DNA from: Eutreptiella sp. 'Long Island Sound 2002'
Taxonomy: Eukaryota; Euglenozoa; Euglenophyceae; Eutreptiales; Eutreptiaceae
Length of the DNA: 64,000 nucleotides
Assembly: GCA_964036045.1 (NCBI GenBank)
Contig: OZ038387.1
Location: 58,994,427 to 59,058,426 of the forward strand
Direction: 5' to 3'
The notes beneath the pieces are model-generated. The model saw only the letters and a list, made by a program, of their open reading frames with translations. It was not told the origin of the DNA and searched no databases. This document shows positions 1-64,000 of the stretch, piece by piece (positions within the stretch are counted from its first letter, which is position 1; each line of letters begins with the position of its first letter). Made by a program: the position numbers and the translations under genes.

Positions 1-3000
1 CGTCGGCAAAGTCTGTTCTCTGCCACTGTCGGCGAAACCCGCGTTCCCCTCCCAACGCCTCCGCTCCCCTCGTTTGGAGGGGCAATGGGTGTCAGAAAAA
101 CTGCAAATGGTCCCTCTGGCAATAGCGCGTTGAGGGGGCTCACTAAAATGACATTTACCCCCAAACGAATTTTTGGGCGCTGGGTGCTAGTCAAGCCCCC
201 GCCCCCCGTTTACTGAGCCTTTCTGGCACACAACCTCTTCGATGGCACATGGGGCACACTCTACTACCAATATCACGGGCAAAATGCCTGGGACTGCGGT
301 GCAGCACTGATGCGTTACACTACGCGATCCAAAACCCCTCGCCCTGTGTTACAATTTCACACATCAGTGGCGGAGAGCACCGTCCAAGCTTCACGGTCTG
401 GGAGTGACTGCATGTGAAGCCTGTTAGCCCTGGCAGGGGAGTGCACGGAACAGGGGTAGCAGCTGCAATTGTGAGTGGGAAACATTTCACTCTCAAAATA
501 CCTCCTGCACCCCCCCCACACACACACGCAGTTGCCCAGAACTCACAGCGACCAACAGGCAGGTCATGCCAAAGACACAGGACACCGGTTGCACTATACG
601 GCAACCTGCCAGCCTTTCTGAAGCACCCTCCCCCTCGACCCCACTACTTGTACCCGTGTGTGCGTGTGACAGAGGCAACATTTTCCGAACAGTTGTTCCA
701 ATCCAGGCACAGTTGGGGTTCTACACTTGCTTGAAGGCACCAGTCAGTGTGCCGAGTCCCGTCTTCCCTCTGGCGGGTTTCTTATTTGCAATGCCAGGAT
801 TCGCCAGCCGAGTTTCGGCTCAGCGTTCAGCCCCCTCCAACCGCCTTCCTGGCTGCACCCAGGTCCCCCGCTTCCGATGCATCCCTGACTCATGGTCACT
901 GTGGCCGGCTGAAGAGGCCTATTTTGCTTGTAGTGTAAAACACAAACAACACATTTAAGAGAGGTGTGCACGAGCAAATCACGATGCTGCCTCTTGGCCC
1001 AGCAACGGCAAACCCGGCCAACGGAGTGAGAAACCAGGAGCGCATGGCATCGGATGGATCCAAACGCGGCCCCAGGGAGGACTTCTGGGTGCCGTTGACG
1101 AAAAAGTGTGACACCAACCACGAAAACAGAGAGGGGGCAACTGGGGGCAGGCATACGTGTGCTTTGGTGTCTGTTGCTTATACGCCTTTTGCCTGTTTGT
1201 GTGTGTGGGGTGGGGGGACAGGATCTGGACGTTCAAGGGATAATCACCTGAAACGGTGCGGCAAATACTTTCAGCGAGGAGAGCACGAGAGGAATCGGCT
1301 GGAAGTCCAGAAAGGGAGTGACTGCTCAGGGCCCTTGTGGCTTGGCCTTTTTGGGGTACTTTCGTTGCCGATTTCGGCAAAAGATGGCCAGACATGTCTG
1401 CAGAGCACCTACCCTCTGGGGCACGGACAACACAGACAACACCGTTCAGTCTCGAAAGGGCACGTCTCGATGCAAGATGGCTGGTGCCGAGTAGGGCCCG
1501 AAGGGACGCGAGGATAAAGGCAAAACGGCTCGACTACATGCTTCTTGTTGTTGTTGCTTGTTGTTGCCGGCCCGTCGTTTTCAGGCATATCCTGTATCGA
1601 CACCCCTCTTCCCCGCAAGTCTGAGCGTATCAGGGGTTAAGGAACAGAATGAATCCGGCGTGCACCACCTAGAGCTAACCCGAGCTTAGAAGAGGTTGAC
1701 ACCGGTAAATTCACAGCGGCGGTGGGTGTGTCAGCGAGTTGGCCAGGTGTCCCTTTTGGCTGAACCAATATCTCTGAACAGCCCCTGAGTAGTCATGTAG
1801 TCATTACAACAAATGGTGGTACCCACCACCCGTGCCCAGGAACCAGCAATGCTTTGCTGTGTGACGACCAGCAGGTGTTCTTGGACAGCATTTTCAAGCC
1901 AAAAAGTGCCGTGCAACCAGGGGTTGGTTCTTGCGCAAGGCCATGAGCAGCCCTGCAGCACTAGAAAAAAAAAAAGTCCGGCGTGTTGCGCCGGGCAATG
2001 TATGCCCTTTCCTTTCTCACAGTGAAACACATGGACAAATGAACATCAAAGGACAGACATGCATGTATTGTCATGTAACACACATCAAAAAAAGTTGGTC
2101 CTGCCCGCCAGAATTGTTGCCCTACATCCACCGCAGCCATGAAACCCCATTTCTGTGCAAACAAAAAAAAGCAGTGTCAGGAAAAGTGCCGTGGCACCAA
2201 GGGGTGGCTCTTGCGCACGGCGGTTCTTGGGAACAGGGGGGCAGGGGGGTACCACAAACCTCAGCAGCCGGCGTTCAAATCCGCCCGGGACCACAGGCAG
2301 GCACACCTTTTCATCAAGGTCCCCGACATCTTCGAAGTCTAGCGACCGGTCTCTGTAAAATTCTGAGTCAATGGATGGCCCCGTCGTAGCCATGGCTGCG
2401 AAAGAGCCTCAGGAACAGGCAACGGAGGCATGTCTGAGGGTGTGGGTGTAGACCCAAAACTGCATGTGTGCCAAACATGGCTGATACCCTTCCCCCAAAA
2501 TTGATGAGAACGCCCCACTTTGTGAGCTCCTAGTGGGAGTATGTAGTGTGTAACCGATACACCATTTGGTCATGTACTGCCACCTCGTAGATGTAGCAAC
2601 CAAATGGACTTCTGCGAGTGCGACTGGGGGACAATGGGCCATTGTAAGGTGCGTGTAGTGCAGTTCAGGGCCCCCAGCACTGCGATTGTTCTTTGTTAAT
2701 CCCCATGAATCACCGTGTACCACGATTGAGGACCCACAGAAGGCAGGATCACTCAACGAGAATTCAGGCTCATCGAATTTCGGTGCAGCATCACCGAGCA
2801 CTCGAACAATGCAGCAGGTTCTAAAAACTCCCTGAATTCAACCGCCATACTGGAGTTGCTGTGTCACCACTGAGCAACACACTCTTCACACGCATGCTTG
2901 TCATCGTCTGGCGCAATGCATACTATTCAATGGGCAACCGTATTACCGACTACCGACTACCAATTACCCATCTCCTGACAAACGAATGTAGCCAGCCACC

Positions 3001-4149
3001 TCAATTAAACCTAATATCTACAGACTGCACCCCAATCCACAAAGCACAAGACCCTGATCATAGCAGCATCATAGCTAACAGTAACGCAGACCTCATGTAC
3101 ATTGACACAAGCTGCACCGTGGGCCATTCACGTACCTGAGGATGAGGCTTTGTCCCTCTCTCTGCTGCGACTGCGAGACTGCCGGAGCATGCCACTGCCA
3201 AGTAAAGCCCTGAAGCACGGCGATTGGGCAACGGATTGCGTGATGGGGGTTGGGGCTTTTTGAGAGCCCTGCCGTGGGCTGACCCTTTTCAGCACACGGC
3301 GTTTCGCCAAAAAAGGAACCACCTGCCCAAAACGAAGGGGTTTCGGAGGTTTTGGTCGTCCTTGAACTTGCAAAAAGATAAGGTTAGGGCTTTGACACGC
3401 TGTTTTTAGGACACAGGCAGGCTGTGAACCTGCAAACGAAGGTGGGGGGTTCAACGTGTAGGGTTCTTGAGAACTGGAGAGGGTGACCCGAGTTAGAACA
3501 ATGGAGGGGTTGGGTGGGTTGTGTGGACCTGGGGTGTGGGGGGTGGACCGACATCCGTGTGAATGATTGTTGCAGTGGCACAAGGCACACTGGCTCGACA
3601 AAACTTCTGCAATTCCTACACACGGGATAAAGCTGAGCTCCCGACCCTCCACTCTTTGTTGCAGCGCGCACTGGCGCTGTGCTCCAGTAGTACTGAGTGT
3701 GGCCACTTGTGCCCAGTCAACCAACTCCCCGTTTTACCAGAATTATAAAGGGGCGAGATACCTCGTCCTTAGAAAATGGTTGTTCAATGCGGGCCAGAGA
3801 AGGCTGGAGAGGCATTGAGCTGCTGCGCATATGCCCCCTCCGCACGCCTGCAATGCGCGGAGCCTGATGTATGCTCGATGCTCGACGAGCGATGAAGATA
3901 CGTACAGAGTCACAGTTTCGGACATGTACACAGAAACGCGATCGTCACGGAAACATGAAGTCACGCGGCGCACAGGGGCAACACACAAGCACACAGTTGG
4001 GGACAACGAACATCAAGGAGCAGTGAAAGGCATCATACCTATGGGCAGGGGACTGAGAAGAAGAAGCCTTTTCATCTGAATGCGCCAGTGAAGCCGCGTT
4101 TGAGCCGTTTGGGGATACGGGGACGGAGCCTTGCAAGGAACCGGACCAG
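1..4149. other. Gene-poor stretch, no supported gene
   Basis: I see no recognisable domain, RNA gene or mobile element. A diverged direct repeat of about 41 bp occurs at 1901-1942 and 2181-2221; both copies share the core aaaagtgccgtg and then a G-rich, ttgcgca-containing end. An open frame on the minus strand at 3724-3128 (198 codons) ends in an Arg/Ser-rich tail (SRSRSRERDK). That could be part of an SR-type exon, but the rest of the frame is low in recognisable structure, so I do not call it a gene. Confidence 0.5.
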
Positions 4150-4974
4150 TTGTGCGGATCGGGGCCCTGTTTAAGGATACGGGCAGGGGTGAACAAGGGC
4201 TGCACTAAGAGGGCAAGCCTAGAAGCATTGAGCAGCATTGAGCCGCCACAGGACGTGGTGTCAAACGCCATCTCTCTTTGCGTCTTTTTCATCGGAAGCA
4301 GTCGTTCCGCAGAGTGTTCACGTGTGCGTTCAGAAAGCACTTCGAAGGCCGCAGACAGGCCTGAAGGCTGGGGCATAGGTCCGGATAGCCTTCTCCTATC
4401 TTCAGTTGGTCCAATGGTATTGGGACGAGTCCGGGACCTTGTCCTGCCCCTGTCGTCCCGTCTAAAGATGATGCGTCGCGATTCGACTCGGTGTGCATCT
4501 TTGCTTCACCGCCCCGAATCGGGCGGTCGAGTCAATCGGAAATTGGGAAACCGACACTTAAAAACGGCCCGCGACGTAACAGAATGCACAATTGCATGTC
4601 GTCAGGTCTTGTGTAACACGTACAAATGTCATCGCGCGTTGCAGCCCCAAAGCGGTCAGTGTTTCGTGTGGTTCAGAGGCGCACGTGCAGAGCGATGGAT
4701 ACCTGATTATGCAGAGGCGACGGTTGCTGGACTTCCAGACCGGGAATGGGTATGTCAAGATAATCAGGGTCCATGTAGTCCAGCGCATCCAGACGGAGAG
4801 CTATACACATGGTTTGCAGGCAGTGTGCCAAGGCTTGTGCTCAGAGGCTATGCCGACAAATGCGACACATGGGCGACGGCGATTGCACTTTGTTGTGCTG
4901 TTGAATCCCGTCCGGGCCGCCGTGGTCGTCCACGGGCAGCTCAACCGGGACTCCGCGACACATTGGGACACTAA
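4150..4974 (+). CDS. Unassigned long open frame (possible exon)
   Basis: A 274-codon open frame, long for chance in DNA of this composition, but I recognise no family. The C-terminal half is rich in Cys and Trp (residues about 145-250), with Cys pairs such as CTIAC and CDTW; this could be a small disulphide-rich extracellular module, but no definite domain pattern can be matched. A second frame at 4592-5245 (217 codons) overlaps it on the same strand. Only one of the two could be real, and both may be chance. No splice sites were fixed and no start can be preferred. Function unknown. Confidence 0.25.
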   Translation: MCGSGPCLRIRAGVNKGCTKRASLEALSSIEPPQDVVSNAISLCVFFIGSSRSAECSRVRSESTSKAADRPEGWGIGPDSLLLSSVGPMVLGRVRDLVLPLSSRLKMMRRDSTRCASLLHRPESGGRVNRKLGNRHLKTARDVTECTIACRQVLCNTYKCHRALQPQSGQCFVWFRGARAERWIPDYAEATVAGLPDREWVCQDNQGPCSPAHPDGELYTWFAGSVPRLVLRGYADKCDTWATAIALCCAVESRPGRRGRPRAAQPGLRDTLGH

Positions 4975-7900
4975 GAATGGGGAACCGAGTTCGCTACGGC
5001 GCAGTCCAGCCTGTAGTTTCGGGATTGACAAGGCGTTGTACTCTCCTGTGCGACTCCGAGTATTCAAGGGCTGTCTATCAAGGATTGGCAGTGGGCACAT
5101 GAGCACACCATTTCTGTTTGGGGAGGCCACCATCTTTGATCGTTGGGTGGTCAATCAAAACAGTTCACGGTACGACATCAACAAGCAGGATAATACACCT
5201 GGAGAATGCATGAAAGGGAGAGCGCAAAGTAGGAAACCTGCATGAGGGGTCCGCCATCTCACAGGCAACTTCCCGGCTTACAATGCCAAAGGTGGAAATC
5301 AGAGAGCTGCAGATTGTTCCCCAAGAGGGAGGCGCTGCATGCACGCTGTGCAAGGCTTCCAACCAAACCAGGCCCCATGGTTTCGCCTCATAGGCCCTCA
5401 AAACGCTGTACCTTGGAGGCATCTGGAGTGCGCTGTAACTGCCCCCCCCAAAAAAAAACGCGAATGGGCTCTGAGCACAACCTCAATGCAAACATGTGCA
5501 CAACATGCCCAGTTATGGGGCAGTGTTTGCCTCGCGTGTGCTGGGCACACTACTTTGGCAAGTGTCCTAGAGTTCCAAAATAGCCCCTCCCATGTAGAAG
5601 TAAGTCCCTAAGCACAAGAAGTAGCCACCCTACCAGCCAAATCATCCACAACACCATCCCTAGAAATTGCAGCACACATCTGACATTCGCTGTGCTTCAC
5701 AAACATTTTTGTGTCTCCATGCATGTGTGGGTCAATACATTCAGCACAATAACTTCTTTGCATTCACCACAAAATGTGGTGCTGTTGACAGCACAAACCA
5801 TGCATATCAACCTCATCCCCACCATAATCTTACATGGCAGCCATGTTGCTTGCATCAGCAATCGTCCACAGCTGGTCCATACACGGGTAACCGACCTGCA
5901 TCCGAATACAAAATTGTGCGACGTGCAACAAAATGCACATTGACTGATGCACTCATTCTTCAGGGCACATCAGATGTTTCTAACCAAAACCCGACCCTCT
6001 ACCATGGTTGTTGTATAATTGTTGTCATGACATGGGAGTGCGAAGACTGAATGGGCTTCATGTCCCGAATGCCTTGGGTCCCTAAACCAGGAAGGCATCA
6101 AAGTGGCTGCATAACCCCTACTGCATTACGGTCCCTAGTGCGTGGAGGACTGAAATGGCTGCATAAACCCTGCCATATTTGTCCCCAAAGTGGGGAGTAC
6201 TTGCATGGAACCCACGCTTTTTGAGGGTACTCAAGACAGGAAAGTCTTGGATAGTACTTGGGATAGCGCAGGTTGGAGGCAATTAATCCTAAGAAGCTGC
6301 GTGGCACGTGCACAGCCTAAAGCCGAAACGGTGTTACCCTTTGTACCCAAACGGTGTTACCATTTGTATCCGCCCCTGTCCTAATATGGGTGACAAACTA
6401 GGTTTGGGAAAACAATGGAAGCACAACACCCCAACAACTAGACAAGGGCACATGTGGACAAACGGTTCCAAGGGGGACATAAAGTTCAAGGCATGTAGGA
6501 GGATGCCCTTGGGTGCAGATGTGCTCAAAGCACATTTGAGCACGTCTGCACCCATACCTGGATGCTAAGGTTTGTGCGGACTTCTTTGCTGGTGAGAATT
6601 TTGTGCCAAGGCTGGTCAAGGGCCACCAAAGGAGGTGAAAGGCTGCAAAGCTTTCTTGAGGGTTGCCAAGGTTGGTCAAGGCTTACAAGGGGTAGTCAAG
6701 GGTTTCCAAGAATGCTAAGCTCATCAAGGGTCAGTGTGCGCAACTGTATGGGCTTCAATTACTTTGCTGCAGACAGCAAATGTGCCGAAATTTGCTGAGA
6801 GTTAAAATTGCTGGTTACTGCATACCAATGATCATGGATATGGTTACCTATGCAAAGTGCGCACACTGTGCCGCCCTCGCCCAGAGTGAACATTGAGGCT
6901 GGCTGCTGTGAATCATTGCGCCTGCTTTAAGGCAATGACAGTATGTGTGTGAAAATTCGACGGTGAAAGCATCCGCACTGCCAATGTGGAGATAGCCAGC
7001 ACCTACACCTGCAGCCAACTGCGAGGCATGCACCCCAACATTCTTTTTTTTTAATCGAGACCGAAATTCCACCCAGTGCCAGTGGAGCGTTCACATCGCA
7101 GGTTATGGGCTAACCTCGTCCCTCATTCGGCACGGTGGGGTGGCGGAAGGAACGAGTCCTTTGCCTTGCCCTCTCTCCATAGAAACGGGTACCAGTGCCC
7201 TCACAGACCTTCCGGAGTGGCTCCTAAAATCCGATTAATATGATGGCATCGCCAAAGTCCTCCAGTAGGACCTCCATGTTCCACATGTCTTCCGGGATCA
7301 CTGTGGTTGCTGCCACTAATTAGGACGTTTTGGTATTGGCATAGTCTACGTTTCCCCAGGACGTTTAGGTCTAAGCAGTAGAATGCAGCGTACATACCCC
7401 AGCTTTTCAGAGCAGATGGCGTTCTTGGCCACTGTCTCGGTGACTGCAACGTGCATTGCGGCCACGTGGTGGCGCCCTTTTCTTTCCCAACACCCCAACA
7501 TTCATCAAAATGCAATACCACACATGCATGGTACTACTGTGTGCTTTCAAAATCATATCACACCCTGAGCTTTGACACTAGGGCAGCACAAGCACCAACT
7601 CAGCATCCCAGTGGGAACTTGATCAGGATCACTGATGCCATGACTCAATGAAATTCAGATATTCTTGCCCATCGCTCACAGCGAGATCTTGGCACCAGTG
7701 AGTCCAAAGCTGCCTGCTCTCTGCAGCACTCACGAAAGCTTTCCGCCCTGTCAGTGCTGGGTGTCTCCCTGGTGCTGTGTGCGCAGTTGTGCTCATTGCC
7801 CCATTGCCCCGGGCGACTCAGACATGGCCACAGGGGACTCAATTGTTTGGCGTCTCTTTTCTGAGATGAAAACTTTATCTGTGATTGATGAGAACGGGCG

Positions 7901-10900
7901 CACCAGCAGGGGCCCGTGCCAAGCGTGGCATAGAGGATGGCTCTAACCCAGCAATGAGGAACATGCAGTAGCCGTTCACCAAGATCGATCTTTCCATGAA
8001 TTAGAAGGGGTACTCCTTCTAAAATCGTTCAATGTTCAAATGCAGGCGTGGCTACCACCCATTCTTCGAATTCAAATTGACCGCATCTAGAATGCCAAGT
8101 AGGTCCTGGTTGACCATGTGTGTCAGATTTAATCTGCACCCTGACACTCCTTCTCACTTCAGATTGCCTGAAGAACAGTGAACAATCATGTGCTAATGAT
8201 TAAGGGCTTAGATCCTGACATAAAGCCCAGGAACCCAGGACCTTTTCCGAGACTCTGCCTTGTCAATGACACTTAGTGTCCTCACTGCTGCCAGCACAGA
8301 AAAAACACATTGCCGATGGGACAACATCATTCGTTTGAGGGTCAGCACATTGCCCCTTGCGCATGTCTAACGCCGGGTCAAACCAGCATGCCCCTGTGAA
8401 GACATGTGCTCAGCTTCTGTATAGCCTCCATCTCATGGCATGCTGCCATCAGTGTAGCTCTGGGAGGGTGGCTTGCTTACGGTCTCTACCCTGCAGGTGC
8501 TACAGCCCCAGAGCGGTCGCTTACCTCCAGACGGTTTCCAGGTTGACAGATAGCAATAGCGGGCTAAAAAACACGGACGGGAGGAATTAGATCTGATGCA
8601 TGCGAGAAATGGAGTTGCAGATGCCACCAGGCAACAGAACAAGAGGAAGAGGGAACCTCTACCTTCTGTGCCTATTCATTTGTCCACAAAAGGTGCCGTG
8701 TGGCCCTGTTTTTCACCTCCTAACAGGATATTTTTGAGCAGGCTATAAAGATGACATGTTGCATACAAGCTTCATTCCCTGTCAAAGAACCCTAGGCATC
8801 AACTGTGGACACTGACAGTGCCCGGTGGCCCAACCCATCCCAACATGCAAGACCCTCGACACCAGCCTACTCTCCGCAGGACAGGCAAAAATCGGATACT
8901 CGGTAAGCCGAAATCGTGTCGTCCCGTCCTTGTGCAATGCGTTGCAGGGCTGGCACATGGCGTCTTCAATGCCCAGCCCAGATCAGGGAAGGCACCAGTC
9001 CGCAGGGGATCCTCTGCTGAGACAGCGCCCTGCGTACGCACAACATGCATGTGGTTCATCACCGCTTCCAGGCTGCAGGTGGACTCATTGCCATCCTCCA
9101 TCCAGTCCATCTTGTGCACCAACGGGTTGCATTGCCTGGCAGTGGGTTGTTAACACAGAACCAACCCTGACATGCACGATCCAGATCCTCTATCCCACTC
9201 CGGTTGGCTCACGCCCGTGCATGCTGCATTCTCGACCACGAGAACTGCGGTTAACAAATTGGCCGTCAGGCGGGGTTCTTGGGGTTACATGGGGGGGAGG
9301 GGTACATGCCAGATTCGCCGGATGACAGCCATGAAATCGGAGGAAACAACGTCGGTACAAATTACTATGTCCAAGTGAGACGTCCTCATCGTCCAGGTGT
9401 TCGCGTCCGATTGCGAAGCCTTGGCTTGCAAAGGCAATTGGCCATGTCCACATCGGGATGGTGGTTGATGCGTTGCTTCCACATTGGGACAACAAACTCC
9501 CCGTCGAGCCCAAAGAATTCAAACCAGCACTATTCGCGCGCAACGCGTGCGTCGATGAATTTGCTTCTTTTGCGCATCAGCATCAGCACAGCGGTACTGG
9601 AGGGCTGGAGGTGGCAGGCAAGCGGCGGCCTCGGCAATATCCATGTGACAACGGTCCATGTCCACTCCGTGGACATCATCACCTGACAAGATATAGCCAC
9701 AGCTTCTGTAAGCCAGCGGCCAGGGCCGCATTGGAACAGCAGCAGGGCAGGCTTGAAAGCCCGGCAGGGGGAACGGGGGGGGGGGGGGTTCCCCCCACCA
9801 GTCAAAAAGTGCTCTGGCCCTGTTGAATGGAAATTGATATTTTGAGCGGCCCATGATGCCCAAAAGGTTTCAAAACGCTCGCACTTATCCATTTCTTTCA
9901 GGCTGGCGTTGTCCAGGGTCACCGTTTGTTTCGATAGAAATGCCGTCTTCGCTGACCCGCACCGTCAGCGCCGCACCGCGCGCATTGCGCCTTGCGCAAT
10001 TGACCAATTCACGTCAGTGACCCGAAGTGGCTGCTCTGCTTTGCGTGATTCGAAGCTGGCGCGACCACGGGCTGGGGCTCAAGCAAAATGATCGGAATTG
10101 CAGACATTGAGAACACACGTCCCACTTGTCCCATCGTCGTCGACTGTGGCACCGTGGCTGTCGCGTAGAAAACAGGGCGAAGAAGAAGGAGCCCTGCTCT
10201 GACGGTAGAGAAATTCACGGGTATGCGGCGCTGGTCATGATGGCAGAGAGGGACCGTACAAAGCGTATGAACTTGTCACCCGATAGATAAATCAATCAGG
10301 AACAAAGTCGGGTCCAATACAAATTTGGTGACGGACTGCAGGGAACGCCCTTACAGTAGCTCCGACAGAGGTGGGGTTGGGTTGGGGGGGGGGGGATGGC
10401 ATAGAGGCGAACTAAGGATGCCGGTTGGCACTTCCGGGTGTACACATTGTTTTGAGTTTTTGGCAATAAATTGTTCAAGTTGCTTCTGGGGGGTTGGGGT
10501 GAGGGGGCTGCATGCGCTGCAAATGATCGGCATCAGTGGCACTTTCCAATTCATTGGCCATGTGCGCCCTCTATGCATTTGAGTGTGAGGCCGACAGAGA
10601 GACACAAGACACAAGCTATTCGCGAGGGTAGTTTGGGTCGGTAAGGTGTGTTAACCTTTCGCAGCAAACTGACACCGCAAGCTCCCGAATGTGAATTATG
10701 TAAATGTGACATGCAAACTGATGGTGGGAAAATGCACGTGTGCGAAGTGTATATGTACTTTTTTTGGCTGTGGCTGTACATGCAAACGTCTGATAAGTGG
10801 TAATAGTAATAGTAACATGCAATTTTCACCTGCAATTTCGGTATGAAAACCTTGGCGATAAACGTGAAACGCCACCCCTTCGCTTCCCAAGGCACACCGG

Positions 10901-11180
10901 ACCTCGTTTCGTTGGGGAAAAAAGGGGTTGGGGGGCGTGACCTCCATCGTACGGATGGGACTGGTGCAACACGGGCCAAAAACTCGAAACCCAAGCGCAG
11001 AGGCATGCGGTTGGAGATCGACCAGTGCTCGTTGCGTAATTCACACGGCTGCATCGGTAAGGCCGTCACCAGCCTGTATCACCACGGGTACGGTGATGCG
11101 CATGCTGGGACTGCCCCCGACAGCACCACTGTCATGCGTCCCAAGCCGGGCATTTCCCTGCCTACGGCGGCAGCCAGTGC
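4975..11180. other. Gene-poor stretch, no supported gene
   Basis: Only short overlapping frames in all six phases, with none that I recognise. It includes two poly-G runs (9775-9788 and 10384-10395). Frames on the minus strand around 8800-9920 have somewhat protein-like composition, but shift phase repeatedly and show no domain I can name. Confidence 0.5.
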
Positions 11181-12224
11181 TCACCAGCCGCCAAAGCCGC
11201 CACGGACCCTGCTCGCCCCACCGTAGCCACCGGCATAGCGAGCAACAGAGCCACCGAGGGCGCCACCACCAACGATGCCGCCCCAGGCGCCACCGCCATA
11301 GCCACCGCCATACACGCCACCCACGATCGGTGAACCAAAAAACCTCCCGTCCATCACCCCATCGGCGGCATCCAGCCGGAGGGCCGTTCCGGAGTAGCCT
11401 CCGCTGGGCAGGGTAGGGTAGGGACCACCCACGACGGAGGCTCCGGGGGCATTGAGTCCTACAGCACCCCCCACAACAATCGGCGGGGCGTCCACCACAA
11501 CCGGAGGAGCCCGAGTCACCACCGGAGCGGGGCGGTCCACGTAAACGACGTTGTCCCGGACGGGGCCTGGGACATGGCGAGGGACGTGCGTGAGCTTCTC
11601 GACGACCCGCTCCACGGGGACCTCGACGACCTTCTCGATCACCCGTTCCACGGGCACATGCACGATCTTCTCCACCGGCACGTGCACAATCTTCTCCACC
11701 AGCCGCTCCTCTGGCACCTCCACGATCTTCTCGACGATCCGCTCGACGGGGACGTCCACTTCGACGTGCTTCACCTGCGGCACAGGCACGTGGACGATCT
11801 TCTCGCGGACGACCTCGTACGGCCGGTCCACCGTTTGGACGTTCTTGACGATGCGGTCCACAGGCACGTGCCGCACCCGCTCCACGGGGACGTGGACCAC
11901 CTTTTCTACGATGGTCTCGACCGGGACCTCCACAACGTTTTCGACGATGTGCTCGACCGGGTACGTGACGGGCTTCTCGGTGACCACCTCCACCGGCGTG
12001 GGCACCTCCACAATCTGCGTCACGACCACGTCCTTGGGCACGTGGACGACCTTCTCGATCAGAACTTCCTCCGGGACCTCCACGATTTGCTCCACAGGGA
12101 CCGGCTGCTGGTAGACGTGTTCGATGATGTGCTCCTCGGGGTACGGCACAGCCACTTCCCTGATATGCTCGTACTCCACCGGCACCTCGACCACTCTCTC
12201 GAAGTGACGTAGGTTCTCGATGAT
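11181..12224 (-). CDS. Alveolin, second (terminal) exon: EVPVE core and Gly-rich tail
   Basis: This encodes the cortical alveolin core. About 240 residues are dominated by short Val-Pro-Val-Glu and Ile-Val-Glu-Lys units (for example VEVPVERVVEK), the signature of alveolins, which form the filament network under alveolar sacs (inner membrane complex) in alveolates. The core is followed by a Pro/Val linker, one more DAADGVMDG unit with FFGSPIV, and a Gly/Tyr/Trp-rich tail ending at the stop at 11181. The frame is open to 12323, but upstream of 12224 it becomes Arg/Gly/His-rich and unlike alveolin, so I place the acceptor at cag before 12224 (phase 0). An alternative acceptor, tgtgtgcag at about 12280, would add about 17 residues. 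I infer that it joins the exon at 14207-15268, because that exon carries the same rare DAADG unit and ends in matching EVPV-type sequence. Two tandem paralogues are the alternative. Confidence 0.8.
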   Translation of the reverse strand: MIENLRHFERVVEVPVEYEHIREVAVPYPEEHIIEHVYQQPVPVEQIVEVPEEVLIEKVVHVPKDVVVTQIVEVPTPVEVVTEKPVTYPVEHIVENVVEVPVETIVEKVVHVPVERVRHVPVDRIVKNVQTVDRPYEVVREKIVHVPVPQVKHVEVDVPVERIVEKIVEVPEERLVEKIVHVPVEKIVHVPVERVIEKVVEVPVERVVEKLTHVPRHVPGPVRDNVVYVDRPAPVVTRAPPVVVDAPPIVVGGAVGLNAPGASVVGGPYPTLPSGGYSGTALRLDAADGVMDGRFFGSPIVGGVYGGGYGGGAWGGIVGGGALGGSVARYAGGYGGASRVRGGFGGW

Positions 12225-14206
12225 CTGCCGGACATGCACATGCGCATATGCCCCCCTCTGCCGACCACGGAGGCCTGCACACACACGCACATGTACACGC
12301 GCGCGCGATGGGAACTGCAACAAACTATCCCCCCCCCCCCCGTGTACAAGCTACGCCAAAGTACCAAATTAATACGGTCCCTACGCCTACTGTAGCTTGG
12401 ACAAGGCCGGAGCTTATGCGCAACAGATACAACTACGTGGCAAATTTGTCATCAAAGCCATGTCTTATGTGGCTGCACTACTTTTGGTACCAAATTAAAA
12501 TTAGGTGCCAAATTAATACCGTCCCCACGCCTGCTGTAGCTTGGACAAGGGCGTGGCTTATACAGGGGGGGGGGGGGGGGTAACAGCAAAGGGGAAAGAC
12601 AAGAAAACTCCTCAAGACAACACATGCACAACAGTGGTCCTGGGCGTGGTGTTTGTTGTCAGGTGCCTGTTGGAAACAATTAGCCGTGGCACACACTAGG
12701 CACCTTTCCATCAAAGAAGCCAAGCCACCAGTCCTCAATGTCGAGTAGGGCGCAGTCAGTCCAGCAGATTTCGAGGCTCTATGTAAACCCTATTTGTCTC
12801 CTTCCATTACCCCAGCACCCCCTCCCTCACCAAAATGTCCACTGAATCTAACTTGCCCAGGACACAGAAGGGGAGGGGGCCGGGGGCGGGGGCAGTCGCA
12901 GTGATCAAGCGAGCAGGTGCATCCAGATCATGTCTGGTACGGACGGGTCCAAACACCCGGGCGTGACTGCAGACCAGGAACAGAACACATAGAATGGACG
13001 CAGACAAGAGCCAGCGAGATCAGGTTCGCTGCGACCTCTGGAATACAGGCATAGAGGAGAGCCTCAGTCCCAATCCGTCACTAAAAACGGGAGTAAACCG
13101 GGAAAGAGACCGCGCAAGAGACCAAGAGAAAGCCTCCAACGCAAAACCAAAACCACACAGGCAATGGAAAAGGCAGGCGAAAGCAGAGGCGAAACCAGGC
13201 AAAGCCAGGCAAAACCAGGGAAAATCCAGAACAGGCATCCGAAAAGGGTATTGTAATTTGACCAAAATGTTGTTGGCAAATGGGTGGCCAATCGGACACG
13301 GTGGCCAAAGGAAGTGAGCATGTGGCAATGCGAGCGTCCGATCCAAGTCCATGGCCCGAAAAAAACCGAAGGCCACCCACAACGGCTTCTGATCCCTACA
13401 AAATTTAGTGGGAGGAGGTTGTGTGCAGGGGAGGCCTGAGAAGATGAAAAAATGACCCCCGGCACTGAAGGGCTTTAGAAGATGAGGGAAGAGGGCAGAG
13501 GACGATTGAAGAGGAGGGAGCAGAATGTAAGAGGCTGGAAGTTGATGGATGTAGTGGTACGACGATGGAAGAATTTGGGATGATGGAAGAGGAGTTGGAG
13601 GAGCCAGGTTTTCTATTGTGATTGAACTGGAGAGACAAAACAAACACCGTTGTCTGCAGCATGAGGAGGGCACAGGGGGACACAGGGGGGCCAGCTGAAC
13701 CCAATTCCCATCCATTTGCATGTGTAGCGCCCAGTTGTCAGGTTTTCCGATTTAGCCCTGAGTTTCTTACCACCTGATCCTCATTTGTTTCATTTCAGCC
13801 TAGTTTTGCTTGTTTTTCCCCAGTTTTTCCTGACGCTTCCTGATTTTGCCCTGGTTCTTCCCCCATTTCTCGCCTAACCACCAAACATAACACTTTGCCC
13901 ACAGTCCGCTAATGGAAACACCAGGCCATTTACTGGCCAATGCAAAAGCATCGCCACTCGCTAATGCTCACCAACGTTTTGGCGGCCATTAAGGCCTGCA
14001 GGAGGAAGTCCAAGAGTCGCAATGTAGAGCCAAGCCCGACGGATACCCATCAGACACTGCACTGTAGGCCGTAAGGAGATGAGACAAGCCATCATACACG
14101 GGGTGAGGGGTGGCTTTGGATCAAGGGGTGGGGGAGCTTAGACCCTGGGGTGAGGGGGGCGGGCTCATCGTGTACGTTGTCCACACATTCAACGCAAGGC
14201 TGCCAC
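12225..14206 (-). other. Inferred intron of the alveolin gene
   Basis: About 1.98 kb between donor CAG|GTGGCA (14207/14206) and acceptor ccggcag|ATC (12225/12224). Both sites are in phase 0, so the joined frame stays open. A competing in-frame pair is CAAG|GTCC with tgtgcag|GCC. The stretch contains a poly-C run (12329-12341), a poly-G run (12565-12580), the 57-bp direct repeat at 12361-12561, and an A-rich, lysine-coding repetitive patch (about 13090-13240). I saw no gene in it. Confidence 0.5.
12361..12561. repeat. 57-bp direct repeat pair (12361-12417, 12505-12561)
   Basis: The two copies share the order gt-cc-aaattaatac, then cggtccc/cgtcccc, then tgtagcttggacaagg and gcttat, with a handful of substitutions. 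They are separated by 87 bp, and the second copy runs directly into a poly-G tract. They lie inside the inferred alveolin intron. Origin unknown. Confidence 0.75.
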
Positions 14207-15268
14207 CTGCTCTGGACCTTGCACTTCCACGATCTGTTCCACAATGTGCTCCACAGTGTGCTCCATGGGTACGGGCACCTTCACTTCGTACGGGACGTCA
14301 ATTACCACCTCCCTCTCTTTGATCACCTCCTTGGGGACTTTGACAACCGTTTCCACCGGATAGGGAACGTCCACCCGAATAGGTACTTTAACAGGTACTT
14401 GAACAGGTACTTCAACCTCAACGGGCACGCGTGTCTCAACTGCCCGCGTAGGTTTGTGACCAACAACACGCGAAGATCCATGACGAACAGCGCCGCCTTC
14501 TACAATGGGTGCACCAAAATACTTCCCGTCGATGACTCCGTCTGCAGCGTCCAAAGCCCGAGCCGTGCTGGAGCGCAGGCGACTGCCTGCGTAAGTGCCA
14601 CCGGCAAGACGGCGACCATAGACGCTTCCCACTTTGGAACGAGCCTCATCGGCAGAAAGCAGCCCCCTGCTGCGATATGCACCGCTTTCGACAATAGGGC
14701 GACCGAAATACTTTCCGTCGATGACTCCGTCCGCGGCATCCAAAGCCCTGGCAGCGGAACTTGTACGGGCAGAACGCAGTCCACTGCTGCGATATGCACC
14801 GCTTTCGACAATAGGGCGACCGTAATACTTTCCGTCGATGACTCCGTCCGCGGCATCCAAAGCCCTGGCAGCGGAACTTGTACGGGCAGAACGCAGTCCA
14901 CTGCTGCGATATGCACCGCTTTCGACAATAGGGCGACCGTAATACTTTCCGTCGATGACTCCGTCCGCGGCATCCAAAGCCCTGGCAGCGGAACTTGTAC
15001 CGGCAGAACGCAGCCCCCTGCTGCCATGTGCACTGCTTTCGACAATAGGGCGACCGTAATACTTTCCGTCGATGACTCCGTCCGCGGCATCCAAAGCCCT
15101 GGCAGCGGAACTTGTACCGGCAGAACGCAACCGGCTGCTGCGATACGCACTGCTTTCGACAATAGGGCGACCGAAATACTTCCCGTCGATTACCCCATCT
15201 GCAGCGTCCAGAGCCCTGGCAGCCGAACTTTGAGGCTTTCCGCCCACGACTCGACTTGAGATTGGCAT
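14207..15268 (-). CDS. Alveolin, first coding exon with 39-residue DAADG repeats
   Basis: The exon starts at ATG 15268 (MPISSRVVGGKPQ) and encodes six units containing RALDAADGVIDGK followed by Y-F/Y-GRPIVE; four consecutive units are almost exactly 39 residues (117 bp) apart. After the last unit the sequence turns into alveolin-type Val/Pro/Glu repeats (PVEVEVPVQVPVKVPI, then VEHIVEQIVEV). The open frame ends at 14189, but a donor CAG|GTGGCA at 14207 keeps phase with the second exon; the joined protein would be about 701 residues. The start is favoured by a strong acceptor just upstream and by the absence of protein-like sequence before it. The near-identity of the middle repeats suggests recent unequal exchange. 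The role of the DAADG repeat is unknown; it may be a lineage-specific extension of the cortical filament protein. Confidence 0.75.
14515..15232 (-). repeat. 117-bp coding tandem repeat (six units)
   Basis: The DNA unit encodes 39 residues from one YxGRPIVE to the next. The two most similar units (around 14770-15000) differ by very few bases, while the outer units, especially the one nearest 14530, are diverged and spaced differently. The repeat lies entirely within the alveolin coding sequence. Confidence 0.9.
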
Positions 15269-15290
15269 GTTACTGGGGGAAAAAAAAATT
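15269..15290 (-). promoter_or_regulatory. Splice acceptor immediately before the alveolin ATG
   Basis: On the minus strand a run of T and C (nine T, four C) ends in CAG, followed by TAAC and then the ATG. It is the best polypyrimidine-AG I saw near this gene. It can be the end of a 5' leader intron or a trans-splicing acceptor for a spliced leader; the sequence alone does not decide. Confidence 0.6.
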
Positions 15291-18200
15291 GTAGAACCTT
15301 TCCCCTTTGATTAAACCTTTCGTAGAGTAATGCTTTGCAAAGTTAAAACTTGCGTTTTCCCAAAGGGTTCGATACGTTCGTGCCATCCACTCGCATGGGC
15401 GAGCGGAGCTCATGTAGGGGTCGGCGGACTTTCAATGTAGGCGCAGAAAGGGTCAATAGAGCGACTTGGCTAGACCACTCCTCCCCCAAAAAGGGCTCGA
15501 TTGACAGGAGACCCCAAAACGAACCCAGGAACTTCCGTGGTCTCAATGGAAGGCAGTGGGGGAAGGGGCAGGCTGGCGGGAGAATGGTGGCGGAAGGCGG
15601 GGGGGGGGGGAGGTTTCAGGGGGCAGAACATTCAGGAGGTTGGAGGGGAGAGGGCACTTTCTTCAGGTTAGGGCCGGGGTTAGTCTCTTCCTAATTCCTA
15701 ATTCTAACCCTCACCCTAAGGGTAACAAGGGTACCGGGGATCGGTGGCAGGCTTGTATGCCCACAGGCTGGGGAGAATCATAAATTGTATCATTCGAATA
15801 ACATGCAATGGACATGCATAAATGAAAGACATTCTTGTGGTCGGCCGGTGTTGACAAATTTTCTACTGGCGCCTTTGATGTCAACGGAAGTAATGGTCAA
15901 ACATTTTCAATTGGGCCCTTTTCCCATAATCCCCCCCTCCCCAAATTTTTTCGGGGGCTCTATTGAACCCCTCCCTACAACGAAAGTTTGACTTCCCCAG
16001 CTCAATTCGAATTTACTTTTGGCAGATTCATGTAGATATAGCCATGGCATGAAACAGAACACAGCTCATGAATAGTTCCCCTTGGTTTCCCAAGAACGTC
16101 ACGCCACAGGGACAATTTCCCATTCAAAGGGGCTCCCAGTGCAGTCTGTGGCGTTTGGGAAGCGGTTGAAGCAGGACTTCCCAGTCTTGCCGATTTTCTC
16201 TGGGTTGTTTCCAAAAGATACATAAAAAAATAGTTGTTGACACATGCATTTTTTTGGAAATTTTTTTGGAAATTTTTTGGAAAGTGTTGGTACAGGTGTA
16301 CCTTGGTTTGGAGTGCCTGGGTGAGGTCCCGGCATTTGTGAATCCACCATTGTTTTTGCCTGCACATGTATTGCACATGTGATGCATGCCATAGTGCTGT
16401 GTGTGGCAGTAACGCCATGAGCCATTGGCACCTTTGTATTTGGATGACCATGCCATGCAGCAGCTGCAACAGAGGAACTCACGTCTGTAAACCTGGATGC
16501 GATAACAGTATGACGACAGCCCAGATGAGTTGTATATTGAGAGCACGTATCTCTTTGCCTCAGTGTGATGGCCCTACTGCTCAGCCAGGCTGGCATACAA
16601 CGTCGCCCACCTGGATTATAACACCAACCAATATATGTTCACCATAGGAGCACAGCGTCAACACAATACATGTACCAAAACAAGGTACAAAACAACATTA
16701 AAACATGTTCTGGGGGCGGGTTGCATTCGGGGGCATTGCTAGGCGCCATTGAACACTTTCACCCCCAAACACCCAAAAAGCACCTAGCACCCAGAAAAAT
16801 GCAAACAACAGTATGTACATGTAGCACTTGTCATAATCAAAATGTGGTGTCTTGTCAACATTGAAAACATGTTTCACAGAGATTGAATTTGGTGTAGTGC
16901 AGTAGCGCACAACAATCTGTACCAACAGCTTCATGTTCTCTATTTCTCTCTTCTTAGACCTTTTTCTCAGACAAATTATGGAGTTTGATAGCAAAGGAGC
17001 ATGGCTAATGCACATTGAAGAATTACTAAGATGGGCAACACTAATTGAGCTACCACCCCCTTTCCCCTGTGGGCATCTTGCTAGATCGACCAGCCAACCT
17101 TCCCATTAGATTTGGATGGCCTGAAGGCAGGCGTCCCCAGGCCTTGGTGTCCATTGCTACATGGGATGAGCATCCCAGCCCCTCCTCACTGCAGCCCTGG
17201 TTGCAGAGGGCACATGACATAGGCTCCAATCTGGCCTCTGGTTCGCAGTGCCACATCGGCTTTTGCTATTTTACAAAGCGGAAAGAAATCAAAATTAGCT
17301 GTGTAAAAACTGCATGCGCTGGACCCCTCAACCTCGACCAAAACCCCTTTCATACCCTATTCACATAAAATCCAAAGAAAAGAATTAACCTCATTTTGCA
17401 ACCCAAAAAACCCTTGTAACTTCTAGGAAAAGGCCAAAAATAGTTGCCAACATACAAAACTTTGCACTGTGCGAGCACTGCACGAACGAGGATAGCCCCG
17501 AATTGCCCACAGCATGGAGGGTTACCACCACAAATTTCGAACAAGTTTGCTTGTGTAGCCCTGGCAGCGTCAACTGGTCTACTTTTCTTGACCTCTGTGG
17601 TTCAAGTTGCTCCAACTCTGCATGACTTCTGTCATTCGAGATGCAACTTCCAGCCTTGAAACCTTCCAGCCTGGGAAGGGAGAGATGTTCAACAACAGTT
17701 TGGCGCCATTGCTGGTATTATCAAAGAGGCTCAGGGTGGCATTTTGACACGGCTGTGCCCAGGCGGTTGCAACCGGCAGGAACTCGACTTGCAGGCATAC
17801 TGCAAACCCTCAACAGAGCTACAAGGGTCACATCAGCGTACAATTCTGTTCTGCGTTGTATGTTCTTTGGCGTGGGAAGCTTGTATAGGAAGCGTCTCTC
17901 GATAATCCCACGAGCAATTCCCAAGGGGAAATGCCTGGTGGAATGCCAGCAGAGGTTTTCCTTGTTGCTGGAGTAGAAATTCTGTCGGAAAGGTGCAACC
18001 ACCCACCGAAAGATGTCAGCAACGTAGTGACCAAAAACCACGACAAAATGGCCTTCCTTCTTTGGCCAACCCTGGCAATGTTGCAGACCTGCACATTTTC
18101 CTGTGTCAATTCGGCGGTGCCGACATGTGACAGGCAGAGCTTGTCAAAACCAAGATTCCAGGGCGGAAAAGGGAAGCCAAGGTGCGGATACTTCCAGAAG

Positions 18201-19620
18201 CTTGCGCCGAACTAGCACCGTGGCTGCTGCCACAGCATTACAGTCAAAGGATCAAATAAGAGCCCATGTGTTGTCCCAGAGCAGGAAATCCAAATCAATT
18301 TCGAATAGGCAATTAGATGGTTGTCCATCCATATCAGAATATACCCAGGGCACACCACTTTGCACTTTGCAGATAACATATCATGTACCGTCCTCATAGA
18401 TCTGGATCTTGACCTGGCCATGACCCTTCGCCTGTCAACCCATCGCTTGTGGGACCTCTGATTGCCCCCCAGCCCCCCCCAACATGGAAAACAAAAAGAA
18501 CTGTCGGCCCTTCCCTTTGGCGCCGTCTTCCGAGGAGACAGTAATTGTCGCCACGGGCTGCCTTTGTCAGGACTGTTCAACACTATGGCCACCCACTGGT
18601 ACGCCTGGCAGTGCGAGTGGTCACGTTCTTGTGCGTGCCAGGCCCCCCCTGCCTGGACACCCTTGAGAGCATCCACTCCCCCCGCCCGCTCTGCAGGCCT
18701 GCATACCCCTTCCGGTAAATGTCAGCTTAGCTTGCAGCGTCGGGGCTCCCCTGGAGTTGCCGCCTGACCATGAGCGGCGGCGAAGAGAATCTTCCTGGCT
18801 TCCATAGAAACGGCAGGACAAATACGGTCCCTGAGGGGGAGGGGGGGCGCGGGAGTCATTGAAATGATCGTTGTAAATTTCGCGGACGGTCCCAAGATAC
18901 AGTGCCAGTGATGAGGGTCGAGTTTGCTCAGGTCCAGCCTTCAGGATCCGCAGCTCCTCCCTCGTTGCACACAGCACCAGGGCTTTGCCCTACACAGCAA
19001 CCCTGGACACTAAACTTCGTACCCCACTCACGCATTGGGACGCTTTTTGGGCGCAACATCCTTCGACTCCTCACCAGATATTTAGCCTCCCTTCGTGGAC
19101 AGACCCATCAAGAAATGGCTAAATAGCAACAAGGCAAATGCGCACATGCAAACGATTGCAGAAAACATCATCAGTCACCTTTCCACACCCTGATTTTGCA
19201 CCGAAGGCGCTCAGAGAGAGAAACCCCCCCCGTGGGAAATTTCGCGGACGCTGTTGAAATTGCGGGACTAACTTCGCGGTGCAGTGAACACCAAAGTTCC
19301 CACGTGAACCTGACCCTACTCGACACCCCTCCCTTGTAGCTTGCCCACAACCCATAGAAACGTCAACCTCTTGAATGGGACGTCTTTGCCGGTCACAATG
19401 CTTGAATATGATAGCATGGCTTGGATAGAAACAAAGAAAACAACCGCAACTGAACTCAACTCAGGTTGTCCGTCTGCGTCCAGCCACTTGAGAAGATTCC
19501 ACAACAAACGTGGCCTGTGATGGTGAGACTAAAATGGCAGAGACAAACCGACAAAGGGCAGGTGGCAGCCCCACTGCCCCCGAGCAATTCAAATAACTTG
19601 ATAAATATATTGAGGCGTGA

Positions 19621-19732
19621 TAGTGTTTCGGGGGCATAGCGTTTCGGGGGCAGAGTGTTCCGGGGGCACAGTGTTCTGGGGGCATAGTGTTTCGGGGGCA
19701 TAGCGTTTCGGGGGCACAGTGTTTCGGGGGCA
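19621..19732. repeat. 16-bp minisatellite, seven units
   Basis: Seven contiguous units of the form (t/c/g)ag(t/c)gttycgggggca, with one or two substitutions each, followed directly by a T run and the poly-G tract 19746-19757. There are no spacers between units. Confidence 0.9.
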
Positions 19733-22141
19733 TAGTCTTTTTTTTGGGGGGGGGGGGTACTGTTTCGGCGGTATGCACTTGGTTTCCCTTTTATGGTGAC
19801 AGGACGCAATATTCCATCCTCAGCACCAAACTCGGAGCAGCCAAAGGGGGGTCTAGTGAAGGTTCTGGTGGGTGTATCCGGGGAGAACGGGATGAATGCG
19901 CCGGTGACAGAACTGCACTTGGGTCGCGGGCGGGTCTCGGAAGTTTGGTGTTGTTGTCTTGCAAGAGTCGTCGAAGCCGTCGAATGTGTGTGCCAGCCAG
20001 AAAAGCCCAGCCCTGGACTTGCATTGCGATGGAATGCACGTTGGCAACGGACCTCACCTCGGTCACTCCCTCTGGCGCCTTGCCCCCAGCAGTTCGATGC
20101 CATTTTCCCCAACTGAGCCCTACGTCTTGACATTTATGTCGCTGTTTGCGTTTCTTGCGAAAAGACTGTGGGTGTGCAAAGTTCATGACTATCCCCTGCG
20201 CACGGGTCGTATGGACTGCACTGGGGACCTGCCAGGTCCAGTGGGTCACACCCTAATTCAACAAAAAGGAAGAAAAGAAAAGAAAAGCGAGTGACCACAC
20301 TCATATTCAGGTGGTAAACGACGGCGGTCAGGCGGTGGCCAACGGCAGTCAGAGGGCAGCCAAATGCCGTTGGACGGTAACGGACGGCGGTTGAAGATGT
20401 TTTGGGTGCTCCCTCAGGGCGCTCCGTTGCGCAAAGGAAAAAAAGAACAAAGACATTTGATAAAGGAGCACCCTGCATTCATGTGACGTACACTGCCTGA
20501 ACATGGGCCACAACATCTTCAATGCTGTCTACACAAAACCAGGCAGATCCAAAAGAGACTGGCAATGTGTTTGTGCCTTGTATTTCCGACACAGGATACT
20601 CTTCCATAATGCCCTTCCGAAAACCTGGGAATACGATGTGGGAAATGGTGAAGTGTGATTCGTGCGCAGCTCTTTTTGAGGTCTGGTGGGAGGTGAGGGC
20701 CCTACCAATGAATGGGTCAGACAATGGACTCCAAAATCTGGACTGGATGCATCCGTGCGACCCCGGGGAAATTCAGGGAATGAAGTTAACTCAGGAAGGA
20801 AAACAGAAACACTGCTCTTGTTTAATGATGACTCGAAGGCGATCAAATTCCTAATGCGCCCCTTCACCGATGCTTCAGCACCACAAAGTGGCAAAAGGAG
20901 GAGGGGGGGCACAGCAGTCTGCATGAAATGGTCAGTTACTGCGTGGCATTCCACTTTTGGGAAGGTCCCACGCAGCACAAAGGTCAGCCGATGAGAAATG
21001 AGACTTCTACGGGATTGGCAGGGCAGCGGCAGTGGCAAGGCGGTGTCTAAAGAGCCGGCGGCGAGCAGAGGCTGAGATTCCGAGCAGTGATAGGGATACG
21101 ACGGAGAATTGATCACCAGACTGAAATGGAAGCTGATACAATCCCGCTCCAACATTTCTGCACCACTGTGGGGAGCGTCACAGCTTCAATCGTCGATGAA
21201 GTCACACACGCCTCATTTCGCTGCCCGTTGCTGTGAACGGGTCCTTGGCCTTTGTAGACTGCAGAAACGAAACACGGTGCAGGCCCTGGGGTGTTGGAGC
21301 GTTTCGTCATTCGTGGTGGGGTTGCTCTCGGCCGACGAGCCTAACACAAAAACACCCTCACCCCCGGCTGAGTGCAAGAGCGCCCGTCCAGGCGAAGTTT
21401 CACCGTGTCGAAAGCGAGTATGCGAAAGCCGTTTCATATCGTTTTGCGCTTTTACACTGCGTGCTCCGCTCTCTACCGTCAGCTTTCGTCCGTCTGTTGT
21501 CCACAATGCTTGCGAACTACGCATGGGCGCCCATCAGCGCGCACTCAGAGCTCCGAAGACGCCACAAGGAAATGGTCGTGCATGCCCGGTCTCTCCGTGC
21601 CCATCCATGCCATGAAACACCTTGTGGCAGCTGGCACAAAGGGGCAACGGGGAGGTGGCCTGCACGGCTGGTGCCACACGCGATGTGGCTGGCTGCAAGA
21701 GGAAACCGACGTCCGAGAACTGCTTTGGCTGTGGCACTGAGGTGTGCCCCCGGTACACAATGCCCCCGGACCACAATGCCGGGATTTGTCACTGGGTATT
21801 TGTCGCCGTTGCTAGAGCTCGCAGGTGTGTGCCATCCCTGCTTCCTCAGTCGGGCCCATTGCGCCCGCTGCACCCGAGCACTTGTGGGGCAGAGGCCCAC
21901 TATGTGCGCACGCTTTCCAATTTCTGCCGCCTGGCTCCAGGCCCAATATGTATAGCCGTTGCGGCATATCTGCCATGATGGAAGTCTCAGTGCTGTAGCC
22001 AACGTCCAATCTGGTAGTACCCAAAGGAATGTGCCTGCCAGTGCATTGTTGCGTGCATCGAATGCGATTCGTTCCAAAACTCGGACAACATCACGCAGGT
22101 TGGCAGACAGGCATACGGGCAAGCAGGTGGGCGTGCACACC

Positions 22142-22143
22142 CG

Positions 22144-22175
<32 letters not shown>

Positions 22176-22187
22176 CACGCACGCACG
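22142..22187. repeat. GCAG/GCAC tetranucleotide microsatellite
   Basis: About nine GCAG units followed by GCAC units. Simple sequence; no coding meaning is inferred. Confidence 0.9.
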
Positions 22188-24218
22188 AAGCCACGGACTG
22201 GTAAGTCTGCCGCGCGGTGGTTGCAACACGGGCAGGTTCATCGGGGGTTCATTGGGACCTCCACCCGGTTGTCCTGCGGTGTCGTCGGGTTCCGTTTGTT
22301 TGCCTATTTGCCACTTCGATTCCCACGGCCATGTTGGTCGGCAAGGGCCATCGAAGGAAACAGACCGCCGGACAGGCCGGCAGGCATTACGCACGATCAT
22401 GGAAAACAAAGAACCCCAGACGCAACACGCAAACAATAAATGTCCACCGCCATGCACATCAATGACCTCGGTGTGCTTTCCCTTCCGGACTTGGGCTTGG
22501 GCTTGGGCTTGGATTGTTTCTGGGGCTTGGGCTTAGACAGGGGCTGCAAAACGTGCCACGAGCGATGCGTTGAGCAGGGGCGGGTCATTGAGGGCAGCCT
22601 GCCGGATGTGGTGGGTCATCGAGTGCTTTGGAGGTGGTGCGACGGTACGCTTGGGTCAGCAGCCCTCGGGCCTCTACTGTCGTCCCTTGGGGACGGAGTG
22701 TTTACGGTCTCTGCTCGTCTTCTGCGCTTTTGAGTTTTCGTGTGTGGGAGCGGCACGGTCTCACATAGTGCCCCCTTGGCGTCCACCGCGCTTACGATCG
22801 GGTCGCGCACGACGGATACCGGCATGCGATAGGACCACGAAGATCGGGTCGGAAGATTGCGGGACCACATGGGCAAGGCCATTTGGGGGAAAGGGGACGG
22901 CCCTGTTACCCACAGGAGGTGCGCTGCAATTGTCAGACCCTTCTCACGTTTTGCCTTCCTGAACGACCAGTGCCACAACACGGGACGGATCACAAAGGCT
23001 TCCAGACCAAATGTTGAGCAACGCCGGAACGGCTTCATGGGTCTCTAGACTCAGCAGGAAGGTCTCACAACAACTGATTGGCCGTCATCTGTAGTGCGAC
23101 GGTAGTCGGCGCACGACCTCTGGAGGTGGCACCACTCGCCGCTGATTCGGTGCGTCGGCCCATGAATATTTGTGACAAGTACCAGAAGACCTTCACATGT
23201 AAAGCTGGCACCCGGTCACAGTGAAGGTAGAATTGTAAACTCTGTTTGTTGAAATAGCTCCGTGGCCCCAATGAAAATACCAGAAGCCTGGTAGACCAAG
23301 GGATTGCTGTCACAGAAAATGTTGCCTTGAGATCTGGAGGAATCTTGAGAAAAATTTCCCAAACCAGGCTACAATGTGTAGGGGCTTATTCTGTGTAAAC
23401 ATGCGAAAAGCCACAATGCTCTAGAAAACGGAGGTGAAAATAGTAAATCGAGTGCGAAAAAAGCCTAAGGGTAACGTTTTTTGCGTCTAACTTTCTTTTT
23501 GCGTTAAATCGTGTAAACGTTCAAAAAAGTGAACCAACCAGGAAAAGAAAGCGTAATTCGTGTAGCTTCTTTTTTACCCGAAAACTTTCAAAAAGTGAAG
23601 AAGGTGGAGGCAACAGGGGTGTGTACACCTGCCGGTTCCGTACCGTCTGGGAAAAGGAAATGGCGACGTGACCCCTGCCGTATCGCGAGAAGCTGACTTT
23701 CTTAAAAGCTTACACGACTTAATGCAGAGAGAAAAATACCCGACTTGCAGCCCCTCCACTTACGACTTTCTTTTTGCACTCGAGTTAACGCAGAAATGTC
23801 ACACCTTACAGCATACACAAAAAAAGGAGCAAGTAGGTTGGCCCTGCTTCGGCGAGGAGGTATCTGTTGTAGGGTGCATTACATCATTGCATTTGGTGGC
23901 CGACCCCACGAGGCACTTGCCTTTCGCAATCACGACGGCAATGGTGTTGCGATGCCAAAAACAGCGGCTCCAGGATGTGGTGCAACGTGCTTAGCCATGG
24001 GCACATGGCCCATAGCCCAAAAGAGTCACCGCAAGCTGGATACAAAGACCGCATTTTGCCTCTTCTTTGCACTGTTGCATCCACCCAAGTTTGGGTATAT
24101 CTTTCGATTTCTCTGGTGGTTTTGTACCGCCACTTTTTGCTGCTCAAACACTTTTTCGCTTGGACTCTTTTGCTGCTTTTGCTCCCCGCATGCTCTATTC
24201 GAAATCTCATCCAAATGC

Positions 24219-24605
24219 TCAGTGGTTAAATGGGCAAGGGCTTGGAAACTCACTCCCGCAACCTGCACTGCAGAGGCCGACCTGACGTGCAGCGCTCTTC
24301 TTTGCCGGTGCATCCTTGACCTTTTGCGGACTCTTACTTTGCTTCGGAGCCGCAGCGGCTGGTCGCGTCTTGACTTCCACAGAAGGCTTCGCGGTGGGGG
24401 GCGTCTGACGTTTGGGTGGGGATGCGACCTTCCCCAAAGTCGCGACTTGTGGTCGAGTTTGGAGTGGTGGCGTTCGCAGTGTCGGGGGCGTCTGCTGCTT
24501 TGGCGGAGTCACGATTTTTTGCGGCGTCTGTAGCTTCTGCGGAGGCTCACTGCGGTGAGGACTGGCAGTAGGGAGTGAGCGCATCACTTGGCTCTGCGGC
24601 ATCAA
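24219..24605 (-). CDS. Pro/Lys-rich basic ORF (possible first exon)
   Basis: Starts at ATG 24605 and encodes 128 residues. Residues about 18-105 are built of Pro-Pro-Lys, Gln-Thr-Pro-Pro and Ser-Pro-Gln-Lys units, a composition like the disordered tails of nuclear or histone H1-like proteins; there is no folded domain. The basic region ends near a possible donor (CAG|GTCGGC, about 24285), after which the sequence turns Cys-rich and unlike the rest, so it may be the first exon of a longer gene. The opposite strand is also open here, and the low-complexity composition makes a chance frame possible. Function unknown. Confidence 0.3.
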   Translation of the reverse strand: MMPQSQVMRSLPTASPHRSEPPQKLQTPQKIVTPPKQQTPPTLRTPPLQTRPQVATLGKVASPPKRQTPPTAKPSVEVKTRPAAAAPKQSKSPQKVKDAPAKKSAARQVGLCSAGCGSEFPSPCPFNH

Positions 24606-26019
24606 GAGGCAAGCAAACGGTGATAATGAAAGGCACGCCGGGAAGACATCCCGTCAGTGTGGGTGTGGGTCATATTCACCCGTGGGGTGTTGGTGTCTGA
24701 CGCAGGGTGTGGGTCAGGGAGTGGGGTATATTATTCAGGATACATGTGTATATGCTCCAGAGTGGTCTAAGGAGTTGTTGGATCCGTAAGTCATGGTGTG
24801 TGGGGGGGGGGGGGGGGGATTCGATGCATTACTTCAGCATGACTGGGACACACTTGATGTCTGACGTGAGCGAATGCCACTCGCAGATCCAAACCCTCAA
24901 CAGGATACGCCAGGTTGCTGCGTTATTGCATGCAACCCGCGGACTTCGTAGCCTGTTGCCTCCGGCCGGTGCGCAGTGCCAAAGCAGTCCCGTGTTGCGT
25001 TGGGCCCGAAACGGTGAGGAGACAGGCCCGGGGGGACGGAGAAGGAGGCGATGTGGGTGTCTGGTGGGGGGGGGGGGGGGGTGGTTTTAATCGTCTCAGT
25101 CACGCTCACATGTTGAGCCTTATGCACAAGCGACACTCTTCTTTGAAGCTGACAGCAACCGAATCCGATGGGAGTCCAGCCTGAACCATGCTGGCAGCCC
25201 GGCTGCTCGCACCACACTTGTTGGCCGGGGAGAGCCCCGAACTTACGGACCCCCGGGGGCCGGGGGGGTGGTGGTCATTTGGGGCCCTGTCCAACCCCCG
25301 CCGCAAATCAGAAAATTGTCCTCAGGAAGAAATTGAAATCTATCAAAGGGGCCCAAAATTGGCGGCCGATTACAAAAATACAAACTTGTTTGCGGGTTCT
25401 GAACCACTTCGTGCAGCCCTCCTGCCCCCCCCCCGTGCGGCGACACGTGGGTGTGTCACGTGGCGATTGCGCTCAAGAGAATTGCGCAAGCAGCAGCATG
25501 CACAGCCAAAAAGAGATCAAGGCTGATCACGAACTGGAATGACCGGTCCTAGGCGCCTTTCGCCAATGTCTGTCAGGAACAGGGGCAGCGGATAGTGATG
25601 ACCTGTATTATACAAATAGTAATTGCCTGTTCACACAGGGTCACTCATGCCATGAACACATCATGTATGCACAGGCATCTCTACCGCTACAATCAAACAT
25701 TGGCGTCTCTTTATACAACAGCCAGCGAACAAGCGAAGACGCTATCCCCTGTTGTACCCGTCAAGCCCCATCAACAGCCACCAAGGCCAGCGGGACTATC
25801 TGGGCACTCAACAGGAAACAGGCGTGCAACAGACCCCCTCCCCCCGCCCCCCTTCTGTGGGGGGTGGTGTGGTGTGTTTCATAAAGGCAACGAGGGTTCA
25901 CCATAGGTTGACCAATCCCCGCACCAAGAAGAGTGGGCGCCATCATGTGGGATATGCCATGAAGCATACCGCTGGCCATCCCAGGTGGCATGTCGCTTCA
26001 ACCATTCCCAGAGACGCCC
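24606..26019. other. No gene seen
   Basis: Holds three homopolymer runs (24802-24818 G, 25066-25081 G, 25425-25434 C) and otherwise anonymous sequence. It forms the downstream flank of the reverse transcriptase-like element on the minus strand. I could not find terminal repeats or a target-site duplication. Confidence 0.5.
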
Positions 26020-29000
26020 TCATGCTTCCTCTTTGGTACAAGGCATGCAACGAGATACATATACAATCCACTTTTGACTGACTGTAACATCATGAGGACT
26101 ATAGCTCAGAAACCGCTGCATCGCTTTTTGGCAAGTCCGTACTGCTGTACTTCTGTCATGGCCACATAGAACGCTGATTTGTAACCATGCTGTCACAGAC
26201 ATGAGGTATTCACTCCAACCGGACAGGAAAGGACGGCAGTTCATTAAAACACCTGTGAATAGATTGCTGAGACTAGTCTCGGTCACAGCCCATGGGGATT
26301 GCAATGGGGCACCTTGTTTTAAATGCCATGACGCTGTCAGAGCGGACGGATGCACGTACACCGTGCCCCAGCCACAGCGCCGTTCCATAGCTATACCTAA
26401 AGCATATAGATCCCCGTCCATACATGTCAACTGACAATCAGGCACATTTTCACTGATGCAAGGACACAGTACTCGCAACGACCAAGCTTGCTGCAGTAAC
26501 CTGCAAACATCAGGCATTGCCCAACAAGCACCTAGGCCTTTAGAAGCCACTATGATGTTATCACGAAACTGCGCCAATGCGACGACGCGTCCTCTATTGT
26601 TGACCCAAATTGGATGACCGGAGTCGGTGGTACGCAAATCACCCAACGCATGAAATCTTTGTTTGTTCACATGAAAACTCCACAGGCTGTGCAAATCAGC
26701 TGCCTGGGCACTGAAAGGCCCGCCCATAGGCAGCGCAAAAGAACGGGACCAGCAGGAACCGGCACCCTGGCAGAAACTGTTGTCCTGCAGGCAAAACCTG
26801 ACCAGCTCTGTGAGTTGAGCGTGTGACAATATATCAAAGTTGAATGCACTAGCTTTACCACAACGGTCCAGGCACTTGTCATATTTATGTACAAACCAAA
26901 ATATCTGCGTGGCTCTCCACCTGCGCTGGCCCCGAAGCCACTGAGTGGCAGCATCAAAATGTTGCAAAACATCAGCTGGCAAAATACGATTAAACTGGTC
27001 CTTACAGTGTGCCTCCCCTATCACAGTACAGTTCCAACTATTGAGATCAGTCATCCACTGAGCTACACCTTGGATGGACAAATGCAAGAAGGAACATGGT
27101 ATTTCTTGGGACAGAGTTTTCAAAAAACATGTGAAAGCCCTGGCAGCAATTCGGAGCTTCCAGCGGGGTATCACAGGTGCAGACTGAGCACAGATTGGAC
27201 GCCATGTGATCCTGGGTAACTTCAAAGATTTACCCTTTCCAATGAGGTACAACAATGCTAACCGGGCCCTATCATTACATACCCAGCCATTGCCACGCAC
27301 AAGGTCTGCCAGTCCAGACAGTACTTCACCCGGTGATTGCTCTGTACTCTGGTATTTCTCTGCCGTCAGAAACTCAGAAGTCTCATCCCAAATCCACTGG
27401 CGACAGAACCCCCACATGGTCCCTGGTGATTTGTCTACGATGCGAACCACAGCAACTTCGCTCAAACGCGCGGCAGTCGTCTGCACGTGAGAAAGCATGG
27501 CACCTGAATGACTGAAGAGGCTCTTGGGCAGCAGCCTGCCTAAATTAGGCAACGCGACATTTAATAGGCGGGCGAGGTCAGTGAGGTCTTCTGCGGTTCT
27601 ATCTCTGCAAGAAGGGCCTGCTAAAGGCAGTGGGTCTTTACTGCGCAACTCTGCTCCGTCAAAGTGGACTGAGACGGGTAATAAACAAAAATGGCCGTCT
27701 CGGACGGTCACTGTGCCTCCTTGTTCCCATACATGTAAAAACTCAGAGGTACAACGGCATGGCGGTCGTTCCCATTCCTTTTCGCAACTATTAGCCTCAG
27801 ACTCAAAACATCGCCGTACCGTGTGGGGGACCGTGCGCACAACCTGGATGCGTCCACGTAGGGCTTGTGGTTCCCACAAGGTGCAGGGCACATGCCTCAG
27901 CAGGGCATTGATCACCCGTGAAACGGCTAGTTTTTGCTGACCCGTCATATATGGTACACGCACAATTGCTGGTATCAACAAAGGTAATTGCAGCTCTGCA
28001 CCTATTGAAGCTATTTCCTTTTTCAAAGCGGCAATACGTGGATAGTCATTAGCCAACCTTGCAGCTGTCAGGCCTCTAATGGTCTGCACTGCTCTCTTAG
28101 GCATCAGTTTGGAGGGTTTTGCACTGTCAGTTGGAATTCCAGGAGGCACATCGTTCAAACACCATTTTCTAAACTTGTCCCACCAATAGCGTTCAGCAAT
28201 AGCAGCCTCCCAGTCGGACGAGACCATTTCCAAAGGTACAATCATCCAATCAGCAAGGTCTGTACTACGCAACATGTCGTGAAATCTACTATCCTCTGCA
28301 TGTGCCAAAGCTGTCGTTATGTGTTTACGTAATCGTTTGATCAATGCTTGAGTCGTGCGACCAACATATACACACAGCATATGACAGTGCAGTACAACAT
28401 ATATATACTCAAAGGGGGGAGGAACACAGAGTTGCCATTCATGCACACGTGACACGCGCCTGGCCATACAAAGTGTTTTGTGACTACGGTAATGAATGTA
28501 TCGTAGTCGCTCTTGCATGCAAGCCGCCCATCCAGCTAGGTCTTTGTTTTTCAGATTCTGGCGAATGAAGTGTGTGGTCAGGCGCGTGCACTCGGCATGT
28601 GCTGGTGGTAGGAGTTCAGTAAAGATCGGGTCCACCACGGCGCGTTTATGGCATTTGAAAAAACATACAAGCCGTTCACGTGTAGTATGTGTCAATTGAG
28701 CTACAGTGGTCTTAGAGGTGTGCAACTGCCACACAGTACCCTGGAATTCCGCCTGTAGCACAAGCATCATATTGGGATGTGTACACAAGACTGCATGTGC
28801 CTCTTCCGGGCGGCACCATACCCAATGGAACCGGGCACAATTTTCAATGTATGCAACATCTTCAGCCACATCGCACCAGAAGCTCACAGTGGATGACACC
28901 TGATCACTCACGTTATTAAACTCAGAAAGCACAGGATGTATGCTAATATTGCAAGTGTCGAGCAAGCAATTGGTGGAACGCCAAAGTATATGTGCATCCA

Positions 29001-29815
29001 AACAGCACCTCACTGTTCGCACTGCATAACATGGGGGTCGGGGAACACAATCGACAGGAGAGTCTTTGCATGCGAGCCACAGTGGGGACTGCTGTTTGGC
29101 ACCATACAGTAGTGTATCTTGCAGCTCGTGTATTCGGTGTAACAGATCCTTGTCATGCAATGCTGAGTGTAGTATGAGGTATGCATGTGCCCCTGTCTGG
29201 TGTATGTGGTATGTCTCTTGCATGTGTGTTGGTGTGCTGTGTGGTAGTGTATATGGCTGGTAGTATCGAGCAAACAATGGACTTGCGGTCCGTGTCTTTT
29301 CAACGATGCATGCAGCGAACGACAGGTCCCGGCGTAAAGTCTGTAATTCCCTGGAGAGTGCTGAGACAGCATCAATCACTGCTGTCTCGCTCCATTGGAA
29401 AAAATCAGCGGGCTGACACGAGCACCCTTCAATACGGATTTCAGTCCACTGTCCCAGACCCGTGTCGTTTCGGCATTGACGAGGCCTTCCATTGTCTGCA
29501 CCATTTCGGACGAAGAATGAATTCGTAACCACTGAAGTAGACGGTCGTGATACATCGGTTGCCAATCTCCCATAAGCGCATCCAATAAATTCTCTGTCCA
29601 TGCGGCGTCGCCAACTCCCTGCGGAGGAATCTGTAGCCATGGTTCACTGCTTTCGCTCCGTTCCTTCTCACCCCCCGCTGAGATGAGTGTTTCTCAAAAT
29701 AGCGTGTGACCGCGGGTGTGCGCACAATGAAGCTCCGCAAGCCAATGTTCTGTTCATCCATGCGGCGGGTCGTGCGAGCCAAAACGTTAAGGATCCAAAG
29801 GGCATTAAACTTCAT
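26020..29815 (-). CDS. Penelope-like GIY-YIG / reverse transcriptase-like protein, frameshifted near its N-terminus
   Basis: The main frame runs from ATG 29640 to TGA 26020 (1206 residues). Residues 411-485 form a GIY-YIG nuclease: YIY at 412-414, YVG at 425-427, then RT...RLRKH, with the metal-binding Glu at 483 in AERYWW. The nuclease precedes the polymerase, the order known for Naiad/Chlamys-type PLEs. The reverse transcriptase-like half shows DKSPGTMWGFC (about 736), a motif-B block PMGGPFSAQAADLHSLW, and a motif-C block QFRDN (Asp1027) where YxDD is expected. Upstream of 29640 the protein appears to continue: one frame from ATG 29815 (MKFNALWILNVLARTTRR) and a second frame between about 29680 and 29400 look coding, linked to the main frame only by shifts at a G6 run (about 29680) and a T6 run (about 29400). 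The copy is probably decayed, or the assembly has indels. No terminal repeats were found. Confidence 0.75.
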
Positions 29816-32800
29816 TTGGCCCCTCCCCCCGCACCCCCTGGCGGGGGTTCCGTGGCCAACGCACTGGTGTGTATGACCACCTCCCTCCCCAGTCCTTCGC
29901 CTACCGCACACGTGCATATTGTACAGCAAGTTCAGGTGCACGCACAGGTTGGACCAGGGTGCACCTCCTTTGACAGCCACCCCCCCCCCCCCTCGTCCCG
30001 GGGGGTTGGTATTTTTTTTTGTCACCAAGCAATGGCCTGCCCCGAGCGCACGTACTGGTCGGCTCTCTTTCTTCATCCAGCGGCTCGTTTCATGGCCGGG
30101 GGACTTTTGGACCACATCTCGTTGGCACGACTCGCTCCAAAATCAAAACCAGATCTGTCAAGTACGCCCCCTCCCCCTTGCGCAACAAATCCAACGCAAA
30201 GAGTTAGGAGCACATGCACCGGCACAGACAAAGGCAATGGCAACAACTCAAGAGAAAATCCAAACCAAAAATGGAGAAAGCCAAAATTGACATACGACTC
30301 AACTTAAACCCAATATCCAAGGCAGAGCGGACGGCAAAGCCCAGGGCAAAGGCAAACGCGGATGCAGAGCCAGAACCCAAGGAAAATCCAGAGCCAAAAG
30401 CACAACTGCTGGGGCCCGAGATATGTTGTATGCCTTTGCCCGCCCCTGCCTGGCGCCCGCCCACCTCGACCGGGCGTTCCCCTTCCCCTGCCCAGCCACG
30501 CCAGACGCCCGGCCACCCCCATTAAGGTGTCTCACTCCTGTCAGCTGTCCGCCCACTCATGCCATGCCCTGGGGGTGGCCTTCTACACGGCCTGCCTGCG
30601 TTGTAGAATGGCCCACAGAAACCAGTCATCGCACGCTTGGTACGCGAGATAATCGGCTGCATCTTTTTCACATCTGTCTCTTTTGGGGCCTGCACAACGC
30701 AGGCAATGCAAGAACATCCCGGGCAGTGCTTGAAAGGCAGAGCCCACTCGCACCCTGGATGACAACACGGGGGTCACAGGCGGGAGCCAACAAAGAAAGC
30801 GCTTGCGACGCCCCCCCTCCCCGGCCCACACCCACACAACGGGCCCTGTCCTGCTTTGGAGCACAACCCTGGCCCTGACAGAGAGTCTTGCTGCAGCAAG
30901 CAGAGGGGCACCTGAGGAGTGCACAATGCAGACTGCGGGCTTTCCGTTGATTTGGGCATCTGCAAGAGGGACAACGGCACTTGAAAGTGAGAATTTTGCG
31001 CCATGAAACGTCAGCAATCCGTAACGATCCCCAACATGTACTAACAGCCACAGGCAACCACCAACTACCAGACCACCAGCCACCAGCGACTGCCAACACT
31101 TACAGCACAGCCACCACAACTCTCCAGCAACCCACCAAGCAGTACCTGCAACTACGAATAAAGCATCAGCAACAACTAACAACAACAACCAGCATTAATG
31201 ACCAACTACATCCACAACCACCAGCAACTGCCAACAGGTACCGACACAGACCGCTATCAACAACCACCCTCCTGAACCCAGCCTCTGCCGCAGCATCCAC
31301 TCTTTCTTTTCCATAGGCACTCGGACTCAGACCTTGACACCAACACCCCCCTCAACTTTTTGGGCCCTGTTGGGGAGGGGGGGGTCCTCGGGGGGGGGGG
31401 GGGGATCCCAAATACCCCAATATGCATACCTCAAAATGATCCCCTCGTCGCGCTGATCATTTTGAACACACATACGTGGGGTTTTGAAAAAAAAACTTCC
31501 CCCCTTAGAGGTCCGGTCCCAGCAGCCAGACTTGGAAACGCTGGGTGGGCAAGGTCAGGGGTCAAACCCAAAGTTCATATTTTGCATGCAAATTTGAATT
31601 CCCCATAAAGGTCTGAGCATTTTCAGTGTACACGCATAGGGTGAAAACAACCCCCCACCGTATGCTTGAAAGAAATTTCCAGCGCCTGCGGCGCCAGAGT
31701 GGGGCCAAACGTAGTCCGGACCTCCTCAACATTTTGGCCACCCTGAAGGGGGAGGGGGGGGGGTCAGGGTTTGGTCCGGGTGCCCCCGATGTTCTTTTCG
31801 CTTTTGGGTTAGGCTGAGACATCCGAAGCAGCTACAACCAACCACAACAACCAGCAACACTCATCATACCAACCCCGAAACCGCCCCTCGCAGCATCACA
31901 GATGCTCAGCAGGCATCACTTTCGGTACACCCCAGGGCCTTGCGCCAACCCGCCCCCCTCCCCGGCAAAACCTGCCGTTGTCCACACCCTCATTGAGAAC
32001 AGGGCCAGCAGGTCCGGTAGGGCCCAGGTATACCAATTGCCGACGCACTGCCGGGTTTTGGACCGGCTTCACGGCGGTCTGCGGCTTTTTCTTCTTCTTG
32101 TAGTACGGGCTCTTCGTGACCTGCGGCACAGCCATGACGTGGGGGTCTTGCGGCGGGGGGTTGCCCCGCGGCCGCAGGCGTCAGGGCGCATCTGCAACCG
32201 CAGATTCGCACGCGGTCCAGATGCAGCAGGACCACTGGGAGGACAGACCACGGCTGAGGCCGAAGGGGTGCAGGGCATAGGGCATGGGCATTGCCATCGC
32301 CCGCTGGAGGCGGTTCGCGTACGCGGGGCTGGGGAGGGCCGGGGAGGGCCCATATTGTTTGCTCTCTTCTTACGCAGGACCGTCCTTAAGGACGGCCCCA
32401 TGGGCGGGCGTTTGACCGCCAGCCGCCGGCAGTCAACGCCGACTGCCCACAAGAAATGGCCAAAGCTTTGGTGGCTAAGCAGCGACTACGACTTGTTGCA
32501 GTCCGTTGAACGCTGTGTCTGTCACACGGTCCTGGTCGGTGGTGGTGTTGTACTGGCCAATGGCCGTTGTTGATGGGCGCGGCGCTGTCAGTGAGCCACT
32601 GCACCGTGTGACCTCTTTTGGTGACCACAGGCGATGGAGGAAAACTGTGGCCATTTCAATCGCGCCTCCGGGCCTCAGGTGTTGACGCCAATGGCCCTGG
32701 CACCACAAATCCCCGTCTCCCGGCATGCCCTTGGGGGTGATCCTGGGCAAGTGCTGTTGGTGGCACTCTCCAGACATCACTCATGATGATGGAAAGAGAG

Positions 32801-33462
32801 TTCAATAGAAATGTGCCCAGCGGGCCAGAAATATGCCTTCAAAGCAGGTCCACGGCAGTGAATCAAGTCCGAGACCGAAGACCAGATCAACAACACAAAT
32901 GGGTCGGTCAATCTCGGGCCCGGCCTGACAACATGACGACTGCCCATGTCGAAGAGGAGGCAGTGTGATTGTGGGACGCACTGTGGGACGGAGGATCATG
33001 ACCAGCGCTCGGTAGACCCGCCCCTTCTGCTGTCGACCATCCCCTGCCGTACCCTGGCCTGGGGTGCTCCGTACGCCTCAAAGCGTGGAAGGGCTTCGCT
33101 GACCCTCGAGAGGGGGGCGTTGATCAAGTGGTACCATGTGCTCAGAACGGGAGTGAGAATTGGGATGGACGGGACGGCCAACGCTTGGTGAGGCCGTGGG
33201 GCAGGAGAAGGTTGCGTGGGGTTAGCGCCTTTGCACGGGGGAGGAGTTTGATGGTGGCTCTTGTACGGACGGGGGGCGCTTTATGGGGCCCTAGCCTCCC
33301 CCAGAGCGACCCACTCACGGACATAAGATGTCCTTGTGACAGCAAAACGTTCGAAACAGAGCGATTGGAGGCCTATTTGTCGTACACGGACATGCTGAAG
33401 CCTCTACCCCACCCACCCGCCCGCATCCACCAATGGGCACCATGGCCCCCGCACGTGGGGAC
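29816..33462. other. Gene-poor stretch; one weak basic ORF
   Basis: Contains a C13 run (29980-29992), runs G15 (31390-31404) and G10 (31754-31763), and an A/C-rich CCAAC-type stretch (31030-31240). Minus-strand frames around 32340-31896 have protein-like composition: one starts at ATG 32135 with a Lys5 stretch (YYKKKKK) and reads LVYLGPTGPAGP. I recognise no family and list no gene here. Confidence 0.4.
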
Positions 33463-33987
33463 TTAGGTGTAAGGCTGTGAGGGGCGGACTCCCAACCCCC
33501 AGACCCCTCCACGGGCCATACCCATCCCCCACACATGGGGACTCGGGTGTAGCCGGCGCTGGGAGAGGTCCATAGCCTCTGACGGCGGGAGCCTCAAATC
33601 TGCATGGAATCGTTTCACCAGCGCATTCGAGTCGGCGGCGTTGTCCGACCGCCATCGCCATTCCGCTGCCGACCGTGCGCACTGCCCCGCGGCAACAGAG
33701 CAACGCCGACACACCGAAGAAGGGGGAGCGGGCCTCCCCAGCAGCGACGGCACGGGCGCATGCGCAGCGGTTCTGGGCTTTTTCTTTGGCGGGCTGAGCA
33801 GCGGGTCGTCATCATCATCAGGGAACTGAAACGGATCCGGCGGAGCTCGCCTGCACGCGTCGAACGCAGCAATGCCATAGGGCCCAGGAACGACGGCCTC
33901 AGGCCCCGGAATTGCACTGCATCCCCATCCACCCCACAGACCCTCATGCAATCCGGTTCCGAAACTCACAGGCAAGCTCCAGTCCAA
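33463..33987 (-). CDS. Unassigned ORF with acidic stretch and basic nuclear-type motif
   Basis: A 174-codon frame. Residues about 50-75 read PDPFQFPDDDDDP followed by PPKKKPRTA, an acidic patch next to a monopartite nuclear-localisation-type motif. Then come Cys-containing (VCRRC) and basic segments. No known domain. It lies downstream on the same strand as the hAT-like fragment and the zinc-module protein, so it may be a remnant of the same mobile element or a separate exon. Function unknown. Confidence 0.25.
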   Translation of the reverse strand: MDWSLPVSFGTGLHEGLWGGWGCSAIPGPEAVVPGPYGIAAFDACRRAPPDPFQFPDDDDDPLLSPPKKKPRTAAHAPVPSLLGRPAPPSSVCRRCSVAAGQCARSAAEWRWRSDNAADSNALVKRFHADLRLPPSEAMDLSQRRLHPSPHVWGMGMARGGVWGLGVRPSQPYT

Positions 33988-34209
33988 TCTGCATCAGTTC
34001 AGGGGTTGAGAACTCCGGTTCACTACACCTCCCACCAGGACGGAAGACACTGACACGGCTACAAGGTAACTCGGTGGATGCAGGGGCAAGGCGGGAAGAA
34101 CCTGGGCTCACGCACACAGTGTTTGCTGTTCTTGCAGCAGAGACTCAATACTACCAGGCAATTTATGGGCTGCTGGTTGCTGCTGGTGCTAGCGCAGGAG
34201 CTGAACAGA

Positions 34210-34250
34210 GCTACAGCTACAGCTACAGCTACAGCTACAGCTACAGCTAT
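34210..34250. repeat. TACAGC hexanucleotide microsatellite
   Basis: Six to seven perfect tacagc units. Simple sequence. Confidence 0.95.
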
Positions 34251-34686
34251 GGCCACTGCTACATCTACACCCAACAGCCACAGGGGTAGTAAAAACACCG
34301 CCCACGGACCTTTGTGGGCAGGTGGGCGGCTGTTTGAAAAAAAAGGTGTTTTCCCCCCGTTTTTTGGCGTTTTTTTTTTTTTGTGGAAAATATTGTTTTT
34401 GTACATCACTATGACCTCAAATGCATTTTCCAGGACAATTCAAAGGTTTTTTAAAGGTTCACAGGATGGTGTCACTCAACAGCTCAACCAAACAACAACA
34501 CAAAACAGAAAGAAAACACTGTGTTGCGGATTGGTTGCTTCGGCCTTGTGACCCGAAGTGGCGTTTTCCGACCATTTTCAATCGTTGGTTTGGTGTGTGC
34601 TGGTAGTTGTGTGTTGACATATTCATGTATCGCGGCAGTCAGGGTGTTATTTTAGGTGGGTTTGCCCAAGGACTGCCGGGTGGACG

Positions 34687-35352
34687 TTATCTCCTAGTTC
34701 GCTCTGCATGGTCACTGTTATTTCCGGTTGCGCCGCAGACCCCGTTGCTCCGGCCGCAAACCCCGTTTCCGGTGGACTGCATGACGGTTGCCCTGTCAGC
34801 ACAGTGATAGAACACTCGGCCGATCCACTGGTCCACAGGCAATCCAGCGCGCAACATCACGTGCTTGTATGTTGCCACAATCGCTACCGCGGTGCCCGCT
34901 TGCAGGTCCTGCAGGCCAAGGAATGCAGTGTGGCTCCGGCCTGCACGCATCGTTCGCGCGTACACCAACTCCTGCTGGTTGGCGGCGCGATCAGTGGAGC
35001 TATCCGAGGCTAATGCAAAGAAGGCGGACTGCAGCACCTGCTCTCCTCCGGCGGCGCGGATGGAACGAGCAATGGCATGCGCAATCTTACGTGCCGCCGC
35101 TGGTGAGCGGTAGGCAGGTTCCATGTGTCCACCCACAAGGGTAGCGGTTTCCGCGTCGGCCGCTAGCTGGGTAAATGACCCGTACCGCTTTACCAGCCGG
35201 CAAACCATATGGAACAGGCCAAAGATGGCGTAGCGCACCGGTAGGGGCAAACCTCCAATCACTGTAGCGGAAGCACCACCGCTTTCCCACAGCGCCATAG
35301 CCACCGCATGCACACCCAAATTTCCGTGGGCCACCACGGCACGCTTGCGCAC
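34687..35352 (-). pseudogene. hAT-like (DUF4371-type) transposase fragment
   Basis: 221 residues. The order matches the N-terminal half of hAT-related transposases of the ZNF862/KIAA1586 type: an H-x5-H pair near residue 9 followed by an Ala/Trp-rich helix, a long helical linker, then FFALASDSSTD (Asp117, Asp121; first catalytic-Asp region), an FLGLQDLQAGTA block, and FYHCADRATVMQ (Asp186; usually DGAxVM). The reading frame then becomes a short Gly/Cys repeat and stops, so the C-terminal half with the dimerisation region is missing. A stop lies just upstream of the frame, and the preceding zinc-binding Cys pair is not visible. I take it as a broken copy. The family assignment rests on motif order alone. 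Confidence 0.5.
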
Positions 35353-35462
35353 CTAAGGCGTACCATCTAGCCAAACCTTCCGTAGCCCCATTGGGGATAG
35401 GCTCTACAAGCGAGGCACGAAATCATGTCGTTTTCGAAATGCAGCCAGGGGCGGCCCACCTT

Positions 35463-36050
35463 CTATTGGGGATTGAACCGGCGCTTGACCCGCTTTTTCG
35501 TTGGTTGCGGTGACATTCGTGGTTTCGCAGCACACACCCTGCAGGTCACCTCCACGCGATAAGAAACCTGTACTGTGCATGCGACATGCACCCGGTGCTT
35601 GCATGACTTGCAAGGCCGCATGGCATCCCCTGGTGGGGAGTTGCACACACGACACACACACCGGAAGCATTTGGCCCCTTGTGTGCACAATGCATGCACC
35701 TGCTGGCCACAGCCGGGGCACGAAACAATGTCGCCGAGGAGCTTCTCCCCACAGCAGCCACATGCCGCCAACTCGGATGCCGGGGTAAAGAATGTCAACA
35801 CGCCACCTTGGCGTTGTCCGGAATTTGGTCCCATGTCGTTGGAGGTAGCGGGAGGTGACGGTACATCCGCATCAGGTGAGGTAGAACGGAACTGCCAGCC
35901 ATTGCGCGTCTTGGCGTTCTTGGCTGCACGGGAGACTTGGGTGGCGAACCACTCAATACCTTGCTCCTTTAGGTGAGCGGTGGCGTCCGCAACGGACGGA
36001 AAGTAGGCCCATGCCCCGCCTGCTTCGGGGCGTAGCCACACGGGAGGCAT
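35463..36050 (-). CDS. Small protein with two Cys/His zinc modules
   Basis: 195 residues from ATG 36050 to TAG 35463. Residues about 17-57 (FPSVADATAHLKEQGI...GWQFRS) resemble short helix-turn DNA-binding repeats that start with FPS and end with GW, though this match is weak. Residues about 95-130 hold CGCCGEK...CPGCGQQVHALC...CFRC, and residues 130-172 hold CRVCNS...CKSCKHRVHVAC...CRVC; both fit PHD/RING-like cross-brace zinc modules. The C-terminus is basic (KKRVKRR). The gene lies about 110 bp upstream of, and on the same strand as, the hAT-like fragment, so it may be the accessory or N-terminal part of the same transposon. Its start follows an in-frame stop region and looks credible. Confidence 0.5.
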   Translation of the reverse strand: MPPVWLRPEAGGAWAYFPSVADATAHLKEQGIEWFATQVSRAAKNAKTRNGWQFRSTSPDADVPSPPATSNDMGPNSGQRQGGVLTFFTPASELAACGCCGEKLLGDIVSCPGCGQQVHALCTQGAKCFRCVCRVCNSPPGDAMRPCKSCKHRVHVACTVQVSYRVEVTCRVCAAKPRMSPQPTKKRVKRRFNPQ

Positions 36051-37110
36051 GGACTAACAAAGGAAACATGGAGACATGGGTCAAACAAAACGGAAATGCA
36101 TGTGACAACGAATAATACCACCGGACCCTTTTGTTTAGTAACAGCCTTCTTATTTGCCAACCATTGTTCTCATTAGCGCACTTGCCACGCACACATTCAT
36201 GCACATTTGTTGTTTTGCACTGACTATTCCTTTTGTTAACTAAGACGTGGCATTGCAGCATGGCGGGATGAAGGAAGGTAGGAGGACGACGTGGGTAAGC
36301 CAATGTACTTGTTCAGACCGGTGCCAAATGCGAACAAAAAACAGCAATTTTGCCAAATTGTGAAAATTCTACTTTTCAATGAATGCCGGAAAAGATGGCA
36401 CATGCGCAAAAACAGTCAAAAAACACACAAAAAACACCGAAAAAGGCCGGGAAACGGGGAGGAAACCAAAAAAAACAAAAAAACAGTGTTTTTTTTCATT
36501 TGACCGCGTGGCAACCTATTAGGTTACCCCTGAGCAGCCAGAGCTTAAAGCTGCAGCTCATCCGCTTTCGTCCTTCTAAAGCCTCTGGTGATTGGGGGGG
36601 TTCGGGGGGGGGCATACCTCTTCTGGGCTTTTGGTTGGGGCTTCGGCGGTGTGCGATGTGGTGGAGTGGTTTCGGCCGGCTTCGTGTTGCCCGCGGGAAA
36701 CAAGTTTGGGATCTGTGTACAAGCAGAGAGGGCATTGGTCTCTAAAAATCAGAACATGACGCCTGTGTGTGTGCTGGGTACACAAAGGGCCGGAGTATGC
36801 ATTGCACAGGCACAATACTTTTTTGTGTGATCCCTCCCACCCACCCAAATGCTTCCAGATATCTCTCGGGGACGTGCGGTTTCATGCCAACACGGAGCGT
36901 TTTCAGGGGTTGGTGCCTTTGTGGTCTCATTTGTGCCCGCTGAGTGTCCGGTTGGGGGGGGTATGTGGGTCATATTCGGAAAGCCCTTGAAATGGGCTAT
37001 TCGGAACACCCCAGGTTTGCATGCTGTGCTAACGACATGTTTGAGATTTTTGTCCGCTTTGGACAGTGCCTGTGTTGCCTGCTGCCTATTTTTGCTAACA
37101 GGCAGCCACC
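36051..37110. other. No gene seen
   Basis: Short frames only. A G-rich patch lies at 36594-36612 and several A-rich stretches at 36410-36490. Confidence 0.5.
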
Positions 37111-37413
37111 ATGTCTTCATACAAATTCACACAACGTGCTGTTGCTTCCCCTGATGCGCCACTGAAACCTTTGGTGCGAAAAAGAGCGCGATCTGGGGGT
37201 GAAAATTGGGTGCAGGTGACGCGGCGGCCTGACTCGCGCGCCAAAAAGCCTCGTACAGGTGGGTCACAGCAGCCTGCATGCGCCCACACAGAGCACGACA
37301 TTTTATCCACTACTGAGGCCGCGGCTTTTGCAGCCCAGTTTTGGGATAAAAAGATTCACCCCACCATAAGCGAAATTGACGACGTATACCACCCCTGGGG
37401 TTCGCCACAGTGA
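37111..37413 (+). CDS. Basic ORF with nuclear-type motifs (possible first exon)
   Basis: 100 residues from ATG 37111 (MSSYKFTQRAV). It contains RKRAR and KKPR basic clusters and an acidic/aromatic end (FWDKKIHP...IDDVYHPWG). No known domain. The immediately following frame (37376-37816) has similar protein-like composition but a different phase, so an intron or frameshift between them is possible. Function unknown. Confidence 0.25.
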   Translation: MSSYKFTQRAVASPDAPLKPLVRKRARSGGENWVQVTRRPDSRAKKPRTGGSQQPACAHTEHDILSTTEAAAFAAQFWDKKIHPTISEIDDVYHPWGSPQ

Positions 37414-40400
37414 CCGGGCAGAGCACATTGTTTTGGACTACAGCAAAGCAATGAGTCTCTTGAAACTGCCCGTCGGCGAGAAATGGTACACGTCAGAGTT
37501 GAAGGCCCTGGGGTCGAAAATCGTGCAAACACCGAAAAGTTTGGCCTCGATGCTCAAAAATATCGTCAGCTACCCCCCGCTAACCCATGCATTTCTGAAA
37601 TGGCCTTTTCTCACAGATTTCAAAAAGTATACACATACCCCCCCCTACGGAATGAAATTTTGGTACTCTGGACGAAAAATGGAGAAAACCCTGAAAATAC
37701 ACGAATTTGCTCCGCGTTGGCATATTCTGAATGTCCCCGAGAGATATGTCTTGGTGCTTTCCGCATGTCATGATTCTCCGTCGGCCACCTTCGTGGAATA
37801 CAACAGCAGGTCCTGATCAGTGACCCAAAGGAAACAGAATCAATCTGCCCGAAGCCGTGCCGTTCTGCGGCATTTTCACCAATTGTCGTCTGGACAGCCC
37901 GCCCTCGATCGATACGTGCCGATCGGGGGTCCCGGCACTCGGGTGGTGTGGCCACCGACAGAGGCCGCCGACAGGGGCGCTGAGAGGTGCCTCAGGTCGC
38001 CGAGAGAGGCAACCGACGGGTAGAAGGGGGCGCATTGGGGGCGCCCTCCCTCTGGTGCTGGCCACCCAAGTGCCGATGGTACAAACAAGGAACGGACCAA
38101 CCACCCGCCGACGCTGAGAATATTTATGGAGAAAATAAAACATCTTTACAATTCATGTCGATGGGCAGACACCGGTCTACAATACAGCCCACGTGCACAT
38201 CAGGCAATAAAAAGCAAAGAGAGAAGGACACTCGTGATTCTTCAATAGTGGCGCGGCACCGAATGAGGTGTGTTTCGCTAGAATTGTGCGCCCAGGCGCA
38301 AACTGGGTTCCAGTGCGCCGCGTGCACGCCAAACCCCAGGTGCACATGCCCGGGGTGCGCCAACCCACCCCCACCCCGCACTCCCCTGCTCGACATCAAC
38401 TCCCCGGTGCGCCAAACCACACCAGACCCCAATGCACCAAACCTGCCCCGGTGCACCCGACCTCTCTGTGCGCCTCCTGCGTGTCCCCCCCCACCCCCAT
38501 GTCCCTCGTGCGTGCCAAGCCCCCGTCAGTGCGCCTCTTGTGCACCAACTCCCCCATCCTCCCCACCACCGGCCTCGTGCATGCCAACACCCCTCGTGCG
38601 CCTCGTGGGACGATGCAAGTGACCGTATCATGATGCAATATTCAGTCCTACGGACCCACTCTTGCCAGCACCACATGGAGATGAATCTGCAATGACAGGG
38701 ATCGATTTCCGACGTCTGCAGGTGCCCTTGGGTGGTGTTGTGCATTCCTCGTGAACGTATCATTCTCAAATGAAATGAACCTGGGCAGGTCTTTTCTGAG
38801 CCACGGGGTGGGGGTTAAAATGAAAACGACAGGCATCCGCTTTTGGCTTGAGGCACAGCCCGTGGGAGAGGGGGGTTCAGCCAACGAGGCAGGTACCCTC
38901 CCACCCACCAACTCCGAAACGTACAATGTGCAGAAAATTTTCTTCCAGCACCTTCAAAATTGGGACCAACAAGCCCTTCGCCTTAGACCACCAACCCCAC
39001 TCTTGGTCGGGCCTGAAAAAGGTGAGAGGGTAGGCTGTGCGCTCCACGAGCAAAGGCCTGGATGTGGGTCAGCGAGCGTCATGGAGTTTCTTCACCCTCA
39101 GCCTGAATTTGATTTGCCCCAACCCCAAGCAATTTACCATGGGCATGTGGCAGGCAGATTGGATTCCGATTCACCTTACATTCATATCACAGACAGCGGC
39201 CACAGCGGTCACATGTGCCATGTCTCAGGGAGGTTCTGTGCAGAATTCATTGTCGTCGCTCTTTCCCTCGAAAAAAAAACCCCACCAGGGACAAAATGCA
39301 CTCATCCAACTGATGGGCCACCAGCCGCCAACCGCCGCTGAATTGCACCCTGTCTTTCAAGGCATGGTACAATTAACTCCGCAGGGCAGCGGCAAAAATC
39401 CCCTCGAGGGTGGCAACCACCCATCCGATGTTCTTTCCCAGAAACCGGCATGCATCTTTTTGCGCTAGTTGCAGCGCACCTTCAATCGCAGGGCCCATAA
39501 TTTGATGTTGGTCGCCCTGGTCTACGTTTTCTTCGCGGCCTGTTCCTTTCCGTGATGTCTGGAGCCAACTATCGTGGTCCCACCACTGGCGGAGGTGGAA
39601 TGCAAATGGACGCCTCTGATATCGTGGGTCTCGACTCGAATGTTTCAGTTGGATTCAGTTTGGATGGAGTTTGGATGGAGTTTGGGATAGCTGTACGGAG
39701 AAGCATTCGTTCCAAAAATCGGGGATCGGGCGGAGCGAACCCCATGAAAGCCCCCGTCTCATTCCTGAAGAAGGCTCAGTTATCTCATGTGGGGGGATGC
39801 GAACTCTTGGGCTCCTGGTTTTGGGGGAAACGATCTTGTGATCTACCTTGGTGTTTGAGCTCTGGCAGACACCCTCACTTATCAGCATCAGAACTACAGA
39901 CAAACCTTTGCAGTACTGGTACACGGACTAAGAACGAATTTTTGAGAAGGCGAATCAAATCTTCGGTACCAGAAATACCTGATGGCAAACAAAAGAGAAG
40001 TCCCAAAGGGAACAAATGACACACAGCAGAGCGCCTGAAACTGCATGATGATCACCTAACAAAAAAGGCATAACACTTGGAGCAAGGATCACAGGCTCAT
40101 TATGTCCGGATCTACCCACCTTTCCTCGTCTTGTGGTTGTTGTAGGGCCTTGGGCTCTGCGGGTCTCAGGTCACCCTTCACCGTCAGGCAGGTTGCGGGC
40201 CCAGACTTTGCATTGGTGAAGGGCGGGTGGAGATCACGGGCCATCAATGCGGCGAATGTGGCAAACACTTGCACCGTGTTGACGAGCATGGCCGTCGCAA
40301 CGAATTAATTTCTGCGGCCCCTCACTAGGGCACAGCTGAAAACAGGTACGTGGATCCTGCTACTGAAGTGTGCTGTGGTATCCATCCTTCCGCGGTAGAG

Positions 40401-40897
40401 CGTGCCCATGTGTCGACTTGAAACGCACTCCGGACACCAAATCCCGGCTGCGTTGGGTGAGTCTAATGATGCTGGTGCTTGATGTAATATGTTGCTCTTG
40501 GCTTCGGAGGTATCCTACAAGAAGGTCCCAAAGGGTGAGCCACACCTGCCGGTAGTGCAATAGCAGGGCGACGCGTGTCAAGGGACTCAGCAAGCTGAGG
40601 GGAACCCCAAGACCCCAACGACAAATTAGTTTAATTTCTTATCCAGCAGTGCTGGATATATATATACCAGACACCGCGTACTTGAGCGTAATTCAGCATC
40701 TCCATGTTTACCGTTGGAAGGTGGTCTGAATTACCGCCGTTTACCATCCATCTCGTTTTGCAAAGCCGTCATGCTGCATGAATGCCCGAGAACTGCTGCA
40801 GAATCATGAGTCCATCGCCAATGAGCAGGGGCGTGCGAATCTGCGCGTGACGCAGCCACAGCGCCCGTTGCGCCGCCGCTGGGGATTGGATGGTATT
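37414..40897. other. Gene-poor stretch
   Basis: 38300-38620 is a C-rich, GTGCGCC-punctuated low-complexity tract that reads as a Cys/Pro-rich peptide on the plus strand. The rest shows only short frames. It ends at the host sequence into which the large retroelement is inserted. Confidence 0.5.
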
Positions 40898-43800
40898 GCG
40901 GCCCCTGTCGCAATTCTACGCCCCCGCCCCCCTCCCAATTCGGCGGCCCCTGTCGCAATTCTGCCCCCCCCCCCCGGTCCAGCCGGGAGAAGGGGGCCAG
41001 CAAGGGGCCCTACGCACCTCCACCCAACACGGGACACCACCGTCAACCCAACAACAACTCGCTCCTATGTTGAGGTGGTCCGGGGAGTCGCGCAACGAAG
41101 TGGGCGGCCAGCGACGGTAAGAGGCCCACCCCACGTCACCCGCTACATCCTACTCCCCCGTGCACCCACGCATCCCCCACAACCCCCGTCCGCGCAGCAA
41201 AGGCATGAAGGAGAGGGTAGGGGGTTTGTGTTGCGCTCGCCAAAGGATGGACTGAGCGCGGGAACTTGGAGGAGAAAGGTTGTTATGTGCCCCCGTCGGG
41301 GAAACGACCCCGCAAGTGGCCATCCCAGGGCCCACCAGCCGCCGTTGGGGAGAGGTACCTCACCGCCGGCTTGGGATGGCCGCTTGGACGCACCTGGCCA
41401 ACGGCGAAGGCATTTGCCTTCCTCTGCGTGGACTCGACGCAGAGAAGTGAAACAGGGCAAGTCCGGGGGCTCCGTTGGCACAACCGACCAAGGGAAAGGG
41501 AAGGGAAGGAGTGTGGTGAGGCCGATGGGCACGGTGGCCTACAGAGGGAAAGGCCAAGGGAAGGGAAAGGGGAGGGGAGAGGGAAGGTTAGGGCAAGGAG
41601 GAAGAGGAAGGTCAAAGGGTGGTGAGAAGCTGATGGGCACCACCGCCTATGGAGGGAAAGGGTCCAAAGGAAGGGCAGCGAATGGCGATCGGCCAGTAGG
41701 CGCCGCCAGCTGCAGACGAGATCATCACACCATGGCGTCATGCCAAAACCCCCACATACCACGCCTGACGTGGAGTGCCCCCACACGGGGGCTGTATGGC
41801 GCGAAAGGCGCTCTACGTGCAGAAGAAGAGGCACGACAACAACCCCGTTGGTCACAAAGCCATGGAGCGGAAGCGTCGGAGCAGTGGAGAGAAGTGAGGT
41901 GTGGAAAAGGACAGGACACGAGATGGAGCAAGGGTGGAAAGGGAACATGGCTGCCAGAAGCAGGATTGAAGGTGACCAACTATTGGGGTGCTCTATATAG
42001 GAGGACGGCCCAAAAAGGAAAAGGCAAGGGAACCCTCGGAAGGCGAGGAACGGTTGACCCAGGTTGGGTGAATGATGAGGAGGGCGGAGGAGTTCGCTTG
42101 CAGAGCCAAACACCGGAATTGGGAAGGAGAAAAGGGATAGGGAAGGGGAAGGGAGGAAAAGGCAAAGGGAAGGGGAGACAACACGTGGAACACACAGAAG
42201 CAAGGAGTGGAAGAGGAATCCGTCTGAGGATCCAGCATCAGCATCACCGAGGAATGGAACGCACCGAGGAAAGGAGAAGTAGGGGAATGGAAAGGAGGAT
42301 GCACTATCCATGGTACAAAGAGAAGGTACCACTACAACGAACAACAGTGGAAGGAGAGGTGAGATGGACATGGCAGCAGCATTTTGAGGATTGCCGCAGA
42401 GTTTGGCAAGAAGGTCCCAAAACACAAAAGTTGCGTCGATTGTGGCAACTAATAAAGGAAGAACAATGGAAATGGAGGACAAGTGGACAAGAACATCGGA
42501 TCCCAAGATGGGAAGAGGAAGGAGTGGCGGAAGCATACATGATGTACCACAAGCCGACAGGCAAAGCGTACGCGGGAGTAGCGTACAATGGACACCAAGC
42601 ACGGTTAAAGAAGAGATGGAGCAACCGTTGGGGGGATGAAGACTTGGTAAGTAGGGTGATGAGAACAAGTGAATCAATGGCGGATTGGATAGTATGGCCC
42701 GTGGAGAGGTTTCCCGGACAACGAAGAGGGCACATGGCGTTTTGGAGGAGGTCAAGCATGAGGGAGGGGTTTTGGGCCACACACTTGGAATGTTGGTGGC
42801 CAAAAGGGTTCAATGAGGGAACGACAGGAGGGGAGTACAGGGAAGGGGCCAGAAGGGATTGGGCACACAGAAGGTACACATTCCAGAGGGCGCACAGGGA
42901 AGGTTTGGAAGAAAGGTGGGGGGAGACGAGGAAAAGCCTCAAGAGAACGTTGGAAAAGATTCACAACAAGGAGACCACAGTGGCGGAGGTGGTCAAAAAG
43001 ATGTTGGTGCAGGAAGCAAAGAAGTTCTTGCAAGTGATATATGGAGATGGAGTCACCGGACAAGACGTACAACAACTCGAGAGAGCATTGAGGACCAAGA
43101 TAAACACCCAAAAGGAGGAAAAGAGAAAGCCCATGGGTGACTACATCAAGCTCTTGATCACGCACAAGGCTTGGGGTAAAGTGAGAATCAGGGATGTCCT
43201 CAGAGACCCTGAAGTAGTCCATAGGCACCCGGAGCCTGAGGTCGCAGAAACCATGTGGGTGTGTGAGAAGAATGTCCCGCCAATTTCCACGTGGTTGTTG
43301 AACTACACGGACATCGACAAGGAAGAAGGATTGACAGAGGAGGAAAAAAGGGTCTTTGTGAAATGGGATGAGCAATTTGGGCATCTCAAGAAAGAAGAAC
43401 AACCATGGGTGACATCGTGCAACTGTTTCAAGCATGTGCCGTATCCAAGGAAGGAGGAAGTATGGAGGGGCCATGTGGTCGTGACAGAGATGGCGGGCTT
43501 CAATAGTCCAATAATGGAAGACGTGGAGAAAAAAGGATACAAATTCAAGCAGCAAGAGCCAGAATGGAAGGTGCTCCACAACTTGGAAGAGGGGTTAACG
43601 GAGTACATCGAGTACAAAGTACGAAGTGGAGCAGGGCAAAGAGAGGACTACGAAGGGTGGAAAGACTTGATCAAAAAAAAAGTGATGTGGCAAGTGGACA
43701 AGGAGGTTCACACGTTGCCACAAGGGACGGAAGGGATGCAAAAAGTGAAGGACATGAAGAAAGATTTTGCATTCTTGAAGGAGGATAGGGGTCCGCACAA

Positions 43801-44731
43801 CTGGGTTGGCGTATGTAAGCGACTATACAAGCACCGGAGGGACATATACCTCCAAAGTGATGGGTTTGAGGTCGCGCCGGAAAGTGAGGAGGCCATCCTA
43901 CAACGCCACGAAGACTACCACGCGGAGAGGCTCCTCGCAGTCAACAGAAGGTTGCCGTACATATATGGAATATGGAAGGCCCAGAAAGAAAACATACGAT
44001 GGATTAGTGGAGCAAGGAAACAAACCGAAGAAGAGAAAGACAAGCCGGAAGCAAGCATAGCAGGAGTCGGAGAGGTCTTGGTGCAAGCATTAACGCAAGT
44101 ATGCAGAAGCTTGAAACGCAAGGATGTGGAATGGAGGAAGAAAGGGAACCCGAAGAGGGTGTGGTGGATAGATAGTGTAGAGGAGTTCATGCAGCCGGTC
44201 CGATTTGAGGAGGAATTGATAGCGCAATGTAAAGCTTCGGCGGAAGTGGGAGATTTCGTGGCGATGTACCCAAGCATGGATCAAGACTACGTCTCCACAA
44301 ACGTGTTGGAGGCAATCGAGGAGGCTTGGGACTGGGAAGAACAAACTGCAAAGGAGGACAAGGATGGGGAAGAGGAGGAAGAGCTACGGGTCGGAAAAGA
44401 CGGTTGGTGGCTTGGACGAAAGGGGGAGGAACCCCAAGCTGACAGCTGGAGCAAGAGAGAAGTGAAGGAGATGGTGCAGTGGGTACTAAACAACGGATAT
44501 GTCAAGCAAGGGGGTGTGGTGTACAAGCAAAAGAAAGGTTTCAGAATGGGACTGAAATGTGCCGTCTTCTTGGCGAACCTGGCGTGTTATGGGACGGAGA
44601 AGAGGTTCGCGGAAGAAGAAGGAAGGAGGCCGGAGCAAGTGGAACACAACTATCGCTTTGTGGATGACATGTTTTCCTTGACCGGCGTCGTCCCTGGGGA
44701 GGAAGCATACAAACTCAAAAGGACGGTCTGA
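40778..44731 (+). CDS. Retroelement polyprotein, part 1: GIY-YIG nuclease and reverse transcriptase
   Basis: 1317 codons; the first 68 (40778-40980) are host sequence fused in frame, so the natural N-terminus is the one kept at 49388. Residues about 250-490 are basic, with GKGKG-type repeats. GIY-YIG: Tyr587...Tyr590, HKPTGKAYAG, RLKKRW, and the metal-ligand Glu671 in HLECWW. Reverse transcriptase: an RT1-like block with KEDRGPHNWVGVCKRLY; RT2 with LPYIYGIWKAQKENIRWISG; motif A DFVAMYPSM with Asp1159; motif B KKGFRMGLKC (1252-1261); motif C YRFVDDMF with Asp1296 and Asp1297. All three catalytic aspartates are present. The N-terminal nuclease order is that of Naiad/Chlamys-type PLEs. The frame is cut by TGA 44729-44731, 32 codons after motif C, before the thumb; the downstream sequence continues in the same frame. 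Confidence 0.85.
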   Translation: MNARELLQNHESIANEQGRANLRVTQPQRPLRRRWGLDGIAAPVAILRPRPPPNSAAPVAILPPPPGPAGRRGPARGPTHLHPTRDTTVNPTTTRSYVEVVRGVAQRSGRPATVRGPPHVTRYILLPRAPTHPPQPPSAQQRHEGEGRGFVLRSPKDGLSAGTWRRKVVMCPRRGNDPASGHPRAHQPPLGRGTSPPAWDGRLDAPGQRRRHLPSSAWTRRREVKQGKSGGSVGTTDQGKGKGRSVVRPMGTVAYRGKGQGKGKGRGEGRLGQGGRGRSKGGEKLMGTTAYGGKGSKGRAANGDRPVGAASCRRDHHTMASCQNPHIPRLTWSAPTRGLYGAKGALRAEEEARQQPRWSQSHGAEASEQWREVRCGKGQDTRWSKGGKGTWLPEAGLKVTNYWGALYRRTAQKGKGKGTLGRRGTVDPGWVNDEEGGGVRLQSQTPELGRRKGIGKGKGGKGKGKGRQHVEHTEARSGRGIRLRIQHQHHRGMERTEERRSRGMERRMHYPWYKEKVPLQRTTVEGEVRWTWQQHFEDCRRVWQEGPKTQKLRRLWQLIKEEQWKWRTSGQEHRIPRWEEEGVAEAYMMYHKPTGKAYAGVAYNGHQARLKKRWSNRWGDEDLVSRVMRTSESMADWIVWPVERFPGQRRGHMAFWRRSSMREGFWATHLECWWPKGFNEGTTGGEYREGARRDWAHRRYTFQRAHREGLEERWGETRKSLKRTLEKIHNKETTVAEVVKKMLVQEAKKFLQVIYGDGVTGQDVQQLERALRTKINTQKEEKRKPMGDYIKLLITHKAWGKVRIRDVLRDPEVVHRHPEPEVAETMWVCEKNVPPISTWLLNYTDIDKEEGLTEEEKRVFVKWDEQFGHLKKEEQPWVTSCNCFKHVPYPRKEEVWRGHVVVTEMAGFNSPIMEDVEKKGYKFKQQEPEWKVLHNLEEGLTEYIEYKVRSGAGQREDYEGWKDLIKKKVMWQVDKEVHTLPQGTEGMQKVKDMKKDFAFLKEDRGPHNWVGVCKRLYKHRRDIYLQSDGFEVAPESEEAILQRHEDYHAERLLAVNRRLPYIYGIWKAQKENIRWISGARKQTEEEKDKPEASIAGVGEVLVQALTQVCRSLKRKDVEWRKKGNPKRVWWIDSVEEFMQPVRFEEELIAQCKASAEVGDFVAMYPSMDQDYVSTNVLEAIEEAWDWEEQTAKEDKDGEEEEELRVGKDGWWLGRKGEEPQADSWSKREVKEMVQWVLNNGYVKQGGVVYKQKKGFRMGLKCAVFLANLACYGTEKRFAEEEGRRPEQVEHNYRFVDDMFSLTGVVPGEEAYKLKRTV
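40898..40975. repeat. Host target repeat upstream of the retroelement
   Basis: Two copies of gcggcccctgtcgcaattct (40898-40917 and 40943-40962), 45 bp apart, end in a C12 run (40964-40975). A third copy with one or two differences occurs at 50405-50422 beyond the element, preceded by a C14 run. The element therefore interrupts a host tandem repeat at its poly-C segment, or has generated a duplication of about 25 bp. Confidence 0.75.
40981..41747 (+). repeat. Left 767-bp terminal direct repeat (pLTR)
   Basis: I saw no difference from 49615-50381 in the parts I compared. It begins at agccgggagaag directly after host ggtcc and covers the Gly/Lys/Arg-rich N-terminal coding region. It diverges from the right copy at the sequence after tgccaaa, where the left copy continues into the body of the element and the right copy meets host poly-C. 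Confidence 0.9.
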
Positions 44732-47700
44732 AGAGCCGCTGATGGGGGCCACCTTGTCTTCTTGGGGGCTGACTTGTGGTGGAGAGAGGATGAGAAAGGG
44801 CGCATCAAGTTTGAAACCGGAGTGCATTGGAGAGAGAAGGACTATCCCATAAAAATAAGGCGATATCCAGTGAGGGATAGCATGATCTTGGACGCCCAAA
44901 GGTTGGGAGTATTGACAGGGCAATACATCAGAGCATTGAGGTTGTGCTCAGTTTTGCGATTATTCAAGGAGGCGATCCAAACCATCACCAAAACAGCCAC
45001 ACAGCGAGGCTATGGGACACACGAGCAAAAGAAACAATGGGGCAAGTTCTTGCGAGTGTGGTGGGGTGGACAAGACATCACCATGGGGGAGATGCACGTG
45101 TGGTTTGGACGGATGCAACGGTGGGTAAGGAAGGAGATCTCAAAAGAAGAGAGGAGAAAGAAGAGATGTTGGTACGGGTGGAGGTGTCGGAGAAAGAGCT
45201 GCCCGTTTGAGCACGTACCACCGCCACCGAAAGTGTGGACACCGCCGGAAGGCGGGCTGGAACCCCAAAGGAGGGAAGCCAAAAATCCGCACCCACAAGG
45301 GGTGAGAACAAGTGAGATCGTCGGAGAGGAAGAGGAGATGAAGAACTGTGGTGTGTGGCGGGAGACGGTGGTGGTTGTGGACTTGAGGGAACCACCGTTG
45401 GTGGCACCAACGCAAAGCGACAACCGCAAAGTTGGGTGCGCCGAGACCACGGAGGCTGCAAGCACCAACAAAAGCCTGACAAATGATGTTGAGAGACAAC
45501 AAAAGGAAGAACAAGCGAAGCAGCAGGAGAGGGAGAGCCAAGACGACAAAGGAACAAAAGAAGTGGAAGACAGTGACACCGACAGTGACGTATCAATCTT
45601 GACATGGCTGCAAGGCTTGAAGACAAGGGGCGAAGGAGGGCAAATGGAGGGACACAAAGACTTGCGGCCGGAGGTGGTGGACGATGAGGCGACCGTGGAG
45701 CAACAAAGGCAAGAGAGGAAGAGCCACACCGAAGACCATGGAGGGCCTCGTCCATCACCACAAGTGGGGCTAGAGGTGGGGGAGAAGGAGGAGAAGGAAG
45801 AAGACCACAAGCAAAAGGAGAAGAGCGAAATCCAAAGCCACAAGGAACAATATCCACCGCAGCGGCAAGAGGATGAGCAGCAAGGTGAAGAAAGCGGAGG
45901 ACATGGAGAAGATAGTGACACCAACAGTGACATATCAATCTTGAGATGGTTGCAAGGGCTGAGGAAAGAGGAAGCGGGAGGCCAAAGCCAGGAGAACCCA
46001 GAGCTAGACGTGGTGGAAGAAGAAGAGACAAAGAAACAACCAAGGCAGGAGGAGAGAAGAAATGCCCCTGGCCAGGGAGAGCCAGAACCATCTCGAGAAG
46101 TGGCAGTGGATGGGGTGGAGAAGGGGGTGTTGGACGAACAACCAGGTCCAAAAGCGACAAAGAACAAGGACCGCAGCAAGGTACAACACCCAACAGGAGT
46201 GGGAAACCACGGGTTGAAGGAAGCCGAAGAGAGGGGGCCGACAGAAGAGAAGGTGACCTCGGAGGAGGCGAAATCAAGACGAACAAAGCCACAACCAAGA
46301 AAGGGTGAATGGCAAGTGGAGCTCCCCAAGGACATATTGGAGACATGGAACCAAGCAGTCCGGGAAGCGGCAAGCCAAGGGAAAGAGACCATGGGATTGT
46401 TGTGGGGGACAAGGACCGAAAATGGGGTCAAAGTAGGGGGTCTACACATACCAAGACACGACGTACAAACAAGCCACCACTGTGCAGTGGGAGATGAGGC
46501 GCTCACAGAGGCCGTCAGTTGGGGCGCATCCTTGGGAGGAAAATTGGTTGGTTGGATACACACGCATCCAGGACATGTGCCGGTGCTATCAGCCTTGGAC
46601 GTGTGCACCCTCAACACAATTGGCCAAATGCTATGGTCAATTATACCGGAAGGAGGCCCAGCAGTTGGAGTGGTGCAAAGTTGGACCTCTCCAGCGGATG
46701 AAGTGGCGTGTGCCCCACTGAAGGGGGGTCTAAAGGCCTACACAATGTCCGTCTTGGGCATGGAGGTGGCAAACAGATGTGCTGCAATCCGCCGAAAGAA
46801 ACCGGGAGTGGATCACCGGTATCACGAACATCTTGCTGGAGTTTGGGATGATGATGACCCTCACCCGGTTGGGAGGGAGCAGGAGGAAGTGCCGGTGGTC
46901 CTCGTGGAGGCCGAGGATGGTGGTTGTATGGACATGGGAAACAACAGGTGGTGGACCAAATGGTTGGGAGCAGGAAGCACACCTAAGGAAAAGGAGAACA
47001 CCAAGCCCGACAACAATGAGGAGAGTGATAGCAGCACGAGCAGCAACGGGACAGCGAGCACGGTCGGACCAGAAGCTTGGTCGCAAAAGCGTGGTCCCAA
47101 GCACGCATGTGGGCTATGCTGCAGACCGTTGAGGGCCAAGGAGGGAGCAGTGAGGTGCAGCCAGGGGCACTGGATGCACTTGAAGTGTGCTGGGGTCACT
47201 GTCTCCCAGGCGAAGAAGGTGTTCCGCAGCAACAGGGTGTTCCAGTGTAGGTGCAGAAAGGCAAGGCCAGCCAAATGGTTGCGGGAGGAAAGAGAGAGGC
47301 ACAAGCAGAGGAGGAGAGAACAACGCAGCAAAGCGAGGAAGGCAGGGGTGGCGCCGGAGGAACAACCCCCCAAGCCACAAGCACGGGCCGAACCACAGCA
47401 AAGTGACTCCGAGAGACCGGAGGTGGTTGGAGTGGATGGCCATCGCATTGTTCTCGGGGGAAGAGTAGCACTAACAGGCATGAAGAAAAAGATGGAATTG
47501 GAGGGGAAGACAGGTGAGGTTGAAAGCATCATCGAGGATCAAGGAAAAGTAAGACTCCGAATGGACTGTGGCAGAAGGGTTTTGGTGTCATTGGATAGGG
47601 TCAGGGTGCAAGAGGTGGAGCACATGGGAGGCGCCGAGGACTCAAAAGCTGCCCAACCACAACAGCACGGGGAAGAAACAAAAGGACGCGGGGTGGCGGG

Positions 47701-48778
47701 AGACAATGAACCGCACGGAAGAAAGGAGGAAAGGAGTGAAGAAGGAGAGATGGGATGGCAGGAAGAAACATTTGAACTATGGAATGGGGTGAGGCTAGTA
47801 GGGATGAGACAACCGGAGTTGGAGGGCCACAAGGGGGTGTTGGAGGAGATCTACAAGGACAAAGTGCAAGTGTTGTTAGTGGGAGGGATGCGCCGAGTAA
47901 AAGTGGACAAGAAGAAGGTGGTCCCGGAGGTAGTTGAGCCCGTTGAGGTGCTGCCCCCGGGTTTTGAAGGATGGAGCTTTCTTGAACAGATTGGAGTGGG
48001 TAGTGCACCCACCATGGATGAAGTGAAGGCCGCATACAAAAAGTGGGTGTTGCGGTTACATCCGGACAAGAACATGAACAACATTGCCAAAGCCACCCAC
48101 CTGTTCAAAAGGTTGACATCCGGCTACGAGGGATGGAAAAGTGCGCCCGGGGTGACACCGCCAAGGCCGGCGGAGGAACCACCCAACTACCAGTTCAACC
48201 CCACATACTTTCGATCCAATTTCTGCAACAGCACAAGTTCGGCGGGGCAAACAGCCCCGGAGGAAGCGCCACCAAGTGCCAAAAACCCAGGAACGGAGGG
48301 CGATGGAGAGGGTTTTTGGTCTTTCTTGTGGGGAAGCAAAAGGCCCGGTCGTTCCGAACATGCGAGTGGAATGGGGGCTAGCCACGGTGAGGGTACACCG
48401 AAGGGCGCACCGCCACCGGGGTCGGGAACGCAACGGACCCGGCGCCTCTTGTTCCATGAGAAGTTCCGGTGGCACACGCACCACGTCCGCGCCATCCAAG
48501 CGGACCGGATCCTCGCTGAGAAAAGGAGGAGAGGGTGGTTCTCCGACTACCCCGAGGCAGGAAGCAACATGTACTTATTGGCACCAGACCAGGTGTACAA
48601 AGTGCGAGTGCTAGCCTCAACGGTATGGGTGCCGGAGGTGAGACGTTGGGAGCCGGAGGTGTTCATCATCGGGGAGGGCATCAACTTCACAGTGGAGGAC
48701 ACAACCAGGTTGATGCAAAACTTGCACAGGGCAAACGTGATTGCCGAGCAAGTAGGCATCCGGCTGTACAAGGAGTAG
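44732..48778 (+). CDS. Retroelement polyprotein, part 2: RT end, CCCH, JAMM, PHD-like, J-domain
   Basis: Continues the frame of part 1 directly after the TGA (GHLVFLGADLWW is the RT primer-grip-like block) and ends at TAG 48778. Residues below count from codon 44762. CCCH zinc finger C-x5-C-x4-C-x3-H at 136-151. Acidic low-complexity region at about 200-500 with two copies of a DSDT-x-SD-x-SIL-x-WLQGL unit. JAMM protease-like domain at about 515-670: Glu542 (ETMGLLWG) and H-T-H-x7-S-x2-D at 600-613, the full metal-binding set known from MPN+ deubiquitinases. PHD/RING-like Cys/His module at 783-833. Two repeats of about 60 residues with G-x-x-V-x-L-x-GM...G-x-x-G-x-V pattern (about 895-955 and 1000-1055). 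J-domain at about 1065-1130 with HPD at 1100-1102. The C-terminal 170 residues are unassigned. Protease activity is inferred from residues only. Confidence 0.8.
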   Translation, partial: RAADGGHLVFLGADLWWREDEKGRIKFETGVHWREKDYPIKIRRYPVRDSMILDAQRLGVLTGQYIRALRLCSVLRLFKEAIQTITKTATQRGYGTHEQKKQWGKFLRVWWGGQDITMGEMHVWFGRMQRWVRKEISKEERRKKRCWYGWRCRRKSCPFEHVPPPPKVWTPPEGGLEPQRREAKNPHPQGVRTSEIVGEEEEMKNCGVWRETVVVVDLREPPLVAPTQSDNRKVGCAETTEAASTNKSLTNDVERQQKEEQAKQQERESQDDKGTKEVEDSDTDSDVSILTWLQGLKTRGEGGQMEGHKDLRPEVVDDEATVEQQRQERKSHTEDHGGPRPSPQVGLEVGEKEEKEEDHKQKEKSEIQSHKEQYPPQRQEDEQQGEESGGHGEDSDTNSDISILRWLQGLRKEEAGGQSQENPELDVVEEEETKKQPRQEERRNAPGQGEPEPSREVAVDGVEKGVLDEQPGPKATKNKDRSKVQHPTGVGNHGLKEAEERGPTEEKVTSEEAKSRRTKPQPRKGEWQVELPKDILETWNQAVREAASQGKETMGLLWGTRTENGVKVGGLHIPRHDVQTSHHCAVGDEALTEAVSWGASLGGKLVGWIHTHPGHVPVLSALDVCTLNTIGQMLWSIIPEGGPAVGVVQSWTSPADEVACAPLKGGLKAYTMSVLGMEVANRCAAIRRKKPGVDHRYHEHLAGVWDDDDPHPVGREQEEVPVVLVEAEDGGCMDMGNNRWWTKWLGAGSTPKEKENTKPDNNEESDSSTSSNGTASTVGPEAWSQKRGPKHACGLCCRPLRAKEGAVRCSQGHWMHLKCAGVTVSQAKKVFRSNRVFQCRCRKARPAKWLREERERHKQRRREQRSKARKAGVAPEEQPPKPQARAEPQQSDSERPEVVGVDGHRIVLGGRVALTGMKKKMELEGKTGEVESIIEDQGKVRLRMDCGRRVLVSLDRVRVQEVEHMGGAEDSKAAQPQQHGEETKGRGVAGDNEPHGRKEERSEEGEMGWQEETFELWNGVRLVGMRQPELEGHKGVLEEIYKDKVQVLLVGGMRRVKVDKKKVVPEVVEPVEVLPPGFEGWSFLEQIGVGSAPTMDEVKAAYKKWVLRLHPDKNMNNIAKATHLFKRLTSGYEGWKSAPGVTPPRPAEEPPNYQFNPTYFRSNFCNSTSSAGQTAPEEAPPSAKNPGTEGDGEGFWSFLWGSKRPGRSEHASGMGASHGEGTPKGAPPPGSGTQRTRRLLFHEKFRWHTHHVRAIQADRILAEKRRRGWFSDYPEAGSNMYLLAPDQVYKVRVLASTVWVPEVRRWEPEVFIIGEGINFTVEDTTRLMQNLHRANVIAEQVGIRLYKE

Positions 48779-49387
48779 AAGATGGAAGCCAAGTGAGAAG
48801 CGGACAAGCCCCACCCACGGGTGACAAGAGGGCGTGGAAGCGCACGGTCGCACAGTTCCGACGGCGTCAAGGTGACGGGGTGCAGCTTGTTCAGCGCAGT
48901 GCCGAGCACAAAGGCGCGACCCGGAACGCACCATGGCATGGCCTAGGCCTTGAAGCAAGAGGGACTGAGACCGGGCGCCAAGCGACCCAGGAACCCAAGG
49001 GACGGGCAACCCGGCGCCCGGTGAAGAAAGAAGAACAATGAAAGCAAAAAGCCTGATGGAAAGAAGAGTCTCACACCATCAACATGGCTCTGCTGGGGAG
49101 GAGAGGATCCTCCAACCACCGAGACTCACACTGGGGAGCCGCGGCCCCCAGTGATACAGCAACAAGGCACAACGATGTGGTCTGAGGTACGGCCGTGGAC
49201 GGGCCTCTGGACCCATGCCCAATGGAGACGGCGCCGCAGTCTCCATTGGATGCGCCCCGGCCACCACAACGCGCAGCGAGCTTTCTCGCCGGCGGAGTAG
49301 GGGGCAAGGCCAAACAACAGGCAGGGGGAAGGCAACCCCCGCACTTTTTTAGCCAGGGTGGTGACCAACACCGACCAAAACAAAACA
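48779..49387 (+). other. Untranslated junction of the retroelement unit
   Basis: Lies between the TAG of the polyprotein and the ATG of the second, truncated copy. It must hold the 3' end of one unit, the 5' end of the next, and probably the internal promoter. I could not identify a hammerhead ribozyme core, which is known in some PLE terminal repeats. Confidence 0.6.
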
Positions 49388-50381
49388 ATGAACTCTACAC
49401 GTGCACCGAGTTCTTCTCGGGGGGTCCAATGGGGCCTCAGCGAGATGCCCGATGTGGCAACGCAAGCCAACCGGGGGCCGCGCTCTCAAGGGAGTGACCA
49501 CGGCAGTAAGTCCCAGCGTGCTGGCACTGAGAAGCGAGCAGGGGAGAGACTCCCTCCCTCGCATAGCAACTCAACCAGAAAAAGGACGCACCACGTCGTC
49601 AAGCGCCCGGACCAAGCCGGGAGAAGGGGGCCAGCAAGGGGCCCTACGCACCTCCACCCAACACGGGACACCACCGTCAACCCAACAACAACTCGCTCCT
49701 ATGTTGAGGTGGTCCGGGGAGTCGCGCAACGAAGTGGGCGGCCAGCGACGGTAAGAGGCCCACCCCACGTCACCCGCTACATCCTACTCCCCCGTGCACC
49801 CACGCATCCCCCACAACCCCCGTCCGCGCAGCAAAGGCATGAAGGAGAGGGTAGGGGGTTTGTGTTGCGCTCGCCAAAGGATGGACTGAGCGCGGGAACT
49901 TGGAGGAGAAAGGTTGTTATGTGCCCCCGTCGGGGAAACGACCCCGCAAGTGGCCATCCCAGGGCCCACCAGCCGCCGTTGGGGAGAGGTACCTCACCGC
50001 CGGCTTGGGATGGCCGCTTGGACGCACCTGGCCAACGGCGAAGGCATTTGCCTTCCTCTGCGTGGACTCGACGCAGAGAAGTGAAACAGGGCAAGTCCGG
50101 GGGCTCCGTTGGCACAACCGACCAAGGGAAAGGGAAGGGAAGGAGTGTGGTGAGGCCGATGGGCACGGTGGCCTACAGAGGGAAAGGCCAAGGGAAGGGA
50201 AAGGGGAGGGGAGAGGGAAGGTTAGGGCAAGGAGGAAGAGGAAGGTCAAAGGGTGGTGAGAAGCTGATGGGCACCACCGCCTATGGAGGGAAAGGGTCCA
50301 AAGGAAGGGCAGCGAATGGCGATCGGCCAGTAGGCGCCGCCAGCTGCAGACGAGATCATCACACCATGGCGTCATGCCAAA
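49388..50381 (+). CDS. Truncated second copy: natural N-terminus of the polyprotein
   Basis: ATG 49388 (MNSTRAPSSSRGVQWG) opens a frame that enters the 767-bp repeat at 49615 and matches part 1 of the first copy residue for residue to 50381, where the element stops at poly-C. The 76 codons before 49615 are missing from the first copy, so they are likely the real beginning of the protein. A GTG 30 bases upstream extends the same frame, but there is no reason to prefer it. The frame runs on by chance into host DNA to 50647. Confidence 0.75.
49615..50381 (+). repeat. Right 767-bp terminal direct repeat (pLTR)
   Basis: Copy of 40981-41747 at constant offset 8634. It is followed by a C14 run and the host repeat gcggcccctgtcgcaat (50405). 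Confidence 0.9.
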
Positions 50382-50422
50382 CCCCCCCCCCCCCCGGCAA
50401 TTCTGCGGCCCCTGTCGCAATC

Positions 50423-52190
50423 CTTCGTATATATATGGCGCATATCGTCGATGAGAAATATGGACTTCAACACCAATACCAGGGAGCGTTAGCTTCTTTT
50501 TGCGGGGGGGACGTCTCCTTTTGTTGTTGCGTCAGCAAGGTCAGCAAGGTGCACTGCAGCGTCAACAAGGGCCAACTGGCTTCAGAAGGGTGCGGGACCG
50601 TTGGTTGCAACGAAGGGTACCCTGAGCCCGCTTCCGAATTGATCTGATACTCCAGAGAAATGCCCCCACCGTACCCTTCACCCCTAAAAAAAACTTGTTG
50701 AGGCGCGATCACGAAGTGGCAGTGCACCCTTCCCGCCTCGCAGGGAGCAACGAGAAAGATGGTCACGATCATACCCGTCCCGTGACCTTTTCGTGGGCGT
50801 ATTCCCAATTGTCACTTTCACTGCCTCTACAATAGCACTGGCGGGCCATTGCGAGGCATCGTTGGTGCTGACGAGCTGTAAACACGGTGTGAACATCACT
50901 TACCTCCTGCCCTTGACACGATGCTCCCTCTTGCAGATGCATGCTGTACAGGCATGGGCTGCCCTGGCCGAGCGACAAAATTACAACACGGAACTTCCCG
51001 CCTCCTCCCACCGCCCCGACCGCCTGGACCCCGCAACGCCCACCCGCCCGCCTGGCCACACCCGCCCTGGACCTCGCGCCGCCCCATCCACCCTGTCCGC
51101 TCCCAGGACCCCGAAACGCCCTGCCGCCCGCCCACCCCGCCAAGCCACCCGCGCGCTAGATCGGTCCTGACCCCTCACCGCACAACCACTGCCCCTGTAT
51201 GAGCACCGTGAGTGCGCAGTTTACTTACGCCGCTACTACGCCGAAAGTGTTTTTTATCAATCTGCCACAGGGGTGGATCTTGTCATTTTGCAAAGGGGAA
51301 GCATGGCGTGTCAGAAACTTCCAAAAGAAAAAATGGCCCCAGCCCCAACCACCTTGAGGGCTGGAGAGAAAATGTGGTCTTTGGTTGACACGATTCTTGG
51401 CCCAGCATGTGCCAGCTACAGTCCTCTTTGTAGGTTGAGAGTGGGGGTGTGACCTAGGAGGAGCGGGACGGGGAGAAATGAGGGGGAAGGGGAAAGAGAT
51501 CCCATCCTTGGCACTATTTCAATTGGTTTTCGCGTTCTGTTGTATGCTTGGAGGTGTCCACCACGGCTTCCAGTGAAGAAGCCTTCCCAAGCCATGTCCG
51601 GCACACCTCCATTGCGCCCATTTTGCTTCTCAGGTTCGTTGTAAGGTCTTTCTGCCGGAGCATTCGCTCCCCGCCGACATGACACGTCTGCGTCTTTCCC
51701 GGCTTGCCTTCTAGGAAGATCCTGCAGCAACGCATGTGCCCAGGAAAAGACCGACGCAAGCAAAAAGATTCGTTTCAAAACTTCCAAAAGACGGAAAGCC
51801 CTGCGTCAACAACGTGAAATTGCCACCAGCATAGTTGCCAGTATCAAGACGAATGAGGAGGAAAAAAAGCTCCCAGCCAGAGGCGTCAGCAGTACGCTGC
51901 GCAAACGTTGCACAGCTCGTGTGTGGTGCCCAATCTGATATGCAAATGGGTTCAGGTTGCAGCTTCCCATTTGTCATGGCTGTCCAGGTTGTTGCGGTGC
52001 CCCTGCGGTCCTCCTTTTTCTTTTGCGGTACCAGGTTCTGGACGCCCTTCTGGAGCAGCTGCTCGCCAGAAGGGAGGGCAGTCCCAGTTTCATCACCACA
52101 TGTCCTTACAGTCTTGACCTCGACCAACTTCCAATTCGGCACGTGAGAGTTGGCATGATGACACCTAATCCGTGCAGTACAATGAAACTA
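50423..52190. other. No gene seen
   Basis: Short frames only. 50990-51170 is C-rich and reads as Pro/Arg/Ala low-complexity sequence in several frames. Confidence 0.5.
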
Positions 52191-52262
52191 TACCACCTGT
52201 AGGGTTCGAACCTACGACCTACTCCGTGTAAAGGAGACGATCTACCACTGATCTAAGATGGC
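52191..52262 (-). tRNA. tRNA-Val (anticodon UAC), copy 1
   Basis: 72 nt including the discriminator A; no encoded CCA. Cloverleaf: seven-pair acceptor stem (GCCATCT with AGGTGGT, two G-U pairs), four-pair D stem GATC/GATC with loop AGTGGTA, anticodon arm TCTCC-TTTACAC-GGAGT (outermost pair T-T mismatched), variable loop AGGTC, and T arm GTAGG-TTCGAAC-CCTAC. The anticodon is TAC, reading Val codons. The internal B box GGTTCGAACCC is perfect; the A box is close to consensus. No intron. Confidence 0.9.
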
Positions 52263-52475
52263 AACTGTGATAGTTAGCGTTTGTCTGCACCTCGTCAACG
52301 TGGATTGTTGATGGTTCCAACCATTTGTTGGTGTACTCGATCGTTGCATGGTTCACCATTTAATTGGCTTGCGGTTCCAAAACTTTTTCATTCCAACCTT
52401 GCTTGCACTTTGTCGCGTTGCCGCGCACGTCCATCGGAACAAGGGGTTTTGCAACATCACAAGCTCAAGAAAAAT

Positions 52476-52547
52476 TACCACCTGTAGGGTTCGAACCTAC
52501 GACCTACTCCGTGTAAAGGAGACGATCTACCACTGATCTAAGATGGC
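52476..52547 (-). tRNA. tRNA-Val (anticodon UAC), copy 2
   Basis: Identical over all 72 nt to the copy at 52191-52262, 285 bp away in the same orientation. The immediate flanks differ, so only the gene itself, or a unit that has since diverged outside it, is shared. Confidence 0.9.
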
Positions 52548-53014
52548 TGGTGTTTGGAGACATGTACAGCTTTCATGGGGCTTCTTGACTTGAACATGCA
52601 AGGTGTCGGTGCTTTTGGTGATTCGAGCCACACCAACGAAGCAGTTGACCTACACCATTCCACTCTCACAAAGCGCGGGCTTCCTAAAAGAAGCAAGCAA
52701 GAGAAGGAGGACTTGTGGCACGTGTCAAGAATATCATTACACGGTGGCCACGGTGGCCACGAATGACATATTCGTGTTGGAACCTCTCCCTACAAATGGC
52801 ACAAGCCAGACCCACCCCTTTTGCACCGGGAGCCCCACACCTTCGTACACAGATGATGATTTTCTCCCCACTGCAACCATACAAAGGGGGCGGCTTCAAA
52901 ACCACGTAATCTCCAGTGTTGACGATATAACCCGCCTTGAGTAGCCTACACAACCCCATGAAGTATGAGTGGACGCGCAAACCCCTACGGTGCCGGGCAC
53001 TCGTGGGCAAACAT
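52548..53014. other. No gene seen
   Basis: Short frames without a recognisable domain. Confidence 0.5.
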
Positions 53015-53253
53015 GATAAGCCCCCTTAAGAAATTGATATCGCCTCCCACGAACTCGCGACAACCGATCTCATGGGACGGGCATCCCACACATTCAATAT
53101 TCCATTCGAATTTTCGCATGTGCACGGATGATGTAGCATGGGGCCGAGGATAAGCCCTCTTAGGAAATTGATATCGCCTCCCACGAACTCACGACAACCG
53201 ATCTCATGGGACGGGTATCCCACACATTCAATATTCCATTCGAATTTTCGCAT
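53015..53253. repeat. 105-bp direct repeat pair
   Basis: Copies at 53015-53119 and 53149-53253 with a 29-bp spacer. They differ at only a few positions (cccccttaag/ccctcttagg, ctcgcgac/ctcacgac, gggcatcc/gggtatcc). Both contain catcccacacattcaatatt or the tatccc variant. No coding sense is evident. Confidence 0.9.
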
Positions 53254-55602
53254 TTGTGCGAGAGCCGAGTCCCTAGCTCAATCACAAAAACATACAATTG
53301 CTTGTAACAACCATCTTTTTGATTGTATGAACTCTTCACCACTTGGACATTCGGTGGACGTCCCCTTGTAGACGGCATATCCTTTGGCAAACAACGGAAA
53401 AAACCCACATTGGCATGAACATGAAAGATGGGTATGGTTGTGTGGTCGCATCGAGAGTGCGAAATGGTTTTCTAGGAAGTCGTCGCGCGGTGAAGTCAGG
53501 ATCGATCCCAAACCTATCGAACTCTCGCCGGTTGCGATGATACTTTACATTGAAAAACCGATTTCGCAATTCAACAACCATGCCCTTTATTGTCAAGGCT
53601 CAATCAAACCCCTTTTCGTCAAAGAGACCACGAGCCACGGAAAAGCGAAATTCGTTTGGGCTTGGTCCTCAATCGCTACCGATTGAACGATTGCTAGGCA
53701 CACCCGTCCAAGTGGTGTTCGCGGGAACACGACGCGCTTATGTTTTGTGGGGTGCCCATCTTGGGCCTTCTCGAGTGCCAAAACACGATTCCTCACGATT
53801 CGGTCACGAAACATCTCCTATCGCTAATTTGCCGTGATCCATGGGATTAGATGGTGACAAAACCCTCGCTAGCCCCAAAAAACTGTTCGTGGGGAGTAAA
53901 AGATACGTAAGGAGGACGTGCGGCACATGCACGGTCGGTCGGCATGTTATTCTTCGAAACATGAGTTTTCCAAGCACCGTGCATTTTCCTTCCACTTCCA
54001 TACGCTGATATGACATGTCAATTCGAAGCAAGTTAGCTTGTGTTTCCGGGCGTCTAGACCCGATTCTATTTGTAAAGTTGAGTTTGGTCTTATCTTGATG
54101 GGGAATTGCGCTCGGGTCGTGCCACAATGATGCAAAAAGCAGAAATTTCTACCACCTTGCTTGAAATGTCCTGTGCAACTCCAATGTTGTACCATGTGTA
54201 GCCATTTGGTTCACACACGCAACACCACACAATAGCAGCACAAGCACTCGCTTCGCTTGAAAAGCTACTCAAAAGGCGCGCACATTGTGAGGCGGGAGGT
54301 GGATGCATAAAAATGGAGCTTCGAGGTTCATGTAAGCATGCAAGGGGAGGAGGAGAAGGCGCGTCCGTCAAAGAGCACAGGACACGTCCGGACATGGTTT
54401 ATGCCACCGGCGATGCAGGTTTGGTATTGACGAAAAGGTTGGTGGTGCAATCCAAGATAAGGAACCCATCAATCCTCTTGTAGCTCCTCATGCAAAACAA
54501 AGCTTGTACAAACATAGCAACTATTGCTACGGGTGTGAGTTGATCTTGGTGCCCGTTGGATTCTAAGTGGCTTCTTGTGCCCGTGGGTGTGTTCCTTGAG
54601 TGTGTTGTTGTGTGGGGGCACCTCTAAGGCAAGGAGTCATTCGCGTTTCAGTGAGGAGTGCAAACGAGGCGAAAATCTTCAACCCTTTACCACTCTGGCT
54701 TTAGGGTGGGCCTGGGCAAGGGCGGGTCCAAGCCCATCTTGTGCTCCTTGCTCGCCTTCTCCTCTGTCCCAGCGTAATGAGAGATCATCGAAGTCCGCAT
54801 GAGGAGGCCTGGATGATTGTGCCTATGATGATGAGGGTTGAACCTGGTCGTCAGTCACCAGTCCCTGGACTGAGTTGCGTTCCGGCTGGGTGGATTTTTG
54901 GGCACGTGCGACGTCCCTGAGTGAAACCTTCCCGATGGATTTTCTCTGAAATTCTTACGGATGAAAGCCTGATTTGGCATCGGGGAGGTCGCTACTATTT
55001 GCTACAGACTGGTGCACTGTGATGCCCAAGTCAAGGGCCTATTGCTGGGTGTGCGGCGAGCGCCCAATGTCTTCTCTCTGGCGCTCGCCCCCCAAGGACC
55101 TTAGTCTGAAGCATCCAGACTCACCCAAGCATGGTAAGACCCCCAAATGGTGCTACCTAGGGGAATGTAGGGCCTTGGGTGAGTCCCAACAAGCTTCCAA
55201 GGCTCCAAATGACAGGGAGGCCAAGTTGATGGAGGAGAAGGATGCTGCACCGGTTGCGAAGTGCATGCGCTTGGGCCTAGGCACCACTTGGAAGCCTAAG
55301 GTTTCAAACAATCGTGCATTTCTGGTGAGGTTCGTTGTTGCCAAATGCCCACTTTGCTTGTGCATCATTGCCGATTGTGACCAATGCTTACAATCTACGT
55401 GCCTAGTGCGTGCCTTGTGTGTTGCCCTACCTGTGGTTGCTTGTATTCTTCCCCTCTCACGTGAGTTTAACTTTGCTAGGAGTAGCTCAACGTTGGATCC
55501 AACAAAAAGTTTAGGTTTTCAAAGTTCTTGTTTTGGCCCATTTGCTTAACATCCGTCAATAGGAGGTTATAGACATATATAGAGGTCCTTTGGCGGTGTC
55601 GT
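53254..55602. other. No supported gene
   Basis: Several medium-length frames on both strands (for example 53336-53596 and 53593-53814 on minus, 54974-55549 on plus), but none has a domain I can name. Confidence 0.45.
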
Positions 55603-55977
55603 TTGGAGGGCCGTGCGGCAAATTTGCATGGGCGATGCTCCAATGACAGTGAGCGGCTCCTAATCTTAAATGTTGCGCTTCGCTGCTTTAGGCTATTTCA
55701 CAAGCTTTCCGCGTCGGAGAAGGAGTTGAAAAAGAGGAAAAGACTTTCCGAAGAAGTTGAACACCTCCGCCCTTTCAAGAAACGGGCAATCGTGCTTGAG
55801 GACCAATTTGAAGCCCAAAGGATGACGCTCGAAGCCTCGATGAAACAAGCCGATAAATACCATCGCCGGTTAAAGGAGGAGCATCGGCGTTGTCATTCCC
55901 TTGCCGTTGAAAATAGGGATCTTAAGGCGAAGGTCAAACATTTGCGGGTGGTGAAAAATCAGCATAGCATGGGTTAG
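55603..55977 (+). CDS. Coiled-coil ORF, function unknown
   Basis: 124 codons. Residues about 40-118 are strongly charged and helical (SEKELKKRKRLSEEVEHL, then LEDQFEAQRMTLEASMKQ), with Leu/Ile/Val spaced in heptads, so a coiled coil is likely. There is no catalytic or binding motif. It may be an internal exon; the 30 residues before the coiled coil look non-coding. It could belong to a degraded mobile element, since the surrounding 5 kb has no other gene. Confidence 0.35.
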   Translation: MEGRAANLHGRCSNDSERLLILNVALRCFRLFHKLSASEKELKKRKRLSEEVEHLRPFKKRAIVLEDQFEAQRMTLEASMKQADKYHRRLKEEHRRCHSLAVENRDLKAKVKHLRVVKNQHSMG

Positions 55978-57848
55978 AGGTTTGATCAATTGGCTTCAAA
56001 CATATGAACCCTCATTGGGGAGGGGGGGGGGGGTTCCTACTTTGTGTTGTGCCCCGTGCCCCCCCTATCCGAACATCCAATCTGCGCCACGAGTGGAGTG
56101 GTGTGTGCCAAAAAAACAATGCCATGCTGGCCAAGCCCAAAGTGGTGTGGTAGGCAATGGTTGGTTATGAATTGTCATTACATGGCGCGCTCCAACGGTG
56201 AATTTCACTTGGTGAGTGCCCAACCGAATTTTGCACTTGGAATATCTCAACTTTTCACTATATTTTGTGGTTTGCCATATGACATTGCCATGACCTTGTG
56301 AAGTTCATCATGACAATCATCATGACAATCAATCAAGTCAGGCTGCACGAAACACGTGGGAGAACCAGAGTTCATGCGAATCATATCATATTGGGGTGCT
56401 TTTGAGATTCTTAAATTCAAGTTGAGATGATCCCCCCGAATATGCCAATTGCATCACACTAGAGCTCCCATGCAGTTGAAGATTTTCTTGAGTGTTGGAG
56501 ATGTAGGCAGGAACAGGGCAGCGCCCCCTGAAGGAGGGGTGCCCAAGGGAACCTAGTGGACCTATGCCTTGTACTGTTTTTTCTCTTCGACAGCCTATGA
56601 CCGGTTACTGAGGAGTCCTGTTTCTTGTGCCCACTTGCGTGTGACACCAATCTAACAAAAACGAATGGAAGATTGGATGAATGACATCATAGTATGCCAC
56701 AATGACGGCTCAAACGAACATCCAAAACTAGTGATTTTCTCACTTGTCATTCCGTTCCGTCACTTCATTTCCCAAATTGCTCTTGAAGAAACGGATCGGC
56801 TGGTTGTCGTGGCTGGGGCGGAAATCACCAACGTCCGTTGCTTTTGAGATGTTTAACTTTGGTTCATTACGATTAAGACGCCTCACTTGAACACCTTACG
56901 TAAATATGAATGAAGTAACGACACAAGCAGATTCATGGATCATGTTTGTCATGTGTCAATTTCTCTCGTCGGATCGCGAGGTTTAAGCTTGGCCTGCACA
57001 AACAATCATTTTGATTGTAACATGCGTCCCATGGTTTGCAGTGTCGTGAACACATGGGGTCAAAGGAGGGTTAAAAGCGCACTGACATTTTTGTTGTCAA
57101 ATTTGTTGTATGCTCACACTTTTCTTGCGCATTGTGGGCATTACGAATGATGAGGGTCACCAAGTCATATTACGGGGGACGTAGGGACGGGGCTTACACC
57201 AACTGGTGCAATGGTTTGTGTGAACCAAGGAGGGCACGATGTGCCACAACCAAAACGTCTTCTATTCTTGAAACCATGGGATTGCTCAATGGAGTGTTGT
57301 TCACACCAGCATTCCAACCACCGCGATCAGCTACAATCCATTTTAGGCGCCCATCCAAGTCCATTGGGGAGTAGGAAAGGGGGGGGGTCCAGGGGTTTTT
57401 TTTCACATGCCTGATCCGGTCCATTTTGGGGTGGGCCCACCCCGATCCACTTTTATTGGCGCACACACACTTGTCCGATCTAACTTGATGCATTTTGGAT
57501 TGTGGCGAGTTGATGATGCGGATGTCGTGTGCATGGTAGCTGTTTTTTTTTGGGGGGGGGATTTTCATCTTTGCACGTTTGAGGTGTTGTTGCGATTTGT
57601 TTCTGTGCTTTGTCGTGCTAACCAGAAAAGCAAACAATTTAAGGAAGCAAGTAAGCAAGCAACCTTCATGCACCAAAAAATTCTTGATGCATGACAAAAT
57701 GCTTAATTTGCAACAATGTTTTGGATGCATGACACAGTTCCTCATTCATTAAAGCAAAATGAATAACATGAACATTGTTGCAAATCAAGCATTTGGTCGT
57801 GCATGAAGAACTTGCTCCATTCTTGTTTTATGTATCAAGAACTTTGTC
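55978..57848. other. No gene seen; left flank of the inverted-repeat element
   Basis: Contains a G12 run (56022-56033) and two shorter G runs (about 57379 and 57552). No recognisable gene. Confidence 0.5.
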
Positions 57849-57895
57849 ATATCCGTGGCATAGGCCCGAGGATATCCGCAGATATCCGTGGTATA
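57849..57895 (+). repeat. Left outer inverted-repeat arm
   Basis: Reverse complement of 63741-63789 apart from about four positions, including a two-base length difference. It is itself partly palindromic (gatatccgcagatatcc). Related motifs recur at 63800-63850, so it may be a dispersed repeat rather than a transposon end. Confidence 0.7.
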
Positions 57896-57897
57896 TA

Positions 57898-57985
57898 ACC
57901 CGGGATATCGCAGCGGTGTTCCCACCCGTATTCTTGCCCAAGTAACTCAGAATCATACACTTGAACTGTCATTTTTGGCGCATTT
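57898..57985 (+). repeat. Left inner terminal inverted repeat
   Basis: Its complement matches about 62940-63025: cccgggatat at the outer end, tgttcccacccgtat (57917-57931) perfect, then gtaact and catacacttga. A second, diverged copy of the acacttgagctgttttt block follows at about 58023-58042, a partial tandem duplication of the inner end. Confidence 0.75.
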
Positions 57986-58120
57986 TCCAAAAATTGCAGG
58001 TGTTTTTTTGGCGTTGATTCTTACACTTGAGCTGTTTTTTTTTTGGCGTGCGCGTGTAGGTGAGCATGCGCACAAATATACTCACGTGCATGCACATCAC
58101 AAGGGAAGGGTACATCACAA

Positions 58121-59914
58121 CTACTCTGATGCATTGCGGTCCTTGGTTTGTTGTCGAACATATTTCACAAATTCATCCCACATTGCAGAGCCATATGTCT
58201 TAGGAACATGGAATGATCTCCCCACAAGAGGCACTTGTAGTTTGAGTAGAGACCAAGTTGCAATACTATATTGGATGACCGTCTCAAAGCCACACTTTGC
58301 CCCCTTCCATTGCCCATGAGTAGATAGTTTAATCTCAGCCTTCAAGTCTCGCCAACGGCCTTCAAAGCCATGGCAAAGGAAAGGCTCAAGGGTACCCCAT
58401 CTGCGCAAAAACTGTGGCACATGGCACGTCCACACATGCATCCATGGAGTGCATGGCGCATCCAACGCATGCAACACCTTTCGCAATGAAGTAGCCGCGT
58501 CACATGCACCAGAAATGTCCTCGGCACTCGGCTTAGGCTTATATGCAACACGAAGCATACGGTGTGTCAAAGTGAACATTGACATGACAAGGTCCGCGGT
58601 TTCAACGTCGCGGTTATCAATGCGAGTTACTGTTTTGCAATGTTGACGCATCATATCAACAATAGGAGTATATAGACGCTTCTCATAGAATTTCAGAGCA
58701 TTGCTGATAGACCGCGGTAGAGCAGCACCATCATCATCACCACTGGTTAATGCGACAATGTCCACGTCAATCCCTGCAATGAAACGGTCTACTGCTGCTT
58801 TGGGAAGGCCTGCATCTTCGAGAATCTTTGCAACTAGTGGAATCTGCACAGTGAAGAGGACATTGACAATGCCATGTGAACAGTCAATGGCGTATTGATC
58901 AATCGGTATGGTGGGAAACATTGCTGTGCCAGACGCCGCCATTGCAGGGCAAGGGATAATGTAGGAAGCCACGTCATCCGGTGTCGCATCGCAACACGGG
59001 CAGGGTCTGCGTTCCGGTCGCGTGCATGATGGAGGGTCACAGCCTGCAATCTTGTACATCAGCATGTGGTCACCGCATAGGAAGACGCGGACGGTGTATT
59101 GTTTACCCTGGATGAAAACTGTGGATCCGTCTAGTTTTTGCACATCCTCAACCACTTTACAATGTCGTAACATCTCAGCCACCACCTCTTTTGATTCGGT
59201 GCCGCGCAATAGACAAAAAACGAAGTGCCGATGGGGGCTTTGCATGGGTAGGGACCGTAGGTGTGCGCACGGTGCCATAGTGCAAGCCACAACATGTGCT
59301 TTCCATAGAGGTACCCCATCCAGCCCAACCCTGATCCACAGTTCCCCCGCTCGTTGAGGATCAGGTTGAACCCACTCACTACCAGCGGACAGTGCATCAC
59401 ACATCAATGTGAAGGCAGCCAATAGCGAACACCATGCAACCGGAAGGGACTGTTGAATAAGTGCACTGAAGGTGGCAACTGTTGTTGTCAACCAGAACCA
59501 CACAGCCTCCACGCAATCCCATCGTACGCGACGGTCAACATTGTCGCGGATACGCTCTGCACTAGTCTTCAAAGCTAGCCGTAGGCGACAAAGATTAATG
59601 CATTCATCCCAAATCACCTCTCTTTGCATTGTGTTTGTTTTTGGTACCTTGTTGTGCAGCTCGATCTTCTCCTCATCCCACTGCGTCACACTCCAGTCTC
59701 CACCCCATGCTTCCTCTGCTATGTCTCTCAAAGCACGCTTTTGGCTGCGCTCAGTGCTGGGCATATGTCTGTGATCTCTGCGAAAGAGGGACGATGGCAA
59801 GACCCGGCGGGCCTGTGGAGTGAATGGTGTCCCGTGGTGTCGGAGCAGAAAGATTCTGTGCTGGGTACGCTGCTGTACACGTTCCAGACTACATCTGGTT
59901 CCACAGTGCAACAT
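58121..59914 (-). CDS. Candidate transposase (597 residues), superfamily not assigned
   Basis: The frame is open from 59914 to TAG 58121. The first 50 residues look non-coding, so the likely start or exon edge is near Met51 (59764). Central region: LWIRVGLDGVPLWKA with Asp199, then LCGDHMLMYKIAGCD with Asp282, closely followed by a Cys cluster PCPCCDATPDD (Cys305, 307, 308), and IDCSHGIVNVLF further on. An Asp in a strand, a second Asp, then CPxC shortly after is seen in RNase H-fold transposases of the CACTA and related groups; a late Glu in CHGFEGRWRDLK (about 520) could complete a DDE triad. I infer a transposase from this order and from its position between inverted repeats, but cannot name the superfamily. 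It is divergent from the SET gene, with about 0.5 kb between. Confidence 0.5.
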   Translation of the reverse strand: MLHCGTRCSLERVQQRTQHRIFLLRHHGTPFTPQARRVLPSSLFRRDHRHMPSTERSQKRALRDIAEEAWGGDWSVTQWDEEKIELHNKVPKTNTMQREVIWDECINLCRLRLALKTSAERIRDNVDRRVRWDCVEAVWFWLTTTVATFSALIQQSLPVAWCSLLAAFTLMCDALSAGSEWVQPDPQRAGELWIRVGLDGVPLWKAHVVACTMAPCAHLRSLPMQSPHRHFVFCLLRGTESKEVVAEMLRHCKVVEDVQKLDGSTVFIQGKQYTVRVFLCGDHMLMYKIAGCDPPSCTRPERRPCPCCDATPDDVASYIIPCPAMAASGTAMFPTIPIDQYAIDCSHGIVNVLFTVQIPLVAKILEDAGLPKAAVDRFIAGIDVDIVALTSGDDDGAALPRSISNALKFYEKRLYTPIVDMMRQHCKTVTRIDNRDVETADLVMSMFTLTHRMLRVAYKPKPSAEDISGACDAATSLRKVLHALDAPCTPWMHVWTCHVPQFLRRWGTLEPFLCHGFEGRWRDLKAEIKLSTHGQWKGAKCGFETVIQYSIATWSLLKLQVPLVGRSFHVPKTYGSAMWDEFVKYVRQQTKDRNASE

Positions 59915-60045
59915 CCGGAGAACAAGGTTGAGCTCCGAAATGCTGGTGTGTAATTCACCTCTGTTGTGTGCATTGTCATGTGTTCACGAGAGGCCAGCCG
60001 GTTTCATGGTGGCATCAGTCAACCTTGTATGTAACATTTCTGTGG

Positions 60046-60126
60046 CCGCTTTTTTTGACGCTTTTTTTGACGCTTTTTTTGGCGCTTTTTTTGACGCTTT
60101 TTTTGGCGCTTTTTTTTAAGCTTTTT
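60046..60126 (+). repeat. 12-bp T-rich tandem repeat, block 1
   Basis: About six units of cgctttttttga or cgctttttttgg. It lies just after the putative donor at 60029. Confidence 0.9.
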
Positions 60127-60276
60127 TGGTCGGTTTCTTCACATTTCGGGGTATGGTGGAACGTGTTGTTGCTGTTGTTGCTCACGCAGCACAGTGCTGT
60201 GACATCATGGTTTATCGTAGGGCATTTCCCAGGGAACCAAACCGCTGTGTATTTGACTTTTCAAGCGGTTTTTGTG

Positions 60277-60351
60277 GCGCTTGTTTTGACGCTTTTTTTG
60301 ACGCTTTTTTTGACGCTTTTTTTGACGCTTTTTTTGACGCTTTTTTTGACA
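60277..60351 (+). repeat. 12-bp T-rich tandem repeat, block 2
   Basis: About six units of cgctttttttga ending in gacactgttt. It lies 70 bp before the acceptor at 60422. Confidence 0.9.
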
Positions 60352-60422
60352 CTGTTTCGTGTTGTCCCTTGCTCCCCTGTGGCGTTGTGCCTTTCCTACT
60401 CCTTTTGCTCCATCTCTCGCAG

Positions 60423-61482
60423 AAGAGTCACAACCAACACCAGCAGTGATAGCGGAGCCCGCGGATGCGAACACCGTTCAAGAGGACGTCGAACAAGCGG
60501 AAGCGGCTGGGGATGCGGATCCAGACCTTGACCGCGAGGACTCCGATTGCTACCGGGCTTCACAGGCAACACAACCGGGTACTACGCATCCTACTCCTAG
60601 CGTTCCTCGTTTGCCCGCTGGCACCAGCTCGGAATTGTGCAAGTTCATCACCGGTGAGTTGAAGGATGCTCTGGACTGGACCCCGCTGAAGTTGCTGAGA
60701 GCGAATGCGGACATTCAGACCCTCACACTGAGAGGTTTGCATGCGAGCTTGATTGCTCTAGCTGGCGCGTGGTGGTGGGAGGCTGTCTTGGGTGCTGCAG
60801 TACCACCGGTCGTAAAGGCGGCGCAATCGAAGGCCTTGGCTTGGGGGGCCTCACTTACACGCAGGCTGGTCGTTAGTGACAGTGATCTATGGTGTGACGC
60901 TCCTTATGCAGTGAGTACTGCCGAACTACATGGGTTGGTGCCCGAGGGCACAATGCAGCCGCGGCTATTCGTACTGATGTTGGCCATCCTGGGCAGCCTA
61001 TGGAACCGACAAACGGTCGGCAACCCATGCCCGAAGCGTGCCATCGTGGGCAATGTGGTGTTGTCTCAGCACAAGGTGTCGACGAAGGACGCTGATGCCC
61101 TAGCACGACGCTTCGCGAAGGTGCCGGTTTTGCTGTCGCTACCCGTCATGATGCTCAAGAAAACCAAGACCCACACACCGTTGAAGATCAACGCCAGTGT
61201 TCACGTCGGAAACAGTGCCAGAGGCAAAGGTAGCCTGTCCGTCGTCGTGAATTTCCTCAGCATTGCCGCGCCTCCTGCCACCGTCTACTCCTATGCGTTG
61301 CCTGTCCCAGGTGTTCGTCAAGGCAAACGGCCGGCCGCGGCCCACAGTGACGGTGGCAGAAGCGAAGTGCGTGAGTGATGACGAGAGCGACGGAGCAAGC
61401 CGGACCAGTTCGGAGAGCCCGAGGAAGGTCCACAAGAAGTTGGACAAGAAGCGGGAGCGATCCGGCACACCACGTGCCACAG
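60423..61482 (+). CDS. SET-element gene, exon with unassigned domain
   Basis: Begins after acceptor ctctcgcag (60422). The first about 60 residues are acidic and disordered (EESQPTPAVIAEPADA...DPDLDREDSD). Residues about 80-290 form a hydrophobic/Trp-containing region (ELKDALDWTPLKLL, AGAWWWEAVLGAA) that I cannot assign. Near 61301-61320 the coding sense seems to move from the first frame (YALPVPG) to another (VFVKANGRPRPTVTVAEAKC), which continues as a Ser/Arg/Lys-rich tail to donor ACAG|GTATTT at 61482. This implies a one-base frameshift, or an unseen very short intron. The donor is phase 1 and matches the next exon. Confidence 0.5.
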
Positions 61483-61782
61483 GTATTTGTATGTGCTGCT
61501 CACAGACCCCCCCCCCCCCCCAACTATAGCAACATGGGGTGGAGTGGTGCCATAAACTAAGGCTCGATGCAGCATGCTTGCTGTCGTTTTTGGCGCTTTT
61601 TTTGACGCTTTTTTTGACGCTTTTTTTGACGCTTTTTTTGACGCTTTTTTCGACACTGTTTAGGCACCTTTTTCAACCGTCATGGGCATGGCACCCCCCC
61701 CCCCCTGGCCTGAGGTAAGAGGGAAGTCAGATGAACCGGGGCGCGTGGCCTGTCACCCGTGGCCCCTGTGATGTGTTCTCAG
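61483..61782 (+). other. Inferred 300-bp intron with poly-C and T-rich repeat
   Basis: Donor CACAG|GTATTTG and acceptor tgttctcag|GCAAG, both phase 1, so the frame is kept (…RATGKRKAHN…). Inside are C15 (61507-61521) and C12 (61694-61705) runs and block 3 of the 12-bp T-rich repeat. Confidence 0.65.
61585..61655 (+). repeat. 12-bp T-rich tandem repeat, block 3
   Basis: About five units of cgctttttttga ending in gacactgttt, the same terminal sequence as block 2. It lies in the inferred intron. Confidence 0.9.
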
Positions 61783-62738
61783 GCAAGCGGAAGGCGCACA
61801 ATGCGGGGAGTGGCTATGTGTCGGAGGAGAGCTTGGCCAGTTCAGTGCCCTCTTCAGCCAGTACTGCAGCCCTGCATGCTGAGTTGAAGGCAATGAAGGC
61901 CCGTCTCGATGGATTTGAAGCGGCGGGCCCCCAACCAGTCTTTCCCCCACAGTCAAGCGGGAATTCTATGAAGTCGGACGATAAGCTCGTCGCGGAGTTA
62001 AAGCAAGTTCGCGACGAGCTTGAGCAAGAGCGCACGCGGCGCCGCCGGGCAAAATCTACTGTTGGGTTGTTGGGTTTGCAGCTCATGGTTGTGGGATTGG
62101 TTGGTGATGTTAAGAAGGATGCATGTGTGTTGCCTCGGGCACAGGTGCAAGAGCAGTGGCGGATCTCATTTGGTAGTGAGATGTCCGCAGAGGATTGGAC
62201 CTCTTGGGAGCGGTTGTTGCCGCAGTGCTTGAGGTCCAAGGAGAACGACGTGTCTCCTTGACGGGACGCACCACCCCTTGCAGCACCTAGTGTCACCAGC
62301 GGTGCACCCCTTCTTGAGGGTGTGCATGTCCATGTCGGGCCAAGTACTGTAGGGGCTGGTGACGGTGTTTTTACATTATGCAATTTGCCTGCTCTGCCCG
62401 GTGGTTTGAGATTAACTCAATACCACGGCAAGATGTTAGAAGGTCACGTACGTGTCAATGAGTTGTTTCCAGCAGGCCACACATCAGGTTATGTTTTGCA
62501 GATTCGTGCGGATCCAGGCTTTGGTGGACTATACGTGGATGGGGAACACTCGTCCCATTGGTCCGCCAAGGTGCAGCACGGCAGGACAGGCGCCGGCCGC
62601 CTCAGGCTATATGTGCACCGAGGTGCCGGATGGCTACGCACTCTGGGACAAGCGATCCCAGCCGGCACTGAATTGACGACGGACTACGGGTCCGAGTTTT
62701 GGACTGGTCCCTTCAGGGGACTTGTTGCTCAACGTTGA
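61783..62738 (+). CDS. SET-element gene, final exon: coiled coil and SET domain, with one in-frame TGA
   Basis: From acceptor 61782 the frame encodes a Ser-rich segment, a coiled coil (AALHAELKAMKARLDGFE; later ELKQVRDELEQERTRRRR) and a short globular part, then TGA at 62259-62261. The same frame continues without break (RDAPPLAAPSVTSGAP) into a SET domain: VHVGPSTVGAGDGVFTL at the start, LTQYHGKML, a central WSAKVQHGR where SET proteins usually have NHS, and the C-terminal IPAGTELTTDYGSEFW, close to the GEELxxDYG-x-x-W signature. It ends at TGA 62736-62738. SET domains methylate lysines; the loss of the usual NH pair makes activity uncertain. The TGA could be a nonsense mutation or part of an unseen intron. 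Confidence 0.6.
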
Positions 62739-62809
62739 CAAATGGGGATTTGCTTTGCTATTGCATGTGCATGGTGACCAACAAGGATGTGTGCAACCCA
62801 CATGCATAT

Positions 62810-62810
<1 letters not shown>

Positions 62811-62840
<30 letters not shown>
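62811..62840. repeat. CA dinucleotide microsatellite
   Basis: Fifteen perfect CA units, followed by further CA/CG-rich sequence up to about 62870. Confidence 0.95.
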
Positions 62841-62843
<3 letters not shown>

Positions 62844-62939
62844 GCACGCGCACATGTGTACACACACGCGCGCTTTTTCGCACAAGCAAGTGTGTTGTTT
62901 ACGCGCATAAAAATGCACACGTATGCGTAAAAAAAGCGA

Positions 62940-63025
62940 CAAAAAGAACAGCTCAAGTGTATGTTTTGAAGTTACTCGGGCACAAAAACGGTACAATACG
63001 GGTGGGAACAGCGGATATCCCGGGT
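62940..63025 (+). repeat. Right inner terminal inverted repeat
   Basis: Matches the complement of 57898-57985. It contains gctcaagtgtatg, gttact, and the perfect 15-bp core atacgggtgggaaca (62996-63010), and ends in atatcccgggt. Confidence 0.75.
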
Positions 63026-63265
63026 CAACTCCCCCAAAACTCAAAAGCGATCAAATTCAGTCCAGTTAAAGCAGAGAAGAAACGAAAGGAACGGATACCC
63101 TCTCATCCTTTACAAGGATTACCATTGATCTCACTGCGGAGGAGGAGTATGCCTCCTTCCCATTGACAGAATTGAGTGAGAGGAAACGAAACCATCTACA
63201 TATGAGCTCAATGAGAAGGAGAGCATAGTATATGGTGTGAGATCTACCGTTTTCGTGTATGGGCA

Positions 63266-63556
63266 GCCCCGGCAACACCTGCCAAGGCCCCAATCAGTCA
63301 GGATTTGTCACCTATTCCATCACCATTTGCCCGGGCCATGTTTGAAGAGCAACCCCCAAAAAAGGTGAAAAAGGAAATGCAATGCTACCCTTGTAATTAT
63401 CCCATCAAGAAGAATGCATGTGGTGGCCAACGACCTGTCACATGTGACATTTGCCATGTTGTGTATCATATGTCTTGTGCCAAGCTCAGGTTTCCTCCGA
63501 AGCATGGTTCCTGGGCCTGTGAATCTTGTGTCACCGAAATGATTGGCTCCCAGTAG
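63266..63556 (+). CDS. PHD-finger exon
   Basis: The frame is preceded by a possible acceptor (gggcag, about 63265) and ends at TAG 63556. A Pro/Lys-rich lead (PISQDLSPIPSPF, then PPKKVKKE) precedes a C4HC3 finger: CYPC, then CDIC, CHVVYH, MSC, WACESC. The spacing is that of PHD fingers in chromatin proteins and in many transposon-encoded proteins. There is no ATG at the start of the frame, so it is an internal or final exon, or a fragment. It lies between the inner and outer right inverted repeats and may be a separate insertion or part of the element's cargo. Confidence 0.6.
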   Translation, partial: APATPAKAPISQDLSPIPSPFARAMFEEQPPKKVKKEMQCYPCNYPIKKNACGGQRPVTCDICHVVYHMSCAKLRFPPKHGSWACESCVTEMIGSQ

Positions 63557-63740
63557 ACCATCTATATGTGCCTAAATGTTCCATGGTTGTAGGGAGCTTG
63601 CTTGAAGCTCTGCGAAAGAAAGCTCATTTCGGATTTGTTCTACTCCAAGTGGTGTTCACAAACCGTGTTTTGCATGTGTCTCATATGCAAGGGTGTTCAT
63701 GGGGAGTGTGCAAGGTTGCGCGCTAATATCCTCGGGGTCA

Positions 63741-63789
63741 TATACCACGGATATCTGCAGATATCCTCGGGCCTGAATGCCACGGATAT
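63741..63789 (-). repeat. Right outer inverted-repeat arm
   Basis: Complement of 57849-57895. Further partial copies of the ccacggatat motif follow at 63801-63850, so this is a small cluster. Confidence 0.7.
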
Positions 63790-64000
63790 AATATTTGTGC
63801 CTAATGCCACGGATATCTGCGTCGTATCCCGTGGCATATACCACGGAAATCGACCGGATACCTTCAGCCCTACTCATGACATGAGTGATGTGCCCAATGC
63901 TACTTGGCAAGTTCACCTTTTGCCATCTAACTTGGAACAATCCGGAATTTATTGTCGTCAATGATTTGTATTTGCTTTGCTGTTTGCGTGGCTCTTGTCC

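Follow-up and report, generated by a model that had tools for sequence, protein, structure and literature searches.

A probable Penelope-like retroelement whose reverse transcriptase is followed by a predicted deubiquitinase and a J-domain

Penelope-like elements (PLEs) with an N-terminal endonuclease, Naiad and Chlamys, were reportedly described by Craig et al. in 2021. These elements have an N-terminal GIY-YIG nuclease, a CxC linker and a reverse transcriptase (RT), together with pseudo-LTRs, tandem or inverted copies, a microsatellite bias and no known hammerhead ribozyme; the Chlamys nuclease is not known to have the CCHH motif. Dualen LINEs encode an OTU-like protease. Chlamys has been found in Ectocarpus, according to the excerpted source (PMC12477816). 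In the excerpts of two further sources, the mobile elements that have deubiquitinases are DNA transposons and viruses (PMC2836005, PMC9741609). Helitrons and Helentrons carry OTU and VTD deubiquitinases (PMC9741609, excerpts), and Ginger1 DNA transposons have either OTU or Ulp1 at the C-terminus, but not the two together, with PHD in some cases (PMC2836005, excerpts). Burro elements of the Gypsy type carry RING/MATH-type, ubiquitin-linked motifs whose role is given as unknown in the excerpted text (PMC6431247). The open-licence literature, as excerpted, yielded no retroelement with a JAMM or J-domain.

The locus described here lies in a stretch of 64,000 nucleotides, which we call the window; all coordinates refer to its + strand. 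The unit at 41754-50387 can most likely be classed as a Penelope-like retroelement. It is highly probable that it represents a multi-copy, recently spread element of the N-terminal-endonuclease type, in which a single frame continues past the RT into a predicted deubiquitinase and a J-domain. Like Naiad and Chlamys, it has a nuclease-like region before the RT, a CxC motif, pseudo-LTRs, tandem and inverted copies, a poly-C bias, and no hammerhead match (none was listed by Rfam at the gathering threshold over the whole window). Unlike them, it adds a CCCH finger, a deubiquitinase, a PHD-like finger, beta modules, a J-domain and a C-terminal domain, and its host appears to be Euglena. Exact spliced leaders numbered 3283 of the Euglena type and none of the dinoflagellate type, which decides for Euglena and against the alveolate host of the preliminary description. 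An IMCp match was considered as an alveolate sign and rejected on the spliced-leader counts; we take it to fit euglenid articulins as well.

Element boundaries, copies and insertion sites

The complete unit measures 8634 bp, and both of its ends recur among the fetched copies. The 3' end is near-constant, with a spread of a few bases among these copies, and finishes in a C run. The right repeat (49606-50387) makes up the unit's 3' end and adjoins a poly-C tract. The left direct repeat, or pseudo-LTR (40973-41753), is 99.6% identical to it and represents the 3' terminus of an upstream copy in tandem, itself 5'-truncated at a point that differs from copy to copy. The left end had been placed at 40981, which is inside this repeat of the truncated copy; the unit begins near 41754.

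Two ORFs, 40778-44731 and 44732-48778 (parts 1 and 2), form one frame split only by a single TGA at 44729-44731, in agreement with the preliminary description. By translation, the probable coding region begins at the unit's first in-frame ATG, the putative start codon, and extends to the end of part 2 (42254-48778). The order of domains in the frame is GIY-YIG-like nuclease, CxC, RT, CCCH finger, JAMM domain, PHD-like finger, two beta modules, J-domain and C-terminal domain. The TGA is private to the window copy; none of the 24 other copies that were compared has a stop at that site.

A single chimera could have arisen if an ordinary PLE had landed next to a JAMM/J gene of the host, or through an assembly join, and both the TGA that breaks the frame in the window copy and the result that 0 of 8 relatives from other samples had a JAMM match by Pfam would agree with such an origin. 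The copies refute this explanation, which is left with a negligible probability. All 34 of the other places scored in the genome encode the JAMM/J half, at 98-99% identity across the full 1348 residues of part 2; these copies were found through that half, so that all of them carry it, and they are not independent. Part 2 was without a stop in 26 of the 34. Of the 15 full-length copies, which lie on many contigs and were selected in part for their long frames, 13 had one unbroken frame over 42254-48775, from the nuclease to the C-terminal domain. In an RT-based search of the genome, 28 of the 35 places belonging to the JAMM-element family had long open frames.

Copies show 5' truncation, tandem arrangement and inverted pieces. 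A C-run of at least 6 was found at 12 of 15 assessable left flanks, compared to 2.2% of background 40-mers, and poly-C was found at 5 of 15 right flanks. Insertions of the element favor poly-C. A fairly probable mechanism is that the nuclease would nick poly-C/poly-G tracts, after which the RNA, through its 3'-terminal C-run, would pair with the nicked G strand and prime reverse transcription.

Nuclease-like region, reverse transcriptase and class of element

The GIY-YIG-like endonuclease (42500-42877; YMMY...YAG...E643) was assigned by motif, with no Pfam match in the window element. It aligns with L033 of family B, a second family in the same genome, and its GIY-YIG residues are kept in all 16-17 covering copies. 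Judged by eye, the nuclease is without the CCHH motif. The CxC motif (CNC, 43418-43426), followed by WRGH, was present in 19 of 19 covering copies, in L033 and L034, and in 5 of 5 relatives (P0002-P0009) that reach the site. The RT (43895-45136) has its three catalytic Asp codons at 44252, 44663 and 44666; by our own motif assignment, these were kept in 23/23, 24/24 and 24/24 covering copies. RVT_1 remained below its cut-off at 0.12 in the window element and at 0.0041 and 0.022 in the second family, where the matches fall at the same motifs, and scores overall were sub-threshold at 0.0041-0.14. The RT and the putative GIY-YIG nuclease named in the preliminary description were assigned by motif, with HMM scores that stayed sub-threshold.

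The RT had no match in PHROGs or NCBIfam, and a first RT search gave no match, with P0001 outside its length range. Structure models were poor for both the nuclease-RT portion (pLDDT 56.6) and the JAMM-J portion (pLDDT 32.5), and Foldseek with predicted structures returned 0 matches at E 0.001. Pfam searches of both halves to E 1 found no DDE transposase or Rep-helicase match, and scans against viral and prokaryote contigs found no match.

The weak RVT_1 scores and the nuclease without a Pfam match might also be seen if the RT came from a different class of retroelement, one with a GIY-YIG-like nuclease of independent origin, and a profile comparison to the window's second GIY-YIG ORF was negative. 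We consider this reading unlikely, as the N-terminal nuclease with CxC, the pseudo-LTR tandems, the 5' truncation, the inverted pieces and the simple-repeat target occur here together, and in that combination they are PLE traits.

Predicted deubiquitinase, J-domain and related elements

Behind the RT is the CCCH zinc finger noted previously (45167-45214; zf-CCCH_tandem 0.014, sub-threshold), with C-x5-C-x4-C-x3-H in 24 of 24 other copies and the His lost in P0001. An acidic linker that is laxer in sequence follows (45263-46264) and contains two diverged repeats (45566-45802 and 45908-46138), each with one SD[VI]SIL motif that may be SUMO-interacting. The JAMM/MPN+ protease domain (46265-46867) is AMSH-like, and its metal-site set E/HxH/S/D is complete (E 46385, H 46559 and 46565, S 46589, D 46598). 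The E...HxHx7SxxD set had been recognized before, with residue numbers that match an ORF starting at 44762. Searched alone, the domain matched Pfam Prok-JAB at 1.2e-7 and JAB at 2.9e-7, both above gathering (1.8e-6 and 5.2e-6, respectively, when all of part 2 was searched). The match to AMSH-like sst2 was 4.5e-6; in it, ETMGLLWG aligns to ETCGILCG, and GWIHTHP...SALD to GWIHTHP...SSVD.

Next are the PHD-like Cys/His finger (47096-47269), seven Cys/His positions of which are kept in 23-24 of 24 copies, a small DUF4314/KOW-like beta module (47420-47632), and a second beta module (47759-47953) with a counterpart in L033. These modules were located as previously proposed, but PHD and DUF4314 (0.0019) were sub-threshold and the second beta module had no Pfam match. 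The J-domain (47960-48172), with HPD at 48059-48067, was confirmed by a DnaJ match of 4.6e-9, above gathering. The C-terminal domain (48440-48775) has weak similarity to L033 (E 0.003) and lies in a different reading frame in P0001.

All five JAMM residues and HPD were kept in 24 of 24 compared copies; multiple copies with conserved JAMM and HPD were what the preliminary description had named as support. Values of pN/pS were low for the RT (0.14), JAMM (0.22), PHD-like finger (0.16), J-domain (0.13) and C-terminal domain (0.05, the lowest), in copies chosen through the JAMM/J half and partly for long frames, which increases the proportion of intact copies and depresses pN. Two linkers were laxer (acidic linker 0.65, lk5 0.93) and others were constrained (CxC linker 0.23, lk2 0.21); constraint was not clear for the beta modules (0.44, p 0.26). 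Compared to the acidic linker and lk5, which were chosen as contrasts after the pN/pS values were seen, JAMM, PHD, J and C-terminal domains together differed with a Fisher p of 0.003, and JAMM alone with p 0.045.

The eight relatives (P0002-P0009), with RT identity of 43-49%, have an OTU-type protease in the JAMM slot. The OTU motifs DGxC and HY[DN] were found in 8 of 8; Pfam OTU was above gathering in 4, below it in 3 and without a match in 1. DnaJ was found in 6 of the 8 (5 above gathering) and PHD-like fingers in 3 (two above gathering). Family B has OTU-like pieces, apparently permuted and resting on weak matches, beside homologous beta, J and C-terminal modules; its nuclease-RT is 39% identical to that of the window element over 770 aa, and the shared beta-J stretch has an E of 1e-10. 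By sequence, unrelated predicted deubiquitinase folds, JAMM and OTU, fill one slot. The RT tree, from which P0001 was left out, is unrooted and has the window element on its longest branch, so it gives no direction for the JAMM/OTU exchange. The earlier proposal of a Penelope-like element with JAMM and J-domains in the RT frame is supported, and the relatives with OTU make the arrangement wider than was claimed. Because the slot holds either JAMM or OTU, the clade seems to need deubiquitinating activity and not one particular enzyme. The OTU Cys and His motifs in all eight relatives, like the JAMM residues and HPD in all compared copies, argue against a scaffold role in which the JAMM and J-domains would only bind ubiquitin or Hsp70, without catalysis, a reading that we regard as improbable.

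As a catalytic enzyme, the predicted JAMM could remove ubiquitin from the protein encoded by the element or from target-site proteins, such that the complex would escape degradation or eviction, and the J-domain would recruit Hsp70 to fold or remodel a large RNP. Self-protection of the element protein is a possible but doubtful role for the JAMM domain. It is conceivable, with some doubt, that the targets are instead host silencing or restriction proteins, such as ubiquitinated chromatin read by the PHD-like finger. PHD-like fingers in the window element and 3 of 8 relatives agree with host targets, but the PHD score of the window element is weak (0.022); transposon-encoded deubiquitinases offer a general precedent (PMC9741609, PMC2836005, excerpts). 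Tentatively, and with slightly less than even confidence, we propose that a telomerase-related retroelement clade depends on a proteostasis cassette, consisting of a deubiquitinase slot (JAMM, OTU, perhaps permuted OTU) and an Hsp70-recruiting J-domain, by which the RNP would free itself or its target from ubiquitin and use host chaperones in retrotransposition.

Comparison with ubiquitin-linked proteins of other elements

A deubiquitinase and J-domain behind a PLE-type RT, conserved and swapped between unrelated folds, suggest that ubiquitin may act as a general obstacle for mobile elements; with its many copies, among them intact ones, the element in a laboratory alga offers a system for testing this idea. 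If PLE membership holds, PLEs would also be placed in euglenids. The JAMM domain resembles AMSH-like JAMM proteases (sst2, AMSH-LP) in the catalytic E/HxH/S/D and local sequence; in contrast to these, the match spans domain residues 18-119 only and the domain is embedded in a retroelement protein. Burro, in the excerpted text, and Dualen also have retroelement proteins with ubiquitin-related modules, but they belong to other RT classes. Ginger1 has a DDE transposase and no RT, and JAMM and DnaJ are not named in the excerpted text (PMC2836005). As excerpted, Helitrons and Helentrons resemble the window element in being mobile elements in which enzymes of different classes occupy a deubiquitinase slot; however, those are DNA transposons with OTU and VTD, whereas the window element is a retroelement and combines a JAMM with a J-domain.

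Domain content of the reading frame

The preliminary description placed a reverse transcriptase (RT), a JAMM protease and a J-domain in one frame of a Penelope-like element (PLE), and this was borne out, as the frame at 40778-48778 is open except for a single TGA at 44729-44731. In the half after the TGA (part 2, 44732-48778), the JAMM domain (Prok-JAB, E 1.2e-7; JAB, 2.9e-7) and the J-domain (DnaJ, 4.6e-9) all scored above Pfam gathering thresholds. The closest solved structures by sequence were AMSH-like sst2 for the JAMM domain (4.5e-6; catalytic Glu, HxH, Ser and Asp aligned) and DnaJB8 for the J-domain (1.6e-5). The PHD-like finger, CCCH finger, RT and GIY-YIG nuclease named in that description were recognizable by motif, but their Pfam scores were below the cut-off (PHD-like finger, 0.022; CCCH finger, 0.014) or absent; the first beta module also fell below it (DUF4314, 0.0019). 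The RT had no Pfam match above the cut-off. RVT_1 gave 0.12 in the window element and 0.14 in 1 of 8 relatives, while a second family scored 0.022 at one locus and 0.0041 at another; the 3 RVT_1 matches with a given position all span motifs B-C. The GIY-YIG-like stretch had no Pfam match, and its motif residues suggest the assignment; it matched a separate GIY-YIG ORF of the window weakly in a two-sequence comparison (E 0.036).

That ORF (26020-29640, minus strand, 1206 aa; PF01541, 1.2e-4, just above gathering) gave no protease or J-domain match, and profile comparison with the element's RT yielded nothing. A small protein at 35463-36050 (minus strand) has a PHD-like finger (PHD, 4.3e-4, below the cut-off). 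Within part 2, 45566-45802 and 45908-46138 (plus strand) form a diverged internal repeat (67.5% identity), each copy having SD[VI]SIL followed by WLQGL. The two SD[VI]SIL motifs, which lie in the acidic linker, are putative SUMO-binding motifs.

Host lineage, copies and selection

The alveolate setting first supposed was not upheld. Exact searches of the 2.28 Gb assembly found 3283 matches to the Euglena spliced leader, 0 to its reversed control and 0 to the dinoflagellate spliced leader. The alveolin-type match in the window (IMCp, 4.4e-9) also fits euglenid articulins. It lies in the first of two articulin-like genes with VPVE-type repeats (11184-12323 and 14189-15268, minus strand; IMCp for the first only), whose DAADGV-type repeats look alike by eye. 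The paper on a published E. gracilis assembly gives 2.37 Gb, 58.84% repeats and 32.7% of the genome as unclassified repeats, and its text lacks the word Penelope (PMC11252322). For the present assembly a Euglena host is favoured, and E. gracilis would be the probable species.

A search of the assembly with part 2 gave 35 scored places among 12144 first-look candidates. Thirty-four were other than the window, each matching part-2 residues 1-1348 at 98-99%, and the match was stop-free in 26 of them. Sequences came from 8 loci of 7 kb and, at about 9.6 kb each, from 20 of the 35 places; the latter were partly picked for long open frames. The comparison rests on 24 of the 34 places besides the window. 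The window itself and duplicates (L001, L003, L005 and L006) were dropped, and L029 and L030 (the same place as L008), obtained later, are outside it. Further copies with conserved JAMM and HPD residues were found: JAMM E, H, H, S and D and the HPD were retained in 24/24, the RT catalytic Asp residues in 23/23, 24/24 and 24/24, and no copy (0/24) had a stop at the TGA site of the window copy. Among full-length copies (n = 15), 13 were free of stops and frameshifts over 42254-48775, one had a stop and one a frameshift, which is no genome-wide rate because copies were partly picked for long frames. The public protein P0001 (96% identity) likewise reads through RT, JAMM and J without a change of frame, starting within the RT; its CCCH His is absent and its last part is in a different frame. 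It represents a cluster with a stated size of 169 members.

All compared copies have the JAMM/J half because that half was the query. A less biased view came from a genome search with P0005, an OTU-type relative matching the RT (38 scored of 571), in which 35 of the 38 places belonged to the window element's family; 28 of these 35 had an open frame of at least 2000 aa, 3 of the 28 with an internal stop. Such frames would exceed what an RT-terminated element yields; RT-only copies may still exist.

Pairwise pN/pS over 25 copies was 0.27 for all segments together (linkers lk3 and lk4 entering only this total). By segment it was 0.18 (N-terminal), 0.37 (GIY-YIG), 0.23 (CxC linker), 0.14 (RT), 0.15 (CCCH), 0.65 (acidic linker), 0.21 (lk2), 0.16 (PHD-like), 0.44 (beta modules), 0.13 (J), 0.93 (lk5) and 0.05 (C-terminal). 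For the JAMM domain pN/pS was 0.22 (p = 0.0005 against neutrality, from counts of distinct variants versus neutral expectation). The same test gave p = 1.5e-7 for RT, 0.002 for the C-terminal segment, 0.003 for J, 0.025 for the acidic linker, 0.044 for GIY-YIG, 0.045 for the PHD-like finger, 0.26 for the beta modules and 0.57 for lk5. JAMM, PHD-like, J and C-terminal segments together differed from the acidic linker plus lk5 (p = 0.003), as did JAMM alone (p = 0.045); all these p-values are rough because the contrast linkers were picked after the pN/pS values were known, the copies have common ancestry, and they were selected by protein similarity. The contrast between segments taken from one set of copies is more reliable.

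OTU-type relatives and a second family

The RT-region search returned nine proteins in all: P0001, and eight others that are 43-49% identical and lie on short contigs. Pfam OTU was above gathering in 4 of the 8 (P0003, P0005, P0007, P0009), below it in 3 (P0004, P0006, P0008) and without a match in P0002; DGxC and HY[DN] motifs were present in all 8, P0002 included. A J-domain with HPD was found in 6 of 8; it passed gathering in five of them and fell short in P0005. The two proteins that lack it, P0003 and P0006, end in a PHD finger, and P0005 combines a J-domain with a PHD finger. No JAMM match was found in the eight at E 0.05. Their profile matched J-domains (1.4e-11), viral polymerase chains with an OTU domain (2e-8) and OTUD2 (2.6e-6) in the PDB.

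A second family in the same genome is represented by two loci. The GIY-YIG-like region and RT of L033 are 39% identical to the window element over 770 aa. L034 has this region from within the nuclease onward, in a frame with stops; after the RT come a CCCH finger, an acidic stretch, a pair of OTU-like pieces and the beginning of a PHD-like finger. The other strand of L033 overlaps L034 at 97.5% over 1562 bases and continues into a PHD-like finger, beta modules, a J-domain (DnaJ, 4.2e-17) and a C-terminal domain; the RT-to-J connection in this family therefore rests on the two overlapping loci. The OTU-like pieces (L033:1-1212 and L034:3220-6399, plus strand) matched weakly (Pfam OTU 0.055 and 0.1, below the cut-off; small local alignments, best 6e-4). 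At both loci the DGLCLF half comes after a part resembling the C-terminal half, and the halves seem to stand in permuted order, possibly as a circularly permuted OTU; two decayed OTU domains are a possible alternative for the same pieces. The beta-J stretch is homologous to that of the window (1e-10) and the C-terminal part weakly similar (0.003), so the flanks of the protease slot are common to both families and the slot enzyme is different. In an RT tree of 11 rows, unrooted and with the window on the longest branch, 10 rows bear an OTU label, two of these being a single family. This count hints at a late entry of JAMM into the slot.

Insertion sites, possible mode of action and known systems

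The unit spans 41754-50387 (plus strand). In copies whose right end was covered by the retrieved sequence, the 3' end was constant to a few bases and carried a terminal C-run; 5' truncation points varied. In tandem copies, the left repeat is the 3' end of the upstream copy, cut at differing points. A C-run of at least 6 occurred within 40 nt of the left end in 12 of 15 assessable loci (11 of 14 independent flanks, L017 and L018 having a common flank; 8 of 23 loci not assessable), against 2.2% of 20000 random 40-mers from the window with the element excluded. Right flanks had a C-run of at least 6 in 5/15 and two or more extra C at the start in 11/15. In L033, the RT and protease-J parts of the second family lie in opposite orientation, and a 200-base piece is inverted relative to L034. 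A near-constant 3' end, 5' truncation, tandem copies, repeat targets and inverted pieces are traits of PLEs with an N-terminal nuclease. Near the element are a U2 snRNA (40530-40692, minus strand, 57.3 bits), about 280 bp from its left repeat, and two tRNA-Val(TAC) genes (52190-52547, minus strand) identical over 72 bases.

The element has one long conserved frame, near-identical copies and poly-C targets. At a poly-C/poly-G tract, a nick in the G strand would let priming take place on the RNA's C-run. The protease might remove ubiquitin from the element's own protein, a tentative role that we rate as rather less than probable; removal from host proteins at the target is a suggestion we hold with the same reserve. 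The J-domain would recruit Hsp70.

We found no retroelement with a JAMM or J-domain in the mainly open-licence literature covered. Some LINEs encode an OTU-like protease. Ginger1 transposases carry OTU or Ulp1, never together, and at times PHD (PMC2836005); the deubiquitinases of Helitrons are of VTD or OTU type, and OTU replaces VTD in alloherpesviruses (PMC9741609); Burro Gypsy elements have ubiquitination-linked motifs (PMC6431247); and Chlamys PLEs in Ectocarpus were the first reported in TSAR (PMC12477816). The original observation is confirmed and widened.
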